NCBI GenBank assembly: GCA_030145345.1
Contig: JAQYVT010000015.1
Location: forward strand, 1-44,186
From: Desulfobacterales bacterium
Lineage (GTDB): Bacteria > Desulfobacterota > Desulfobacteria > Desulfobacterales > UBA11574
Reading direction: 5' to 3'
DNA length: 44,186 nucleotides
Part shown: positions 1-44,186 of the stretch, piece after piece
Layout: each line of letters begins with the position of its first letter
How positions within the stretch are numbered: the first letter of the stretch is position 1
Notes under the pieces: generated by a model
What the model saw: only the letters and a program-made list of their open reading frames with translations
What the model was told of the DNA's origin: nothing
Databases searched by the model: none
Made by a program: the position numbers and the translations under genes

Positions 1-1250
1 CGAATAGCAAGCGTGGGGTAAAAGAACTGTCTGAACATATGCTTAACCGTGTGCTCTTCCGTAACGTAGTTGCCACCGGGCCCCACGTTTTCGATGATGT
101 CAACGGCGAGGGTTTCTTTGTCTACGTCAACGCCGCTGATCAATCGGTGGACCATCCCCAGGATCTCATTGTCAATGATGAATTGTTCGTAAGAGATCGA
201 ATTGCCGGAATCCAGGATTCCGGCGGCCAGATGAACATAATCGGCCCCGGCCATTGCGACCAGCAAATAAGAAACGCCTTTTTCAAAACCTGATTGAATA
301 TCGGGGATTTTGGCATCCGTCACTCCTGCAGATGCATAAATCGGCAGGTTGTAACGTTTTGCCAAATGGACGGCGCAGGCATTCAACATGGCGGTTTCAA
401 CCGAGCCCATGGTAAGATCCATGGTACGCAGGTCCATAGCGGTTGGAACGGCGCCGTACAGCACCCGGGCGCCGGGACTAAATACTTGAGCAATTGCAAC
501 GCCTGCCAAGGCCTCCGCATGCAACTGGGCAAGGGTGCCCGCCAGGGTCGCCGGAGAGGTAGCGCCTGCAATGGGCGCCGGGGCACAGGTGGTCGGAATG
601 CCGTTTAAGGCACAAAACTCTAGTATTTTAAGTGTGTTGGCATCTAAGGTGAGCGGGCTTATAGGATTGGTGATCATGGAAACAAAAGGGCGTTCTTTTA
701 GCTGTTTTTCCCCGCCTGCCATGAAACTGGCCAGTTGCCACAATTGCCGAACACCCTCGATCGTATCACACCCCCCCATGACATGCTTGGTGGTATTGCT
801 GAAGGCATGAAAAAAATCATTCAGATGATAGAACTCGGGGTTCAGATCGTGGGCCTGACAGGCAATAATATAAAATCGGATGTTGTCGAGACGATCGACA
901 AGATGTGCGGTGTTGATCACGTCTTTTAGGATGGTCGGGCGGTACCCCCCGGTGCCCATATCCAGAATCTGAAACACACGGCCGCCATTTCCAAAATAAA
1001 CATTGCCCGATCCAAGGTGCAGATCATTTTTACCGTCGCGGGAGTAGAGGGTGAATTGCTTCGGGGCCTTTGCAATCACTTTGTCAAGCCACCTTCCGGA
1101 AAAACAGGCCCGATCAGCCTTGACATCGACTCTGGCTCCGGCAATCTTGAGCATCTTTAGGGTGTGGCGGTCGAGTATCTTAACCCCCACGCGTTTTAGT
1201 ATTCTGCGTCCGGCCCGGTCGATTTTGTCGATTTCAGCGATAGTAAGCAA
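1..1250 (-). CDS. MttB-superfamily corrinoid methyltransferase, 3' end outside window
   Basis: The minus-strand frame is open from about 1250 to the window edge (416 codons) and contains no stop, so the C-terminus is missing. It aligns throughout with the MttB-like proteins at 1268-2719 and 10778-12238: HxMGG-type segment (HVMGGCDTIEGVR), YGAVPTAMDLRTMD, YNLPIYASAGVTDAKIPD and FIIDNEILGMV. The family transfers a methyl group from a quaternary or tertiary amine to a corrinoid protein. No in-frame TAG is seen, so this is a non-pyrrolysine member (the MtgB group of betaine demethylases) rather than trimethylamine MttB. No ATG lies near the expected start. I chose TTG at 1248-1250, preceded by AGAGG about ten bases upstream, although similarity (FKLL) continues slightly further upstream, so a rare start there is possible. 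It follows the previous MttB by 17 bases, so the two are co-transcribed. The substrate cannot be told from sequence. Confidence 0.85.
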   Translation of the reverse strand, partial: MLTIAEIDKIDRAGRRILKRVGVKILDRHTLKMLKIAGARVDVKADRACFSGRWLDKVIAKAPKQFTLYSRDGKNDLHLGSGNVYFGNGGRVFQILDMGTGGYRPTILKDVINTAHLVDRLDNIRFYIIACQAHDLNPEFYHLNDFFHAFSNTTKHVMGGCDTIEGVRQLWQLASFMAGGEKQLKERPFVSMITNPISPLTLDANTLKILEFCALNGIPTTCAPAPIAGATSPATLAGTLAQLHAEALAGVAIAQVFSPGARVLYGAVPTAMDLRTMDLTMGSVETAMLNACAVHLAKRYNLPIYASAGVTDAKIPDIQSGFEKGVSYLLVAMAGADYVHLAAGILDSGNSISYEQFIIDNEILGMVHRLISGVDVDKETLAVDIIENVGPGGNYVTEEHTVKHMFRQFFYPTLAI

Positions 1251-1267
1251 TTTGAAACAGCCTCTAA

Positions 1268-2719
1268 TTATAAAGCGTTTAAAAGGTCGTCGATCTCTTT
1301 TAGTACGCCGTCATCTTTGGGCGTCACCTGATGTTCGTCAAGAATCCGTTTGGCCGCTTCATTACTGCGCGTGTAAAGATCCTTTGACCCTTCGTCTTCC
1401 CAGGTATCGTAGCGGCTGCGGTCCAGAAGCTTGGGAAGAAAAAGCGCCTGCTCAAAGTTCTCAAATGTGTGGTCATCCATTAAAAAGAATGCCTGGGGGC
1501 CTGCATTTTTAACCCTTTCCAATGCGTCCAGAGCCAGGGTGGATTCATTGACCGGAATACCGTGGGTGAAAAAACGCGCCATGGCAACCCATTCATTGGC
1601 CATGGTGACCATTTCAAGGGAGGACGTGCTGCCATACTCGAGATATCCGTTATCATGGATAAGATTGCAACGGGAGAGCATGGCGGTAATAATTGAAAAC
1701 ATGGCTTCGGCGCCGGCCTGGGCATCCACCACTTTGGAATCCGATGCCCCTGCAAACGACCAAATGGGCAGACCGTATATTTCGTCACGCATATCCGCTA
1801 AAGCCGCCTGGGTCAGGCTCCATTCAGGGCAACCGTAGGATACAACGGCGGACTTCATGTCAAGTGCGCTGACGTTGGGGCCGAATAGAAACGGTGACCC
1901 CTTGCCGGCAAGCTGATGTACAATCAGTCCCGCCAGGTTTTCAGCGATTCCCATGGCCATCGCTCCTGCAAGGGTTACCGGTGCCCCGCCGCCGGCGTTT
2001 GAGCCCGAGGGCAGGCAAATGGGGATCCCTTTTCGGGCGCAAAAAAGAAGCCTGTCCATGACATGTGCGGGAAAGCGCAACGGACTGATGGCTTCCGAAT
2101 AATTCAAAAGAAACGGTTTTTGGCGCAGCCGGTCTTCACCGCCGGCCACCATGCAGGCAATTTCGTGAATTTTGGCGATGTCCTCGCCGCGGTCGGCGAT
2201 AAACACGATCGGCTTGTTGGTATTTTTTACCATTTCAGCAAACGCGTAAACATAGATATAATCGACGTTGGAAACATCCTCGGGGTTTCCCATGGACATG
2301 GCAAAGGAAATGTTTTCGAGACCGTCCACAAGCTTAGCAAAGTTGCCGGTATCTGCAAGGACACATCTGCGCCGCTCTCCGGTTTCCAGATCGAGGGTGA
2401 AGGTGGTATCGGAACCAGTGCCGTAGAACGAATTTTCATCTACCAGGGGCATGGTTTTATGACCGTGCTGATCATAAAGGGCGATCTGGCGCGGTGCGGA
2501 TCGGATGGCTTCTTCGGCCAGATAGGCGGGCAATCGTATCCAGTCTTTATCAAACACGCTGCCGCCGGCGGCGTCAAGCATTTCAAGGCACTCGGCATGT
2601 TCCATCTTTATGCCGATCTTTTCAAGAATTTCAAGGGCCGCTGTGTGAATCGCCAGCGCCTGCCGGCGGTTAAGAACTTTTAGCCTTGGTTGAAATGTGG
2701 GGATAGGACCGGGTTCCAT
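1268..2719 (-). CDS. MttB-superfamily (non-pyrrolysine) corrinoid methyltransferase
   Basis: This 483-residue protein has the usual length and order of the MttB/COG5598 TIM-barrel family. An N-terminal helical segment (ALAIHTAALEILEKIGI) is followed by YGTGSDTTFTLD, the glycine-rich LPSGSNAGGGAPVTLAGAMA and the SFAGASDSKVVDAQAGAE segment. It would demethylate a methylated amine onto the adjacent corrinoid protein in the cytoplasm. It is full length with no amber codon, so pyrrolysine is not used. It differs clearly from the other three copies: it lacks the long NxTKHxMGG helix and has more trimethylamine-like spacing, so its substrate may differ. The ATG start has a strong GGAAGGAG Shine-Dalgarno. 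It lies 178 bases downstream of the corrinoid gene, and that gap holds an inverted repeat. Confidence 0.9.
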   Translation of the reverse strand: MEPGPIPTFQPRLKVLNRRQALAIHTAALEILEKIGIKMEHAECLEMLDAAGGSVFDKDWIRLPAYLAEEAIRSAPRQIALYDQHGHKTMPLVDENSFYGTGSDTTFTLDLETGERRRCVLADTGNFAKLVDGLENISFAMSMGNPEDVSNVDYIYVYAFAEMVKNTNKPIVFIADRGEDIAKIHEIACMVAGGEDRLRQKPFLLNYSEAISPLRFPAHVMDRLLFCARKGIPICLPSGSNAGGGAPVTLAGAMAMGIAENLAGLIVHQLAGKGSPFLFGPNVSALDMKSAVVSYGCPEWSLTQAALADMRDEIYGLPIWSFAGASDSKVVDAQAGAEAMFSIITAMLSRCNLIHDNGYLEYGSTSSLEMVTMANEWVAMARFFTHGIPVNESTLALDALERVKNAGPQAFFLMDDHTFENFEQALFLPKLLDRSRYDTWEDEGSKDLYTRSNEAAKRILDEHQVTPKDDGVLKEIDDLLNAL

Positions 2720-2741
2720 GGTATCTCCTTCCTAAACTGAT

Positions 2742-2887
2742 CGGTTCCAGGTTCACAGGTCAAAAGTTCAGGGTTGTTTTTTCGTTTACCTTTACTAACT
2801 ATCCCCGAACCTTTAGCCATGGTCGCCTACAGTGCCGCCAAAGGCGGGAAAACCTTTGAACCCTGAACCTCTGAACCTGTGAACGGT
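2742..2887. repeat. Imperfect inverted repeat built of GGTTCA-like units
   Basis: The left arm (about 2742-2776, core GGTTCACAGGT then GTTCAGGGTT) is the imperfect reverse complement of the right arm (about 2851-2887, core AACCCTGAAC then AACCTGTGAAC). The arms could fold into a stem of about 25 bp with a loop of about 75 nt. The right arm also contains short direct repeats of TGAACC. It lies between two co-oriented genes of one likely operon, so it could be a REP-like repeat or an mRNA processing or stability element. No ORF or target duplication was found. Confidence 0.6.
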
Positions 2888-2897
2888 TACAATCATC

Positions 2898-3533
2898 TCA
2901 AGATATATTGAGAAGCTTTTTGGCTTCAAGGACCGCTGAGCCGGCATCCGGTGCGTAAGAATCCGCCCCGATATCCTCGGCATACTTTCTTGTAACCGGT
3001 GCACCGCCGACGATGACTTTCACGGTGTCCCTCAGGCCGGAATCAACTAACGCCTTGATCGTTTTAGTCATGGAAGGCATGGTGGTGGAGAGCAGTGCCG
3101 ACATGCCCAGAACATCGGCCTTGGCTTCTTTGATTTTATCAACAAAGACTTCCGGTGGGACATCGACTCCAAGATCAATGATACTGAAACCGGCACCTTC
3201 CAGCATCATCCTCACAAGGTTTTTACCGATGTCGTGTAAATCGCCTTTGACGGTTCCGATAACGATTTTACCTTTGGTTGTCATGGCGTTTTCCTGAAAG
3301 TGCGGTTTTAACGCCTCGACACATTCCTGCATGGTTTTGGCGGAGCGCAGCATTTGGGGAACAAACATGGCACCTTTGGAAAATTTGTCGCCCACAATAT
3401 TCATGGCTTCTATAAGCCCCTGATCAAGAATGTCCTGGGCATTTCCGCCGGCATCAACAGCTTTAAGGGTTTCCTCCGTTGCCGTTTTGATATCTCCTTT
3501 GATAACCGCATCCAACAGTGTTTGGTAACTCAT
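2898..3533 (-). CDS. Corrinoid protein (MttC/MtbC/MtgC type)
   Basis: This 211-residue methyl carrier has two domains. An N-terminal helical cap spans about residues 1-85 (B12-binding-2 type, with MFVPQMLRSAKTMQE). A Rossmann-like cobalamin-binding domain follows, with the DLHDIGKN signature near residue 99; its His is the lower axial cobalt ligand (DxHxxG), followed by the GMSALLSTTM and VKVIVGGAPVT loops. The length and motifs are typical of methylamine and betaine corrinoid proteins. It accepts a methyl group from an MttB paralogue and hands it to the MtrH-like protein 30 bases upstream. The ATG is preceded by AAAGGGAGAAAA. It is the first of two such carriers in the window, each paired with its own MtrH-like and MttB-like genes. 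Confidence 0.94.
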   Translation of the reverse strand: MSYQTLLDAVIKGDIKTATEETLKAVDAGGNAQDILDQGLIEAMNIVGDKFSKGAMFVPQMLRSAKTMQECVEALKPHFQENAMTTKGKIVIGTVKGDLHDIGKNLVRMMLEGAGFSIIDLGVDVPPEVFVDKIKEAKADVLGMSALLSTTMPSMTKTIKALVDSGLRDTVKVIVGGAPVTRKYAEDIGADSYAPDAGSAVLEAKKLLNIS

Positions 3534-3563
3534 CGGTTTTCTCCCTTTTTGAATTACTTCCGG

Positions 3564-4364
3564 TTAATCTTTTATAAGTATGCCGTTTTGATAGGCATCG
3601 ATAAAGTCGGCGCAGTATTCATCTTTGCCAAGGATCATCCGGGTAGACAGCAGGTTTGCCATGAGACGTTTGTCTGTGGGGTCTAAAATTGCGGCGGACA
3701 GCCCCTGGAGGATGCACAGCGACAGAAAGGTGCTGTTGATCAAGCGACGCATCGGAAGGCCGTACGAGATATTTGAAAGGCCGCAAATGGTGTTAACTCC
3801 GGGAAAATCATTCATGATCGTTTTAATGGCACCCAGGACGGCGTTTCCCATGCGTGTGTCGACGGAGACCGGCTGCACCAGGGGATCGATATAAATGTTC
3901 GTGGGGGCCACTCCCTCTGCCGTCAACCTGTGGATCAATTCTCCCGCAGCTTGAACCCGCTCTTGAATGGTAACCGGCATGGCCGTTTCTGTCATACACA
4001 GGGCAACGATCCGGCAGGGCTGGGCGGTTACAATCGGCAGCATGGCATCGAAACGATCTTTTTCAAGTGAAATCGAATTGATCATCGGCTCGCCCCGGTG
4101 GTGTTTGATGGCTTCAGACAGCGCATCAGGGCTGGGGCTGTCCAGACACAGGGGCAGATCAACGGCATCTTGAACCGTCTTTACCAGCCAGCATAGATAT
4201 TCGGTTTCCCGATCTACAAACGTTCCGGCGTTTACATCAATGAAATCAGCACCGGCATCTGCCTGGTTTTTTGCTGCTTGAACGATAAATTCAGCATCTT
4301 GTTTTTCAACCGCTTCGGCAATGCCCCTTCGACTGGTGTTGATATTTTCTCCAACGATAAGCAT
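3564..4364 (-). CDS. MtrH/AcsE-like methylcorrinoid:tetrahydrofolate methyltransferase
   Basis: This 266-residue TIM barrel belongs to the pterin-binding methyltransferase family (AcsE, MetH pterin domain, MtrH). Visible family elements are GADFIDVNAGT near residue 40, LPLCLDSPSPDAL near 72, MINSIS near 93, the IYIDPLVQPVS strand and GLSNISYGLPMRR. These line the pterin pocket. The predicted role is moving the methyl group from the methylated corrinoid protein to tetrahydrofolate, giving methyl-THF, which is the cytoplasmic second half-reaction of glycine betaine demethylation. The start is ATG with GAGGGG seven bases upstream. It leads a corrinoid and MttB set and is separated from the upstream asparagine-synthetase-like gene by about 240 bases without a gene, so it may have its own promoter. 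A paralogue lies at 9968-10762. Confidence 0.9.
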   Translation of the reverse strand: MLIVGENINTSRRGIAEAVEKQDAEFIVQAAKNQADAGADFIDVNAGTFVDRETEYLCWLVKTVQDAVDLPLCLDSPSPDALSEAIKHHRGEPMINSISLEKDRFDAMLPIVTAQPCRIVALCMTETAMPVTIQERVQAAGELIHRLTAEGVAPTNIYIDPLVQPVSVDTRMGNAVLGAIKTIMNDFPGVNTICGLSNISYGLPMRRLINSTFLSLCILQGLSAAILDPTDKRLMANLLSTRMILGKDEYCADFIDAYQNGILIKD

Positions 4365-4606
4365 GTTTAACCCCTCTTTCTATATCAAAACTATTCGTTG
4401 TATTGTTTGAATGTCAATTAAAAAGAACGGATTATCTAAAAGGGCCTGGACCGACGAAAAAGCGCGATCCCGCTAAAAGCGAAATGAGCAGCACCTTTTG
4501 AGGAAGATCGCGATGCCGTAATTGGGTGTTATTTGTATTTTTTTAAGAGGGTTTGTGGTATGTTTTGATAAAACCCAGATAGAATATACTCGGTCATCCC
4601 TATCAG

Positions 4607-6130
4607 CTATAATCGAATCCACTGGCCGACCGTGTCTATTGCCCGCCCGCTGCCAAAATGCTCTTTAAAGATATTAAAATAAAAAAGCTCTTCCTTGCTC
4701 CTGATAATAGGGTGATCGGCCTGGGCGGCTTTTAACGCTTGTTCGTCAACGGTCTCTTCAAAGTATGACGGAAGAACATCCGCCGAACCGGAGCCTTGAG
4801 AAAATTCCTGCTTCAGGCGCCATACGATGGTATCGGGCAGCATGTGTTCGAAGGCTTTTCGGAAAATCCACTTTTCGATTTTCTGGCCCTCTTCGGGCTT
4901 TTGTTTGTATTCCGAAGGAATAGCTAAAGCATAACGAAAGAGTTCCCCGGATATCAGCGGCGCAACCACGCGTAAAGAATTACAATGGTTCATGCGGTCC
5001 AGCCTTAAAGAAGCGTTATTGTGTAAAAACTCGATGCACTCCATCTGGCGTCTGAACAATTCTTCAACTGGAAATTCTTTAAGGTATAGATAGCCGCAGA
5101 AAATTTCGTCCCCGCCTTCTCCGGAAAGAAGGAGTTCGACACCCTGGTCTTTGGCGTATTTGGAAATAAGATAGTTGGAAACCGAACTTCGGACCAGAGA
5201 AGGATCAAAAGACTCCAGATAATAGATGACTTCCGGAAGAACTTCTAAAATATCGTTAAGATCTACGATAAGCTCATGGTGATCGGAGTTAATGTGCCTG
5301 GCCAGCAACCGGGCGTTTTGAATGTCTTCACTTTCTCCCACGCCCAAGGCAAAGGTTTTTAATCGGGCGTTGTTTCCGGAGGCTTCTTGATAAAAATCGC
5401 TCGCCAACAAGTTGATGACACTGCTGTCCATCCCTCCGCTGAGCAAGCCGGCCGTCGGCACGGAAAAATCCACCCGTGACCGCAGGCTCCTTTGGATGAT
5501 GTTGCGGATATCTTCCAACATTTGATCGAGATCTGTGTGCAACTCATCCGGCGGGACCTTGGGAAGCTCGGCATAACGGGTAAGGTTTCCACTGCTGTCC
5601 ATGTAGTGCCCGGAGGGAAATTCATAGACATTGTCGGTAACGGTTATCAGGCTTTTAAGTTCGCTTGTCAAATAAAGGGTGCCGTCTTTGTATCCGTAAA
5701 AGAGTGTTTTGATACCCAAAAGATCTCGGGCTGCAAACAGGTTTTCACCGTCAGAAATCACAAAAGCGAAAACAGCATCATCCAAATAGGAGAGCATATT
5801 AGGGCCATACTTTTGGAAAAGATGCAGCATCAACCGTTCTTCTTTGAAAGGACCGTGCGTGATTCCGTGAGTGTTACACAGATCGTTGATATTGCCCATT
5901 TGACCGTCATAACAAATGTAGCTTTTTTCATCCCCTGAACCGGTGACAGGTACTGGATCGTTTTCCGGATGCGCCTCCGGGCGGTCGGCTCTCAGATAGT
6001 TTTGGGCCATGATTGCTCTATTGTTTATGGTAATTCCCGAAAGATAAGGTCCGCGGTAACGTATTTTGTCAAACATTTCCTCGATCTTCAAAGAATCCGG
6101 ACGGCCGAAAGCAACAATCAAACCACTCAT
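4607..6130 (-). CDS. Asparagine-synthetase-like protein with degenerate glutaminase site
   Basis: This 507-residue protein has the two-domain plan of AsnB: an N-terminal class II glutaminase-like domain (about 1-190) and a C-terminal ATP-pyrophosphatase domain with the PP-loop SGGMDSS at 231-237 and the later SGEGGDEIFCGY motif. The second residue is Ser (MSG) where AsnB has the catalytic Cys2, so glutamine hydrolysis is probably lost or altered. Beta-lactam synthetase and CarA are known relatives with a dead glutaminase. It could form an amide from free ammonia or an internal amide; the substrate is unknown. It follows a SAM-dependent methyltransferase gene with a 261-base gap inside the methyltransferase locus. 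The start is ATG with TAGGAGA. Family membership is secure; function is not. Confidence 0.85.
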   Translation of the reverse strand: MSGLIVAFGRPDSLKIEEMFDKIRYRGPYLSGITINNRAIMAQNYLRADRPEAHPENDPVPVTGSGDEKSYICYDGQMGNINDLCNTHGITHGPFKEERLMLHLFQKYGPNMLSYLDDAVFAFVISDGENLFAARDLLGIKTLFYGYKDGTLYLTSELKSLITVTDNVYEFPSGHYMDSSGNLTRYAELPKVPPDELHTDLDQMLEDIRNIIQRSLRSRVDFSVPTAGLLSGGMDSSVINLLASDFYQEASGNNARLKTFALGVGESEDIQNARLLARHINSDHHELIVDLNDILEVLPEVIYYLESFDPSLVRSSVSNYLISKYAKDQGVELLLSGEGGDEIFCGYLYLKEFPVEELFRRQMECIEFLHNNASLRLDRMNHCNSLRVVAPLISGELFRYALAIPSEYKQKPEEGQKIEKWIFRKAFEHMLPDTIVWRLKQEFSQGSGSADVLPSYFEETVDEQALKAAQADHPIIRSKEELFYFNIFKEHFGSGRAIDTVGQWIRL

Positions 6131-6391
6131 ACAATCTCCTAATATTGTTCTGTGAACTCTATCATTTTAATTCTGTTTTAAGTTTTATACCCTGAATTTA
6201 TCATCAACCTATTACTTTGCAGGCATTAGCAGTTTGTGATCCCTGCCGGACGATCTGCCCAACGGGCCACATTTGAAAACACGGCTTCCGGATTTTCATA
6301 GGAATCCAAAAAGAGTCGATGATAGTGGCATTCTTCACGAGATCGAAGTTTCGCCTCTGGGCAACGGGTACTGTGCTTTCTGGCTTCTGTT

Positions 6392-7660
6392 TTATTTTCG
6401 TATTTCGAAGATTCCCACTATTCCGTGTCCAAATCCTGTGCCGGGCTGAAGATCCGTTTCGAGCTTGCGAAGAGAAAAGCCAAGGTGCGGCTCTATGACA
6501 TTGGCCCGAACATCGCCCCAGGGTACCCATCCTACCCCTTCAATGACTCTGCGCATGGCTTCCATGGCTTCTTTAAGAGAGTCCGGATAATAGGGCATAA
6601 TTTTCGGAACATCATTTAGTTTTTCATCTTCTGTATCATAATTGCTGAGCAGTGAAATAGTATAGTTTACCAAGGTGTTGCAGCACATGAAAAACATTTC
6701 GAAAAAGTTGTTCAGATGATCAAACCCCGGTCGGGGAACATAGTCGACCAAAAGGCTTTCAAGATCCGTACGAACATATCCCTCAAAGAGTGAATTCACC
6801 GGAAACCGCAACTTTGGGCAATCGGCGTTGTAGTCTCTGGTATCCATGTGGCGACCGATGTATATGGAACGATCAAAAAACTTGATCGGCTCAATCGTAA
6901 CCCCTGATTCCTGTGACGCCCGGTCAATAATTTTCATAATTTCATCTTTTATTATCAATCGTAACGGAAAGGATGAAATCTCCATTTGATCCCGTTCTTC
7001 CTCAGGATAAATATAGGAAATGCGATAATCCATGAAATATTCTTCGTCAACCGGATGATGCCACAGATCCTGCCATTCACAGGTATAACGACCCAGCCAG
7101 TCCCCCATAAAAATCGCCCGTTCCGGTGCATGCCTGGCAATATCGGCAATAATTTTCACGGACTGATGATCATGGAAGTGTGAGAAAGTGCCGTAGGAGG
7201 TAAAATATATATCAAAAGGGGGATTTTCGGTTATCTTTTCTGTCAGGCCGTTTGAAAGGTCTGCTTGAATAAACCGTGTTTTTGGAAGCTGACCAATGTA
7301 TTCTTCGGCCTGCTGAAGAAGATCGGGGTTAATGTCGATCCCAACATATTCTTGAAGCATGTCCGGTGTAATGGCAGCGGTGATGTAATCGAAAATACCG
7401 GGATCTTTGGTAGTTACATTCATCAACAGGTCGTATCCGTCCGCGCTGCCGCAACCCAGGTCAAGAATACGTATTCTTTCAAGGTTTCTTTTCTTTTGTT
7501 CCACCAGATTGTTCAGTGCCGGGCGCAGAAAAATAGCCGTGTTTTGATCTTCCCAAAACCTTCGAACGTTGTCATATTTTCCGGTCAGTCCGCTTGCTTT
7601 TTCATATTTTCCCGTGCTGTGTGCCTGTGTATACGCCTTCTTCTCTCCCTTTTCTCCCAT
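6392..7660 (-). CDS. SAM-dependent methyltransferase-like protein of unknown substrate
   Basis: I chose the ATG at 7658-7660, which follows GAGAGGAGAAATC, giving 422 residues. A Rossmann methyltransferase fold is indicated by IRILDLGCGSADGYDLL (motif I) near residue 65, the acidic YVGIDINPDLLQQAEEYI loop, FIQADLSNGL and DIYFTSYGTFSHF. A second half of about 200 residues (IIDRASQESGVTIEPIKFFDRSIYIGRH onward, then a helical C-terminus) is not recognised and may be substrate specific. It lies directly upstream of the asparagine-synthetase-like gene on the same strand and directly downstream of a corrinoid gene. The two may act together on one small molecule, possibly a methylated, amidated compound. 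That is inference, as no known pathway pairs them in this setting. Confidence 0.75.
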   Translation of the reverse strand: MGEKGEKKAYTQAHSTGKYEKASGLTGKYDNVRRFWEDQNTAIFLRPALNNLVEQKKRNLERIRILDLGCGSADGYDLLMNVTTKDPGIFDYITAAITPDMLQEYVGIDINPDLLQQAEEYIGQLPKTRFIQADLSNGLTEKITENPPFDIYFTSYGTFSHFHDHQSVKIIADIARHAPERAIFMGDWLGRYTCEWQDLWHHPVDEEYFMDYRISYIYPEEERDQMEISSFPLRLIIKDEIMKIIDRASQESGVTIEPIKFFDRSIYIGRHMDTRDYNADCPKLRFPVNSLFEGYVRTDLESLLVDYVPRPGFDHLNNFFEMFFMCCNTLVNYTISLLSNYDTEDEKLNDVPKIMPYYPDSLKEAMEAMRRVIEGVGWVPWGDVRANVIEPHLGFSLRKLETDLQPGTGFGHGIVGIFEIRK

Positions 7661-7713
7661 GATTTCTCCTCTCCCGGATTTTCCGGCCAAAACAATATAT
7701 CATGGCGAACTTT

Positions 7714-8388
7714 CTATTTTTTCATAATCTCAAGGGCCTGAAACGCATCTTTACAATACGCATCGGCTCCGATCTTTCTCGCAAATTCGATGGATGTGGG
7801 GGCGCCGCCGACAAGGACCTTGACGCGGTCACGAATCCCTTCTTCTTTCAGTTTTTGAACAACCTCACCCATAACGCGCATGGTGGTGGTCAACAACGCC
7901 GAAAGGCCCAGAAAAGATGCCTGCTTTTCCTTGACCGTGGTCGTGATACGGTCCACAGAGACATCCGTACCCAGATCAATGACCTGGTATCCCGCCCCCT
8001 TGAGCATGATGGCTACAATATTTTTGCCGATGTCATGAAGATCACCTTTTACGGTGGCAATTACAAACTTACCCTTGCTTTCAACGCCCGCCTTGATCAA
8101 ATGAGGCGCCAATAAATCCATGGCAACTCCCACACATTCGGCAGAGGCCAGCATGTCCGGAATCAAGTATTCTTTTTTTTCAAATTTTTCACCCACTGTT
8201 TCCATGGATTCGGTTAATGATTCCATCAATATCTTTTTGGGGTCTATATTTTGATTCAAAGCTTCGGTTACCAGCTCTGTTACCGCCGGCCGTCCTTCCA
8301 GGCCCGGATCAAAGCCGTCATCTTCAGCTTCCACTCTTCCCTGAATTACATTGAATGCAATCTTTTCAAGAAGTTCGCTGGTATTCAT
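7714..8388 (-). CDS. Corrinoid protein (MttC/MtbC type), second copy
   Basis: This 224-residue paralogue of the carrier at 2898-3533 has a helical cap with YLIPDMLASAECVGVAMDLL followed by a cobalamin-binding domain. The DLHDIGKN motif is near residue 117, then GLSALLTTTMRVM and VKVLVGGAPTSIEFA. The N-terminus has an acidic insertion (GRVEAEDDGFDPGLEGRPAVTEL) not seen in the first copy, which could affect partner choice. It would shuttle methyl groups between the MttB-like protein encoded 28 bases upstream and the MtrH-like protein at 9968-10762. The ATG is preceded by TGGGAGGAATG. Tight spacing puts 12238 to 7714 in one transcription unit. Confidence 0.94.
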   Translation of the reverse strand: MNTSELLEKIAFNVIQGRVEAEDDGFDPGLEGRPAVTELVTEALNQNIDPKKILMESLTESMETVGEKFEKKEYLIPDMLASAECVGVAMDLLAPHLIKAGVESKGKFVIATVKGDLHDIGKNIVAIMLKGAGYQVIDLGTDVSVDRITTTVKEKQASFLGLSALLTTTMRVMGEVVQKLKEEGIRDRVKVLVGGAPTSIEFARKIGADAYCKDAFQALEIMKK

Positions 8389-8416
8389 TAATCATTCCTC
8401 CCAATTAATTGTCTGA

Positions 8417-9952
8417 TTATGCTGTTTTTAGACCCGGCAGAAGGCCCGGCACCTTATTATATATGTCATTCACCACATCCGAGTCCAGGTGAGGGGCCGG
8501 TTCAGCTTCCAGACGAGCCATATACTCAAGTGCGTTTTCAATGACGTTGTCTTTCTTATCTTTGGTTTCGAACTGATAAGGGCTGGATATATCTCCGCTG
8601 TGCATGGCTTTGCGAGCGTGGCGGGCAAAAAGCCGGTGGCTGGAGGCCATCACTTTTTTTACCATTTTAACGGCATCATCGGTATCTTGCAAGGAGACCT
8701 TGGGCGCTCGAAGACAATGTTTGATCTTCCCGACCTGTTCATTGTCAAGAACAGCCTGCAGCGGGCAGAAACAGTTGGTGCGGTCCAAAAGACCAAACGC
8801 ATAGTGGATATATTGTGCGCCGCTGGTTGCCATGTAAAGATGGGTAAACAGTTTCTCAAACATAGCCTGCATGCCCGGCACTTTGGCATCGCCTACGCCG
8901 GCAGTGGAATAGCATGGGATTTTATAATGGCGCGCCAACTGAACGCAGTCGATATTATACTGGTTGAATTCAGGGCAGCCATAAAGGTCATGAAGATCAT
9001 CCAGCCGAGCCCGAACCGGAACGCTGCCATAAAGAACCGGCGCACCTTCTCTGATGAGTTGCGTCAGTGTAACCCCGGCCAGAATCTCGGCGTTGATCTG
9101 GGCGACCATGCCGGCCTCCTGGATGGGTGCTGACGATCCTCCCTGGGGCGAAGAAGAAATGACAAGAGGCAACCCCGATTCGACAATGGCAAAAACCTTT
9201 TCAGCGGTGTCATCCACAATTTGCAGCGGGCTTTTAAAGACACAGGCAATAAAAGAAATGATTGGATTGTCTCTTAACGCCTTTTTACCTCCTGCAATGA
9301 TTTCTGCCATGGTTACAACATCTTTGAAACGTGCCAGGCTGGTCAGACCGGCCTGCACATGCTTGGTGATATTGTTCAGGCTGGCAAAGAATTTATTAAC
9401 ATCATGGTTGTCGGAGGTAATCTCAGGGTCCTGAATGTTCAGCGGCCGGATAAAGAAATCCAGATGCTCGAGTTGTTCACAGAGCTTGGCCGCGCGGCTC
9501 AGTAAGGCCGTGCTGCCCCTGATCTCTGTATAGCGAGGCACTTTTGTTTTGAGGGTGCTGTCTTTTTCACTGACAAAATCTTCCAATTCGGTTTCGAGCC
9601 ATATATTGGCTTCCGATCCTGTTCCAAAATAGACTCTGGGAACTTCAGTGTCGAGAAGCAGGCGATTTTCCGGTTTGCGGGCGCCTAAAACAAGGCGTGA
9701 GGGAGCCTTGGCAACGGCTTCTTTAACAAGCCCGCCCGGAAAGCTTACCCGCCAGCATTTAGCCCCGGGGGCATCCTCTTCTCGAACTTTAGCGCCATGC
9801 TCTTTGAAAAGCCGGGCCGCCCGCTCGCTGTAACACCAAACGCCCGGATCAGACAAAATGTTCAGTGATGCTTGATCCAGCCATTGCAACTGATCACGGC
9901 TTAAGCGTTCATAAGGCTTTACCAATACCCCCGGTCTAAATAATTCAATCAC
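8417..9952 (-). CDS. MttB-superfamily (non-pyrrolysine) corrinoid methyltransferase
   Basis: This 511-residue member is slightly longer than its neighbours. The start is GTG (MIELFRPGV) behind GAGGAGGATATC. Family landmarks are IYFGTGSEAN-like VYFGTGSEANIW, NITKHVQAGLTSLARFKDV, SSSPQGGSSAPIQEAG, VLYGSVPVRARLDDL and YKIPCYSTAGVGDAKVPGMQA. An insertion with several charged residues (ELEDFVSEKDSTLKTKVPRY) sits after the first conserved segment. It would demethylate a quaternary amine onto the corrinoid protein 28 bases downstream. No amber codon interrupts the frame. It lies 15 bases after the MtrH-like gene. The operon carries two different MttB-like proteins around one carrier, which suggests two substrates or two successive demethylations. 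The exact substrate is not readable. Confidence 0.9.
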   Translation of the reverse strand: MIELFRPGVLVKPYERLSRDQLQWLDQASLNILSDPGVWCYSERAARLFKEHGAKVREEDAPGAKCWRVSFPGGLVKEAVAKAPSRLVLGARKPENRLLLDTEVPRVYFGTGSEANIWLETELEDFVSEKDSTLKTKVPRYTEIRGSTALLSRAAKLCEQLEHLDFFIRPLNIQDPEITSDNHDVNKFFASLNNITKHVQAGLTSLARFKDVVTMAEIIAGGKKALRDNPIISFIACVFKSPLQIVDDTAEKVFAIVESGLPLVISSSPQGGSSAPIQEAGMVAQINAEILAGVTLTQLIREGAPVLYGSVPVRARLDDLHDLYGCPEFNQYNIDCVQLARHYKIPCYSTAGVGDAKVPGMQAMFEKLFTHLYMATSGAQYIHYAFGLLDRTNCFCPLQAVLDNEQVGKIKHCLRAPKVSLQDTDDAVKMVKKVMASSHRLFARHARKAMHSGDISSPYQFETKDKKDNVIENALEYMARLEAEPAPHLDSDVVNDIYNKVPGLLPGLKTA

Positions 9953-9967
9953 GATATCCTCCTCTAT

Positions 9968-10762
9968 TTACGTTCTATAGGCCCGCATGTACCGCCGGCA
10001 GTAACGGTCCTTGCCGGCCAGGACTTCTGCGGTTTTTATCGCGGCCGTCAATTCTTGATCCAAAGGATCGACAATGGCGGCATCAAGCCCTGCAAAGATG
10101 CACATGTGTAAAAAAGCGATATTGAGCCTGCGTCGTTGGGGCAGACCGTAAGAAACATTTGAAAGACCGGTCACCGTTTTAGCGCCGGGAAAACTTTTCT
10201 TAATGGCGAAAATGGTTTCAAGGGTGACCAATCCTGAGTTTATATCGGTGCTGATCGGCATAACCAAAGGATCAATATAAAGATTTTCAAACGGAATGCC
10301 GTACTTTTGGCAGGCGTTACAAATTTTTTCACAGGATGGCAGCCGGCCATCCACCGTATTTGCAATGCCGTCTTCGTCCATGGCCAGGGCAATTAATAAT
10401 GAATCATGTTGGGCGGCAAGCGGGACCACCGCCTCCAGGCTGTGCTTCTCGGCTTTGGCCGAATTGATCATGGAAGGTTTACCGTTTAAAGTTTCAAGGC
10501 CGGCAGCAATCACCTTTGGATCGGCACTGTCAATGCAAAGCGGTGTTGCGACGTGGCCTTGAATGCTTTCTATCGCCCATTTGATGGATCGGATTTCATC
10601 TGCCTGTGATCCCACGCCGGTGCCGATATTGACATCAATATAATCAGCGCCGGCAGCTGTCTGCTTTTGGGTTAAATCTAAAAGACTTTTGGTATCACGA
10701 TTTAATATTATTGTTTTTACAGCATCCAGGGTGGCGTTAATTTTTTCCCCAATGATGATCAT
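9968..10762 (-). CDS. MtrH/AcsE-like methylcorrinoid:tetrahydrofolate methyltransferase, second copy
   Basis: This 264-residue pterin-binding TIM barrel is paralogous to 3564-4364. The same family positions are present: GADYIDVNIGTGVG near residue 38, ATPLCIDSADP near 72, SMINSAKAE near 97, LYIDPLVMPIS and TGLSNVSYGLPQRRRLN. It should transfer the methyl group from the corrinoid protein at 7714-8388 to tetrahydrofolate. ATG follows GGAGGTAAGCGTTT. It sits 15 bases after the MttB-like gene 10778-12238 and 15 bases before the one at 8417-9952, a compact MttB-MtrH-MttB-corrinoid order. That arrangement matches glycine-betaine-type rather than methanogen trimethylamine systems. Confidence 0.9.
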   Translation of the reverse strand: MIIIGEKINATLDAVKTIILNRDTKSLLDLTQKQTAAGADYIDVNIGTGVGSQADEIRSIKWAIESIQGHVATPLCIDSADPKVIAAGLETLNGKPSMINSAKAEKHSLEAVVPLAAQHDSLLIALAMDEDGIANTVDGRLPSCEKICNACQKYGIPFENLYIDPLVMPISTDINSGLVTLETIFAIKKSFPGAKTVTGLSNVSYGLPQRRRLNIAFLHMCIFAGLDAAIVDPLDQELTAAIKTAEVLAGKDRYCRRYMRAYRT

Positions 10763-10777
10763 AAACGCTTACCTCCA

Positions 10778-12238
10778 TTACATTATGCCCTCTTGCAGCC
10801 CGGGGATCTCCTTGCGGATCTCGGTGCGTATTTCAGAAGAAAGAATAGGTATTTCAGGCTTTGCCAGAATTTCTCCGACTATTTCTGTCGCTCGAGCCCG
10901 GGCTGATTTGGCACCGTCTCTTTCCCAGTCTTGCCGGTTATTCCTGTCACTGAGCTGAGGCTGATACAGTTCGGTGCGCATAAATTTGCGCGTATGGCGG
11001 TTGGAAACAAAATGGCCGCCCGGCCCCGCTTTCTTCAAAACATCGAAAGCCAGGGTTTCATCGTTTACCTGGATTCCTTCCACAGCCCGCATAACCATCC
11101 CTATGATTTCATTGTCTATTACCAGTTTGTCGTATGAGGCGGTCATGCAAAACTCAATAAAACCGGCGGCGTCATGAATAAAGTTGCCGCCGGCCAGCGC
11201 CACCATTAAACCGGTCAATGCCGATTCATAGCCGGCCTGGGTATCATTGGTTTTGGCATCAGACATGCCGGCTGTGGAATACAAGGGAAGGTTGTAAAAG
11301 CGGGCCATCTGGGCTGCAGCGGCATTCAGCAGGCCCATTTCCACGGCGCCTGATAAGTACTTCATGTCACGCATATCGGTAATCGAAGCGACACTCCCGT
11401 ATAATACCGGAGTGCCCGGGTTAACCAATTGGGTGAGCATCACACCGATTAGCGTATCCACGTTCAGCACGACCAGATTGCCGGCCAAGGTAATGGGGGC
11501 CGTCGCACCGCAAAGCGGCTCTGCCGGTACGACCACAGGTATACCGTGCTTTGCAACCTCCATGGCAAGCTGGCCATAGCTTTGATCAAGTTTAAAAGGA
11601 CTGATGTTGCATGCTACCATGGATATAAAGGGGCGCTTCTTTAGTTTTTCCGAAGAACCGGCGATGATTTCCGCCATTCTGATTACACTTCTGACCCCTT
11701 CGACCGTATAAACCCCGCCCATTATATGCTTGCGGGTATTGTTGAGAGCGGCGCCGAAGCGGTTAACATCTACATTCTCAACCGGCAGTTCGTTGGGGAA
11801 TACGTTGAGCATGTAAAAATGAATGTTGTCCAGGGCATCCACCAGGCGGGCCATGTTGACAATGTCTTCGAGTTTTGATCGCCGCGCATCGGTGCTGCCC
11901 GGATCTTGGACATTCAGGGCGGTTCCGCCGGTTCCCATATAAACATTGCTGCCGCCGATTTCACAGTCTAACTCACCATTATCAGCCCTTCCATAAAGGC
12001 GGACAACCGAAGGGGCCGATTCGATCAGTTTTGTAACCAGATCCGGATCGAACCTGGCAATTTTGGCGGCATCGTCGACATTGGCACCGGCTTGTTTAAA
12101 CAGTTCTAAGGCTTCCGGAAAATTCACCTGTATGCCGACTTCGGAAAAGATCCGCAGACTGGTTTTGTGTATTTTTATAATATCTTCATCGGCCAGAGGC
12201 TTGTACTGCCCCCCCGGCAAGCCTTTCCTCGTGATCAT
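10778..12238 (-). CDS. MttB-superfamily methyltransferase, likely betaine type
   Basis: This 486-residue protein opens with ITRKGLPGGQYKPLADEDI and then shows VYMGTGGTALNVQDP, NTRKHIMGGVYTVEGVRS, VPAEPLCGATAPITLAGN, VLYGSVASITDMRDMKY, YNLPLYSTAGMSDAKTND and FIEFCMTASYDKLVIDNEI. It is the copy most like non-pyrrolysine glycine betaine methyltransferases (MtgB group), judged from memory of the family and not from a search. The reaction would be betaine plus Co(I) corrinoid to dimethylglycine plus methylcorrinoid. No in-frame TAG. ATG follows AAGGAGGTGTAG, a very strong ribosome binding site. It is the second gene of the operon, after the reactivation-domain protein, and close to the osmolyte transporter, which supports a quaternary ammonium substrate. 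Confidence 0.9.
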   Translation of the reverse strand: MITRKGLPGGQYKPLADEDIIKIHKTSLRIFSEVGIQVNFPEALELFKQAGANVDDAAKIARFDPDLVTKLIESAPSVVRLYGRADNGELDCEIGGSNVYMGTGGTALNVQDPGSTDARRSKLEDIVNMARLVDALDNIHFYMLNVFPNELPVENVDVNRFGAALNNTRKHIMGGVYTVEGVRSVIRMAEIIAGSSEKLKKRPFISMVACNISPFKLDQSYGQLAMEVAKHGIPVVVPAEPLCGATAPITLAGNLVVLNVDTLIGVMLTQLVNPGTPVLYGSVASITDMRDMKYLSGAVEMGLLNAAAAQMARFYNLPLYSTAGMSDAKTNDTQAGYESALTGLMVALAGGNFIHDAAGFIEFCMTASYDKLVIDNEIIGMVMRAVEGIQVNDETLAFDVLKKAGPGGHFVSNRHTRKFMRTELYQPQLSDRNNRQDWERDGAKSARARATEIVGEILAKPEIPILSSEIRTEIRKEIPGLQEGIM

Positions 12239-12273
12239 CTACACCTCCTTATTAGATTAAATCTGGCCCAAGG

Positions 12274-12954
12274 TTAATGGGCTGAGTCTCTTCGCTCGGA
12301 ACAATTTTTTCGGTTGCACTCCAAGCAGGGATTATAGGACTGGGTGGATGGGTTCGAATTGTACGCCGTTATTCCGAAAACACCGGAAATAGACTTGCGG
12401 GGTTGCATGAAGCAGGAATCTGTGAGTTCAACGTCCAACTCATTTGAATCGAACATGCTAAACAACTTTTTCTGGTCGGTGATGGGCCAATCACAATAAC
12501 CCGGGCTGAAGCATAAGGTCACCTGTTTTTCCTGGTTTTCATATTTGTTTTTCATGCGCTGATGAAACGTTGACACCATATTATCAACAGCTACGGACGC
12601 CATGGCGTCCAAAATGTATGCTTCTGCCAGATGCTTTTCGTCCATAAGCCGGTTGATCTCGTCTTCAATGCCATCACCTAACGTAACAATATAACAGACG
12701 ATTTCCTCGCAGCCCTTTAACGTTTTTGAAAGTTTCGGGCTTTTAAATTCCGGTCCTTGGTCAAGATGAACGGCTCCCTTTTTGACTGAATCGACCCCCA
12801 TATTCTGGTGGTACAAAGAAGGTTCGATGAGTTCGTCAAATACCGCTTCCATTTTTTCTATTTTCGTGCAGGTCGAACGGGGAATATTGCCGAATTTGTC
12901 AGCCCCCAAGAGCCTGGCCAACGCATCTTTTTCTATGATCGATGTGATTTCCAT
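12274..12954 (-). CDS. MetH-activation-domain-like protein, probable corrinoid reactivation
   Basis: I start the protein at the ATG 12952-12954, behind ACGAGGTGATC; an upstream TTG would add eight residues. The 226-residue product resembles the stand-alone vitamin B12-dependent methionine synthase activation domain. It has YIVTLGDGIEDEINRL, a helix rich in Ala (AYILDAMASVAVDNMV) and CFSPGYCDWPITDQKKLF, matching the MetH segment that binds SAM (RxxPGY in MetH, here FSPGY). It ends in a Cys cluster, CLECNRKNC, after NSNPSTQSYNP, possibly a metal or Fe-S site. Corrinoid methyltransferase systems need re-reduction of inactive Co(II); no RamA or RACE-type reactivase is seen here, so this first gene of the operon is the best candidate. 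The role is inference. Confidence 0.8.
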   Translation of the reverse strand: MEITSIIEKDALARLLGADKFGNIPRSTCTKIEKMEAVFDELIEPSLYHQNMGVDSVKKGAVHLDQGPEFKSPKLSKTLKGCEEIVCYIVTLGDGIEDEINRLMDEKHLAEAYILDAMASVAVDNMVSTFHQRMKNKYENQEKQVTLCFSPGYCDWPITDQKKLFSMFDSNELDVELTDSCFMQPRKSISGVFGITAYNSNPSTQSYNPCLECNRKNCSERRDSAH

Positions 12955-13317
12955 CTTAAGATCACCTCGTATCAGCAAGGTTATTTTGCAAAAAATAAGA
13001 CCTTTAAAAAATATCCTCTTTTGCTCAATTTTTGCGTCAAACTAAGATTATAATCCTCGAAATACTCAATGTATTCTTACGGTTAAAATCTTAGGTTCCC
13101 CACACTTAAGGTCAGAGATCTTCGACTTGAATTTGAACAAATTCGAACATTTTTTAAAGGTCTCAATATCTCACTCAGGATAACTTTAGGTTAAATTATT
13201 TTAGCTGAAAATATTATACCAATAAAAATTTTTTGTAAAGTCTTTTTTGCATAAATATCCAGGTTGGGCTGTTTGAGGAGGGCCGGAGCGATCAAGAAAA
13301 AGATAAAATCTGAAGTG
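12955..13317. other. Gene-free leader region of the methyltransferase operon
   Basis: This 363-base stretch has no credible ORF. It is AT-rich and lies upstream of the minus-strand methyltransferase operon and downstream of the MarR-type gene. A candidate minus-strand promoter is at 13213-13239, which would give an untranslated leader of roughly 250 nt. I looked for a cobalamin riboswitch (B12 box GCCACTG) in the leader and did not find one. A short near-palindrome (TTCGAATTTGTTCAAATTC on the minus strand) is the only obvious structure. Confidence 0.5.
13213..13239 (-). promoter_or_regulatory. Candidate sigma-70 promoter of the methyltransferase operon
   Basis: On the minus strand TTTACA (13234-13239) and a perfect TATAAT (13213-13218) are separated by 15 bases; shifting the -35 by one (CTTTAC) gives 16. 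The -10 is perfect but the spacer is short and the surroundings are very AT-rich, so the call is tentative. Confidence 0.35.
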
Positions 13318-13809
13318 CTATTTGACCTCCAGATCCTGGACGTCAAGCATGTCGGTAAGCATGTTTAAGGAACTCACGATCTGCTCTTTTTTGGCGTTTT
13401 CAGTTTGTTTCAAACCATCAATGATCTTTTGCTGGATGGGAGGCGGGGCATTTTGGGCCAAATTCTTTCCGGCTTCGGTGAGTTGGATGGTAATCACGCG
13501 GCGATCCGGAGAGTTTCGCATCCGTCCCGCAAGACCTTTTTTTTCCAAGCGGTCGACAACTCCGGTGACCGTGCTGGATTTGACCATCATATGCTTGGCG
13601 ATTTGAGAGAGCGGTAAAGGGCCATGTTCATAAAGTGTTAAAATACAGTTGAGTTGTGCTGCACTTATCTGATGTTTTTTGTTTAATTCTTTGGAATAGA
13701 GCTCGCTCGCCTGAATAAGCCTTCGGATTGAAAAGATAATCTGCTTTGTATGATCAGACGGCAATTTTTTGCCTATGGTATTTAGTTCGCCGCTGCTGTG
13801 AGTTGACAT
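13318..13809 (-). CDS. MarR-family transcriptional regulator (EctR/CosR-like)
   Basis: This 163-residue winged-helix protein has the recognition region PLSQIAKHMMVKSSTVTGVVDRLEKKGLAGR near residues 75-105, followed by the wing NSPDRRVITIQLTEAG, a textbook MarR fold. The segment ISAAQLNCILTLYEHGPL resembles the EctR1/CosR branch that controls compatible-solute genes. That similarity is recalled from the family and not searched. It is divergent from the osmolyte transporter and upstream of the betaine-type methyltransferase operon, so it probably senses a quaternary amine or osmotic signal and represses one or both. A 13-bp palindrome in the shared intergenic region overlaps the transporter promoter. 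ATG follows CAGGAACAAAATAAA. Confidence 0.88.
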   Translation of the reverse strand: MSTHSSGELNTIGKKLPSDHTKQIIFSIRRLIQASELYSKELNKKHQISAAQLNCILTLYEHGPLPLSQIAKHMMVKSSTVTGVVDRLEKKGLAGRMRNSPDRRVITIQLTEAGKNLAQNAPPPIQQKIIDGLKQTENAKKEQIVSSLNMLTDMLDVQDLEVK

Positions 13810-13845
13810 TTTATTTTGTTCCTGTTAAAAATTTTATAGCTCAAA

Positions 13846-13858
13846 CAATATGCTATTG
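13846..13858. promoter_or_regulatory. Perfect 13-bp palindrome, candidate MarR operator
   Basis: CAATA-TGC-TATTG is an inverted repeat with a 3-base centre, 36 bases upstream of the MarR-family start codon. Its right arm overlaps the -35 box of the transporter promoter. MarR proteins bind such palindromes as dimers, so occupancy would block transcription of the transporter and possibly of the regulator itself. Confidence 0.5.
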
Positions 13859-13884
13859 CAGACAAATCAATAAATCAATATAAT
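13856..13884 (+). promoter_or_regulatory. Sigma-70 promoter of the osmolyte transporter genes
   Basis: TTGCAG (13856-13861), a 17-base spacer and a perfect TATAAT (13879-13884) lie about 70 bases upstream of the ATP-binding protein gene. Spacing and -10 are ideal. Confidence 0.6.
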
Positions 13885-13953
13885 TTTTATCCTCTAAACT
13901 ATTTTTTATTATTCATATCCAAATGGCTCATCTGACAGACCATCAAAGAAACC

Positions 13954-14697
13954 ATGATCAAACTAACACGTGTTTTTAAAACATTTGATGGCGGCCGCTC
14001 CTATGCGGTTAAAGATCTTTCTTTGAGCGTTGACTGGGGGGAAACTCTGGTCCTTTTGGGCTCATCAGGTTGTGGCAAAACGACCACACTTAAAATGATC
14101 AATCGTTTGATCGAGCCTACCAAAGGTACCATCGAGGTTAACGGCCGGGATGTAATGGATCACAACCCTGTAGATTTGCGCCGTCAAATAGGTTATGTTT
14201 TTCAGGAAATCGGCCTGTTCCCTCACATGACCATTGAACAGAATGTTGAGATTGTTCCGAGGCTCCTCGGATGGTCAATCCGTTCAAGGCGAGAACGCAT
14301 GCAGGAATTATTGGACCTTGTCGGGCTTCCGGCCGAGCGTTTTGCCGAGAGATTTCCCGATGAACTCTCCGGTGGTCAGCAGCAAAGGGTTGGTGTTGCC
14401 CGCGCCCTTGCAGCAAACCCTACCTATTTGCTCATGGATGAGCCATTCGGTGCGCTTGATGCCCTCACCCGTGAAGCTCTCCAACAGGAATTGTTAACTT
14501 TGAAAAATCAGATTAAAAAGACGATCGTCTTTGTGACCCATGACCTTCATGAAGCGCTACTCATTGGTGACCGCATTGCAATTCTTCATGAGGGCAACCT
14601 GGAACAGATTGGGACGAAAAAGGATATTTTGGACACACCGGCAACTAAATTTGTAAAAGATTTATTTGCAATAAAACGGCCGAGCATCTTTACGTAA
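13954..14697 (+). CDS. Opu-type glycine betaine/choline ABC transporter ATP-binding protein
   Basis: This 247-residue ATPase has every ABC motif: Walker A GSSGCGKTTTLKMI near residue 35, Q-loop YVFQEIGLFPHM, signature LSGGQQQRVGVARA, Walker B YLLMDEPFGALD and the switch His in VTHDLHEAL. The sequence, including MTIEQNVEIVPRLLGW, is that of the OpuAA/OpuCA/ProV group. It ends right after the core, without the C-terminal CBS pair that senses ionic strength in OpuA, so uptake may serve catabolism rather than osmoregulation (inference). The gene is 13 bases upstream of the permease-binding fusion and presumably works with it at the inner membrane. The ATG has only a weak AAAGAA upstream. Confidence 0.93.
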   Translation: MIKLTRVFKTFDGGRSYAVKDLSLSVDWGETLVLLGSSGCGKTTTLKMINRLIEPTKGTIEVNGRDVMDHNPVDLRRQIGYVFQEIGLFPHMTIEQNVEIVPRLLGWSIRSRRERMQELLDLVGLPAERFAERFPDELSGGQQQRVGVARALAANPTYLLMDEPFGALDALTREALQQELLTLKNQIKKTIVFVTHDLHEALLIGDRIAILHEGNLEQIGTKKDILDTPATKFVKDLFAIKRPSIFT

Positions 14698-14710
14698 AGG
14701 GGCATCTTAA

Positions 14711-16303
14711 ATGAGCTTTGATGCTTTGGTTGCGTATATCCTCGAACGATTGCCTGAACTCTGGCTTCGAACCGGGGAACATCTCATGTTGACCGGTTGC
14801 TCTACTCTATCAGCCATGTTTATCGGGATTCCTGTTGGTATTCTCCTTTATCGGACCACTTGGCTGCGCGGGCCGATGATGGGCGTCATCGGTATCCTTC
14901 AGACCATTCCAAGTCTGGCCATGCTGGTCTTTTTGCTGGCGTTACTCAAAAAAATCGGCGTAATGCCCGCCCTCATTGCCCTTACCCTCTATGCGTTGCT
15001 GCCGATTGCCAGAAACACCCTTACAGGACTTGAGGAAGTCTCCGCTGAGGTAATGGAAGCCGCCGAGGGAATCGGTATGCAAGAATACCAGCAGCTCATG
15101 ATGGTCAGAATACCTTTGGCCGCCCCGGTGATCGTGGCCGGCATCCGAACTGCGGCAGTGGTGGGCGTGGGTATTGCCACCCTTTCGGCGTTCATCGGCG
15201 CCGGCGGGCTGGGCCAGTTCATTAATCGTGGCCTGGCGCTGGCCAACACAAATCTTATTCTACTCGGTGCAATTCCTGCTGCACTGCTGGCCTTGATTGT
15301 AGACTTTTCCATCGGGGCTTTTGAGTGGGGGCTTCGACCGGAAAGAAAAAGGGATAAAAAAGGATCGGTTCAGTCGTTGATGCGACAGCTGGCCTTTATG
15401 TTGCCCGTTGCTTTAGTTCTGATCGGTATCGTTACCTACTTCACAAAACCCGGATGGATTTCCGAATCAGCAACACAATTGGAAACTGGTCACAGAATTG
15501 TCAGGATTGGAACCAAGAATTTTACTGAACAGCTCATTCTAGGGGAGATGATGGCTCAGCTGATTGAGACAAAGACCGATTTAATTGTGGAACGCCGTTT
15601 TAACCTTGGCGGCACGATGATCTGTCACGGGGCTTTGGTCAACGGAGAGATCGACCTTTATGCCGAATACACAGGGACCGGATTGACCGCGATTCTAAAG
15701 CATGCGGTGATTAGCGATCCCGAAGAAGCACTTCACTATGTAACCAAAACTTACCATGAACGTTTTGATTTACAATGGCTAAAACCTTTCGGATTTAACA
15801 ATACCTACGCAATTAGCGTCCGAGCAGCCGATGCAGCGCAAAACGGATGGAATACAATATCTGACCTTAAAGAATCCGCGAAGAATCTTCTGGCGGGTTT
15901 CACTGCTGAATTTGCCGAAAGGCCCGATGGTTACCCAGGACTCCGCCAAGCCTATACCCTGCAATTTGGCGACGTCCGAGATTTTGATCCCTCTTTGATG
16001 TATGAAGCCATTCGTAACAATGAAGTGGATGTGATCTGCGCCTTTGCCACTGACGGTCGTATTGCAGCATATAATTTAAAGCCGCTCAAAGACGACCGGA
16101 ATTTTTTCCCTCCATACCATGCTGCTCCTGTTATCAGAGAAGAAATACTGAAAACCCACCCGGAACTTGGCGATGTTCTATCACTTTTTGGAGGACTCAT
16201 TGACAATGCTAGGATGCAACGTTTGAACTTTGAGGTGGATGGGAAAAAAAGAAGAACCGCTGAGGTGGTAAAGGAATTTTTAAAAGCAAAGGGAATTCTT
16301 TAA
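14711..16303 (+). CDS. Opu-type osmolyte ABC transporter permease fused to binding protein
   Basis: In this 530-residue fusion, residues 1-215 are a ProW/OpuCB-like permease with about five to six membrane segments and the EAA loop (ISAEVMEAAEGIGM-like EEVSAEVMEAAEGIG). One more membrane segment (LAFMLPVALVLIGIVTYF, about 222-239) anchors a periplasmic substrate-binding domain of OpuCC/ProX type. That domain begins with IVRIGTKNFTEQLILGEMMA and contains GEIDLYAEYTGTGLTAIL, which carries the family choline/betaine-site Tyr region. Such fusions are known for osmoprotectant transporters. It imports a quaternary amine (betaine, choline, carnitine or similar), the expected feedstock for the MttB-like enzymes. 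ATG follows AAAGGGGCATCTTAA. Confidence 0.92.
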   Translation: MSFDALVAYILERLPELWLRTGEHLMLTGCSTLSAMFIGIPVGILLYRTTWLRGPMMGVIGILQTIPSLAMLVFLLALLKKIGVMPALIALTLYALLPIARNTLTGLEEVSAEVMEAAEGIGMQEYQQLMMVRIPLAAPVIVAGIRTAAVVGVGIATLSAFIGAGGLGQFINRGLALANTNLILLGAIPAALLALIVDFSIGAFEWGLRPERKRDKKGSVQSLMRQLAFMLPVALVLIGIVTYFTKPGWISESATQLETGHRIVRIGTKNFTEQLILGEMMAQLIETKTDLIVERRFNLGGTMICHGALVNGEIDLYAEYTGTGLTAILKHAVISDPEEALHYVTKTYHERFDLQWLKPFGFNNTYAISVRAADAAQNGWNTISDLKESAKNLLAGFTAEFAERPDGYPGLRQAYTLQFGDVRDFDPSLMYEAIRNNEVDVICAFATDGRIAAYNLKPLKDDRNFFPPYHAAPVIREEILKTHPELGDVLSLFGGLIDNARMQRLNFEVDGKKRRTAEVVKEFLKAKGIL

Positions 16304-16398
16304 AATAGATGAATTTACTTTTTTTTAGGTAAGAAAAGGATATTTCAAATGATATGAGAAGAACTAAACAATATATTGGGGTTTAGGGGGCTGGTGGC

Positions 16399-17622
16399 TC
16401 ATAAGATCAGACAATCGGCCACCAGCTCCCACAGGTATTTCACCTCAAGATCTTCAAAATCGTATTCTGATTTCACATTATTAAACTGACCGTGGCAACT
16501 GTGGCAGGGAACCACAATCATCTTTGCCCCTGTGGCCCTGATCTGGTCGATCTTTTTTCTGGCATAAAAAACACGCTCATCGTTATACCCGGTTGTAAGG
16601 GTTCCGCCGCCCCCGCCGCAGCAGATTTGGTCCATTCTGTTGGGGTAGAGATCCACCCACATCTCCATACACTGATCCATAATCCATCGCGGCTCCTCAA
16701 AAAAACCGTGACCAAAACACTTTTCGGCCTTTCTGCCGTAATTGCACGGATCATGATAGGCGGCGAGTTCTGTATACTTTGTTCTGTCCAGTTTAATGCG
16801 ACCTTCTTTAATATATTTTATCAGCAGGTCAAAAACCGTGATAAATCCGAACTGATTCAATGCTTCAGGGTAATATTTTTCAAGACCCGACCGGGTCGCA
16901 AGGTAGGCATGGCCTCATTCCGGCCAGAGAAGGTTTTTGACTTGAAGCTTTTCCATCTGCTGCACAATCCGGCCGGCCATGACCTTCATGGCCTCTTCAT
17001 CGCCCGTAAAGTATCCCCATGAGGTTCCTTCCCAGTTTTCAGACGTTACGGTCCAGTCTTCCTGGGCCGCATGAAAAATTTTCCACCAGTGTTTTAAATC
17101 TTCGGTGTGCGTATTGACCAGTTTGTTATGGATGGTGGTTAAAAGATTCGCTCCTTTTTTGTCCACAGGTGCTTTGAATCCTTCAAATCCCGGTTCTTCT
17201 GCCACCTCTTCGGCGACATCCTCGATGATAAAAATAAAGTCTTCCTTGGGCAGGCGAAGATTGTTGCCGGTCTCCAATGCGGCCGCAAGACCTTTATGAA
17301 GAATCCCCGGGACCTTTTCGCGATCTCTTAGGGATCGGATTTTTCTGACCAAATCGGCGATGTCGATCTCCATGGGGCAAACATTTTCGCATTTGCCGCA
17401 CATGGTGCATATCCACGGCCACCGAGCGTCTATCAGTTCCTCAACCAGTCCCAGTGAAACCATCCGGACCAGCATACGGGGATCAAATCCGTCTATTCCG
17501 GAAGCGGGGCAGGAACTGGCACACAGCGCGCACGTAACACAATAATCCTGCAAAAACGGCCAGGATCGGCATCTCCCGTGATCGAGTTGATCCATATCGG
17601 TGATTTCAAATGGTGATGTCAT
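16399..17622 (-). CDS. HdrC-HdrB-like Fe-S oxidoreductase with in-frame UGA (probable selenoprotein)
   Basis: Conventional translation gives two pieces (17622-16915 and 16860-16399), but the frame is shared and open across a single UGA at 16915-16917. Read as Sec the product has 407 residues with U236 in PE-U-GHAYLATRSGLEK. The N-terminus is HdrC-like, with two [4Fe-4S] motifs (C28xxCxxCxxxCP and a second CxxCxxCxxxCP around 72-84). The C-terminus is HdrB/HdrD-like, with C293, CC at 334-335 and CxxC at 373-376, one CCG motif. U236 occupies the last Cys position of the preceding degenerate CCG unit. The paralogue at 32682-34001 has UGA at exactly the same place with similarity continuing after it. 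A hairpin lies 22 nt downstream. It is likely a cytoplasmic electron-transfer subunit working with the HdrA and MvhD-like proteins upstream. Confidence 0.85.
16884..16897 (-). promoter_or_regulatory. Candidate bacterial SECIS hairpin for the UGA at 16915
   Basis: On the minus strand GACCC-GGTC-GGGTC forms a perfect 5-bp stem whose apical loop begins 22 nt after the UGA. The loop GGUC is the same as that of the well-known E. coli fdhF element. Bacterial SECIS elements need a stem-loop 16-37 nt downstream with a G at the start of the loop, and this fits. Confidence 0.65.
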
Positions 17623-17708
17623 ATGACGACCTCATTTAACGTTATACCCTCATCCGGACCTGTTTCCTCTATTCCCTTTGATGGTTTGGACGACGCCGGA
17701 TTTTCCGG

Positions 17709-19328
17709 CTATTGATTCTTCTTAAGCCGACTGGGGCCGAGTTCTATGATATTGGCTTCAAAGCGGCTTACCATCTCTGCAAATTCCGTTCCCATATTGG
17801 AGGCAAGGGTTTGTACGGCAAGTCGTTCTTTTTCAAATCCGATTTGCAAAAACATATCGGTTATCTGCGCTACGGTTTGCTTTGCAAAAGTATTGCCCTG
17901 TTCTGAATGACAGTTCCCCTCATGGCATGTCAAGACCATAACACCGTCCGCATTCCTTTTAAAGGCCGCAAAGATATGATTGAAAGAAATACTGCCCGAG
18001 CAGGGCACTTCGATCACTTTAAGTCCCGGTGGTAGTTTATGACCCATGCACAGCGACAGTTCACCGGCCTGGACCGCCGAGCGGCTGCAGCAGAAGGCCA
18101 CCAAAAAGGGGGTAAAGGCAGCGTCTTCTCGGGGGGTATCCCCTGTGGTCATCTGTTTTGAAATTGACGCCGGCTCAAGGTCTTTTATATGAATAGCACC
18201 CCTCGGACATTGGGCGGCACATATGCCGCATCTTTCGCAGGCATGGGGTTCAACGACCACTCGTGTATTTAGCGTTATCGCCCGGTAGGGACAGCGGCGA
18301 TAGCAGGTCAGGCACCGTATGCACTGACCTTTGTCGATTTCCGCCCTGTTTTCCGGTACAGCCGCCAGGCCGGCCATAAGTAAAGCTGATGCAAGTGCAG
18401 CATTTCCGGCATCGACGATCTGGTCGTCACGCGCCTGGATAATCCTTGATGGGCCGGCGGTCATGATCCCTTTTCTGTTGGTAAATACAGTAAACCGATG
18501 AACATTATCCGCCTGTATGAATCCGTCAGGATCTGTATCGACCCCAAGTATTCTTGAAAGATCGGCAGCATAGTTAGACGGGACAACCGTTTCATCAACA
18601 ACGGTAATATCCGGTGTTAATCTGAATTTTTTGGAGGTTATTTCGTCGATAAATTCAATTTGAATGCTGCCGTCGCTTTCAGAATGAATTTCAGGGCGGG
18701 TGTCCGTGAACTTGATATAGACGACGCCTGCTTTTTTTGTTTCTCTGTGCAGGGCTTCCAAACCGTTTCCGGCCACCTTGAGATTGTTTGTCAGAATATA
18801 TGTCTTAAGGTTAAAATCTGATTGGAGCCTGAGGGCGGATTGCATAATTTCTTCTGCAATGACGGGATTGCTTTCTTGAAAAATCCCATTTAGGAAAGCC
18901 ACTTTTTTTACTTCTGGAAAAATGCCTGGGTCACGAGATGCATCGAGCAGCAATTCCGTCATCCGGAAGAGAGGGATGACATTGGAAGATGCTTTCAACC
19001 CGTATTGTGAAAAATTGGATTTCCGCTGATCTTCTTCAGCAATGATAACGCCGGCAACCCTTCGCGCAATCTCTTGGTTGTTCTGAGCTGCCAAAATCCT
19101 GAAATTTCCGGCCGAGCCACGGCATGAAACCAGTCTTGTGTCTGTCAGGATTTCGACTGATCCGGAATCGACCGATAAAGAGAAATGGAGCGTTTTATCC
19201 GGAGTTGCAATCACAAGATCTTTGCCCGCGGCCAGAAGATTTTCAGCAATACAATGGGCGCACGGTCCGTTTCCGAAAATTAATGTCTTATTGTTCAAAG
19301 GCGCCACCTTTTTAATGATGGTTTTCAA
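17709..19328 (-). CDS. QmoB/HdrA-related protein fused to ferredoxin and MvhD domains
   Basis: This 539-residue protein starts at a TTG (19326-19328), six bases after the HdrA gene stop; the start is uncertain and a GTG seven codons on is an alternative. Residues 1-320 look like a divergent flavoprotein-type domain (TLIFGNGPCAHCIAENLLAAG; FTVFTNRKGIMTAG). Then two [4Fe-4S] motifs follow, CIRCLTCYRRCPYRAI and CERCGICAAQCPRGAI. The last 140 residues are an MvhD/FlpD-like [2Fe-2S] module (FCCSRSAVQAGE, EVPCSGSISFNHI, CHEGNCHSEQG). The order matches QmoB, which links Hdr-like complexes to electron donors. It probably passes electrons between HdrA (19335-20579) and the HdrC-B fusion (16399-17622) in the cytoplasm. 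Confidence 0.85.
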   Translation of the reverse strand: MKTIIKKVAPLNNKTLIFGNGPCAHCIAENLLAAGKDLVIATPDKTLHFSLSVDSGSVEILTDTRLVSCRGSAGNFRILAAQNNQEIARRVAGVIIAEEDQRKSNFSQYGLKASSNVIPLFRMTELLLDASRDPGIFPEVKKVAFLNGIFQESNPVIAEEIMQSALRLQSDFNLKTYILTNNLKVAGNGLEALHRETKKAGVVYIKFTDTRPEIHSESDGSIQIEFIDEITSKKFRLTPDITVVDETVVPSNYAADLSRILGVDTDPDGFIQADNVHRFTVFTNRKGIMTAGPSRIIQARDDQIVDAGNAALASALLMAGLAAVPENRAEIDKGQCIRCLTCYRRCPYRAITLNTRVVVEPHACERCGICAAQCPRGAIHIKDLEPASISKQMTTGDTPREDAAFTPFLVAFCCSRSAVQAGELSLCMGHKLPPGLKVIEVPCSGSISFNHIFAAFKRNADGVMVLTCHEGNCHSEQGNTFAKQTVAQITDMFLQIGFEKERLAVQTLASNMGTEFAEMVSRFEANIIELGPSRLKKNQ

Positions 19329-19334
19329 ACCACT

Positions 19335-20579
19335 TCAGAAGCCATTCGGTTTGAGGTATTTCGCAATATCCCATGCCGCACGACCGGCACCGGCCATGGT
19401 TTCAGGGATGTTCATCGGCCCTTCGACGGTGCCGGCTGTAAAAACCCCGTTTTCAAAATCCGATGCTTCTTCGGTACCGGCTGACACAAATCCGGAATCA
19501 GCCAGTTTGAGATCGAGCATTCCCGCTAGTTCTCGGCTGTCTTTACACGGGGTAATTCCGATGGAAAGCACCAGCAGGTCGAAAATTTCCTCTAAGGTTT
19601 CGTGGGTACTGTTGTCTAAAAAGTTTATCTTCAGCTTTTGACTGTCCGTCTCGTAAATGTCGCCGGGAATCGCGCGTATCATCCGCACCGCTTCCTGAAC
19701 GTCTTTATAGAATTGTTCGAAGTCCTTTCCAAAAGTCTGGACATCGATATAGAAAAAAGAGATGTCAATGTCAGGCTGCCTTTCTTTGATCAGTCTTGCC
19801 ATGCGCAGCGCCGAACCGCAGCATACCTTCGAGCACCATAGATGATTCAGCTTGGAATCTCTGGAGCCGACACACTGGATAAAGGCGATTCGCTCGGGAG
19901 GTTTATTATCGCTCGGCGTTTTTACGCGTGCCGTCTGTTTTAGCATTCTTTCCAGGTCGAGCGTTGAAAGGACATTTTTAAAAAGACCATACCCGTATGG
20001 CTTGTCCACGGGACTAAACGGCTGGAATCCGGTGGCAACCAGGACGGCGTCTGCTTGGCTCACATATTTAGAATCTTTTTCATCCAGATTGATGGCCTTT
20101 TCCGGACATTCATCCCGGCAGATATGGCAAGATGTATCTTTGAGATAGAGACATTTTTCTGGGTTGATCCCATAAAAGGGGATATTGTTTTTTGAAAATC
20201 CGTTTAAAATCGCGCCGTCCGAAGGGCATCTGTCTGAACAAATAGCGCATTGATTGCACTTCTGGGAATCTATATACTGGGGTTTTTGGTGAATGTTTAC
20301 GGTGAATCGACCGTTTTTGGATATTTTTTGTACCTGACTGCCGATCAAAATCTTTATGTTTGGATGCGAAACCGCGTTTTTCAGTTTTTCTTCCACCATG
20401 CATGCGCCGCACTTTACGCAGGTATTCCGGGTTGCTTTACAGGCATACCCGATGGCATGCCCTCCCAGAAAGTCCGATTTTTCAACCAGTTCAACATGGA
20501 TACCTAAATTGGCGAGTTCAACCGATGCACAAAGACCGGCTACTCCGCCACCGATAATCAGAACATTTTTATCCGTCAT
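19335..20579 (-). CDS. HdrA/QmoA-like flavoprotein
   Basis: This 414-residue FAD protein opens with the dinucleotide-binding motif VLIIGGGVAGLCASVELA and the following FLGGHAIGYACKATRNTCVKCGAC. It then has two ferredoxin-like motifs (CNQCAICSDRCPSDGAI; CHICRDECPEKAI), an IAFIQCVGSRDSKLNHLWCSKVCCGSALR block typical of HdrA, and a C-terminal FAD segment (VFTAGTVEGPMNIPETMAGAG). Length matches the short QmoA type rather than full methanogen HdrA (about 650). It may bifurcate or simply relay electrons within the soluble complex with the two downstream proteins. ATG follows AAAGGGAGAGTC. Upstream is a 367-base region, so transcription probably begins there. Confidence 0.9.
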   Translation of the reverse strand: MTDKNVLIIGGGVAGLCASVELANLGIHVELVEKSDFLGGHAIGYACKATRNTCVKCGACMVEEKLKNAVSHPNIKILIGSQVQKISKNGRFTVNIHQKPQYIDSQKCNQCAICSDRCPSDGAILNGFSKNNIPFYGINPEKCLYLKDTSCHICRDECPEKAINLDEKDSKYVSQADAVLVATGFQPFSPVDKPYGYGLFKNVLSTLDLERMLKQTARVKTPSDNKPPERIAFIQCVGSRDSKLNHLWCSKVCCGSALRMARLIKERQPDIDISFFYIDVQTFGKDFEQFYKDVQEAVRMIRAIPGDIYETDSQKLKINFLDNSTHETLEEIFDLLVLSIGITPCKDSRELAGMLDLKLADSGFVSAGTEEASDFENGVFTAGTVEGPMNIPETMAGAGRAAWDIAKYLKPNGF

Positions 20580-20946
20580 TTCAGAATGACTCTCCCTTTA
20601 AAAATGTAAAAGCATCGCAATTTAAAAGCAAAAAAAAATTCACAAAGCAAGAACAAAAGACCGATTTGTCCAACATATCATGGGACCCCTTTTATACCCC
20701 AGTACGATAAGGTAGATATAATCTTTGGAAACAATCCGGTGATAGGGTTCCGGGTTTTTTCAAAAAGATATTACTAAATTTCAAAAGCCGGGAAACAAAC
20801 GAAGAGATCGATCAAAGGCATGTTCGATTTTCCAGGCTCCCCAAACCTTCCCAACAAAATCGGGTCCTGGATTAGGGGTTGTTTTGTCCGGTCGCCATCC
20901 AGAAGGGGTTGCCACTCCGCCATGCTTATAAAACAATGGGTGCTTT
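20580..20946. other. Intergenic region between HdrA-like and sensor kinase genes
   Basis: These 367 bases have no credible ORF. They should contain the promoter of the 20579-16399 Hdr operon and the end of the kinase operon, but I see no convincing -35/-10 pair, no sigma-54 site and no strong terminator. A short direct repeat of AGGGGTTG occurs near 20874 and 20904. Confidence 0.4.
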
Positions 20947-22422
20947 TTATGACGTCATAAAAGGCATATAAACAACAAACGTACTTCCATGGTCGGGTTT
21001 GCTTTCAACTTGGATCATTCCATCATGGGCTTCGACGATACTTTTAACAATGGATAATCCCAAGCCGGTGCCGATAATGTATCGCGTTTTGTCATTTTTT
21101 ACGCGATAGAATCGGTCGAAAATTCGGTCCAAATCCTCCGCTGCGATTCCGAACCCGGTATCGCTGATACGGATGCACAGGTGGTGTTTTCCCGGACGAG
21201 CGGATACGGATATCTTCCCTTTTCCAGGTGTATAGTTAATCGCATTGGTAATCAGATTGGAAAGCACCTCTTCCATGTTTTGCTTGTTTGCAAGTACCGG
21301 TGATAAATCCGGCAACGGTTCCAGTTTGAGTTGAATCCCTTTTGCGTGTGCTTTGGGTTGATGAAAATCAACCTGGTCTTTTAACACTTCGCTCATATCA
21401 CATTCGGTTCTTTCTAAGGCTATCAATCCGGCCTCTCTCGAGGCCATATTCAAAAGCTCCGAAGAAAGGGAAACGAGTCCGTTAATTTTCTCTGAAGCCC
21501 TGCTCAGAATTTCACCCTGCTTTGGTGTAATGTCACCGGCCAGTCCATCCTGAACAACTTTCATCTGGGCCATGACAGAATTCAGGGGACTTCGGATCTC
21601 GTGCGCCACCATGGAAACAAAATCAGACTGGCGCTGATTGATTTCCTTTAAGTAGGTGATATCGCTCAAGACGGTAATGGTTCCCAAATTTCGACCGATC
21701 CGGTCTCTGAAAGGACGACATCGAGCAACGTAGGTGGCTGTTGTATCTTCTCCACTTTTTTCCATCTTCAATTCTTCGGTGAGTTCGGTGATTTCAGTTT
21801 CAGATATGGAAAGGGAATGTTCAACCATTTGTTGAAGTGGTTCTTGTTGAACAAGCTCTGTAAACGGACGGCCAATGATATCATCTCCTTTAAAGCCCAT
21901 TGTTTTCATAAAAGCCGGATTGGCCAGCACCAGTTTTTTTTCAGCATCCGTAACCATGACACCGTTGGCGATAAGATCAATGAGAACGCGAATTCTGGAT
22001 TTTTCGTTGGCGATGTCTTTGAGAGCGCCGGTATGTTCGATGGCTTTGGACACCACCACCCTGAGCTGGTCCGGAGAAAATGGCTTTGGAATAAAATCAA
22101 AGGCGCCTTTTTTCATGGCTTCAATAGAATTTTCGATCGTGGCATAACCGGTGATGACAATAATCGAGGTGTCCGGATGGAGTGCTTTAACATGTGACAA
22201 AACATCGAAACCCGATAAGCCCGGCATCATCAGGTCCAGGAGGATTACATCAAAATGCGCTTTTTCAATCATTTTCAACCCCAGCTCTCCGTTTTCAGCC
22301 AAGATCGCTTCATAACCATCCTGGGTTAATACTTCATGGCATCCATTTCGAATGACCTTTTCATCATCGACCACCAGGATTTTGGGCTTAAATATAATGT
22401 CAGTGGATTGTTTTTCCGTCAT
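20947..22422 (-). CDS. Hybrid sensor: receiver-PAS-histidine kinase
   Basis: This 491-residue cytoplasmic protein has no membrane segment. Residues 12-130 form a receiver with the phospho-acceptor Asp in DVILLDLMMPGLSGFD and the Lys in FIPKPFSPDQL. A PAS domain follows (about 145-260; GVMVTDAEKKLVLANPAFMKTMGF). Next is a HisKA dimerisation domain with FVSMVAHEIRSPLNSV (His near 275), then the HATPase region with NLITNAINYTPGKG, RISDTGFGIAAEDLDRIFDRFYR and GTGLGLSIV. It lies 28 bases after another PAS kinase. A receiver at the N-terminus suggests it sits downstream in a phosphorelay, possibly fed by the kinase at 22450-23961. Output unknown. Confidence 0.92.
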   Translation of the reverse strand: MTEKQSTDIIFKPKILVVDDEKVIRNGCHEVLTQDGYEAILAENGELGLKMIEKAHFDVILLDLMMPGLSGFDVLSHVKALHPDTSIIVITGYATIENSIEAMKKGAFDFIPKPFSPDQLRVVVSKAIEHTGALKDIANEKSRIRVLIDLIANGVMVTDAEKKLVLANPAFMKTMGFKGDDIIGRPFTELVQQEPLQQMVEHSLSISETEITELTEELKMEKSGEDTTATYVARCRPFRDRIGRNLGTITVLSDITYLKEINQRQSDFVSMVAHEIRSPLNSVMAQMKVVQDGLAGDITPKQGEILSRASEKINGLVSLSSELLNMASREAGLIALERTECDMSEVLKDQVDFHQPKAHAKGIQLKLEPLPDLSPVLANKQNMEEVLSNLITNAINYTPGKGKISVSARPGKHHLCIRISDTGFGIAAEDLDRIFDRFYRVKNDKTRYIIGTGLGLSIVKSIVEAHDGMIQVESKPDHGSTFVVYMPFMTS

Positions 22423-22449
22423 GATTTTGACCGCCTTTCCTTATTTGTG

Positions 22450-23961
22450 CTATAAAACCGAGGTGTTTTCATCCGGTGTATAAAGTGGAAGTTCGATCAA
22501 AGAAGTTGTTCCCCTGGGACTCGTTTCCTTGATTGAAATACGGCCGCCATTTTCTTTTACAATTCCATAAGAGGTACTCAGGCCAAGCCCGGTGCCCTTT
22601 TCCGGTCCTTTTGTTGTAAAAAACGGATCAAATACTTTTGATAAATTTTCTTCAGGGATACCACATCCAGTATCCGACACCTCGATGTATACTTTTTTAT
22701 AAGGTTTATTCCGGTATGTCCGAAATGTTAAGGTTCCCTTTCTATCCATGGCGTCGATGGCATTCATTGTCAAATTTATGATGACCTGAATGAGTTGATT
22801 TTTATCCGCACGAATCAACATCATATCACCAGACATTTTTTTCACGAGGTTAATATTCAGAAACCGTTTTTGACCCCGGATAAGGGTCAAGCTTTCCTCT
22901 ATTAGTGAATTGATCTGAAACGTTTCTTTGGTCGGACTCGTCTGCCGGCTATACACCAGAAGGTCTTTCACAATATCTTTACATCGCTCGGTATCATTGA
23001 TGACAGACTTTAAATGTTTTCGAAGCGGGTCCGCTTTGTCGAGCCGTTCAAGCGCCAGGTTTGCATACAGAAGAATCCCGGTCAGGGGGTTATTGATTTC
23101 ATGGGCCACTCCTGCCGCCAATTGACCCAGAGATGCCATTTTTTCTGACCGGTTGATTTGGATTAATACCTCCTTTAGTTTCTTATCTTTAGCTATTTTT
23201 TCTCTAAGATCATAAAAAGTCCCCGTGGTAGCGACTTCTTCTTCACCATCATATATAATGGCGCCCGTCATTTCAACGGGGATCGTTTCACCCTTTGCGT
23301 TAACGACATTAACCTGCGTGGCGGATAACCTCCCCTTTCCGCCATAAATATCGCTCCGCATTTTTCTCATGATTTTCTTTGCTTTTCCAAATGAGTAAAA
23401 GTCTTCCGCATTTTTTGTACGAATGGCTTCTTCCATAGAATAACCGAATAGATCTTCCGCGGCCTGATTCATTAACAAAATAGTTCCTTGTCTATCTGCA
23501 GAGACAATTGCATTGGGGGAGCATTGAATGATATTATCCAGAAACTGCCTGATACGGATTGACTTTTTCTCCAACGTGATCACCCGTTTGAGATTTTGCA
23601 CGCTCTCCATTATAAATTTGACATCACCATTTTCGTCCAGGATCGGAGAAAACATCCGTTCGACCCATAGTTCCTCGTTTCCATCAAATTCCGTTCGTCT
23701 GAGTGTGGACTGCGATTTCTTTTCGGCGATCACCTTGGAAAAAGGACAGATTGCCTGAGAACAAGGTTTTTCAGTATCATAAAAAACCTGGTGACATGTT
23801 TTGCCGACAATCTTTTCTAAATCGGTTCTTTTTTTTTCCAGAAAGGCTCGATTCGCAGAGATAATGACTTTGTCTGGTGTAAGAATCAGGGAAGGAAAAG
23901 GTAGGGAATTGAAAACCTTTATTCTCCAGTCAAATTCTTCGGTGACCGTAATATATTTCAT
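22450..23961 (-). CDS. PAS-domain histidine kinase (NtrB-like)
   Basis: This 503-residue soluble kinase has an N-terminal PAS-like region (SLPFPSLILTPDKVIISANRAFLEKK) with Cys residues CHQVFYDTEKPCSQAIC that could bind a cofactor or metal. A second PAS follows near residue 135 (IIQCSPNAIVSADRQGTILLMNQAAEDLFGYS). Then come HisKA with LGQLAAGVAHEINNPLTG (His near 290) and HATPase motifs NLTMNAIDAMDRKG, DTGCGIPEENLSKVFDPFFTTK and GTGLGLSTSYGIV. The N-terminal Cys cluster resembles redox- or heme-sensing PAS kinases of sulfate reducers. It is the third gene of a minus-strand set that begins with two ACT-like proteins, which may supply the metabolite signal. Confidence 0.9.
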   Translation of the reverse strand: MKYITVTEEFDWRIKVFNSLPFPSLILTPDKVIISANRAFLEKKRTDLEKIVGKTCHQVFYDTEKPCSQAICPFSKVIAEKKSQSTLRRTEFDGNEELWVERMFSPILDENGDVKFIMESVQNLKRVITLEKKSIRIRQFLDNIIQCSPNAIVSADRQGTILLMNQAAEDLFGYSMEEAIRTKNAEDFYSFGKAKKIMRKMRSDIYGGKGRLSATQVNVVNAKGETIPVEMTGAIIYDGEEEVATTGTFYDLREKIAKDKKLKEVLIQINRSEKMASLGQLAAGVAHEINNPLTGILLYANLALERLDKADPLRKHLKSVINDTERCKDIVKDLLVYSRQTSPTKETFQINSLIEESLTLIRGQKRFLNINLVKKMSGDMMLIRADKNQLIQVIINLTMNAIDAMDRKGTLTFRTYRNKPYKKVYIEVSDTGCGIPEENLSKVFDPFFTTKGPEKGTGLGLSTSYGIVKENGGRISIKETSPRGTTSLIELPLYTPDENTSVL

Positions 23962-24125
23962 ATTCGTGAGCTGATGCCGATATTTGAACGTCTCGGAATT
24001 TTATAACTGTTTAAAAAGATATCACTTTATTGAGGCTTCCTGTTTCTGCCTCACATATGTCGAGATGGATTTGATCCATAACCCACTTTTCCAAAACCAA
24101 TGACGCCATCGTTCCACTATTCCAA

Positions 24126-24142
24126 TTGGGGCGAAGCCCCAA
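24126..24142. other. Stable GC-rich hairpin after the ACT-like gene
   Basis: TTGGGGC-GAA-GCCCCAA is a perfect 7-bp inverted repeat that starts 3 bases after the stop of the minus-strand gene 24146-24649. On that strand the loop reads as a UUCG-type cap. No T-run follows, so it is not a classical terminator; mRNA end protection or partial attenuation is possible. Confidence 0.45.
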
Positions 24143-24145
24143 CTT

Positions 24146-24649
24146 TTAAGGTTGTGGGACCTCAAATGCTTCGGCCAATAAAGGTCTGGCCGCCAGCAGC
24201 TTTTTTTCAGACAGCACAATATAAACGGCGGCTCCGGAGCATGCAGCGACAAGGATCGGGATGCCCTGGTCGTCCAAAGCCTTAAAAGCTGAATAAGCGA
24301 TCCCGTATCTGTCCCCGAAATGAGGCCCCTGAAAGCTTATGAGTTCCACTGGAGAGGTTAGATGGAAATATTTTTCAGCTTCCAGATCGATCCGGTTGTC
24401 AATATGAGATAATACGCTGTCGGCCCAAAACTTCTCGAGTAAAATATACAATCGTAATTTCTGATGCGTCGAATACTTGGCCAAAATCAGATGAAAACCG
24501 ATATCAGGATCTGCCAATTCCATAAGCCAAAGACCCCATTGGCCCATTTTCCCCGGTGTAATTTCAATATTCATCAAAGACAAATCGGTAACCTCTTTAA
24601 AACCGTATGTTTTAGGCTTAGGTTCCCAATAAACGGCAATCGTCTCCAC
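24146..24649 (-). CDS. ACT-domain-like protein, putative small-molecule sensor
   Basis: This 167-residue protein is not firmly recognised. The C-terminal half (FQGPHFGDRYGIAYSAFKALDDQGIPILVAACSGAAVYIVLSE, here described in part) follows the beta-alpha-beta-beta-alpha-beta pattern of aspartokinase-type ACT domains. The N-terminal half (KPKTYGFKEVTDLSLMNIEI) may be a second degenerate copy. A similar but distinct ACT-like protein is encoded 54 bases upstream. Both precede two PAS kinases in the same direction, so the pair may bind an amino acid or related effector and modulate the kinases; this is inference. The ATG is preceded by AAGGAAAAAGC. Confidence 0.6.
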   Translation of the reverse strand: METIAVYWEPKPKTYGFKEVTDLSLMNIEITPGKMGQWGLWLMELADPDIGFHLILAKYSTHQKLRLYILLEKFWADSVLSHIDNRIDLEAEKYFHLTSPVELISFQGPHFGDRYGIAYSAFKALDDQGIPILVAACSGAAVYIVLSEKKLLAARPLLAEAFEVPQP

Positions 24650-24703
24650 TGCTTTTTCCTTAAATTATTATTTTGGCGTCTTAGCGTCTTTGTGACTGAA
24701 CGG

Positions 24704-25237
24704 TTACCTTTTCTTTTGTATCACGTGAATTTCCGGTCTAAACGGTGCATGATTCGGTGGCAGGTTCATATATTCCAGTAAAATTGAAACAGCGTTGTCC
24801 AATTGTGAATAATCCGTGATAAATGTCAGGGACGATATAGATGAGGCCATACCGTATAACGGCAGGTGTTGCTTGCCTAAGAGATAAAAGGACAGACCCA
24901 GCAGTTTCAGGTTCGAATGATGCGGAAATATGCACAAAGTGCCAACACCTGGAATGAATTCCAGTTTTTCTTTCAGTTTAGGTTCCCCTCCAACAACTTT
25001 TTTTATCCGATGGATATCTTCAGCCGCCACACAGCATGATCCTATAATTTTTTCTCCCATACCGCTGGTCAAAATAAAGGGAATATTTATCTGATTTTGA
25101 GCCAGAAGTTGAAAAAAAAGAGCTCCGGAATCCTGTGGAAAGAAACGATTCAAAAGATTTACCTGAACCAATTCCGTGCTGAGTTTGATGCCATTGATCC
25201 GTATTTTTTTGTCGATGCTTTCCCGGGTATGGTTCAT
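24704..25237 (-). CDS. ACT-domain-like protein, putative small-molecule sensor
   Basis: This 177-residue protein has aspartokinase-type ACT features. An N-terminal repeat has LSTELVQVNLLNRF and PFILTSGMGEKIIGSCCVAAED. The second has FIPGVGTLCIFPHHSNLKLLGLSFYLLG and ISSLTFITDYSQLDNAVSILLEYMNLP, the latter reading like the effector loop of ACT regulatory domains. It has no catalytic domain. It is the first gene of the unit that runs to the two kinases. Its promoter region carries a MITE-like insertion 23 bases upstream of the start, which may have altered its expression. The ribosome binding site is weak (AATTTATT before ATG), so the start is less certain. Confidence 0.6.
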   Translation of the reverse strand: MNHTRESIDKKIRINGIKLSTELVQVNLLNRFFPQDSGALFFQLLAQNQINIPFILTSGMGEKIIGSCCVAAEDIHRIKKVVGGEPKLKEKLEFIPGVGTLCIFPHHSNLKLLGLSFYLLGKQHLPLYGMASSISSLTFITDYSQLDNAVSILLEYMNLPPNHAPFRPEIHVIQKKR

Positions 25238-25260
25238 AATAAATTTACGTTAGAATTTAG

Positions 25261-25498
25261 GTACGTGTTCAGAGGGTGCGCTTCCCCGTGTAACGATACC
25301 TGCCCGCTCGTGCCTCGCATGGCAGGCGGAGTGGCTTCGTTATTTCAATGACTTAGCTGTGAGGGCGACCGCGGCTCCCGCATGCTTTTTGCGGGAGAAC
25401 GCGGAGGGGGCAGGAACGCCCCCGGTGCTAAGTCATTGAAATAACTAGACACGTATACACCGGAGTGAAGCGGGGGAGCGCACCCTCTGAACACATAC
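25261..25498. mobile_element. MITE-like non-autonomous element with 8-bp target duplication
   Basis: The 238-bp element has terminal inverted repeats of about 27 bp. The left end GTACGTGTTCAGAGGGTGCG pairs with the right end read backwards as GTATGTGTTCAGAGGGTGCG, with one terminal mismatch and one bulge in the following CCCC. It is flanked by the 8-bp direct repeat GAATTTAG (25253-25260 and 25499-25506), a clear target-site duplication. A second inverted repeat is nested inside (GTTATTTCAATGACTTAG at 25340-25357 and its complement at 25428-25445). Within that are CTCCCGCA/TGCGGGAG and GGGGGC/GCCCCC hairpins. No transposase gene is present. GTA ends and 8-bp duplications fit the IS66 group among others; the parent family is a guess. 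Confidence 0.8.
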
Positions 25499-25626
25499 GA
25501 ATTTAGGATCTCGCTATTTTAATTTCTGATGCCAAATCCACCGTCCAATACTGGGATGATAAAATTGCCCATAATATGGCTTTAAAAAACATTCCATATT
25601 TATTCCTTCCCGTATGTTTGGTGCCT

Positions 25627-25910
25627 GGTGTCAGGTTTCAGCGCCTCTGTGCTAAGGTTCAGAATAAATGACACTGTTAATTCAACATTATCTGGCAACA
25701 AATTCTTTCTCTTTATTTTGAATTGTACCCCGCATACACTGCGGGTAACAGGTTAAGAATATAAGATAAAATAACCATTTAAAATTGCCTGTATGACAAT
25801 TAAATATTCTTTTAAAAATGGCTAAAATAATCTTAGATTTAAGCCCAAATAAAGTGAGACTTAGGACCTCTGTTCATCATTCCTGACACCCGAAACCTGA
25901 CACCTGAAAC
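25627..25910. repeat. GTGTCAGG-type short inverted repeats
   Basis: GGTGTCAGGTTTCAG at 25627-25641 is matched in reverse complement by CGAAACCTGACACC at 25891-25904. The right side has a tandem of two units (TGACACCCGAAACC then TGACACCTGAAACC, 25883-25910). Such dispersed short units look like a genome repeat family; the function is unknown. Confidence 0.5.
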
Positions 25911-26078
25911 CTTCAGATATGGAAGATATGGAACAAAAATCAGATTAAAACTCCATCTGTATACACGGCGATTTTCACCACCCCAGTCCAATACTATGTA
26001 TTGTCCATTGATCCGTTGAACATTCGTATGCCCTGAAATCTCCATAAGGCATCCGGCGTTCTTCAAGCGCCGTTGGAA

Positions 26079-26465
26079 TTATTCGAGATTTTCCTTTACA
26101 ATGTCCATCAGTCTATCCAAATCGATGGGTTTTGGAATAAAATCTTCGGCCAATGTTGTTTTTCCGCCAAAATGGGTATATTGGGTCGTTGTTACGGCAT
26201 CTCCCACCGCGGTAAGAAGAACCACTGTGATATCTTTGTATTGATCGTCCTTTTTAATTTCATCACATACCACATACCCATCTTTTCTCGGCATCATGAC
26301 ATCCAGAATAATCAGCTCCGGCCGATCTTCTTTAATCCGTTCCCAAGCTTCAACCCCATCATACGCCTTGGTTACCCGAAAATTATTGCTTTCCAGCTTC
26401 ATGGTAATCGACTCAACCAGATCGGGGTCATCGTCTACCACTAGGACATGTTGCTTATCACTCAT
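26079..26465 (-). CDS. Single-domain response regulator
   Basis: This 128-residue protein is a receiver domain only. The acidic pocket is in HVLVVDDDPDL, the phospho-acceptor is Asp55 in LIILDVMMPRKDGY, a Thr is in VVLLTAVGDAV and the conserved Lys is in DFIPKPIDLDRL. With no output domain it would act as a phosphorelay intermediate or bind a partner, plausibly one of the two kinases to the left. It lies 63 bases downstream of metF, so it may be the last gene of the sigma-54 operon, linking pathway expression to signalling. ATG follows AAGGAGGAAAAGCA. Confidence 0.92.
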   Translation of the reverse strand: MSDKQHVLVVDDDPDLVESITMKLESNNFRVTKAYDGVEAWERIKEDRPELIILDVMMPRKDGYVVCDEIKKDDQYKDITVVLLTAVGDAVTTTQYTHFGGKTTLAEDFIPKPIDLDRLMDIVKENLE

Positions 26466-26528
26466 TGCTTTTCCTCCTTATATAATTAAAATTGGTTGCG
26501 CGTTTCTTTCATATGATGAACAATTGAA

Positions 26529-27458
26529 CTAAAGATCAATTGTGGGCCTTGGAAGAAGTCCGGCTCTTTCGACAATCTCCGGAACCTTCTGTTCCCACTC
26601 TATGGCCATAACGTGGAATCCTTTTACGCCTTCCACCGCCTTTAGGCGCTCGATGGCTTCCACACTGATCTTAATCCCTTCCTCGGGCTGCTTTTCTTTG
26701 GGAACACCGGCCATACGTTTGATTATTTCATCCGGCACATCCATTCCAGGCACCCTGTTTTTCATGTATTTAGCCATTCCTACAGTTTTCATGGGCGTAA
26801 TTCCGGGCATAATATTGACCTTTTCATGGAGACCTCGGTCACGGACACCTTCCATCCATTTCTCAAACTTGTCCAGGTTGTAAATACATTGTGTTTGAAT
26901 AAAATCAGTCCCTGCATTGATCTTTTTGGCCAGGCGAGCCACCCGCAGTTCAAAAGGGTCGGCAAACGGGTTGGCTGCCGCACCGATAAACATTTTGGGT
27001 GGATTCAGAATATCGTCTCCGCCCTGGAATTTGCCCTTATCCCGCATGTCTTTGATCATCTGAACGAACTGAACGGAATCGATGTCATGCACATTGGCCG
27101 CCATGGGGTGATCGCCAAAGTGGGGATGATCACCGGATAAACAAAGCATGGTATCGATGCCGTGTGAATAGGCGCCCAGAATGTCGGCCTGCATGGCCAG
27201 CCGGTTACGGTCTCTGGTCACCATCTGAAGGATGGGACTCATTCCCAACTGTTTAATAAACACACAGGCGGCAAAACTGGACATTCGGACCATGGCTGTC
27301 TGGTTGTCCGTAACGTTGACCGCATCCACATATCCTTTAAGCATTTTGGCTTTTTCGATGATCTTTTCCGGCACGGCACCCCGTGGAGGTCCACATTCGG
27401 AGGTCACCGCCAACTCACCTGAAGCAAAAACTTTTTCCAGTACACTTTCGGTCTTCAT
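26529..27458 (-). CDS. metF: Methylenetetrahydrofolate reductase catalytic subunit MetF
   Basis: This 309-residue TIM-barrel flavoprotein has MetF family features: ELAVTSECGPPRG near the start (the Glu that activates methylene-THF), VNVTDNQTAMVRMS, the VTRDRNRLAMQADILGA segment, LCLSGDHPHFGDHPMA and IMPGITPMKT. It interconverts methylene-THF and methyl-THF. In this locus the oxidative direction is expected, with methyl-THF coming from the MtrH-like proteins. It overlaps metV by four bases (ATGA), which indicates translational coupling and a MetVF complex like that of acetogens. A shorter paralogue is at 31729-32601. It feeds electrons to or takes them from the HdrA/MvhD proteins encoded upstream. 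Confidence 0.95.
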   Translation of the reverse strand: MKTESVLEKVFASGELAVTSECGPPRGAVPEKIIEKAKMLKGYVDAVNVTDNQTAMVRMSSFAACVFIKQLGMSPILQMVTRDRNRLAMQADILGAYSHGIDTMLCLSGDHPHFGDHPMAANVHDIDSVQFVQMIKDMRDKGKFQGGDDILNPPKMFIGAAANPFADPFELRVARLAKKINAGTDFIQTQCIYNLDKFEKWMEGVRDRGLHEKVNIMPGITPMKTVGMAKYMKNRVPGMDVPDEIIKRMAGVPKEKQPEEGIKISVEAIERLKAVEGVKGFHVMAIEWEQKVPEIVERAGLLPRPTIDL

Positions 27459-28123
27459 TTTACCAAATCCTCTCTTATTATTTTACGGGGTCCGCCACCG
27501 CGACCTGTTCGCCAGTCTTTTGCCGCTATATTTTCTTCGTATCTATCTTCTAACCCCAAGGCTTTCAGCCGGTCCCAGATGAGCTGCCAGGCGCATTCAA
27601 TATCCGGATCCACCTCACACTTGCCGTTTGTGGATCCACCGCAAGGGCCGTTCAACAGACGCTTTGAACACCGTGCAATCGGGCAAATTCCTCCGGTCAA
27701 TCCCAAAACGCAGTCTCCGCATCCCTGGCATCTTTCAACCCACACCCCCGGACGTTCCGAAGCACCCATGAATTCTGTATTCACAGCCGGAAAAACCGGT
27801 TTGGTTTTAAACCGCCTGGCAATTTCCTGGACTCCGCATCCGCAAGCCATGGACATAACCGCTTCCACTTGATCAATTTGAATGACAAGTTCTTCTACAT
27901 ATTCAGGATCGCATTGCCTTTCGAGGGTCATTTCTTTAACCTCGAGGGTCTTTCCTTCCTTCATAAATGCCATTTGGAGGGCGGAAGATAAAATTCCAAC
28001 CTCCTTTCTCCCCCCTGCCGAGCACACCGTTACACACTCGTTACATCCGACGAGCAGAATGCGATTGTACGGTCTCAGGCATTCAATGAGTTCTTCCATT
28101 GGTTTACGTTCAGCAGTGATCAT
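27455..28123 (-). CDS. metV: MetV, Fe-S/Zn subunit of methylene-THF reductase
   Basis: This 222-residue Cys-rich protein matches MetV (the MthfR C-terminal domain family). It contains ILLVGCNECVTVCSAGG near residue 25, VMSMACGCGVQEIA near 92, VERCQGCGDCVLGLTGGICPIARCSKRLLNGPCGG at about 130-165 and NGKCEVDPDIECAW. The Cys groups bind Zn and a [4Fe-4S] cluster in the Moorella-type complex. It anchors MetF and carries electrons from flavin to the Hdr subunits. ATG lies about eleven bases after AAAAGGAG. It sits between mvhD (33 bases upstream) and metF (overlapping). Confidence 0.93.
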   Translation of the reverse strand: MITAERKPMEELIECLRPYNRILLVGCNECVTVCSAGGRKEVGILSSALQMAFMKEGKTLEVKEMTLERQCDPEYVEELVIQIDQVEAVMSMACGCGVQEIARRFKTKPVFPAVNTEFMGASERPGVWVERCQGCGDCVLGLTGGICPIARCSKRLLNGPCGGSTNGKCEVDPDIECAWQLIWDRLKALGLEDRYEENIAAKDWRTGRGGGPRKIIREDLVK

Positions 28124-28156
28124 TGTCGTTCATTCTCCTTTTATAATAAATGATAT

Positions 28157-28597
28157 TTACAGGTTGTTAGATGCCATATCCATGGAGAAGGATTTTGCCG
28201 GGTTGGGTCCCAGTTTGCGAATTTTTTCCGTCATATCGGCAGCCGTTTGTGCAAAACGTTCCCCCATGCCGGCCGACATTGATATCATTTCAACGCGTTC
28301 TCCGTCGATGCCGATTTCATCCAGTAACTTTTTGATATAAGCCACCCGCTTTGACGCTTCGATGTTGCCGTTTTTAAAATGGCAGTCTCCCTCCAAACAA
28401 CCTGCGACATAGACACCGTCAGCCCCCTTTTCAAGGGCTTTCATAATGTGGATCGCATCGACTTTGCCCGAGCACGGCACTCTTACAATCTTGACATTTG
28501 GGGGATAGCAAAGTCGTTTACTCCCTGCCATATCCGCTGCCGTATATGCACAATAATGACAGCAAAAAGCCACGATAACCGGTTCAAAATTTTCCAT
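28157..28597 (-). CDS. mvhD: MvhD/FlpD-like [2Fe-2S] electron-transfer subunit
   Basis: This 146-residue protein is of the MvhD family: VIVAFCCHYCAYTAADMAG at the N-terminus, IVRVPCSGKVDAIHIMKALEKGADGVYVAGC in the middle and EGDCHFKNGN near residue 74. The paired Cys residues bind a [2Fe-2S] cluster that brings electrons to HdrA in bifurcating complexes. No hydrogenase MvhAG genes are near, so the partner here is most likely MetFV, as in the MetVF-HdrCBA-MvhD complex of Moorella. Its start overlaps the hdrA stop (TAATG), so translation is coupled. Confidence 0.94.
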   Translation of the reverse strand: MENFEPVIVAFCCHYCAYTAADMAGSKRLCYPPNVKIVRVPCSGKVDAIHIMKALEKGADGVYVAGCLEGDCHFKNGNIEASKRVAYIKKLLDEIGIDGERVEMISMSAGMGERFAQTAADMTEKIRKLGPNPAKSFSMDMASNNL

Positions 28598-31500
28598 TAG
28601 TTCACCCTTTCCAAAAGTCCGGTCAGTTTGGCCATGATCTGATCGTCTTCATATTGCATAAGCTGAATGGCCTTTGCCGGACATTCAGCAGCACATATGC
28701 CGCATCCATGGCACTGGGCCGGATCGATTTGAGAATATCCGTCCGCATTAATAAATGGTATGTTAAAAGGACAGGCCCGAACACAGATCAAGCAGGCCGC
28801 ACACTTCTCTTTTTCCACACGTGCCACCACAGCGCCAAGATTAAGTGTATCTTTTGCCAACAAAGCTTGAGCCCTGCCCGCCGCAGCCTGAGCTTGAGCA
28901 ATGCACTCTCGGATGGTCTTGGGTGCATGGGCCGTGCCGGCCACAAAAAATCCCGGGACCGACAAGTCTACGGGTCTGAGTTTGATATGATCCTCGAGAA
29001 AATAGTTGTCGTTGGTTTTTGGAATGTGAAATATTCTTCCCAGATCTTCCGTCGATTCTTCATCGGCAATGAACCCTGTACTTAGGCAAAGACAGTCCGC
29101 ATAAACCGATACTTTTCGTTTTAATATCGGATCATTAAATTTGACTTCCAGCTGCGCGTCATCGGCCTGAACCTCGGGGAGGGCATCTGCTTCATATCGG
29201 ACAAAAATAACGCCTTTTTCACGGGCTGTTTTATAATAATCTTCCTGGAATCCATAGGTTCGCATATCCCGATAAAGGATGAAGACCCGGGCCGCTGGAT
29301 TGAGTTCCAGCACTCTGAGAGCATTTTTTATGGCCGATTGACAGCAAATGCGCGAACAATTCGGGTTTTCCGGACATCGGGACCCCACGCACTGGATCAT
29401 AACAACGTTGGTAACATCCTTGATTTTATCCGGTTGATCTTCTATCACGGCATCCATATCGAGTTGGGTCATAACCTTTTCATGTTCCCCCAGAAGATAT
29501 TCTTTGGGTTGGTTCGGTAGCGCCCCGGTGGCCAAAATGGTTACGCCGTGCGTGATCTGCCGGTAAAACATTTGTGGTGCGATCTGTATTCCTGTTTTGA
29601 ACATGCCCGGCATCCCTGTATGATCGACAATGAAGGCATTGGTGATGACCTCGATCCGATCATGTTGGGTGGTTCTTTCAATCAGGTCCGTCATATAGGC
29701 CTGCACATCATCCCCTTCAAGCGTCTTTCGAATCTTTTTTGCAACACCGCCCAATTCGCTGGACCGTTCTGCCAGATATACCTTAAACCCCATATCCGCC
29801 ATGCTTAAAGCAGTGTTCATTCCGGCCACTCCGCCGCCAACCACTAGAACATCTTTGTTCATTGGGAAAATATTGTCCGTAAGCGGGCGGGACAGGGCCA
29901 CACTGGTCACCGCCATACGAATCAGCTCTTGGGCCTTAATGGATGCACCATCGGGTTGATCAAAGTGAACCCATGTGTTCTGATCCCGCAAATTGGCGAT
30001 TTCTACTAGGTATTTATTGAGGCCTGCCCTGCGAAGGGTGTCCTGAAATTTGGTTTCGTGAGTTCTGGGCGAACACCCCCCGATGACCACCCGGTTCAGG
30101 TTTTCTTTGGCAATAACGGTTTGAATGCGTGCCAAAGCATCTCGGCTGCAACCATGGCCGATCATTTCAGATACCTTCACATCTGGAAGTGTTCCTGAAT
30201 AATCCGCCAGTCCCTGTGCATTAATTACCCCCCCGATGTTTAACCCGCAGTCACATACAAAAACACCGATTTTAAGGGGTTCCCGGCTGACATCACGCTC
30301 CGGCGGAAATTCTTCTACGGCTTCAGAAGATTCAGAAACCATACGAATATTTTTTGAAGCACAAAATGCCGCGGCACTGGCCTGGACCATGGTTTCGGGG
30401 ATATCCTTTGGACTTTCGAACATCCCACAGGCATAAATGCCGGGCTTGGAAGTGGCCACCGGGTTGAAGCTATCTGTTTTTGCAAAATGGTGTTCGTTCA
30501 ACTCGATCCCCAGTTTCACTGCCAGATCCTGCACGTCCCGGGAAACCTTGAAGCCGGTGGACAGTACCACCATATCAAAATCTTCGGTGACATTGGTATT
30601 GCTGTCATGGGGAGTATAGATAATGGACAGAGACCCTGTTTCCGGATCATGGAAAACACTATGGGGACGACTTCTCACCAGGCGAATACCGTAATCGTCT
30701 TTGGCCCGATTTAAATACAATTCATAGTCTTTACCGAATGTTCTCATGTCCATAAAAAAGATGGCGGTTTCGATGGAATCTTGAAAGCGCTCCTTGGTTA
30801 CGATGGCTTCTTTCAAAGCGAACATACAACAGGCACTGGAACAATAGGAAGCAGCGCCTTCGTGGAGGCTGCGTGACCCCACACATTGAATCCAGGCTAT
30901 TTTTTGGGGTTGTTTTCCGTCTGAAGGCCGGATGAGCTCTCCCTGGGTAGGGCCGGATGCGGATAATATGCGTTCATACTCCAGGCTGGTCACCACATCA
31001 GGGTTTGCTGCATGACCCAAACTATCCAATTTGCCAGGGTCAAACACCTCGGCTCCCGGCGCCAGGACAATGGCACCGGCTTCTAGGTCTCGAACCTTTT
31101 GGGTATCTTCCGGGATGATAGCATCCGCCTTGCAAACCTTGACCAGTGCATCAATATCTTTGCATTTTTCTATATCAATGGAAAAGGCATGGGGGATTGC
31201 CTGGGGATACCGCATACAGGTCGGCGCCCGGTGATCAAGACCCGGGGTAAAACGAACACATTCCGGAAAATTTTTAAAACAATCACCGCATGCCGTACAC
31301 GTATCCAGGTCGATATATCGGGGTTCCGTAATTAATTTTAATTTAAAATCACCTGCCTCCCCTTGGACTTCGGCAACCTGCGTCATTGCCAGAAGCTCGA
31401 TATGCAACTGGCGGCTGCTTTCGGATAGATTGGGAGACAGGGTGCACAAATCGCAATTGTTGGTGGGAAACGTACGGTCGAGTTGGGTCATCAGCCCGCC

Positions 31501-31635
31501 GATGGAAGATGCTTTATCGATCAACACCACATCCCGATTCGATTCAGCCAGATCCATGGCAGCCCGAATACCACCAACCCCCCCGCCAATTACAAGTACC
31601 GTATGGTTTTGTTTAAACGTATTTTGATCTTGCAT
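28597..31635 (-). CDS. hdrA: HdrA-like flavoprotein, double-length (tandem HdrA)
   Basis: At 1012 residues this is about twice a QmoA-type HdrA. Two FAD/NAD(P)-binding modules are visible: VLVIGGGVGGIRAAMDLA near residue 13 and VLVVGGGVAGMNTALSMA near 605. Each is followed later by an HdrA-specific IQCVGSR Cys block. The middle (KIGVFVCDCGLNIGGVI, VVIGGCSPRTHETKF) matches the N-terminal domain of canonical HdrA. Two [4Fe-4S] motifs close the protein (CAACLICVRACPF; CHGCGICAAECPAKAI), and another Cys group is near 110-125. It is the candidate flavin-bifurcating subunit joining MvhD, the HdrC-B fusion and MetFV. All Cys positions checked are Cys, with no UGA. The ATG has a weak Shine-Dalgarno (GGGACCACATGCA before it). 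Confidence 0.94.
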   Translation of the reverse strand: MQDQNTFKQNHTVLVIGGGVGGIRAAMDLAESNRDVVLIDKASSIGGLMTQLDRTFPTNNCDLCTLSPNLSESSRQLHIELLAMTQVAEVQGEAGDFKLKLITEPRYIDLDTCTACGDCFKNFPECVRFTPGLDHRAPTCMRYPQAIPHAFSIDIEKCKDIDALVKVCKADAIIPEDTQKVRDLEAGAIVLAPGAEVFDPGKLDSLGHAANPDVVTSLEYERILSASGPTQGELIRPSDGKQPQKIAWIQCVGSRSLHEGAASYCSSACCMFALKEAIVTKERFQDSIETAIFFMDMRTFGKDYELYLNRAKDDYGIRLVRSRPHSVFHDPETGSLSIIYTPHDSNTNVTEDFDMVVLSTGFKVSRDVQDLAVKLGIELNEHHFAKTDSFNPVATSKPGIYACGMFESPKDIPETMVQASAAAFCASKNIRMVSESSEAVEEFPPERDVSREPLKIGVFVCDCGLNIGGVINAQGLADYSGTLPDVKVSEMIGHGCSRDALARIQTVIAKENLNRVVIGGCSPRTHETKFQDTLRRAGLNKYLVEIANLRDQNTWVHFDQPDGASIKAQELIRMAVTSVALSRPLTDNIFPMNKDVLVVGGGVAGMNTALSMADMGFKVYLAERSSELGGVAKKIRKTLEGDDVQAYMTDLIERTTQHDRIEVITNAFIVDHTGMPGMFKTGIQIAPQMFYRQITHGVTILATGALPNQPKEYLLGEHEKVMTQLDMDAVIEDQPDKIKDVTNVVMIQCVGSRCPENPNCSRICCQSAIKNALRVLELNPAARVFILYRDMRTYGFQEDYYKTAREKGVIFVRYEADALPEVQADDAQLEVKFNDPILKRKVSVYADCLCLSTGFIADEESTEDLGRIFHIPKTNDNYFLEDHIKLRPVDLSVPGFFVAGTAHAPKTIRECIAQAQAAAGRAQALLAKDTLNLGAVVARVEKEKCAACLICVRACPFNIPFINADGYSQIDPAQCHGCGICAAECPAKAIQLMQYEDDQIMAKLTGLLERVN

Positions 31636-31728
31636 GTGGTCCCTTATTTTATGTTTGTTGTCTGTTTGAAGTCATTTTTACTGTTGAATCCGTTGTTGAT
31701 CGAACCCATAAAATGACAAAAACAACCG

Positions 31729-32601
31729 TCAAATTCCTGCATAATCCAGAATCTTAGGAAGCCGGTATTCCCAGCCGAGGGTAATGATATGCACGCCCTG
31801 GGCAACTTCTTTTAGGCCTGCAACGGTTTCTCCGGCAATCCGTAGACACTCCATTTCCGTATCCGACGCTTTCCGAATACGTTTGATCAAGTCTTCCGAA
31901 ATATGGGCCCCCGGTTCGTAAGTTGAGATATATCTGGCGATTCCCACGGATTTTATGAGAAAAACCGTGGGAATAATCGGCACGCCTAACTTTTTAAACG
32001 CATCCAGAGCCGCAGAAAAGCGATTTAAATCATAGACAGGCGGCGTAATTATAAATTGAACGCCGGCCTCGATCTTTTTTCTCGCAAGCGATAATTCCTT
32101 TTCAAATGCCGCATTGTCAGCGGACGGAGCCATGGTACATCCCACGGTAAAAGAGGGACTCCCACTCAAATCGAAACCCGCCATGTCCACACCGTTCTGC
32201 AAGGATTGAATGGCGCCCAAAAGGTCCAGTTCATCCAGGTCATCTACCAATTTTGCGTCTCGATGATCGCCCTTGGCCATTTCTTCACTGTGGACAACAA
32301 CGAGATTCTGAATGCCCAGTACATGGGCTGCCAGGATATCGCCTTGAAGCGCCATCCGGTTACGGTCCCGGCAATAGACATGAATGATGGATTCAACGCC
32401 CTGCTGGTGCATGAGAACACCACCGGCCAGTGCACTCATTCGCATGATGCCATTGTCCATATCAGGAACAATGACGGCATCCACACGCCCTTTGATACGT
32501 CGTGCATTGGTAACAAGCTCAGATATATCCACGCCTTTGGGTGTATTCATCTCAGCCAGCACAACAAATTCACCTGATGTTAATCGTTTCTGAAAACTCA
32601 T
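31729..32601 (-). CDS. MetF-family methylenetetrahydrofolate reductase paralogue
   Basis: This 290-residue MetF-like TIM barrel has EFVVLAEMNTPKGVDIS, VIVPDMDNGIMRMS, IIHVYCRDRNRMALQGDILAA, FTVGCTMAPSADN and FIITPPVYDLNRF. The Glu of the AEMNTPKG segment aligns with the catalytic Glu of MetF. It is clearly different from the MetF at 26529-27458 and has no own MetV-like gene beside it. It lies between the HdrC-B fusion and HdrA. It might be a second isoform in the same complex, or act on another one-carbon pterin substrate. ATG follows AAGGAAGCTT. Confidence 0.88.
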   Translation of the reverse strand: MSFQKRLTSGEFVVLAEMNTPKGVDISELVTNARRIKGRVDAVIVPDMDNGIMRMSALAGGVLMHQQGVESIIHVYCRDRNRMALQGDILAAHVLGIQNLVVVHSEEMAKGDHRDAKLVDDLDELDLLGAIQSLQNGVDMAGFDLSGSPSFTVGCTMAPSADNAAFEKELSLARKKIEAGVQFIITPPVYDLNRFSAALDAFKKLGVPIIPTVFLIKSVGIARYISTYEPGAHISEDLIKRIRKASDTEMECLRIAGETVAGLKEVAQGVHIITLGWEYRLPKILDYAGI

Positions 32602-32681
32602 AAGCTTCCTTCCTCTTTTGTCATTATTCAGATGTCGTTAAATAGTTAAAAGGTCCGTCGTTTTTTTTACCGGACCCATGG

Positions 32682-34001
32682 CTACATCGCCGATTCCGGG
32701 TGAAAGACCAGAACGTCTTTGAGGTCATCTCCCAGGTATTCTCTTTCGTTTGGGCCGAGAATTCCCAGGGAAAGGCATATCAACGTCCACAAATGAACGG
32801 TCTGCCATGCATGCTCGCGCTGATCCGACAAATCATGAATTTGGGCATGGCAGTTGTGACAGGGCGCAATGCAATAATCGGCTTTTGTGGCCAGAATCTG
32901 GTCGGCTTTAAGCTGGCCGTACGCACGACGTGCATCGGTATATCCAGATTGAAGAAAACCGCCACCACCGCCGCAACAGTAGTTATTCGAACGGTTGGGA
33001 ATCATATCGATGAAATTCTCTTCACCCACGACCGATTTGACGATAAACCTCAAATCTTCCGCGATTGGATCGCCATAACTTTTTCGCACGATCTGGCATG
33101 GATCCTGAACCGTAAACTTGATCTTCAAATTTTTGTTCCAGTCTGAATTGACCTTCAGTCTTCCTTCCCGGATCCATTTGGCATAATATTCATAGATGTT
33201 CTTAACCTCAAAACTATGGTCAATGTTGAATTTTTTCAGTCCAGCCCGGACTGAGAACGTCACGTGACCTCACTCGGTATTGAGAAAGATTTTACAACCC
33301 AGGTCATCCGCCTGTTTGGCCGTGGTTCGGGTAATGTGTTCCCAGGCTTGGTCATCCGCCAGAAACATACAATAGTTTTCTGCCGCCCAGCCTTTATTGC
33401 CATAGGTCCAGTCTACACCCGCCCGGTGAAGAATCTTCCATAGCGGAACCAATTCGTCCGGTTCGGTCACCGGTTCTCTTGAATTCTGGTTCAAAAAGAA
33501 TTCGGCGCCCTGTTTGTCGATGGGCGCAGCCATATCCTTGAATTCCGGCTGAGCCTCCTGATATTCCTCGAGAACGTCTTCAACTACGAACTGGAAGTCC
33601 TCCTCGGACGTTCCCATGGCACTGCAACTGTCATTTCTCAAAGCCATGTCACAGGAGCCCAGGATACCCTTGGGACGCTCCTCCCTGGGCCAGGCTGCCC
33701 TGGCATTATAGACCAGCTGGGGAATGTCAATTTGCATGGGACAGACATAAATACACCGCTGACACAGAGTACACATCCATACCCAGGGAGTACTTAAAAT
33801 TTCTTTGTCCATGCCCAGGGCCGCCATCCTTAGAAACTTTCGAGGATCCATATCTTCCAGGCCGGTGGCCGGACATCCTGAAGAACAGGCACCACAGGTC
33901 AAACAGAGATTGAGATTTCCGCCTTCTGGAAGAAGTTCTTTTACCGTGTCTAAAAAGCCGCTTTTCTTTTTACCTTTGATGATAATGGGTTCTCCTGGCA
34001 T
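32682..34001 (-). CDS. HdrC-HdrB-like Fe-S oxidoreductase with in-frame UGA (probable selenoprotein)
   Basis: This is one frame across a UGA at 33270-33272; conventional calling splits it into 243- and 193-residue pieces. With Sec it has 439 residues and U244 in TE-U-GHVTFSVRAGLKK. The N-terminal HdrC-like part has CLTCGACSSGCPATG (about 33-45) and CTLCQRCIYVCPMQID (about 78-90). The C-terminal HdrB/D part has C302 in VQDPC, CC 342-343 and CHNC 381-384. It aligns with the protein at 16399-17622 on both sides of the UGA (E-U-GH, RxGLxK, IxEGRxK), which would not be expected of two unrelated genes. It is positioned as the HdrBC component of the MetFV-HdrA-MvhD set. A hairpin 22 nt after the UGA fits a SECIS. 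The natural end acceptor of the HdrBC site is unknown. Confidence 0.87.
33236..33254 (-). promoter_or_regulatory. Candidate bacterial SECIS hairpin for the UGA at 33270
   Basis: On the minus strand TCAGTCC-GGGCT-GGACTGA is a perfect 7-bp stem with a 5-base loop starting with G. The loop begins 22 nt after the UGA, the same spacing as in the paralogue at 16884-16897, although stem and loop sequences differ between the two. Conserved position with diverged sequence favours a selected structure. Confidence 0.65.
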
Positions 34002-34010
34002 GGTTTCATC

Positions 34011-34256
34011 CTATTTTTTCTTTTTTAATTGAATTCGATAAAAATAATCCCCTTCCTCAACAACATCTAAAAAAATCAACTCATACGCATCGTCCGGCAA
34101 AACTTTGAATAAATCGCTGCGAGTATCTAAATTGCTCCCAAGTATTTCTAAAACTTCACTCGGTTTCATTTCTCTAAATGTCTGAATCAATTTCAACAGA
34201 GAAATGGAAGTGATCGATCCTCTGCAATCGAGGATATGATCCGCTTTACGCTTCAA
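34011..34256 (-). CDS. TusA-like protein lacking the catalytic CPxP Cys
   Basis: The chosen start is TTG at 34254-34256, nine bases after a perfect AAGGAG. Upstream ATGs in frame lie inside or before the sigma-54 promoter and cannot be in the transcript. The 81-residue product has the TusA/SirA fold pattern: ILDCRG strand, a helix SLLKLIQTFREMKPSEVLEIL, then DLFKVLPDDAYELIFLDVVEEGDYFYRIQL. Where TusA has CPxP the sequence is TSIS. The only Cys is in LDCRG, four residues earlier, so classical sulfur relay is unlikely. Such proteins often accompany Hdr and sulfur-handling genes. It is the first gene of the HdrCB-MetF operon, ten bases before it. Confidence 0.75.
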   Translation of the reverse strand: MKRKADHILDCRGSITSISLLKLIQTFREMKPSEVLEILGSNLDTRSDLFKVLPDDAYELIFLDVVEEGDYFYRIQLKKKK

Positions 34257-34301
34257 ACTTTGAATACTCCTTGATTGTTTTCCGGTTTTGTTCATGTTAA
34301 C

Positions 34302-34316
34302 GCAAAATGGGTGCCA
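34302..34316 (-). promoter_or_regulatory. Sigma-54 (-24/-12) promoter
   Basis: Minus strand TGGCAC-CCATT-TTGC matches the RpoN consensus TGGCACN5TTGC at every defined position, with the required 10 bases between GG and GC. Transcription would begin near 34290, 34 bases before the TTG start of the TusA-like gene. It would drive the whole HdrCB-MetF-HdrA-MvhD-MetVF operon. Confidence 0.8.
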
Positions 34317-34424
34317 CATTAAAATGGGTTGATTTTCTGATGGCTGTTTTCTTCAATATCCCTTTATCTTCGCCGGTTTCAGGAAAAAGGCATAATAATG
34401 TCTCTTGTCATCAACCTGTTTAAA

Positions 34425-34463
34425 TGTTAAAAAATAAAATTTAACACCTATTAAAATTTAACA
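34425..34463. repeat. TTTAACA repeats, candidate activator binding sites
   Basis: TGTTAAA (34425-34431) faces TTTAACA (34440-34446), and a second direct TTTAACA is at 34457-34463, 17 bases from the first. They lie 109-160 bases upstream of the -24 element of the sigma-54 promoter, a usual distance for enhancer sites, and just before the activator gene itself. The AT-rich background lowers certainty. Confidence 0.45.
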
Positions 34464-34474
34464 GGGGAAATTTG

Positions 34475-35857
34475 ATGGTTGAAGATGAGTTGGACAGATA
34501 TTGGAAAACAGTCGTAAATACGATTCAAGACGGTATCATGATTGTGGATACGCATGGTCGCATCATCTCCGTTAATAAAGCCTTTGAAATTATTACCGGC
34601 TATTCAAAAGATGACATTATCGGAAAAACTTGTGACGTGTTAAACTGTAATTTGTTTGTAATGGCCCGTAAAAATAAAGGGGATCAATGGTGTGTATTGT
34701 TTGATACCGGAACCATGGATCGACGACGGTGCACGCTGGAAAAAAAAGACGGAACCCTTATTCATACGTTAAAAAATGCTTCTATCCTTCATGATGCCAA
34801 AGGCAAGCTGATCGGTGCTGTTGAAACCATCGCCGATATTACTGAAATTATTGAAAAAGACAACCAGATTGCAGCATTTCGCCGGGAGCTCAGATCAAAA
34901 GACGGTTTTCATGGAATCATCGGTGTTTCTTATCCCATGCGCCAGGTATTCGATTTGATCGAAAATGCCGCCCAATCTGATGCGCCGGTGATTATATATG
35001 GTGAAAGCGGGACTGGAAAAGAATTGGTTAGTCAAGCGATACACGAGATTAGTGATCGCAAGAAAGGCGCCCTTGTTAAGGTCAATTGCGCAGCATTGAC
35101 GGAATCGCTTCTTGAAAGTGAACTTTTTGGACATGTGAAAGGCGCATTTACAGGTGCATATAAAAACAGGGAAGGCCGGTTTGAAAAGGCCCATGGCGGC
35201 AATATTTTTCTTGATGAAATTGGTGATTTACCACTTTCTACACAGGTAAAACTTTTACGTGTGATTGAAGACAAAATGATAGAGCGTGTGGGCGACAGTC
35301 AATCCATTCCTGTTGATGTTCGAATTATTTCAGCAACCAACAGGAATTTGACAAAGCTGGTGGATGAAGGTGTTATCCGGAAAGATTTTTATTTTAGAAT
35401 TAATGTCATCCCCATCAACCTGCCGCCCTTGAGAGAAAGATTAGAGGACATTCCCCTTTTAGCTGAATTCTTTTTTCGTAAAAATCAACTTAAAAGTGGT
35501 AAAAATATACAGGGCATAAACAATGATACAATGGACGCTTTGGTGAATTACTGGTGGCCCGGCAATGTGAGAGAATTGAAAGGCGCTTTTGAATACGCGT
35601 TTGTCACTTGCCAGGAAACCATGATCAAACCAAATCACCTGCCGCTAAACATCATTCATAAGAAAACATCCATAGAAGCTGGCAAGAAACCGTCTTTTAA
35701 CCGGGAAGAAATAAAGAAAATTGAACTTATAGAAACCCTTAAAAAAACCAATGGGAATCAGTCAGAAGCAGCCAGAATTCTTGGCGTTACACGGGTGACC
35801 ATCTGGAACAGGATGAAGCGGTTCGGTTTATATCCTGATCGGAAAAACCCGTTATAA
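34475..35857 (+). CDS. Sigma-54-dependent transcriptional activator with PAS sensor
   Basis: The start is ATG 34475 (a TTG lies just before), behind AGGGGAAATTTG, giving 460 residues. An N-terminal PAS domain (DGIMIVDTHGRIISVNKAFEII; includes Cys in KTCDVLNCNLF) is followed by a short linker. The AAA+ domain comes next with Walker A GESGTGKELVSQAIH, the sigma-54 contact loop GAFTGAYKNREGRFE, Walker B GGNIFLDEIGDLP and the R-finger region. A Fis-type HTH lies at the C-terminus (NQSEAARILGVTRVTIWNRMKRFG). It is divergent from the sigma-54 operon and the obvious candidate to activate it. PAS-bound ligand or redox state, perhaps via the Cys pair, could be the signal. Confidence 0.95.
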   Translation: MVEDELDRYWKTVVNTIQDGIMIVDTHGRIISVNKAFEIITGYSKDDIIGKTCDVLNCNLFVMARKNKGDQWCVLFDTGTMDRRRCTLEKKDGTLIHTLKNASILHDAKGKLIGAVETIADITEIIEKDNQIAAFRRELRSKDGFHGIIGVSYPMRQVFDLIENAAQSDAPVIIYGESGTGKELVSQAIHEISDRKKGALVKVNCAALTESLLESELFGHVKGAFTGAYKNREGRFEKAHGGNIFLDEIGDLPLSTQVKLLRVIEDKMIERVGDSQSIPVDVRIISATNRNLTKLVDEGVIRKDFYFRINVIPINLPPLRERLEDIPLLAEFFFRKNQLKSGKNIQGINNDTMDALVNYWWPGNVRELKGAFEYAFVTCQETMIKPNHLPLNIIHKKTSIEAGKKPSFNREEIKKIELIETLKKTNGNQSEAARILGVTRVTIWNRMKRFGLYPDRKNPL

Positions 35858-35869
35858 TAATCTTTTATC

Positions 35870-36046
35870 TCATAATCTAAAGAACCTTTCCGCATTTTTC
35901 GTTACAATACCGGCATTCATCCGTTTAACACCTGCCTTTACCGCATTTTCAACCGCCCTTTCCGAAAGTTCGATTTCGCTCAAATGAACATGCCCGTCGA
36001 TCAGGCCTGTTTGATGTTTTGTGTGATCGAAATTATTAAAATTCAT
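35870..36046 (-). CDS. Small protein with amidohydrolase-like DGHVHL motif, possible remnant
   Basis: This 58-residue minus-strand ORF starts at an ATG preceded by TGAGG five bases upstream. It reads GLIDGHVHLSEIELSER, AVENAVKAGVKRMNAG and IVTKNAERFFRL. DGHVHL resembles the first metal-binding motif of amidohydrolases, and the ending resembles their helix after it, but the protein is far too short for an enzyme. It may be a truncated remnant or a small independent protein. It has the same orientation as the scaffold gene 36695-37240 but is separated from it by a plus-strand gene. Confidence 0.4.
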   Translation of the reverse strand: MNFNNFDHTKHQTGLIDGHVHLSEIELSERAVENAVKAGVKRMNAGIVTKNAERFFRL

Positions 36047-36206
36047 TCAAGCCTCAGGATTCATTTTATGTTCCGGTCTAATCGGAGATTCAACGTTATA
36101 TTTTTTCTTTATCTTATCATCAATAATATATAAGGTCGACCATTGATCTTATTGAACCCATTACGGTTAAAGCGTATCTGAAATTATTTTAAATACAGGG
36201 GGAATC

Positions 36207-36677
36207 ATGATCGAAATTAAAATCCCGGGGCATAAAATACTGGAGCTTGAACACCTCGTCCTGGACTACAACGGCACCATCGCATTTGACGGTGCTTTGA
36301 TTGACGGTGTCAAGGCGTCATTGGCCGAACTTTCACACATGCTAACCGTCCATGTTATCACCGCCGATACATTCGGCAGTGTCAAAAAAGCGCTGAAAGA
36401 TATCGATTGCAATCTGGCCCTCATACCCTTGGACCGTCAGGATGCTGCTAAGCTGGAATATGTAAAAAAACTCGGATGTGAAAAAACCGTGAGCATGGGC
36501 AATGGGGTCAACGACCGGTTGATGCTCCGAGGGTCGGCCCTGGGCGTGGCGGTTATTCAAGGAGAAGGGGCAGCCTATCAAACCCTGGCTTCGGCGGATA
36601 TCGTGTGTACGGACATTCAATCCGCTCTGTCACTTTTGAACCATCCATTGCGGCTGATCGCCACGTTGAGATCTTGA
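36207..36677 (+). CDS. HAD-family hydrolase, soluble P-type-ATPase-like
   Basis: This 156-residue HAD core without a cap domain has motif I as LVLDYNGTIAFDG (DYNGT, nucleophile Asp near residue 19), motif II VITADTFGS with Thr, and motif III/IV SMGNGVNDRLMLRGSALGVAV, similar to the P-domain of metal P-type ATPases (GDGxND). It matches the COG4087 group of stand-alone ATPase-like phosphatases found in anaerobes. The substrate is unknown; the Asn in place of the second Asp of DxDGT is normal for that group. ATG follows ACAGGGGGAATC. It ends 17 bases from the convergent scaffold gene. Confidence 0.85.
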   Translation: MIEIKIPGHKILELEHLVLDYNGTIAFDGALIDGVKASLAELSHMLTVHVITADTFGSVKKALKDIDCNLALIPLDRQDAAKLEYVKKLGCEKTVSMGNGVNDRLMLRGSALGVAVIQGEGAAYQTLASADIVCTDIQSALSLLNHPLRLIATLRS

Positions 36678-36694
36678 TGAAAACGGTATAAAAA

Positions 36695-37240
36695 TTACTC
36701 TTTGTTAATCGCAGATGAGATCATATCACTCTTGCAGCAATCCAGCGGAGCAGAACAGACCGACTGACATCCCACTTCTTTGAGATCGCTGTGGCCGTTT
36801 TTGTATTCATCGATGGCCTTGTGCAGAGCTTTCACCGCAAGCTGTATGCAGTGGTGTTTTTTGGCGGGAAGATCGACAAGCTGATTGAAAACATGGCCGT
36901 CATTAAGGGTTCTGGCCTGTTCGAGACTTTTACCTTTGACGATATCGACCGTCGCCATGGCAGCGGAGATCGCGCCCGGACAGCCAAGGATCTGATATCT
37001 GATATCGGTAATTTTATCCTGATCGATTTTTAGGTAGATTTTCGCGGTGTCTCCGCACGAACCAATCATATCGGATACCTGGTCCGCATCGGGCAGACTG
37101 CCCATATACGGTTTTTCCATGTAATATTTAATGGCTTTGTCCGAGTATCCGCAATCGGAGAGCATCTTGCATTCGTCCGCGGTATCTTTTTCAAATAAAC
37201 TTTTAGACGGATCTTTCTTTTCACTATTTAAGGAATACAT
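36695..37240 (-). CDS. IscU/NifU-like Fe-S scaffold with extra C-terminal Cys
   Basis: I start at the ATG 37238-37240, behind AGGGGGTCGTTA; an upstream start would add a spurious hydrophobic leader. The 181-residue product has YSDKAIKYYMEKPYMGSLPD, MIGSCGDTAKIYLKI, ILGCPGAISAAMA and KKHHCIQLAVKAL, the three scaffold cysteines of IscU plus the Asp of CGD. A tail CQSVCSAPLDCC adds four more cysteines, absent from typical IscU, and an N-terminal extension has CKMLSDCGYS. No IscS, HscA or HscB gene is nearby. It is one of three divergent IscU-like genes in the last 8 kb and may be used for a special cluster or metal. Confidence 0.85.
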   Translation of the reverse strand: MYSLNSEKKDPSKSLFEKDTADECKMLSDCGYSDKAIKYYMEKPYMGSLPDADQVSDMIGSCGDTAKIYLKIDQDKITDIRYQILGCPGAISAAMATVDIVKGKSLEQARTLNDGHVFNQLVDLPAKKHHCIQLAVKALHKAIDEYKNGHSDLKEVGCQSVCSAPLDCCKSDMISSAINKE

Positions 37241-37567
37241 TAACGACCCCCTGATGGTAATATCAATATTAAAAAATTCCGCAGCAAGGATAGAAATAAA
37301 AACTTCGGATGTCAAGTCAGTATATTGTATGTTTTGAGATAATTATACTTATTCATAAAGGGCTTCTTATCTCCTTGACATATACATCTGATTCTCCTAC
37401 GTTTCTTTTTTAAAAAGGTCCATTTTAATGAACTTTATGGTGTGGAATTCCTTTTAATTTACACCGGTCAAGCGCCCTGACCGTCCGGCGAGAGCGTTTC
37501 GATCGGGCACCATATCGTATTGCGAAAACCTGGTTTAGGTATAATTTTAATCATCCGGGAGGTGTAA
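37241..37567. other. Divergent intergenic region
   Basis: These 327 bases lie between the minus-strand scaffold gene and the plus-strand receiver gene and contain no credible ORF. A perfect TATAAT occurs at 37542-37547 before the receiver gene, but its -35 (TTGCGA) is only 14 bases away. A small GGTCA/TGACC hairpin is near 37467-37483. Confidence 0.4.
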
Positions 37568-37954
37568 ATGATTCAATTATTGTTGGTTACACCTGACAAA
37601 GCGCCTTTTAATGAATTTGCTTTGGCTCTGGCACACAATGACGATGTTGAGCTGTCCTGGGCCGAGACCGGCCAAAGGGCCTTGGATATGGTATCCGGTA
37701 CGCCCCTCGATCTGGTTATCGTCGATGAAAAACTTGGCGATATGACCGGCATCGAATTTATAGAAACGCTGGTTTCGGTAAACCCGATGATCAACTGTGC
37801 AGCGGTAAGTCCGCTGCCGTCTGACGAATTCCATGAGGTTAGCGAAGGGTTGGGAATTTTGGCACAGTTGCCCGTCCAACCCGGGGCAAAAGATGCAGAG
37901 GATTTGTTGAAGCTCTTTAACCATCTGAAAGAACTCCTACAACCCAAAACTTAA
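37568..37954 (+). CDS. Receiver-domain protein, partly degenerate
   Basis: This 128-residue CheY-like fold has the phospho-acceptor Asp53 in LVIVDEKLGDMTGIEF and a single acidic residue (LLLVTPDKAP) where receivers usually have two. The conserved Lys position near residue 104 reads QLPVQPGAK, so the Lys is missing or shifted. Phosphorylation may be impaired, making it a pseudo-receiver. No kinase gene is adjacent. ATG follows GGGAGGTGTAA, a strong ribosome binding site. It may be the upstream neighbour, not part, of the DUF5320/NifX cluster, being separated by 382 bases. Confidence 0.8.
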   Translation: MIQLLLVTPDKAPFNEFALALAHNDDVELSWAETGQRALDMVSGTPLDLVIVDEKLGDMTGIEFIETLVSVNPMINCAAVSPLPSDEFHEVSEGLGILAQLPVQPGAKDAEDLLKLFNHLKELLQPKT

Positions 37955-38155
37955 ACGGTAATTGAGCGCAAAAAAAATGAGATAAAACGTTTCAATGGGC
38001 GCTCCAAGAGATTTTCCTTTGGACAGCTGCCTGTACACATGTAACACGATTGTTAAAAATCACCGCTAAATCATTGCCAAATAACAATCCCACCCTTTAA
38101 GCGTTTCATCCGAGCACATCATAGAAATCTGGAAGGATCCCTCCCGGCGAAATTA

Positions 38156-38172
38156 TTTTGAGCAAAAGCCCA
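38156..38172 (+). promoter_or_regulatory. Regulator-site copy 1: TTTTGAGC-N4-GCCCA
   Basis: TTTTGAGCAAAAGCCCA lies nine bases upstream of the -35 box. It is identical, outside the central four bases, to the reverse complement of 38211-38227. Two matching 17-base sites on opposite strands around one promoter indicate a specific DNA-binding protein. Confidence 0.55.
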
Positions 38173-38180
38173 AAAAAATC

Positions 38181-38208
38181 TTGACAAAAGGATCTGTTGT
38201 CATATTAT
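38181..38208 (+). promoter_or_regulatory. Sigma-70 promoter of the DUF5320/NifX/Mrp cluster
   Basis: Perfect TTGACA (38181-38186), a 16-base spacer and TATTAT (38203-38208). Transcription would begin around 38216, inside the second motif copy, about 120 bases before the first start codon. Confidence 0.65.
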
Positions 38209-38210
38209 TA

Positions 38211-38227
38211 TGGGCATAAGCTCAAAA
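38211..38227 (-). promoter_or_regulatory. Regulator-site copy 2, inverted, over the transcription start
   Basis: TGGGC-ATAA-GCTCAAAA is the reverse complement of TTTTGAGC-TTAT-GCCCA. It begins three bases after the -10 box, so a bound protein would block initiation. TTATGGGCATAA (38208-38219) is also a small palindrome by itself. Confidence 0.55.
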
Positions 38228-38336
38228 CTTGTCGTCTCAGACCGATAAAATTTAATTGTATCTGAAGCTCGATTGAAAGAGCTAAACTGTTTCAAAAATA
38301 TTGAACGGCGAGATTTTTCAAAGGGAGGTGAAGATT

Positions 38337-38543
38337 ATGCCAAGAGGAGATGGCACAGGGCCACAGGGTCAGGGGCCAAGGAAGGGAAAAAGTCAAGCCG
38401 GATGTAAATTCGGCAAGGAAGGCAGAGGATCAGGCAGGAATTCCGGACAAGGTATAGGAAGTGGCAAAGGTAGAGGACAGGGCCGGGACAAAGTCGGTGG
38501 AAAAGGCTTGGGTAAAGGCGGATCCCAGAAAAGTCGAAACTGA
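38337..38543 (+). CDS. DUF5320-family small basic Gly-rich protein
   Basis: The start is ATG 38337, eight bases after AAAGGGAGGTG. The 68-residue protein begins MPRGDGTGPQGQGPRKGKSQ, the signature opening of DUF5320, and continues as a Gly/Lys/Arg-rich low-complexity tail (GKGRGQGRDKVGGKGLGKGG). One Cys (AGCKFG). The function of the family is unknown; it is usually found next to NifX-like and Mrp-type genes, as here. It is the first gene of the cluster. Positive charge could allow nucleic acid or metal-oxyanion contact, but that is speculation. Confidence 0.75.
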   Translation: MPRGDGTGPQGQGPRKGKSQAGCKFGKEGRGSGRNSGQGIGSGKGRGQGRDKVGGKGLGKGGSQKSRN

Positions 38544-38642
38544 AGATAAAACGGATACGCATACGTTATGAAAATATAAGTTTTCAATAACATCCATGAA
38601 GCTACTCAAAGTAGTTTGAACGTACAAAAGGAGATTAATCTT

Positions 38643-38960
38643 ATGCCAGGATTTGACAGAAGCGGTCCAATGGGAGCCGGTCCGATGACCGGCGGACGAA
38701 GAGGTCTTTGCAATTCCGCAAATACTGGATACGATACCCGATTTGCCGGGATGTTCGGTTTTGGAAGAGGTATGGGACGCGGCCGTGGTATGGGTCGTGC
38801 ATTTGGCTGGAGGGGTTGGAATCGGCCTTCATATTATCCAGCATTTGAACAAAACTCTGAAGAGGAGCTGAATATGCTGAAGGCAGAGGCGAATTCCGTA
38901 AAAAACAGCCTCGATATGATTAACCGGAGAATTGCTGAGCTGGAAAAATCTTTCCAATAA
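38643..38960 (+). CDS. DUF5320-family protein with C-terminal coiled coil
   Basis: The start is ATG 38643, after AAAGGAGATTAATCTT. In this 105-residue product the N-terminus has the DUF5320 motif MPGFDRSGPMGAGPMTGGRR with one Cys (GLCNSAN). The middle is a Gly/Arg/Met repeat (FGFGRGMGRGRGMGRAFG). The last 30 residues form a short coiled coil (EELNMLKAEANSVKNSLDMI then NRRIAELEKSF). The same Gly-Met-Arg run plus coiled coil ends the NifX-like protein at 39788-40387, so the two may associate through these tails. Function unknown. Confidence 0.8.
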   Translation: MPGFDRSGPMGAGPMTGGRRGLCNSANTGYDTRFAGMFGFGRGMGRGRGMGRAFGWRGWNRPSYYPAFEQNSEEELNMLKAEANSVKNSLDMINRRIAELEKSFQ

Positions 38961-38980
38961 ATCGATTCAGCCTAAAAAAC

Positions 38981-39014
38981 GGGGGCTTGTATTTTGGGAA
39001 ACAGCCCCCTTTTA
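38981..39014 (+). terminator. Rho-independent terminator after the DUF5320 genes
   Basis: GGGGGCTTGT and ACAGCCCCC form a 9-bp stem with one bulged T and a 10-base loop, followed by TTTTAT. It would separate or attenuate the DUF5320 pair from the FmdB-like and later genes. Confidence 0.7.
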
Positions 39015-39075
39015 TCCTTTCACTATTTGAAGCGCTCAGTTTAGGTTTAAGTTTTATCAAATAAGGAGAATACCC

Positions 39076-39336
39076 ATGCCGATATTTGAATATCTTTGTC
39101 TTGACTGCGGAAAAACCAGCGAAATCCTTATGGTCGGTTCAGGAGATTCACCCCGATGCAATTCCTGTAAAAGTCATCACTTGAAAAAACTCCTTTCAGC
39201 CCATTCATCCATGTCCGGGCCCCTTAAACACAATATGCCCGGTCTGGGAGACACTGCATGCTGTGGATCGTCTCCGGGTGAAGCCGGCTGTGCAGGACCC
39301 GGCAGTTGCTGTGGAAAGAATTTGGATGGGGTGTAA
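39076..39336 (+). CDS. FmdB-type zinc-ribbon protein with Cys/Gly-rich tail
   Basis: This 86-residue protein has the FmdB/CxxC zinc-ribbon opening MPIFEYLCLDCGKTSEIL, then CNSCKSHHLKKLLSAHSS, two CxxC pairs that should bind Zn. The C-terminal part is rich in Cys and Gly (ACCGSSPGEAGCAGPGSCCG), common in FmdB-like proteins of sulfate reducers and possibly a second metal site. Such proteins were named as regulators, but a proven function is lacking. ATG follows AAGGAGAATACCC. Confidence 0.85.
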   Translation: MPIFEYLCLDCGKTSEILMVGSGDSPRCNSCKSHHLKKLLSAHSSMSGPLKHNMPGLGDTACCGSSPGEAGCAGPGSCCGKNLDGV

Positions 39337-39340
39337 AGAA

Positions 39341-39556
39341 ATGACTGAATCCAGAGATATGATTACGGTTCATGTGAATGTTGAAATCACTGCCGCATCG
39401 CTGCAAACAATTGTTGAAAATGTGAAACATATTGCGGGCCGTGATGAAAAGGGAGTGTACCGTGTGGATACCGCAGATAAAGTGAGTGAAATGATTTCGC
39501 GGTTTCTTCAGGACAACGACTTTGAAGGTTATGTTAAATATATTGAAAACTATTGA
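39341..39556 (+). CDS. Small protein of unknown function
   Basis: Starting at ATG 39341, four bases after the FmdB-like stop, this gives 71 residues; an in-frame ATG fifteen bases earlier overlaps that gene. I do not recognise the family. The sequence (MITVHVNVEITAASLQTIVE, YRVDTADKVSEMISRFLQ, DNDFEGYVKYIENY) predicts a beta strand followed by two helices and contains no Cys. Tight linkage to the FmdB-like gene suggests co-translation with it and a role in the same unnamed process. Confidence 0.55.
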   Translation: MTESRDMITVHVNVEITAASLQTIVENVKHIAGRDEKGVYRVDTADKVSEMISRFLQDNDFEGYVKYIENY

Positions 39557-39787
39557 AATTTATTCGTGGTCATGGAGGTTTTATCGGTTAACTCATTTAA
39601 ATTATTAAAGGAAAAGAGCTTCGTGGGGAAATATTCGGTATTCATCTCAACGAGGTCTCAAAATATATAGGAAATTTTATGCGTAACAATCAAATCCATA
39701 CAGAATGTAAAAACACCTCTGTGTATTATCCTGTCATAAACTCGAAGGACAAATGAAATGCTCACGTATGAATAGGAAAAAACAGAT

Positions 39788-40387
39788 ATGAAAATAGCAA
39801 TCACATCTACAGGCCCCACACTCGATGATCCGGTTGATCCACGTTTTGGCCGGTGCGCCTATTTTGTTATTGTGGAAACCAATGACATGAGTTTTGAGGC
39901 TTTTGATAACGAGAGTATCGCCTTGGGTGGAGGCGCCGGTATTCAATCGGCCCAGTTTGTGGCATCCAAGGAAGTAGATGCCGTAATAACGGGGAACTGC
40001 GGCCCCAAAGCGCTTCAAACCCTTTCTGCTGCCAAAGTTGAAATTTTTGTAGGGGAGTCCGGGACAGTCAGAGATGTCGTCGAAAAATACAAAAGGGGGG
40101 ATATTAAGTCTACAGACACGCCCAATGTCACCGATCACTATGGCATGGAAAGCGGCGCCGATATGAACCAAAGGATGGTAAAGGGCTGTGGCGGCGGTAT
40201 GGGCATGGGTCGTGGAATGGGCATGGGTCGTGGAATGGGCCGTTCAACATGGAACGTTTCTGGTCAGTCCGGCGCCACCATGTTATCAAAAGAGGAAAAG
40301 TTGGAGCGCCTTCAAGATCAGGCAAATGAATTGCGCCAGCAGATTGAAGACTTAGAATCAAGCATGAAGACCTTGAAAGAAAAATAA
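39788..40387 (+). CDS. NifX/NifB-like (dinitrogenase cofactor family) protein with coiled-coil tail
   Basis: In this 199-residue protein, residues 1-115 are the dinitrogenase iron-molybdenum cofactor-binding fold: MKIAITSTGPTLDDPVDPRFGRCAYFVIVE, AGIQSAQFVASKEVDAVITGNCGPKALQTL. Then comes a repeat CGGGMGMGRGMGMGRGMGRS and a coiled coil (KLERLQDQANELRQQIEDLE). No nitrogenase genes are near. In anaerobes such proteins usually accompany Mrp-type ATPases, as here, and may carry a metal or cluster. A similar Gly-Met-Arg plus coiled-coil tail is in the DUF5320 protein 38643-38960. The ATG has a weak AGGAAAAAACAGAT upstream. Confidence 0.88.
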   Translation: MKIAITSTGPTLDDPVDPRFGRCAYFVIVETNDMSFEAFDNESIALGGGAGIQSAQFVASKEVDAVITGNCGPKALQTLSAAKVEIFVGESGTVRDVVEKYKRGDIKSTDTPNVTDHYGMESGADMNQRMVKGCGGGMGMGRGMGMGRGMGRSTWNVSGQSGATMLSKEEKLERLQDQANELRQQIEDLESSMKTLKEK

Positions 40388-40463
40388 TGACCGTGTTTAT
40401 AAAATAAAAAACCCAAAAGCGTTCGCAAAAACATTTTGGAGTAAAAGCGAAGGATAATGATTG

Positions 40464-41693
40464 ATGGCAAAAGGAGAAATGAATCGACAAGATCAACAGC
40501 AGCAGGATTTGGAAATAAAGGAAAGGCTGGGTCACATCAAGAATAAAATCCTGGTGATGAGCGGCAAAGGGGGCGTGGGGAAAAGCAGCGTCGCAGCATA
40601 TCTATCGGTGGCTTTGGCAAAAAAAGGGTATAGAGTGGGTCTCATGGATGTGGATCTTCACGGACCCAGTATCCCGCACATTCTGGGTCTCAAAGGAAAT
40701 ATCGGACCGGGTAGCACGGATGGAAAAGCCCGACCCGTTAAGTACATTCAAAATATGGACGTGATTTCCATTGAACCGCTTTTGGGAGAAAATAAGGATG
40801 CAGCAACGATCTGGAGAGGCCCCCTTAAGATTGGTGTTATCAGACAATTCATTGCAGATGTCGAGTGGTCGGATCTTGACTACATGATCATCGACTCACC
40901 ACCGGGTACCGGCGACGAGCCATTGACCGTAGCACAGACCATACCCGATGCAAAAGCCGTAATAGTGACAACCCCCCAAGAAATTTCACTTGCTGATGTT
41001 AGAAAATCCATCAATTTTTGCCGACAGGTCAAGATGGAAATCTTAGGTCTTGTGGAAAACATGAGCGGACTCGAATGTCCCCATTGTGGAAAAATGATAG
41101 ACATATTCAAGACCCGTGGCGGGATGCTCACCGCCAAAAAGGAGGGGTTGAGACTTTTAGGAACACTCCCTTTTGAACCAGAGGTGGTATCAATGGGTGA
41201 CATGGGAAATATGGGTCTTCTGGACAACGGTAAGATTTTAATCACACAGGAATTCAGTAAAATAGTGGATGGAATTATTAAATTTACAAACATTGAGACA
41301 ACGACGATTCCTGAACCGAAAAAGAAAGTTCCGATTATAAAAAAGCGCTCTGAAGACTCAAAGATACTCGTTGTACCAATATCCGAAGGAAAACTCTCAT
41401 CCCATTTCGGTCACTGTAAACAGCTCGCATTTATTGAGATTCAACACGGAAAAATAGCAAAAACAGAAATGCTTGCCCCACCGGCTCACGAACCGGGAGT
41501 GCTGCCCCGGTGGCTTAATGAGCAGGGAGCTGATATCGTTATCGCGGCTGGAATGGGAGAAAGGGCTCAACAGCTTCTGAAGGAAAACGGGATTGACGTA
41601 ATTATCGGCGCTCCAATGGATTCCCCGGAATCCCTGACAAACCAGTATCTCTCCGGCACATTGGTAACCGGCGCCAATGTCTGTGATCATTAA
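40464..41693 (+). CDS. Mrp/NBP35-type ATPase fused to a NifX-like domain
   Basis: The start is ATG 40464, nine bases after AAGGA (409 residues). Residues 1-270 are a Mrp/ApbC P-loop ATPase: deviant Walker A VMSGKGGVGKSS near residue 35, MDVDLHGPSIPHILG, IIDSPPGTGDEPLT and the cluster-binding CPHCGK (CxxC). From about 295 the chain becomes a second dinitrogenase-cofactor-like domain (ILVVPISEGKLSSHFGHCKQLAFIEI, GADIVIAAGMGERAQQLLKENGIDVI). It should be an Fe-S carrier that delivers clusters, with the fused domain perhaps storing or sensing them. The separate NifX-like protein and IscU-like proteins next door support this reading. Confidence 0.9.
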   Translation: MAKGEMNRQDQQQQDLEIKERLGHIKNKILVMSGKGGVGKSSVAAYLSVALAKKGYRVGLMDVDLHGPSIPHILGLKGNIGPGSTDGKARPVKYIQNMDVISIEPLLGENKDAATIWRGPLKIGVIRQFIADVEWSDLDYMIIDSPPGTGDEPLTVAQTIPDAKAVIVTTPQEISLADVRKSINFCRQVKMEILGLVENMSGLECPHCGKMIDIFKTRGGMLTAKKEGLRLLGTLPFEPEVVSMGDMGNMGLLDNGKILITQEFSKIVDGIIKFTNIETTTIPEPKKKVPIIKKRSEDSKILVVPISEGKLSSHFGHCKQLAFIEIQHGKIAKTEMLAPPAHEPGVLPRWLNEQGADIVIAAGMGERAQQLLKENGIDVIIGAPMDSPESLTNQYLSGTLVTGANVCDH

Positions 41694-41730
41694 ATCAGAT
41701 GTATCGGGTAAAGGAAAAGAGGAAGCGCGA

Positions 41731-42198
41731 ATGAGCAAAGATTTTGATGATTTTGTTGAGAGATTGCAGGATCAAATTTTTAAAGAAACAAGAGCAGTCT
41801 ATGGTGATATCGCGTTTCAAAGGTGGCTGAACCCGTTGTATGCGGGTCGTATAAACAATGCCGATGGATACGGACGTGTAATCGGTTCATGCGGTGATAC
41901 CATGGAGATTTTTTTGAAATTCGAAAACGGGAAAGTTAAAAATGCTTCATTTCAAACCGATGGTTGCGGATCCAGCACGGTGTGCGGGTCATTTGCAGCC
42001 GAGCAGTCTCTTGGAAAAGGCCCTGACAAGATTTTGAATATTACAGGAGAGGGTATCCTGGAAAGATTAGGGGGATTACCTGAAGAAGATGAGCACTGTG
42101 CTTTTTTATCTGCGGATGCCCTTCAAGAGGCCCTAAATGATTATATGGTCAAACAGCAAAAGAAGCTAAAAAAGAGACGCCTTCAGAAAGACTATTAA
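41731..42198 (+). CDS. IscU/NifU-like Fe-S scaffold
   Basis: The start is ATG 41731, after GAGGAAGCGCGA (155 residues); an upstream start would overlap the Mrp gene. The scaffold cysteines are in VIGSCGDTMEIFLK, TDGCGSSTVCGSFAAEQ and EHCAFLSADALQEAL, with Asp after CG. DGCGSSTVC has one more Cys than IscU. The C-terminus is very basic (KQQKKLKKRRLQK). It follows the Mrp-NifX gene by 37 bases and probably hands clusters to it. It is distinct from the partial copy at the right window edge. Confidence 0.87.
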   Translation: MSKDFDDFVERLQDQIFKETRAVYGDIAFQRWLNPLYAGRINNADGYGRVIGSCGDTMEIFLKFENGKVKNASFQTDGCGSSTVCGSFAAEQSLGKGPDKILNITGEGILERLGGLPEEDEHCAFLSADALQEALNDYMVKQQKKLKKRRLQKDY

Positions 42199-42200
42199 TA

Positions 42201-42381
42201 ATGAAAACATATCTTGATTGCCTTCCTTGTTTCCTAAATCAGGCGCTTCGTTCGGCAAGGATAGCCAACAGATGATGAAAAGAAGATAAAAACGATCTTA
42301 GATGAAATAGGAATGATGCTGAGAAACATCCCGCTTGGGAGCACTCCACCGGAAAGAATGTTTTATCTGTTTAATTTGTAG
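42201..42381 (+). pseudogene. DUF89/ARMT1-like protein remnant, frameshifted and truncated
   Basis: The frame starting at ATG 42201 gives MKTYLDCLPCFLNQALRSAR then IANR and TGA. One base over, the sequence continues as TDDEKKIKTILDEIGMMLRN and IPLGSTPPERM before TAG at 42379. Together they match the N-terminal 55 residues of DUF89 phosphatases (MKTYxDCxPCFxxQAL, then ATDDE, then SPPE). A one-base insertion near 42268 (AACAGATGAT) explains the break. The remaining 200-plus residues are absent. The gene is therefore decayed, not a small ORF. Confidence 0.7.
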
Positions 42382-42492
42382 GCAATTTTGTAGGTTCAGA
42401 TGCATATTCATTCGCTCAATTAGGGAAAAAGAGAAAAGGGATGGCTTGAAGTCCTTCAGGGGTACATTTCAGCATTGATAAGGAGGTTGATT

Positions 42493-43848
42493 ATGGAAAA
42501 GGGTGAAAAATTAGTGGTTATCGGCTGTGGAGGGGTGGGCGGACCTGCTGCCATGCTGTCGAAGAAGCTGATGCCGGATGTCGAAGTTACGGTTATCCGG
42601 GATGAAAAAAGGTTTATTGTCAGATGAGCCCTCCCCCATGTCGTGGCCGGTCTGGTCACTGGAGAGTCTATCGTTAATCCGGACCAAAAGCTTCAAGGAG
42701 CCGGTATTAAGGTTATCACCGGCAAGGCAGTAAGCATTGATGTCAACACCAAGAAAGTTTACTTGGATGACGGCACTGAAATTCCTTATGACAAATTGAT
42801 TATGGGGACCGGGGCCAGCCCGATTATACCCCCCATGGAAGGCCATGATCTTAAAGGCGTCTTGACCCTGCGCTCCCTGAGCGATGCTGAAACCATAAAG
42901 CATTTCTTAGAAGACAAAAAGCTCAAGAAGCTGGCCTTTATCGGCGCGGGCTTTATCACCCTGGAAGTCGCCGCTCTTCTCAAAGCCGCTAAACCGGATT
43001 ATTATGATATTCATGTGATCGAACTGTTGAGCCACCCGCTGCCCATGATGATGGACAAAGATTTGGCGGTTTTGTTGCAGGAATATCTGGTGGAAAAGGG
43101 CATGGAAATGAATATGGGCGCAAAAGTAGAAAAAATATTAGGCCAAGATGGCACGGTGACGGGGGTAGAGCTTTCTACAGGAGAAATAATTGCCGCGGAC
43201 ATGGTATTTCTTAACGTCGGCGCCAGGGCGAATACTGAACTCGCAAAAGATATCGGATTAGAGATCGGCAGGTTCGGCATTCGGGTCAATAAATTCTTAG
43301 AGACCTCGAATCCGGACATTCTCGCGGCTGGGGACTGTGTTGAGAAGGAAGATTTCATCACCAAAAAACCGGTTCCCGGCCAACTGCGCGGCCCCGCAGT
43401 GATCCAAGGACGTCTGGCGGCCAAAAGGCTTGCCGGCTACAAGATCGAATTTCCGGGAGTATTGAATGCCTGGGCATGCAAACTTTTTGATAAAGTCCTG
43501 TCGGGCACGGGCTTGACCGAGGAGCAGGCCCTTCAAGCAGACATTGAGACCGTTAGCGCCGTAGTTGACTCCAGGAGTAAGCACGGGATGATCCCAGGCG
43601 TCAAACCCTGGACCATCAAACTGATCTTTGACAAAGACTCCAGAAAGTTGATCGGCGGGCAAATTATCAGTGATGCTGTCTCACCGGCAAAAGAAATAGA
43701 CGCTGTCAGCGCGCTGATTCTCGGCGGTAAAACCATTGAAGATCTCACCACATTCATGACCGCCGGAAATCCGGACAGTTCTTCGGAGCCGAGCATGGAA
43801 CCGATTACGATTGCTGCCGAGCAGGCCTTGCAGAAATTGAGAACGTAA
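42493..43848 (+). CDS. CoA-disulfide/NADH-oxidase-type flavin reductase with UGA at the catalytic Cys (probable selenoprotein)
   Basis: ATG 42493 follows a perfect AAGGAGGTTGATT. The frame is interrupted only by UGA at 42625-42627; with Sec the protein has 451 residues and U45 in RFIVR-U-ALPHVV. FAD motif LVVIGCGGVGGPAA at 8-20, NAD motif FIGAGFITLEVAALL near 156, second FAD motif LAAGDCVE near 279 and a dimerisation domain at the end are all in place. In the single-Cys class (CoA-disulfide reductase, NADH oxidase/peroxidase, NADH-dependent persulfide reductase) the redox Cys is at residue 42-43, exactly where U45 falls. A call starting at 42643 would lose the flavin site. There is no rhodanese domain. 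The substrate may be a thiol disulfide, persulfide or peroxide. Confidence 0.87.
42643..42659 (+). promoter_or_regulatory. Candidate bacterial SECIS hairpin for the UGA at 42625
   Basis: GTGGCC-GGTCT-GGTCAC is a 6-bp stem (one G-U pair) with loop GGUCU, the same loop as in E. coli fdhF. The loop starts 21 nt after the UGA, almost the spacing of the other two candidates in this window. Confidence 0.7.
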
Positions 43849-43884
43849 AGGCGAAGATTTGCCGGGTAATATTTTTAATGCGCA

Positions 43885-44186
43885 ATGAATAAAAATACAG
43901 ATAAAAAAGAATTAAACTTTTGGAAGGACCATTCCCTGCGTTATCTTGAAATGGCTCTGGGTACGGATAAGCGGGAACGTGTGACAAATCCTGACGGATA
44001 TGGCAAAAGAACCGGCGAATGCGGTGATACCGTTGAGATGTTTTTAACGGTTCGCAACAACCGTATCCAGACGATTTCATTTGATACCGATGGCTGTATA
44101 AACACCAATGCCTGTGCAAATACGTTGGTTTTTCTGACACAAGGAAAAACTATCCCACAGGCTTGGAAAATTACTCCGGAAAAGGT
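43885..44186 (+). CDS. IscU/NifU-like Fe-S scaffold, 3' end outside window
   Basis: From ATG 43885 the frame is open to the window edge (100 codons and 2 bases). It contains YLEMALGTDKRERVTNPDGY, RTGECGDTVEMFLTVRN and TDGCINTNACANTLVFLTQG, the first two scaffold cysteine motifs of IscU with the CGD Asp. The third Cys is beyond the window. It resembles 41731-42198 more than 36695-37240 (same NPxxxGRxxxxDGYG-like lead). It follows the UGA-containing reductase by 36 bases and is likely co-transcribed. No clear Shine-Dalgarno is visible, so the start is moderately certain. Confidence 0.8.
   Translation, partial: MNKNTDKKELNFWKDHSLRYLEMALGTDKRERVTNPDGYGKRTGECGDTVEMFLTVRNNRIQTISFDTDGCINTNACANTLVFLTQGKTIPQAWKITPEK

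Follow-up and report, generated by a model that had tools for sequence, protein, structure and literature searches.

The question raised by this locus is whether an in-frame UGA codon interrupts a redox-enzyme gene or encodes selenocysteine (Sec) within it. In the stretch of DNA that we analyzed (the window; 44,186 nucleotides from a Desulfobacterales bacterium, contig JAQYVT010000015.1), plain ORF calling yields two separate ORFs on the minus strand, 16915..17622 and 16399..16860, which is how the initial annotation had expected automatic annotation to see two broken genes. Under the standard code, these ORFs share one frame and are linked by an in-frame UGA at 16917-16915. When this UGA is taken as a residue, the gene (16399..17622, minus strand) runs from an ATG at 17622-17620 to a terminal TGA stop at 16401-16399 and specifies 407 residues, with Sec at position 236 (U236) in the sequence NLLWPE-U-GHAYLATR. 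The initial annotation, which had joined the two fragments in this way, gave the right coordinates, and about 100 relatives retain this frame together with its UGA. Although a stop codon seems to split it, the gene is almost certainly intact, encoding an HdrC-HdrB (HdrD/DsrK-type) fusion with a Fer4 dicluster region and a CCG domain. Judged from sequence, UGA236 encodes Sec with a probability of roughly 97%. We regard the gene as a selenoprotein gene because the UGA is conserved, Cys homologues exist, SelA, SelB, SelC, and SelD are present, and a hairpin after the UGA covaries synonymously and has no counterpart in the Cys homologues. Thus, every check proposed in the initial annotation that was run supports its claim of a UGA-encoded Sec in an HdrC-HdrB fusion. 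Such UGA genes are broken in two by plain ORF calling, and counts of Hdr-type redox modules in sulfate reducers may consequently be wrong.

The codon aligned with UGA236 is UGA in all 84 distinct relatives that share at least 58% identity with the window protein, and in 20 of 21 relatives at 49-58% identity, the exception (L108) having TTA (Leu). Codons are mixed among relatives at 40-49% identity (UGA, n = 8; Cys, n = 5), and more remote homologues carry a Cys codon there, TGC or TGT. In the UGA relatives, the protein is conserved on both flanks of this codon with no additional stop. Moreover, three Cys forms (L112, L153, and L154) are single, uninterrupted proteins containing the sequence PECGHAY, in which the Cys aligns with U236 as the selenoprotein reading had anticipated. 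The DsrK (GECGHMW), HmcF (TECGHAH), and TmcB-like (CECGTAF) proteins of the host genome also have Cys in the aligned column, and residue 236 is therefore the lone conserved cysteine of the DsrK/HmcF/TmcB class. All four Sec components that the initial annotation had proposed looking for are found in the same assembly: tRNA-Sec (SelC; 75.4 bits), SelB (384 bits), SelA (611 bits), and SelD (371 bits). We also scored SelB in 32 further genomes that carry the UGA gene: 30 exceed its cut-off, and the remaining two are incomplete drafts (88% and 91%). As a separator of Sec from Cys genomes SelB gives no contrast, the Cys-type genomes carrying it too. The host selD gene (L127, G000:C53:13941-14861) itself has one in-frame TGA, presumably like that of known Sec-containing SelD.

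Downstream of the UGA lies a bSECIS-like hairpin (16880..16901, minus strand), with a core stem at 16897-16884 and a GGUC loop at 16892-16889. Numbered from the U of UGA, the stem comprises nt 21-25 paired with nt 30-34 and the loop nt 26-29, giving a UGA-to-loop gap of 22 nt. Bacterial SECIS hairpins are located about 16-37 nt after the UGA, with a G as the first loop nucleotide; in our own test of this geometry rule, the window hairpin has both the distance and the loop-initial G. The hairpin sits on codons for A-T-R-S-G-L, and three synonymous haplotypes rebuild the stem (AGG-NNT-GGT, CGG-NNG-GGT(C), and CGG-NNC-GGG, the last with its pairing shifted by one position). A perfect five-pair stem is present in 71 of 88 UGA sequences, compared to 20.5 ± 3.6 (maximum 32, 300 shuffles) when synonymous codons are shuffled within alignment columns, a procedure that ignores the relatedness of the sequences. 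The mean folding energy of the hairpin is -8.65, compared to -5.94 ± 0.20 in the synonymous shuffles. On one quick tree, parsimony reconstruction counts nine direct changes from one paired haplotype to another. When pairs are chosen in a tree-aware way on well-supported branches, only four independent ones are left; most go in the expected direction and none is clearly opposed, but with this number p cannot reach 0.05. Cys homologues L153 and L154 retain the residues ATRY with codons that lack the hairpin, which therefore tracks the UGA and not the protein. The hairpin is under selection independent of the protein; the GGUC-loop hairpin described in the initial annotation is thus confirmed, with synonymous covariation found in addition. 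An Rfam search of the genome and the window gave no match to the hairpin, a null result that is uninformative because the SECIS_1 model was also silent in all 14 control genomes. In L108 (L108:6658), the hairpin is retained although the codon is TTA (Leu), reflecting either Sec loss or an assembly error.

Three other readings of the UGA have to be weighed against these data. The two separate ORFs obtained by automatic calling are what a true stop would give, whether in a pseudogene or in a gene split by a sequencing error, but the in-frame UGA recurs in the 84 relatives and the 20 of 21 counted above with no other stop, third-position GC is alike on the 5′ and 3′ sides of the codon (0.55 and 0.53, respectively), and the CCG residues downstream are invariant. 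Because both halves are conserved across many genera, this explanation is refuted in effect, and we regard it as extremely improbable. Conserved halves might also be two deliberate polypeptides, an HdrC-like protein ending at the UGA and an HdrB-like protein restarting at TTG 16860; ORF 16399..16860 does have this possible start, and methanogens make HdrC and HdrB as two distinct proteins. Part of the highly conserved PE-U-GHAYLATR sequence, however, lies between the UGA and the putative restart, and so these residues must be translated. Together with the uninterrupted Cys forms L112, L153, and L154 and the bSECIS geometry of the hairpin, this makes separate translation very unlikely. Finally, any UGA suppressor would mend the frame by inserting another residue, such as Trp. 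Homologues, however, have Cys rather than Trp at this position, the terminal stop of the same gene is itself a UGA, and the genome has a complete Sec machinery; we give suppression almost no weight.

Reading UGA236 as Sec raises the issue of where this residue is located in the protein. The N-terminal part contains an HdrC-like region with two [4Fe-4S] ferredoxin motifs (residues 26-86; 17365..17547, minus strand), recognized by Pfam Fer4_8 / Fer4_17 and by similarity to HdrC in the PDB (E = 5e-13). The C-terminal CCG domain (residues 288-380; 16483..16761, minus strand; Pfam CCG, 46.5 bits) has the complete set of noncubane-cluster cysteines, C293, C334, C335, C373, and C376, which are invariant in the family alignment. 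The C-terminal CCG motif (Cx31-39CCx35-36CxxC) is the only complete one, the N-terminal Cys set having been lost except for U236. The initial annotation had placed Sec at a CCG-type cysteine position, which roughly holds in that U236 belongs to the HdrB-like domain, in its N-terminal half, which is degenerate, but the complete CCG motif is C-terminal and all of its residues are Cys. Sec236 replaces the lone Cys of the (E)CGH motif, which the host DsrK and HmcF have as well, opposite the one complete CCG site of the HdrB-like fold. That Sec occupies a conserved redox position of an HdrD/DsrK-type subunit is very probable.

An AlphaFold model (42 sequences) has an HdrB-like fold (pLDDT 90.3, pTM 0.89), with a Z of about 20-21 relative to HdrB over residues 158-408 and of 26.6 relative to EtfD over 366 residues. 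The HdrB part thus has a fold in common with HdrB of HdrABC-MvhAGD (PDB 5ODC) and mycobacterial EtfD (PDB 9OJN), although HdrB has two noncubane clusters, EtfD has one linear [3Fe-4S] and one noncubane cluster, and the window protein retains only Sec236 at the N-terminal site. The register of U236 relative to the N-terminal CxxC is ambiguous. Two lines of evidence point to the first Cys (HdrB Cys78, EtfD Cys581): HMMER aligns U236 with EtfD C581 and the near-invariant H238 with EtfD His583, and comparison of strand-Cys-helix spacing shows a helix beginning right after U236, like the first Cys of each CxxC in the HdrB model. The second Cys, HdrB Cys81, which is the bridging Cys displaced by substrate (PMC13083937), is favored instead by one forced alignment and by the CPE-U sequence of a few relatives. 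Alignment of the family to the host's own HdrB proteins using hhalign covers the C-terminal CCG only. In either register, U236 falls on the loop that in EtfD touches the other domain's noncubane cluster.

These placements suggest how the protein might function. SelB carrying Sec-tRNA, together with the bSECIS hairpin 17-30 nt downstream, would decode the UGA as Sec236, and the product would be one soluble 407-residue HdrC-HdrB fusion (HdrD/DsrK-type) acting as the terminal subunit of a flavin module encoded by the two upstream genes (QmoA/HdrA-like and QmoB/HdrA-MvhD-like). In this scheme, the C-terminal CCG domain, with its single noncubane [4Fe-4S] cluster, might receive electrons that start from an HdrA-type FAD and move across two cubane [4Fe-4S] clusters, and Sec236 would take the place of HdrB's other noncubane cluster. 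Because U236 in either register falls on the loop equivalent to this EtfD contact, we infer that the selenolate and this cluster may jointly cleave or form an S-S bond, as in a disulfide or trisulfide such as that of DsrC, or in a small thiol carrier. One cluster and one selenol would perhaps do what HdrB does with two clusters. We put direct participation of Sec in S-S chemistry with the cluster at even odds; the role suggested in the initial annotation, disulfide or persulfide chemistry or cluster ligation, is plausible.

Alternatively, Sec236 may not be a free nucleophile but may coordinate the noncubane cluster, either permanently or in a displaceable manner, as HdrB's bridging Cys does, or the site may only relay electrons, the role suggested for EtfD, whose clusters are fully ligated. 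Against this stands the general view that DsrK-type proteins reduce the DsrC disulfide or trisulfide. Support for a ligand or relay comes from the HMMER register, since EtfD His583, located in the matching C-P-H-C loop, ligates the noncubane cluster and makes it non-catalytic (PMC13083937). We consider this alternative a real contender that probably falls short. Returning to a catalytic selenolate, we tentatively propose, with more doubt than confidence, that one HdrB noncubane cluster has been replaced by a single selenol (Cys in DsrK and HmcF), that the S-S bond is shared between the selenolate and a single noncubane [4Fe-4S] cluster, and that UGH/CGH is the shared signature of a one-cluster class. 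The role of the lone (E)CGH cysteine in DsrK-type proteins is a core question in sulfate respiration, and if Sec does adjoin the noncubane cluster, the natural Sec/Cys pairs (U here; C in DsrK, HmcF, L112, L153, and L154) are test material for this cysteine.

Sec in an Fe-S oxidoreductase family with a UGH motif has already been published, and the window gene, which has UGH at the Sec site of a Fer4-CCG protein, belongs to that known kind. In 2006, selenoproteins of the Fe-S oxidoreductase-like (GlpC) type were described from Syntrophobacter fumaroxidans, Desulfotalea psychrophila, and Desulfovibrio vulgaris (PMC1794560), and a 2026 review gives UGH as the GlpC family motif while noting that most such selenoprotein families are functionally uncharacterised (PMC13188914). 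Likened by motif and description to this family (COG0247 / PTHR43551; reference protein WP_174406253.1), the window protein is likewise an Fe-S oxidoreductase that has Sec in U-G-H and comes from sulfate-reducing Desulfobacterota (PMC1794560, PMC9312934, PMC13188914). The 2006 Syntrophobacter examples, however, occur in a glpC-hdrA-frhD-frhG-frhA operon, whereas the window gene has QmoA-like and QmoB-like (HdrA + MvhD) partners and no hydrogenase. A Sec-containing HdrD4, also a soluble HdrC-HdrB fusion from a Desulfobacterota sulfate reducer, is described for Desulfobacterium autotrophicum HRM2 (PMC2702500), and the likeness is one of description. DsrK, HmcF, and TmcB share with the window protein the Fer4 region, a single complete CCG, and the lone ECG(H) Cys column that is Sec here, but they use Cys and reside in membrane complexes; the window protein scores below their NCBIfam equivalog cut-offs (140/400, 182/750, and 160/735 bits, respectively). 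What is added here is that the Sec site is the (E)CGH cysteine of DsrK/HmcF, that HdrA/Qmo-like partners are conserved, and that the hairpin covaries synonymously.

The two partner genes are located immediately upstream on the minus strand, encoding a QmoB-like protein (17709..19328; HdrA C-terminal half plus an MvhD/FlpD domain, FlpD 117.7 bits) and a QmoA-like/HdrA flavoprotein (19335..20579), for which HdrA2 is the best match (315 bits, below the 1100 cut-off). Both are conserved upstream in relatives, QmoA- and QmoB-like matches being found together in 55 of the 57 loci with enough flank, when HdrA-type cross-hits are counted. No membrane subunit gene is present beside them in the window ORF list, and the window protein matches qmoC, the membrane heme subunit, at 43/300 bits through its ferredoxin part alone. 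QmoAB-HdrD and QmoAB-HdrBC arrangements, which also combine QmoA-like, QmoB-like, and HdrCB-type genes without QmoC, are known in some Deltaproteobacteria; the part of that report available to us does not mention Sec for these complexes (PMC10504309). The initial annotation noted a neighbouring betaine demethylation locus; this holds for the window but not for the relatives. A search of the fetched flanks of the 57 loci found no mttB homologue; the betaine-methyltransferase genes therefore lie outside the conserved module, and we rejected an association of the selenoprotein with them. Rfam PYLIS_3 (pyrrolysine insertion, mttB) matches at 11167-11266 and 224-323 (minus strand) of the window fall inside MttB-family ORFs. 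These matches probably reflect homology of non-pyrrolysine MttB, not pyrrolysine, no in-frame UAG being seen in the part of these ORFs that was read.

Screening the partner genes for in-frame UGA gave mostly wrong-frame noise. Adjoining the UGA genes at L107:7366 and L111:7392, however, an HdrA-type frame shows NDCxMU, which we take to be the known Sec-HdrA motif, and these two loci would therefore have two neighbouring selenoprotein genes. The window itself contains a second UGA gene of the same superfamily (32682..34001, minus strand; UGA 33272-33270, TE-U-GHVTF), with the hairpin CAGUCCGGGCUGGACUG downstream of its UGA. Its product is about 36% identical to the window selenoprotein, its UGA is kept in many relatives, and its operon includes MetF-like, double HdrA, MvhD, and MetV-like genes. 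A third UGA paralogue, 60% identical to the window gene, is located elsewhere in the host genome (G000:C179:60848-62050).

Follow-up and report, generated by a model that had tools for sequence, protein, structure and literature searches.

Fused HdrC-HdrB proteins with selenocysteine (Sec) belong to an already known selenoprotein family, reported as GlpC and HdrD4. Five Sec GlpC proteins ("Fe-S oxidoreductase GlpC," Deltaproteobacteria) were counted by Zhang et al. in 2006, and an operon of glpC-hdrA-frhD-frhG-frhA was described (PMC1794560); the accounts available place Sec GlpC in sulfate-reducing and syntrophic species. HdrD4 of Desulfobacterium autotrophicum HRM2, a soluble HdrC-HdrB fusion, was listed as a selenoprotein in 2009 (PMC2702500), and in 2021 a study of dual code expansion (PMC8318568) included "Fe-S oxidoreductase" and "heterodisulfide reductase" among its selenoproteins. 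Hdr genes also stand beside Met genes: a MetFV-HdrABC-MvhD complex of Moorella thermoacetica was purified and described (PMC5861303), Seep-SRB1g has a metF-HdrABC group (PMC10553843), and in Chloroflexi an hdrABC-mvhD-metVF cluster with fused HdrB and HdrC has been reported (PMC5736913). The available text of these three papers makes no mention of Sec in a Met-linked HdrCB.

Here, we report an HdrC-HdrB fusion gene (HdrCB) in a 44,186-nucleotide stretch of DNA, hereafter the window, from a Desulfobacterales bacterium (UBA11574; GenBank assembly GCA_030145345.1, contig JAQYVT010000015.1, positions 1 to 44,186, forward strand). The product is probably a Sec244 selenoprotein that relays electrons in a MetFV-Hdr complex, with Sec beside a noncubane cluster. 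An operon of HdrCB(Sec) with MetF, MetV, HdrA, and MvhD appears undescribed; in the literature listings and text passages searched, no paper describes a selenocysteine-containing subunit for an Hdr complex linked to Met genes. Bacteria that use the Wood-Ljungdahl pathway have to connect a folate reaction with carriers of different potential, and they do so at the methyl-tetrahydrofolate (methyl-THF) step. Because operons of cultured species encode a subunit whose Sec is widely conserved and probably adjoins an unusual Fe-S cluster, this connection and the part played by selenium can both be put to the test.

The HdrCB gene and its operon

The features discussed are as follows (all on the minus strand).
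34011..34319, minus: TusA/SirA-like small protein (28.5 bits, just below the Pfam cut-off of 28.6)
32682..34001, minus: HdrC-HdrB (HdrD-type) fusion with predicted Sec244 (Pfam Fer4_8 at residues 30-91, CCG at 297-388; AlphaFold model)
33270..33272 (read 33272-33270), minus: UGA codon predicted to be read as selenocysteine (E-U-G-H)
33236..33254 (read 33254-33236), minus: putative SECIS hairpin, 7 bp, loop GGGCU, TCAGUCC-GGGCU-GGACUGA
31729..32601, minus: MetF-like (MTHFR), 290 amino acids, first of two, TGA stop (PF02219, 82.7 bits)
28597..31635, minus: HdrA, 1012 amino acids, without UGA (HdrA2 model, 827 bits, below the cut-off of 1100)
28157..28597, minus: MvhD/FlpD, without UGA (PF02662, 177 bits)
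27455..28123, minus: MetV (MTHFR C-terminal family), TGA stop (PF12225, 128 bits)
26529..27458, minus: MetF, 309 amino acids, second of two (PF02219, 141.7 bits)
26079..26465, minus: response-regulator-like, last gene of the type I order (named from sequence)
16399..17622, minus: HdrCB2 paralogue, UGA at 16917-16915 (residue 236), beside a second, split HdrA (17709-20579)

With TGA taken as Sec, HdrCB forms one 439-amino-acid frame on the minus strand (34001 to 32682), whose single in-frame UGA is residue 244, in the motif E-U-G-H. The HdrC-like part holds two [4Fe-4S] motifs (C33, C36, C39, and C43; C77, C80, C83, and C87), and the HdrB-like part holds the CCG motifs (C302, C342, C343, C381, and C384). 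This combination of a Fer4_8-type HdrC dicluster ferredoxin part, a fused CCG domain, and a UGA is that of the GlpC/HdrD family, and fold and motifs support a fused HdrC-HdrB electron-transfer subunit. Under the standard code, the gene is split into open reading frames 33270-34001 and 32682-33263 (GTG start), and the HdrB half is lost. Membership in TmcB, HmcF, or DsrK was rejected, since the scores (162 of 735, 161 of 750, and 116 of 400 bits, respectively) were all below the NCBIfam cut-offs.

The minus-strand order of the operon is TusA-like, HdrCB(U), MetF-like, HdrA, MvhD, MetV, MetF, and response-regulator-like. Genes for MetF, MetV, HdrA, HdrB, HdrC, and MvhD all stand together, with HdrB and HdrC fused, and a Pfam scan of the operon genes found no FrhA or FrhG hydrogenase gene. 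The earlier note on this DNA had proposed that an HdrC-HdrB fusion with a UGA-encoded Sec is part of a MetFV-Hdr operon, and the sequence bears this out.

By its published description, Sec GlpC is likewise a COG0247-type Fe-S protein with Sec beside HdrA and FrhD (the same as MvhD; PMC1794560, PMC13188914). Unlike the GlpC hydrogenase operon so described, that of the window combines HdrCB with MetF and MetV and lacks FrhA and FrhG. In D. autotrophicum HRM2 (G186), HdrCB occurs as two UGA copies and as a Cys copy; the two UGA orthologues (77% and 64% identical) have the same UGA site and the same hairpin, and HdrD4 could be either of them. In contrast to the window gene, neither has a Met or HdrA match in the 19.5 kb covered. 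The two UGA genes (L198 and L199) compare with one Sec HdrD (HdrD4) in the available text of PMC2702500, so one of them may be unannotated.

With the M. thermoacetica complex, the window shares genes for MetF, MetV, HdrA, HdrB plus HdrC, and MvhD (PMC5861303), and Seep-SRB1g metF-HdrABC likewise groups MetF, HdrA, and HdrB plus HdrC (PMC10553843). Unlike in either, as described there, HdrB and HdrC of the window are fused and carry a predicted Sec, and the type I order (below) has two MetF genes.

Gene orders in relatives

HdrCB(Sec) and Met genes were found together in three gene orders. Type I, the window order (HdrCB-MetF-HdrA-MvhD-MetV-MetF-response regulator), is present in three cultured species: Desulfoprunum benzoelyticum (L100), where the TusA-like gene is found as well, Desulfosediminicola flagellatus (L131), and Desulforhopalus singaporensis (L132); the last two gave no TusA-like match. 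Type II is HdrA-MvhD-HdrA-MvhD-HdrCB-MetV-MetF, and type III is MetV-MetF-HdrA2N-HdrA2C-HdrCB.

Neighbors were counted as present anywhere in the stretch around a locus, many contigs being short, at 79 named loci drawn from the best 80 of 522 relatives. On the same strand, 32 loci had Met and HdrA genes, 13 had HdrA only, and 34 had neither (33, 14, and 32, respectively, on either strand); the 43 loci with at least 4 kb on each side gave 19, 7, and 17 (either strand). The link between Met genes and HdrCB is common, not universal. An exclusively Met-linked HdrCB is ruled out by the stand-alone copies (34/79, same strand), and because orthologues often lack Met or HdrA neighbors, the Met complex is not the sole role. 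The idea of a distinct methylene-THF reductase variant, raised in the earlier note, stands as regards the Met-operon setting and needs narrowing otherwise: the family was already known to contain Sec, and with a Met link at only 32 of the 79 loci (same strand), HdrCB is not exclusively a methylene-THF reductase subunit. No common redox partner was found by Pfam searches of ten neighboring open reading frames at eight stand-alone loci. Two stand-alone loci (L134 and L145) both have an HrpA-type helicase gene (DUF3418) on the opposite strand.

Some type II loci have extra UGAs, at the position of window Cys64 in HdrA and of Cys16 or Cys67 in MvhD; the type II locus of Desulfonema magnum (L081) has no UGA outside HdrCB. 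At five loci (L076, L080, L088, L095, and L141), successive genes (HdrA, MvhD, HdrA, MvhD, and HdrCB) contain five UGAs, all aligned with Cys in the window proteins; Met genes are on the contig at four of them, and L141 ends ahead of any Met gene. In predicted folds of L080 and L088, 9 of the 10 UGAs are followed by a stem of at least 6 pairs with a loop of 3 to 4 nt, the exception being one HdrA of L088, whose predicted fold pairs elsewhere. These hairpins prove little alone, because a hairpin as good as that of the window gene follows 170 of 3133 codon positions in seven neighboring genes. The available text of PMC13188914 names operons with six, four, or three genes for selenoproteins, and a five-UGA Hdr operon is not among them.

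One genome (G007) has a type I-like Met operon (L155) in which an HdrCB2-type Sec protein at the opposite end replaces HdrCB. This protein (37%, one TGA), which follows the same Met genes, is the sole match of that genome at E 1e-60. HdrA and MvhD of L155 contain one in-frame stop each.

Fold, cluster ligands, and a proposed electron relay

The AlphaFold2 model of HdrCB (mean pLDDT, 85.1; pTM, 0.86) had EtfD (9ojn) as its best structural match (Z 23.2, 367 residues, 2.9 A; VIA-align 2). HdrB chains (5odc, 7bkb, and 8rvy) matched from model residue 166 on (Z 19.5-20.4), and 3kwl (Z 20.0), a functionally uncharacterized Helicobacter protein, and the LutA chain of 9a6l (Z 18.4) ranked among them. 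Searched by sequence, the PDB gave chains of HdrC, a single chain of RnfC, and a weak match to an HdrB chain. In the model, a strand precedes residue 244 and a helix starts at 245; likewise, a strand precedes 381 and a helix starts at 382.

EtfD of Mycobacterium smegmatis is membrane bound and has a linear [3Fe-4S] cluster, with C503, C538, C581, and C584 given as its ligands, and a noncubane cluster with C637, C672, C673, C709, C712, and His583 (PMC13083937). HdrB, for which Cys81 and Cys234 are named in the same paper, has two catalytic noncubane clusters. Ligand spacings in EtfD and HdrCB are alike (581-637 [56] versus 244-302 [58]; 637-672 [35] versus 302-342 [40]; 709-712 versus 381-384, 3 each), so that, from spacing and fold, U244 would take the place of C581 and H246 that of His583. 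C302, C342, C343, C381, and C384 are invariant and make up the C-terminal noncubane ligand set. In the N-terminal half, mapping by motif and spacing found only C211 and U244 of the expected first-cluster ligands, unlike catalytic HdrB with ligand sets for two noncubane clusters; with most first-cluster ligands missing, Sec would stand beside the second cluster.

In the mechanism we propose, and as the sequence strongly supports, UGA 244 would be decoded as Sec through the hairpin 15 nt downstream by the SelA, SelB, SelD, and tRNA-Sec of the genome itself. Judging from gene order and the Moorella complex, HdrCB would most likely join HdrA, MvhD, MetV, and MetF in a methylene-/methyl-tetrahydrofolate oxidoreductase of the MetFV-Hdr type, which, by flavin-based bifurcation or confurcation, may link the folate step with carriers of low potential. 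Two [4Fe-4S] clusters in the HdrC part and a single noncubane [4Fe-4S] cluster in the HdrB part, the latter with C302, C342, C343, C381, C384, and H246 as its ligands, would carry electrons between HdrA and the flavin of MetFV. The most tentative step is the last: Sec244 would adjoin the noncubane cluster, at the place of EtfD Cys581 and of HdrB Cys78 (which we take to be the HdrB counterpart of this position), and may tune or gate the transfer. A further reading, which we consider unlikely, is that Sec244 itself binds the noncubane [4Fe-4S] cluster at the flavin gate of MetFV as a selenolate ligand, perhaps one that can be switched.

Sec244 might instead be a catalytic selenol that reduces or makes a disulfide or trisulfide (e.g., on DsrC) at the noncubane cluster, much as HdrB acts on CoM-S-S-CoB, with the Met genes only supplying or taking electrons; we consider this unlikely. 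TmcB, HmcF, and DsrK, the closest curated families, serve sulfate respiration, and DsrK acts on DsrC. DsrC is also named as a partner of Flx-Hdr in the text available of PMC10553843. C117 and C211 are invariant in 114/114 Sec orthologues, which makes a Cys-Sec pair possible, but both are absent from all eight HdrCB2-like and more distant sequences aligned, so that the HdrCB2-like group has Sec and neither Cys. Against catalysis also stand the N-terminal half, where C211 and U244 are all that is left of the ligands expected for a first noncubane cluster, and H246, at the place of the EtfD His583 that is said to render the cluster noncatalytic (PMC13083937). The Cys of the TusA-like neighbor (in LDCRG) is kept in 0 of 11 aligned relatives, and a sulfur relay through this protein was therefore rejected as a strong lead. 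A relay role would fit this evidence better than catalysis.

Decoding of the UGA codon

At the 79 named loci, the best scoring of the 522 relatives, the site is UGA in 81 of 82 places and TGC in one. The first 63 loci gave 53 matches, with UGA at the site in 50, Cys in 2, and the site uncovered in 1; among 54 matches listed, 50 have TGA, and residue 244 lies outside the other 4. Matches at E 1e-60 or better were found in 241 of 291 genomes of the class, with TGA in every match listed among the best-scoring ones from the 291 genomes. Other stops or frameshifts mark fragments in G016:C283, G020, and G008:C168, a G177 match with an extra TAA, and further damaged copies at L121 (TAG at 229) and L144 (TAG at 433). 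A sequencing error, which the earlier note had called very unlikely, was rejected on the recurrence of the same UGA in independent genomes.

Cys copies surfaced chiefly when a Cys copy served as the query. With that of Desulfocicer vacuolatum (L125:4183-5427), at least 25 top matches, query included, were without a stop, and at least 5 more such copies were interspersed with UGA matches; all 15 copies inspected out of these 30 have TGC at the site. Two further copies without a stop are L186 and L187. Since Cys copies are not rare, Sec is not required for the fold, and the natural Cys copies are ready controls for the role of Sec. The motif E-x-G-H is otherwise invariant, x being UGA or Cys in the copies inspected, except for one Phe. 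The exception is a second HdrCB copy of L172 (79-1254), with TTC (Phe) at the Sec site and one stop, which adjoins a Cys copy and is probably decaying.

The dN/dS comparison proposed in the earlier note gave, before and after the UGA, 0.084 and 0.102 (window gene versus L017), 0.064 and 0.055 (versus L018), and 0.048 and 0.083 (versus L019, for which dS before the UGA, 1.6, is near saturation). Purifying selection acts on either side of the UGA (dN/dS of about 0.05-0.10 in the three comparisons).

The hairpin lies 15 nt (stem) and 22 nt (loop) from the UGA and fits a bacterial SECIS model with a stem of 4 to 16 bp, a loop of 3 to 9 nt, and G in the first two loop positions (model as given in the available text of PMC13188914). 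Against the background rate given above, a single hairpin by itself is weak evidence for Sec. Among 110 distinct sequences, all 7 inner pairs are kept in 102 and 6 in the other 8. The apical, loop-closing pair is G-C in 66, U-A in 38, G-U in 3, A-U in 1, U-G in 1, and unpaired in 1; its first base sets Arg, Leu, or Gln, its second is the third position of the next codon, and parsimony on a tree of 114 proteins counted 9 changes for one of the two sides and 12 for the second. In 38 distinct sequences, paired cells (95.7% versus 88.3% shuffled), cells changed on both sides (19 versus 7.7 shuffled), and the covariation score were above all 500 shuffles; pairs with a change on both sides and further pair types were not above shuffles in this set, and the outermost pair is open in 12 of the 38. 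The Val codon of the stem is GTC in 110/110 sequences (34% elsewhere in these genes), and the Gly codon is GGA in 109/110 (23% elsewhere). This covariation check, also called for in the earlier note, indicates that stem pairing is preserved in relatives through compensatory changes. The 16 distinct non-UGA copies (21 aligned rows less four duplicated genes and one Sec copy) retain only 2 to 5 of the 7 pairs, so UGA and hairpin would have been gained or lost together.

SelA, SelB, SelD, and tRNA-Sec are all present in the genome, each above its curated cut-off (75.4 bits in one search), and the SelD gene itself contains one TGA. Because the UGA is conserved, the hairpin is kept by compensation, and the Sec machinery is present, we consider UGA 244 of HdrCB almost certainly decoded as Sec. 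Matches to PYLIS_3 (mttB) above the gathering score were found at window positions 224-323 and 11167-11266 (both minus strand), and the organism probably also uses pyrrolysine.

Were the UGA a true stop, a 243-residue HdrC-like protein would be made together with a separate HdrB from a downstream start. The window gene, taken alone, allows this, since open reading frame 32682-33263 begins at a GTG, the third codon after the UGA. Such a start is not conserved: no in-frame ATG, GTG, or TTG occurs within 17 codons after the UGA in 101 of 114 distinct orthologues, the window gene being one of the other 13. The site, moreover, is UGA or Cys in an invariant motif, bar the one decaying Phe copy, and the hairpin is retained only alongside UGA. 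We regard termination at residue 244 as highly improbable; neither of the findings that the earlier note had set against Sec, a separate HdrB start in homologues and a lack of Sec machinery, was made. That suppression or an altered genetic code makes the UGA specify some other amino acid is just as improbable: the two PYLIS_3 matches hint that the genome may already expand its code, though for UAG, but TGA is a plain stop in 3 of 17 window genes checked (including MetF-like and MetV of the HdrCB operon), and the hairpin, tRNA-Sec, and SelB, together with the exchange of UGA for Cys among relatives, speak for Sec.

Two further UGA-bearing copies were found in addition to the Sec-encoding HdrCB, namely HdrCB2 and a third at G000:C179:60845-61987. 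The earlier note had described HdrCB and HdrCB2 as sharing an aligned UGA site, flanking motifs, and a 7-bp hairpin at the same spacing. The site (residues 244 and 236) and the motifs (E-U-GH, RxGLxK, and IxEGRxK) are indeed common to both, as are the 22 nt from UGA to loop; the hairpin has 7 bp in the window gene but 5 bp, not 7, in HdrCB2. HdrCB2 lies beside the split HdrA, which has a C-terminal MvhD domain, and without MetF (window 16315-20579, minus strand); this order recurs in G254 (L202).

On the plus strand of the window (42475-43848), an open reading frame named from its sequence as FAD-dependent disulfide reductase like has a UGA at 42625-42627 (context RFIVR-U-ALPH) and, in the predicted fold, a 6-bp hairpin with a 5-nt loop. 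We regard its product as a candidate selenoprotein, comparable to the Sec-containing CoA-disulfide reductase/NADH oxidase family already known.

Follow-up and report, generated by a model that had tools for sequence, protein, structure and literature searches.

The closest described relatives of the gene examined here are single-Cys flavin disulfide reductases, with Npsr of A. fulgidus (6pfz) as the closest solved structure by profile. Structures 3kd9, 4fx9 and 5l1n, which we take to be Pyrococcus horikoshii CoA-disulfide reductase (CoADR), share the domain layout of our protein, have no rhodanese domain and match at E ~1e-75. P. horikoshii is named as a CoADR organism in PMC7969121, where the A. 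fulgidus enzyme (AfNpsr) is described as reducing persulfides and polysulfide at ~10^4 M-1 s-1 and CoA-disulfide not, with Cys42 as its catalytic residue (PMC7969121). By its organism, name and residue count, we take 6pfz to be the AfNpsr structure. A selenocysteine (Sec) form of the superfamily is listed as an “FAD-dependent oxidoreductase (CoA-disulfide reductase / NADH oxidase)” of TIGR03385 with the motif UGxP (WP_011365774.1; PMC13188914, Table 1; PMC9312934). Such a Sec “NADH oxidase,” from Geobacter metallireducens, was one of 285 selenoproteins in 2006 (PMC1794560), and one was counted in GOS (PMC2398784). The terms “CoA-disulfide” and “NADH oxidase” do not occur in the main text of PMC8318568, on dual code expansion in marine Deltaproteobacteria, and a search of the open-licence PMC literature yielded no description of a U[A/S]LP subfamily. 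Sec in the superfamily is already known in the UGxP form, and the U[A/S]LP family described below is a further variant. It shares with WP_011365774.1 the superfamily and the placement of Sec at the single redox position, and is set apart from the listed motif by U[A/S]LP after FIVR, without SxxxU.

Within the 44,186-nucleotide stretch of DNA analysed here (the window), translation of 42493–43848 on the plus strand gives a 451-aa frame that is open except for a single in-frame TGA at codon 45. Its features are as follows.

42480–42487, plus strand: Shine-Dalgarno sequence AAGGAGGT, 5 nt 5′ of the ATG.
42493–43848, plus strand: putative Sec-containing flavin disulfide reductase, 451 aa, matching Pyr_redox_2, Pyr_redox and Pyr_redox_dim; 41 TGA family members including this gene.
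42508–42549, plus strand: N-terminal FAD-binding Rossmann motif (GxGGxGG), residues 6–19; Pyr_redox_2 match from residue 6, and alignment.
42625–42627, plus strand: UGA at codon 45, predicted to encode Sec as the redox residue; its alignment partner in AfNpsr is Cys42.
42643–42659, plus strand: candidate bacterial-type SECIS hairpin, stem 42643–42648/42654–42659, loop GGUCU at 42649–42653; supported by 39 distinct rows, codon constraint and slid controls.
42943–42966, plus strand: NAD(P)H-binding motif GAGFITLE, residues 151–158, within a Pyr_redox match at 146–228; G151, G153 and E158 invariant.
43570–43599, plus strand: family motif SRSKHGMIPG, residues 360–369, from alignments; HYYP stands there in CoADR/Npsr structures.
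43762–43794, plus strand: family motif AGNPDSSSEPS, residues 424–434, from alignments; AYAPPYS stands there in Npsr.

The three Pfam domains all exceed their gathering cut-offs, and the FAD, NAD and dimerisation domains together place the protein in the single-Cys flavin disulfide reductase superfamily. Both family motifs are strongly conserved among its relatives, most of which are preceded by AGGAG-type sites.

To define the family, a class sample of 291 genomes was searched, and 37 were found to carry it, with 38 close relatives (45–74% identity, window included), 35 with an in-frame TGA and three with no stop; an additional TAA at position 451 of the G157 relative is the expected terminal stop. 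A scan of named contigs gave five loci, two of which (L052 and L054) were left out as apparent duplicates of class loci with equal sequences. A search of 395 genomes of the phylum added three TGA forms (G421, G395 and G627) and four distant Cys forms (36–47% identity range), the latter kept apart as outgroups. Across the resulting 44 family rows (38 + 3 + 3), codon 45 is TGA in 41 and TGT (Cys) in three, and the outgroups likewise have Cys at the redox position. With TGA in 41 rows and Cys in the other three, the UGA pattern is beyond chance. The family consensus reads FIVR-U-[A/S]-LPHVVAG, with U45 opposite the Cys of RCGLPYY in 6pfz, residue 42 as counted along the alignment. One 63%-identical Sec copy (L056), in a record labelled Candidatus Zixiibacteriota MAG, is nested among Desulfobacterota rows, reflecting either lateral transfer or mis-binning.

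The predicted SECIS element (GTGGCC-GGTCT-GGTCAC) has a 6-bp stem beginning 15 nt past the UGA and a loop 21 nt past it. After merging of identical rows, the 41 TGA rows reduce to 39, of which 37 exhibit all six hairpin pairs and two exhibit five; 36 rows share the loop GGTCT, and GGTGT, GGTCA and GGGCT occur in one row each. Sliding the 3′ arm by one to three columns lowered pairing from 99.1% to 17–53%. Codon variation was compared across 40 aligned TGA sequences, with 133 eligible columns (conserved residue with at least four codons). The hairpin codons 51–55 are exactly the five least variable columns: their top-codon frequencies are 0.98, 1.0, 0.98, 1.0 and 0.85, while the other columns have a median of 0.46 and reach 0.79 at most (Mann-Whitney p = 8e-5, indicative since the rows are related). 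The single-sequence fold was not better than shuffles (z = +0.46), and, with a stem that is nearly invariant, 74 of 500 shuffles reached the observed covariation. Support for the putative hairpin is comparative, lying in codon constraint and loop conservation, not in fold energy or covariation. The three Cys rows (L048, G169b and G174), read in register, keep five, four and three of the six pairs with loops GGCCT, GGCCT and GGAGA, so that GGTCT is absent from all three.

The window's genome (97.8% complete) encodes SelA (610.9 bits), SelB (384 bits), SelD (371 bits) and tRNA-Sec (75.4 bits), the full set expected of a Sec-decoding organism. Its SelD gene (G000:C53:13941-14861, minus strand) has an in-frame TGA of its own and is probably itself a selenoprotein gene. 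With 80 candidates scored per genome, tRNA-Sec was detected at 73 bits or more in 34 of 40 genomes and was not found at that level in G157, G219, G076, G141, G183 and G223, some MAGs being incomplete; all of the six except G223 carry the TGA form. G076 and G219 belong to the same genus, and for their lack of a match above the family cut-off a divergent tRNA, an assembly gap or the 80-candidate scoring depth are candidate causes. Loss of Sec machinery as the origin of the Cys forms was ruled out, as the Cys-using genomes G011 and G174 have strong tRNA-Sec matches.

From these comparisons UGA-45 is almost certainly decoded as selenocysteine. The initial annotation had placed a UGA at the catalytic Cys position, behind a full FAD-binding start and a perfect Shine-Dalgarno sequence and ahead of a hairpin with a GGUCU loop, and each of these points stands: Cys occupies position 45 in the family alignments, the catalytic Cys does not lie elsewhere, and the codons there are not random. 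Standard annotation would split or shorten the gene, so that a redox enzyme common among sulfur-cycling anaerobes has probably been mis-annotated.

Structure searches gave 6pfz as the best match, at E 5e-59 with the single protein and E 6e-87 over residues 6–448 with a 13-row family profile. As compared to Npsr, the window protein has Sec for Cys, replaced Tyr motifs and no C-terminal rhodanese domain: Pfam gave no rhodanese match, and the chain ends at residue 451. An AlphaFold2 model built with six sequences was set aside (mean pLDDT 63, below 50 near residue 45). E177 is nearly invariant in the family alignment. A Glu at this type of position indicates a preference for NADH, and E177 suggests NADH as the electron donor.

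Disulfide-reductase chemistry is likely for the window protein, and the best explanation as a whole, which we consider probable, is a homodimeric FAD reductase with a single Sec acting on a small sulfur-sulfur substrate. By analogy with its relatives, we infer an NADH-dependent single-Sec reductase of per/polysulfides or small disulfides that would work through a Se-S intermediate. The enzyme would belong to the single-Cys disulfide-reductase group with Sec in place of the catalytic Cys. SelB, acting on the hairpin just 3′ of UGA-45, would direct reading of the UGA as Sec, a step with strong comparative support. Given both Rossmann motifs, NAD(P)H, probably NADH, would reduce FAD, and the FAD would in turn reduce Sec45, which would attack the S-S bond of the substrate. 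From the Npsr and CoADR relatives, this substrate would most likely be a persulfide or polysulfide, and less likely CoA-disulfide, with sulfide or thiol released via a Se-S intermediate on Sec45. Persulfide or polysulfide in particular is a candidate that falls slightly short of probable. There is no second Cys beside the redox residue, which would leave FADH2 or the substrate thiol to resolve the intermediate. The Tyr-bearing motifs that CoADR/Npsr carry in the dimer domain give way to other sequences here, and so the substrate may be new.

A 54-row tree placed all 40 Sec rows in one supported clade (100/97), with the Cys rows L048 and G169b nested inside, which suggests, without forcing, reversion from Sec to Cys. 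Sec/Cys changes number two in the best tree and one on starred branches alone, and a single change suffices in 11% of bootstrap trees. In this tree the window's family is a distinct, well-supported clade. In the G169 genome the family is represented twice, once with Sec and once with Cys (L059 and L060). Matched Sec/Cys orthologues, this natural pair among them, lend themselves to studying the contribution of selenium to flavin disulfide/persulfide chemistry. In a TIGR03385 search of 247 genomes of the phylum, 156 had a match at E ≤ 1e-85 and none exceeded the cut-off. Among the matches listed with one TGA, all 36 have it at residue 40 or 41, in contexts such as SYSAUGIPYY and SYGSUETPYY (SxxxU), and two such examples scored 461 and 427 bits against TIGR03385. 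These SxxxU relatives are probably of the same kind as WP_011365774.1. A 79-row tree separated them from the window clade by a 100/100 branch, and there Sec needs five changes, at least three on starred branches, with a single change in 0% of bootstrap trees. Given this branch, the multiple changes and the higher TIGR03385 scores, the window clade constitutes a predicted Sec subfamily distinct from that of the SxxxU proteins. In the SxxxU clade (L123–L158), some hairpins have short loops (e.g., TTACATC-GGT-GATGTAA), unlike the GGUCU loop of the window. That Sec has appeared repeatedly at the same catalytic residue, in several clades of the superfamily, suggests that it offers a specific chemical benefit in cells rich in sulfide. 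A broader scenario, which we regard as speculative and rather unlikely, would have a widespread Desulfobacterota clade of NADH-dependent seleno-reductases handling sulfane sulfur (persulfide/polysulfide) with a lone Sec, Sec having been gained at least twice independently at the catalytic position in the superfamily, and NifU-like partners tuning Fe-S sulfur supply in some lineages.

The genes next to the reductase raise a more specialised alternative, in which the Sec enzyme would be dedicated to Fe-S assembly and reduce persulfide sulfur on behalf of NifU/IscU-like scaffolds and an MrpORP carrier.

40461–41693: MrpORP gene.
41677–42198, plus strand: NifU/IscU-like scaffold gene upstream (NifU_N, 79.8 bits); a weak association.
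43885–44186, plus strand: second NifU/IscU-like gene, ending at the contig end (NifU_N, 38 bits).

NifU-like genes thus lie on both sides, as had been noted from the start, and one lies within 2 kb of the family gene in five of 37 genomes (G000, G062, G094, G150 and G181), which span three taxonomic families with varied arrangements. These 37 genomes hold 116 NifU-like genes, from which 0.18 genomes would be expected by chance, an approximately 27-fold excess (Poisson P ~1e-6, or ~3e-5 leaving out the window's own genome, for a distance cut chosen after seeing the data). Against this, the other 32 genomes have no NifU-like gene nearby, three of the five share one family, G150 has its gene on the opposite strand, and no conserved neighbour or operon was found across 40 neighbourhoods of family genes. 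Neighbourhood conservation was accordingly rejected as a functional clue, since only scattered NifU-like, NifX/DUF5320 (5/40) and MrpORP (4/40) genes recur; in six of the 40, a tandem Cys-type paralogue adjoins the family gene. Dedication to Fe-S assembly is unlikely on this evidence. The tie to Fe-S assembly, the weakest claim of the initial annotation, keeps the statistical excess but not a conserved association, and the Fe-S link is weak.

Somewhat less likely still is an authentic CoADR with Sec for Cys. TIGR03385 (CoA-disulfide reductase) is the best NCBIfam model (E 6e-72), and the redox position is as in CoADRs. The score, however, is 242.8 bits against a curated cut-off of 578.8, a very strict threshold given that no genome among the 247 exceeds it, and the two SxxxU examples, which also bear TGA, score far higher than the window protein. 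The tyrosines of the YYP and YxPPY motifs take part in CoADR catalysis. In the window protein FIVRU stands for SxxxC, MIP for YYP and AGNPDSSSEPS for the Tyr-rich C-terminal motif; HYYP is present in both 6pfz and 3kd9, where the window family has HGMIP. Of the original “CoA-disulfide-reductase-like” label, the part that holds is a CoADR/Npsr-like flavin reductase with Sec as its single redox residue, while CoADR identity itself is weakened by the low score and the replaced motifs.

Similarly doubtful is an NADH oxidase or peroxidase that would reduce O2 or H2O2 and in which Sec would have a protective role or accelerate the peroxide chemistry. Such enzymes are among the structural relatives, and the known seleno-member bears the name “NADH oxidase” (PMC1794560). 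The nearest structures by profile, however, are Npsr and the CoADRs. The hosts of the family are presumably anaerobes, which also counts against this chemistry. A genuine stop or a sequencing error at the UGA, leaving a pseudogene or a shorter protein, is exceedingly improbable: a table-11 ORF finder does offer only a 401-aa ORF from GTG 42643, and a MAG contig may contain errors, but the TGA recurs across many genera with a fully conserved downstream frame, codon constraint falls exactly on the hairpin, and the short ORF starts inside that hairpin and lacks the FAD motif and redox residue. The single-Sec FAD reductase of a small sulfur-sulfur substrate remains the preferred reading.

Between the upstream NifU-like gene and the reductase, a fragment at 42201–42380 reads MKTYLDCLPCFLNQALRSARIANR in one frame and TDDEKKIKTILDEIGMML in another; it presumably resembles a decayed DUF89-type gene, and Pfam gave no match for its two pieces. 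Four further features lie elsewhere in the window.

224–323, minus strand: Rfam PYLIS_3 match (40.7 bits) in an MttB-like gene.
11167–11266, minus strand: Rfam PYLIS_3 match (53.8 bits) in an MttB-like gene.
16399–17622, minus strand: UGA-containing gene in which UGH (UGA at 16915–16917) separates part of an Fe-S domain from a CCG domain; the Pfam CCG match exceeds its cut-off.
32682–34001, minus strand: UGA-containing gene of the same layout (UGA at 33270–33272; Pfam CCG above cut-off).

The MttB-like frames at the PYLIS_3 matches are open, with no amber codon over the stretch seen, and PYLIS_3 therefore seems to recognise MttB sequence, not pyrrolysine decoding. The two UGH genes agree with the earlier count of the reductase as a third Sec candidate in 27 kb. 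They are of the GlpC/HdrD-like (Fe-S oxidoreductase-like) selenoprotein kind listed in PMC13188914, are unrelated in fold to the reductase and bear on it only by indicating that the genome uses Sec.
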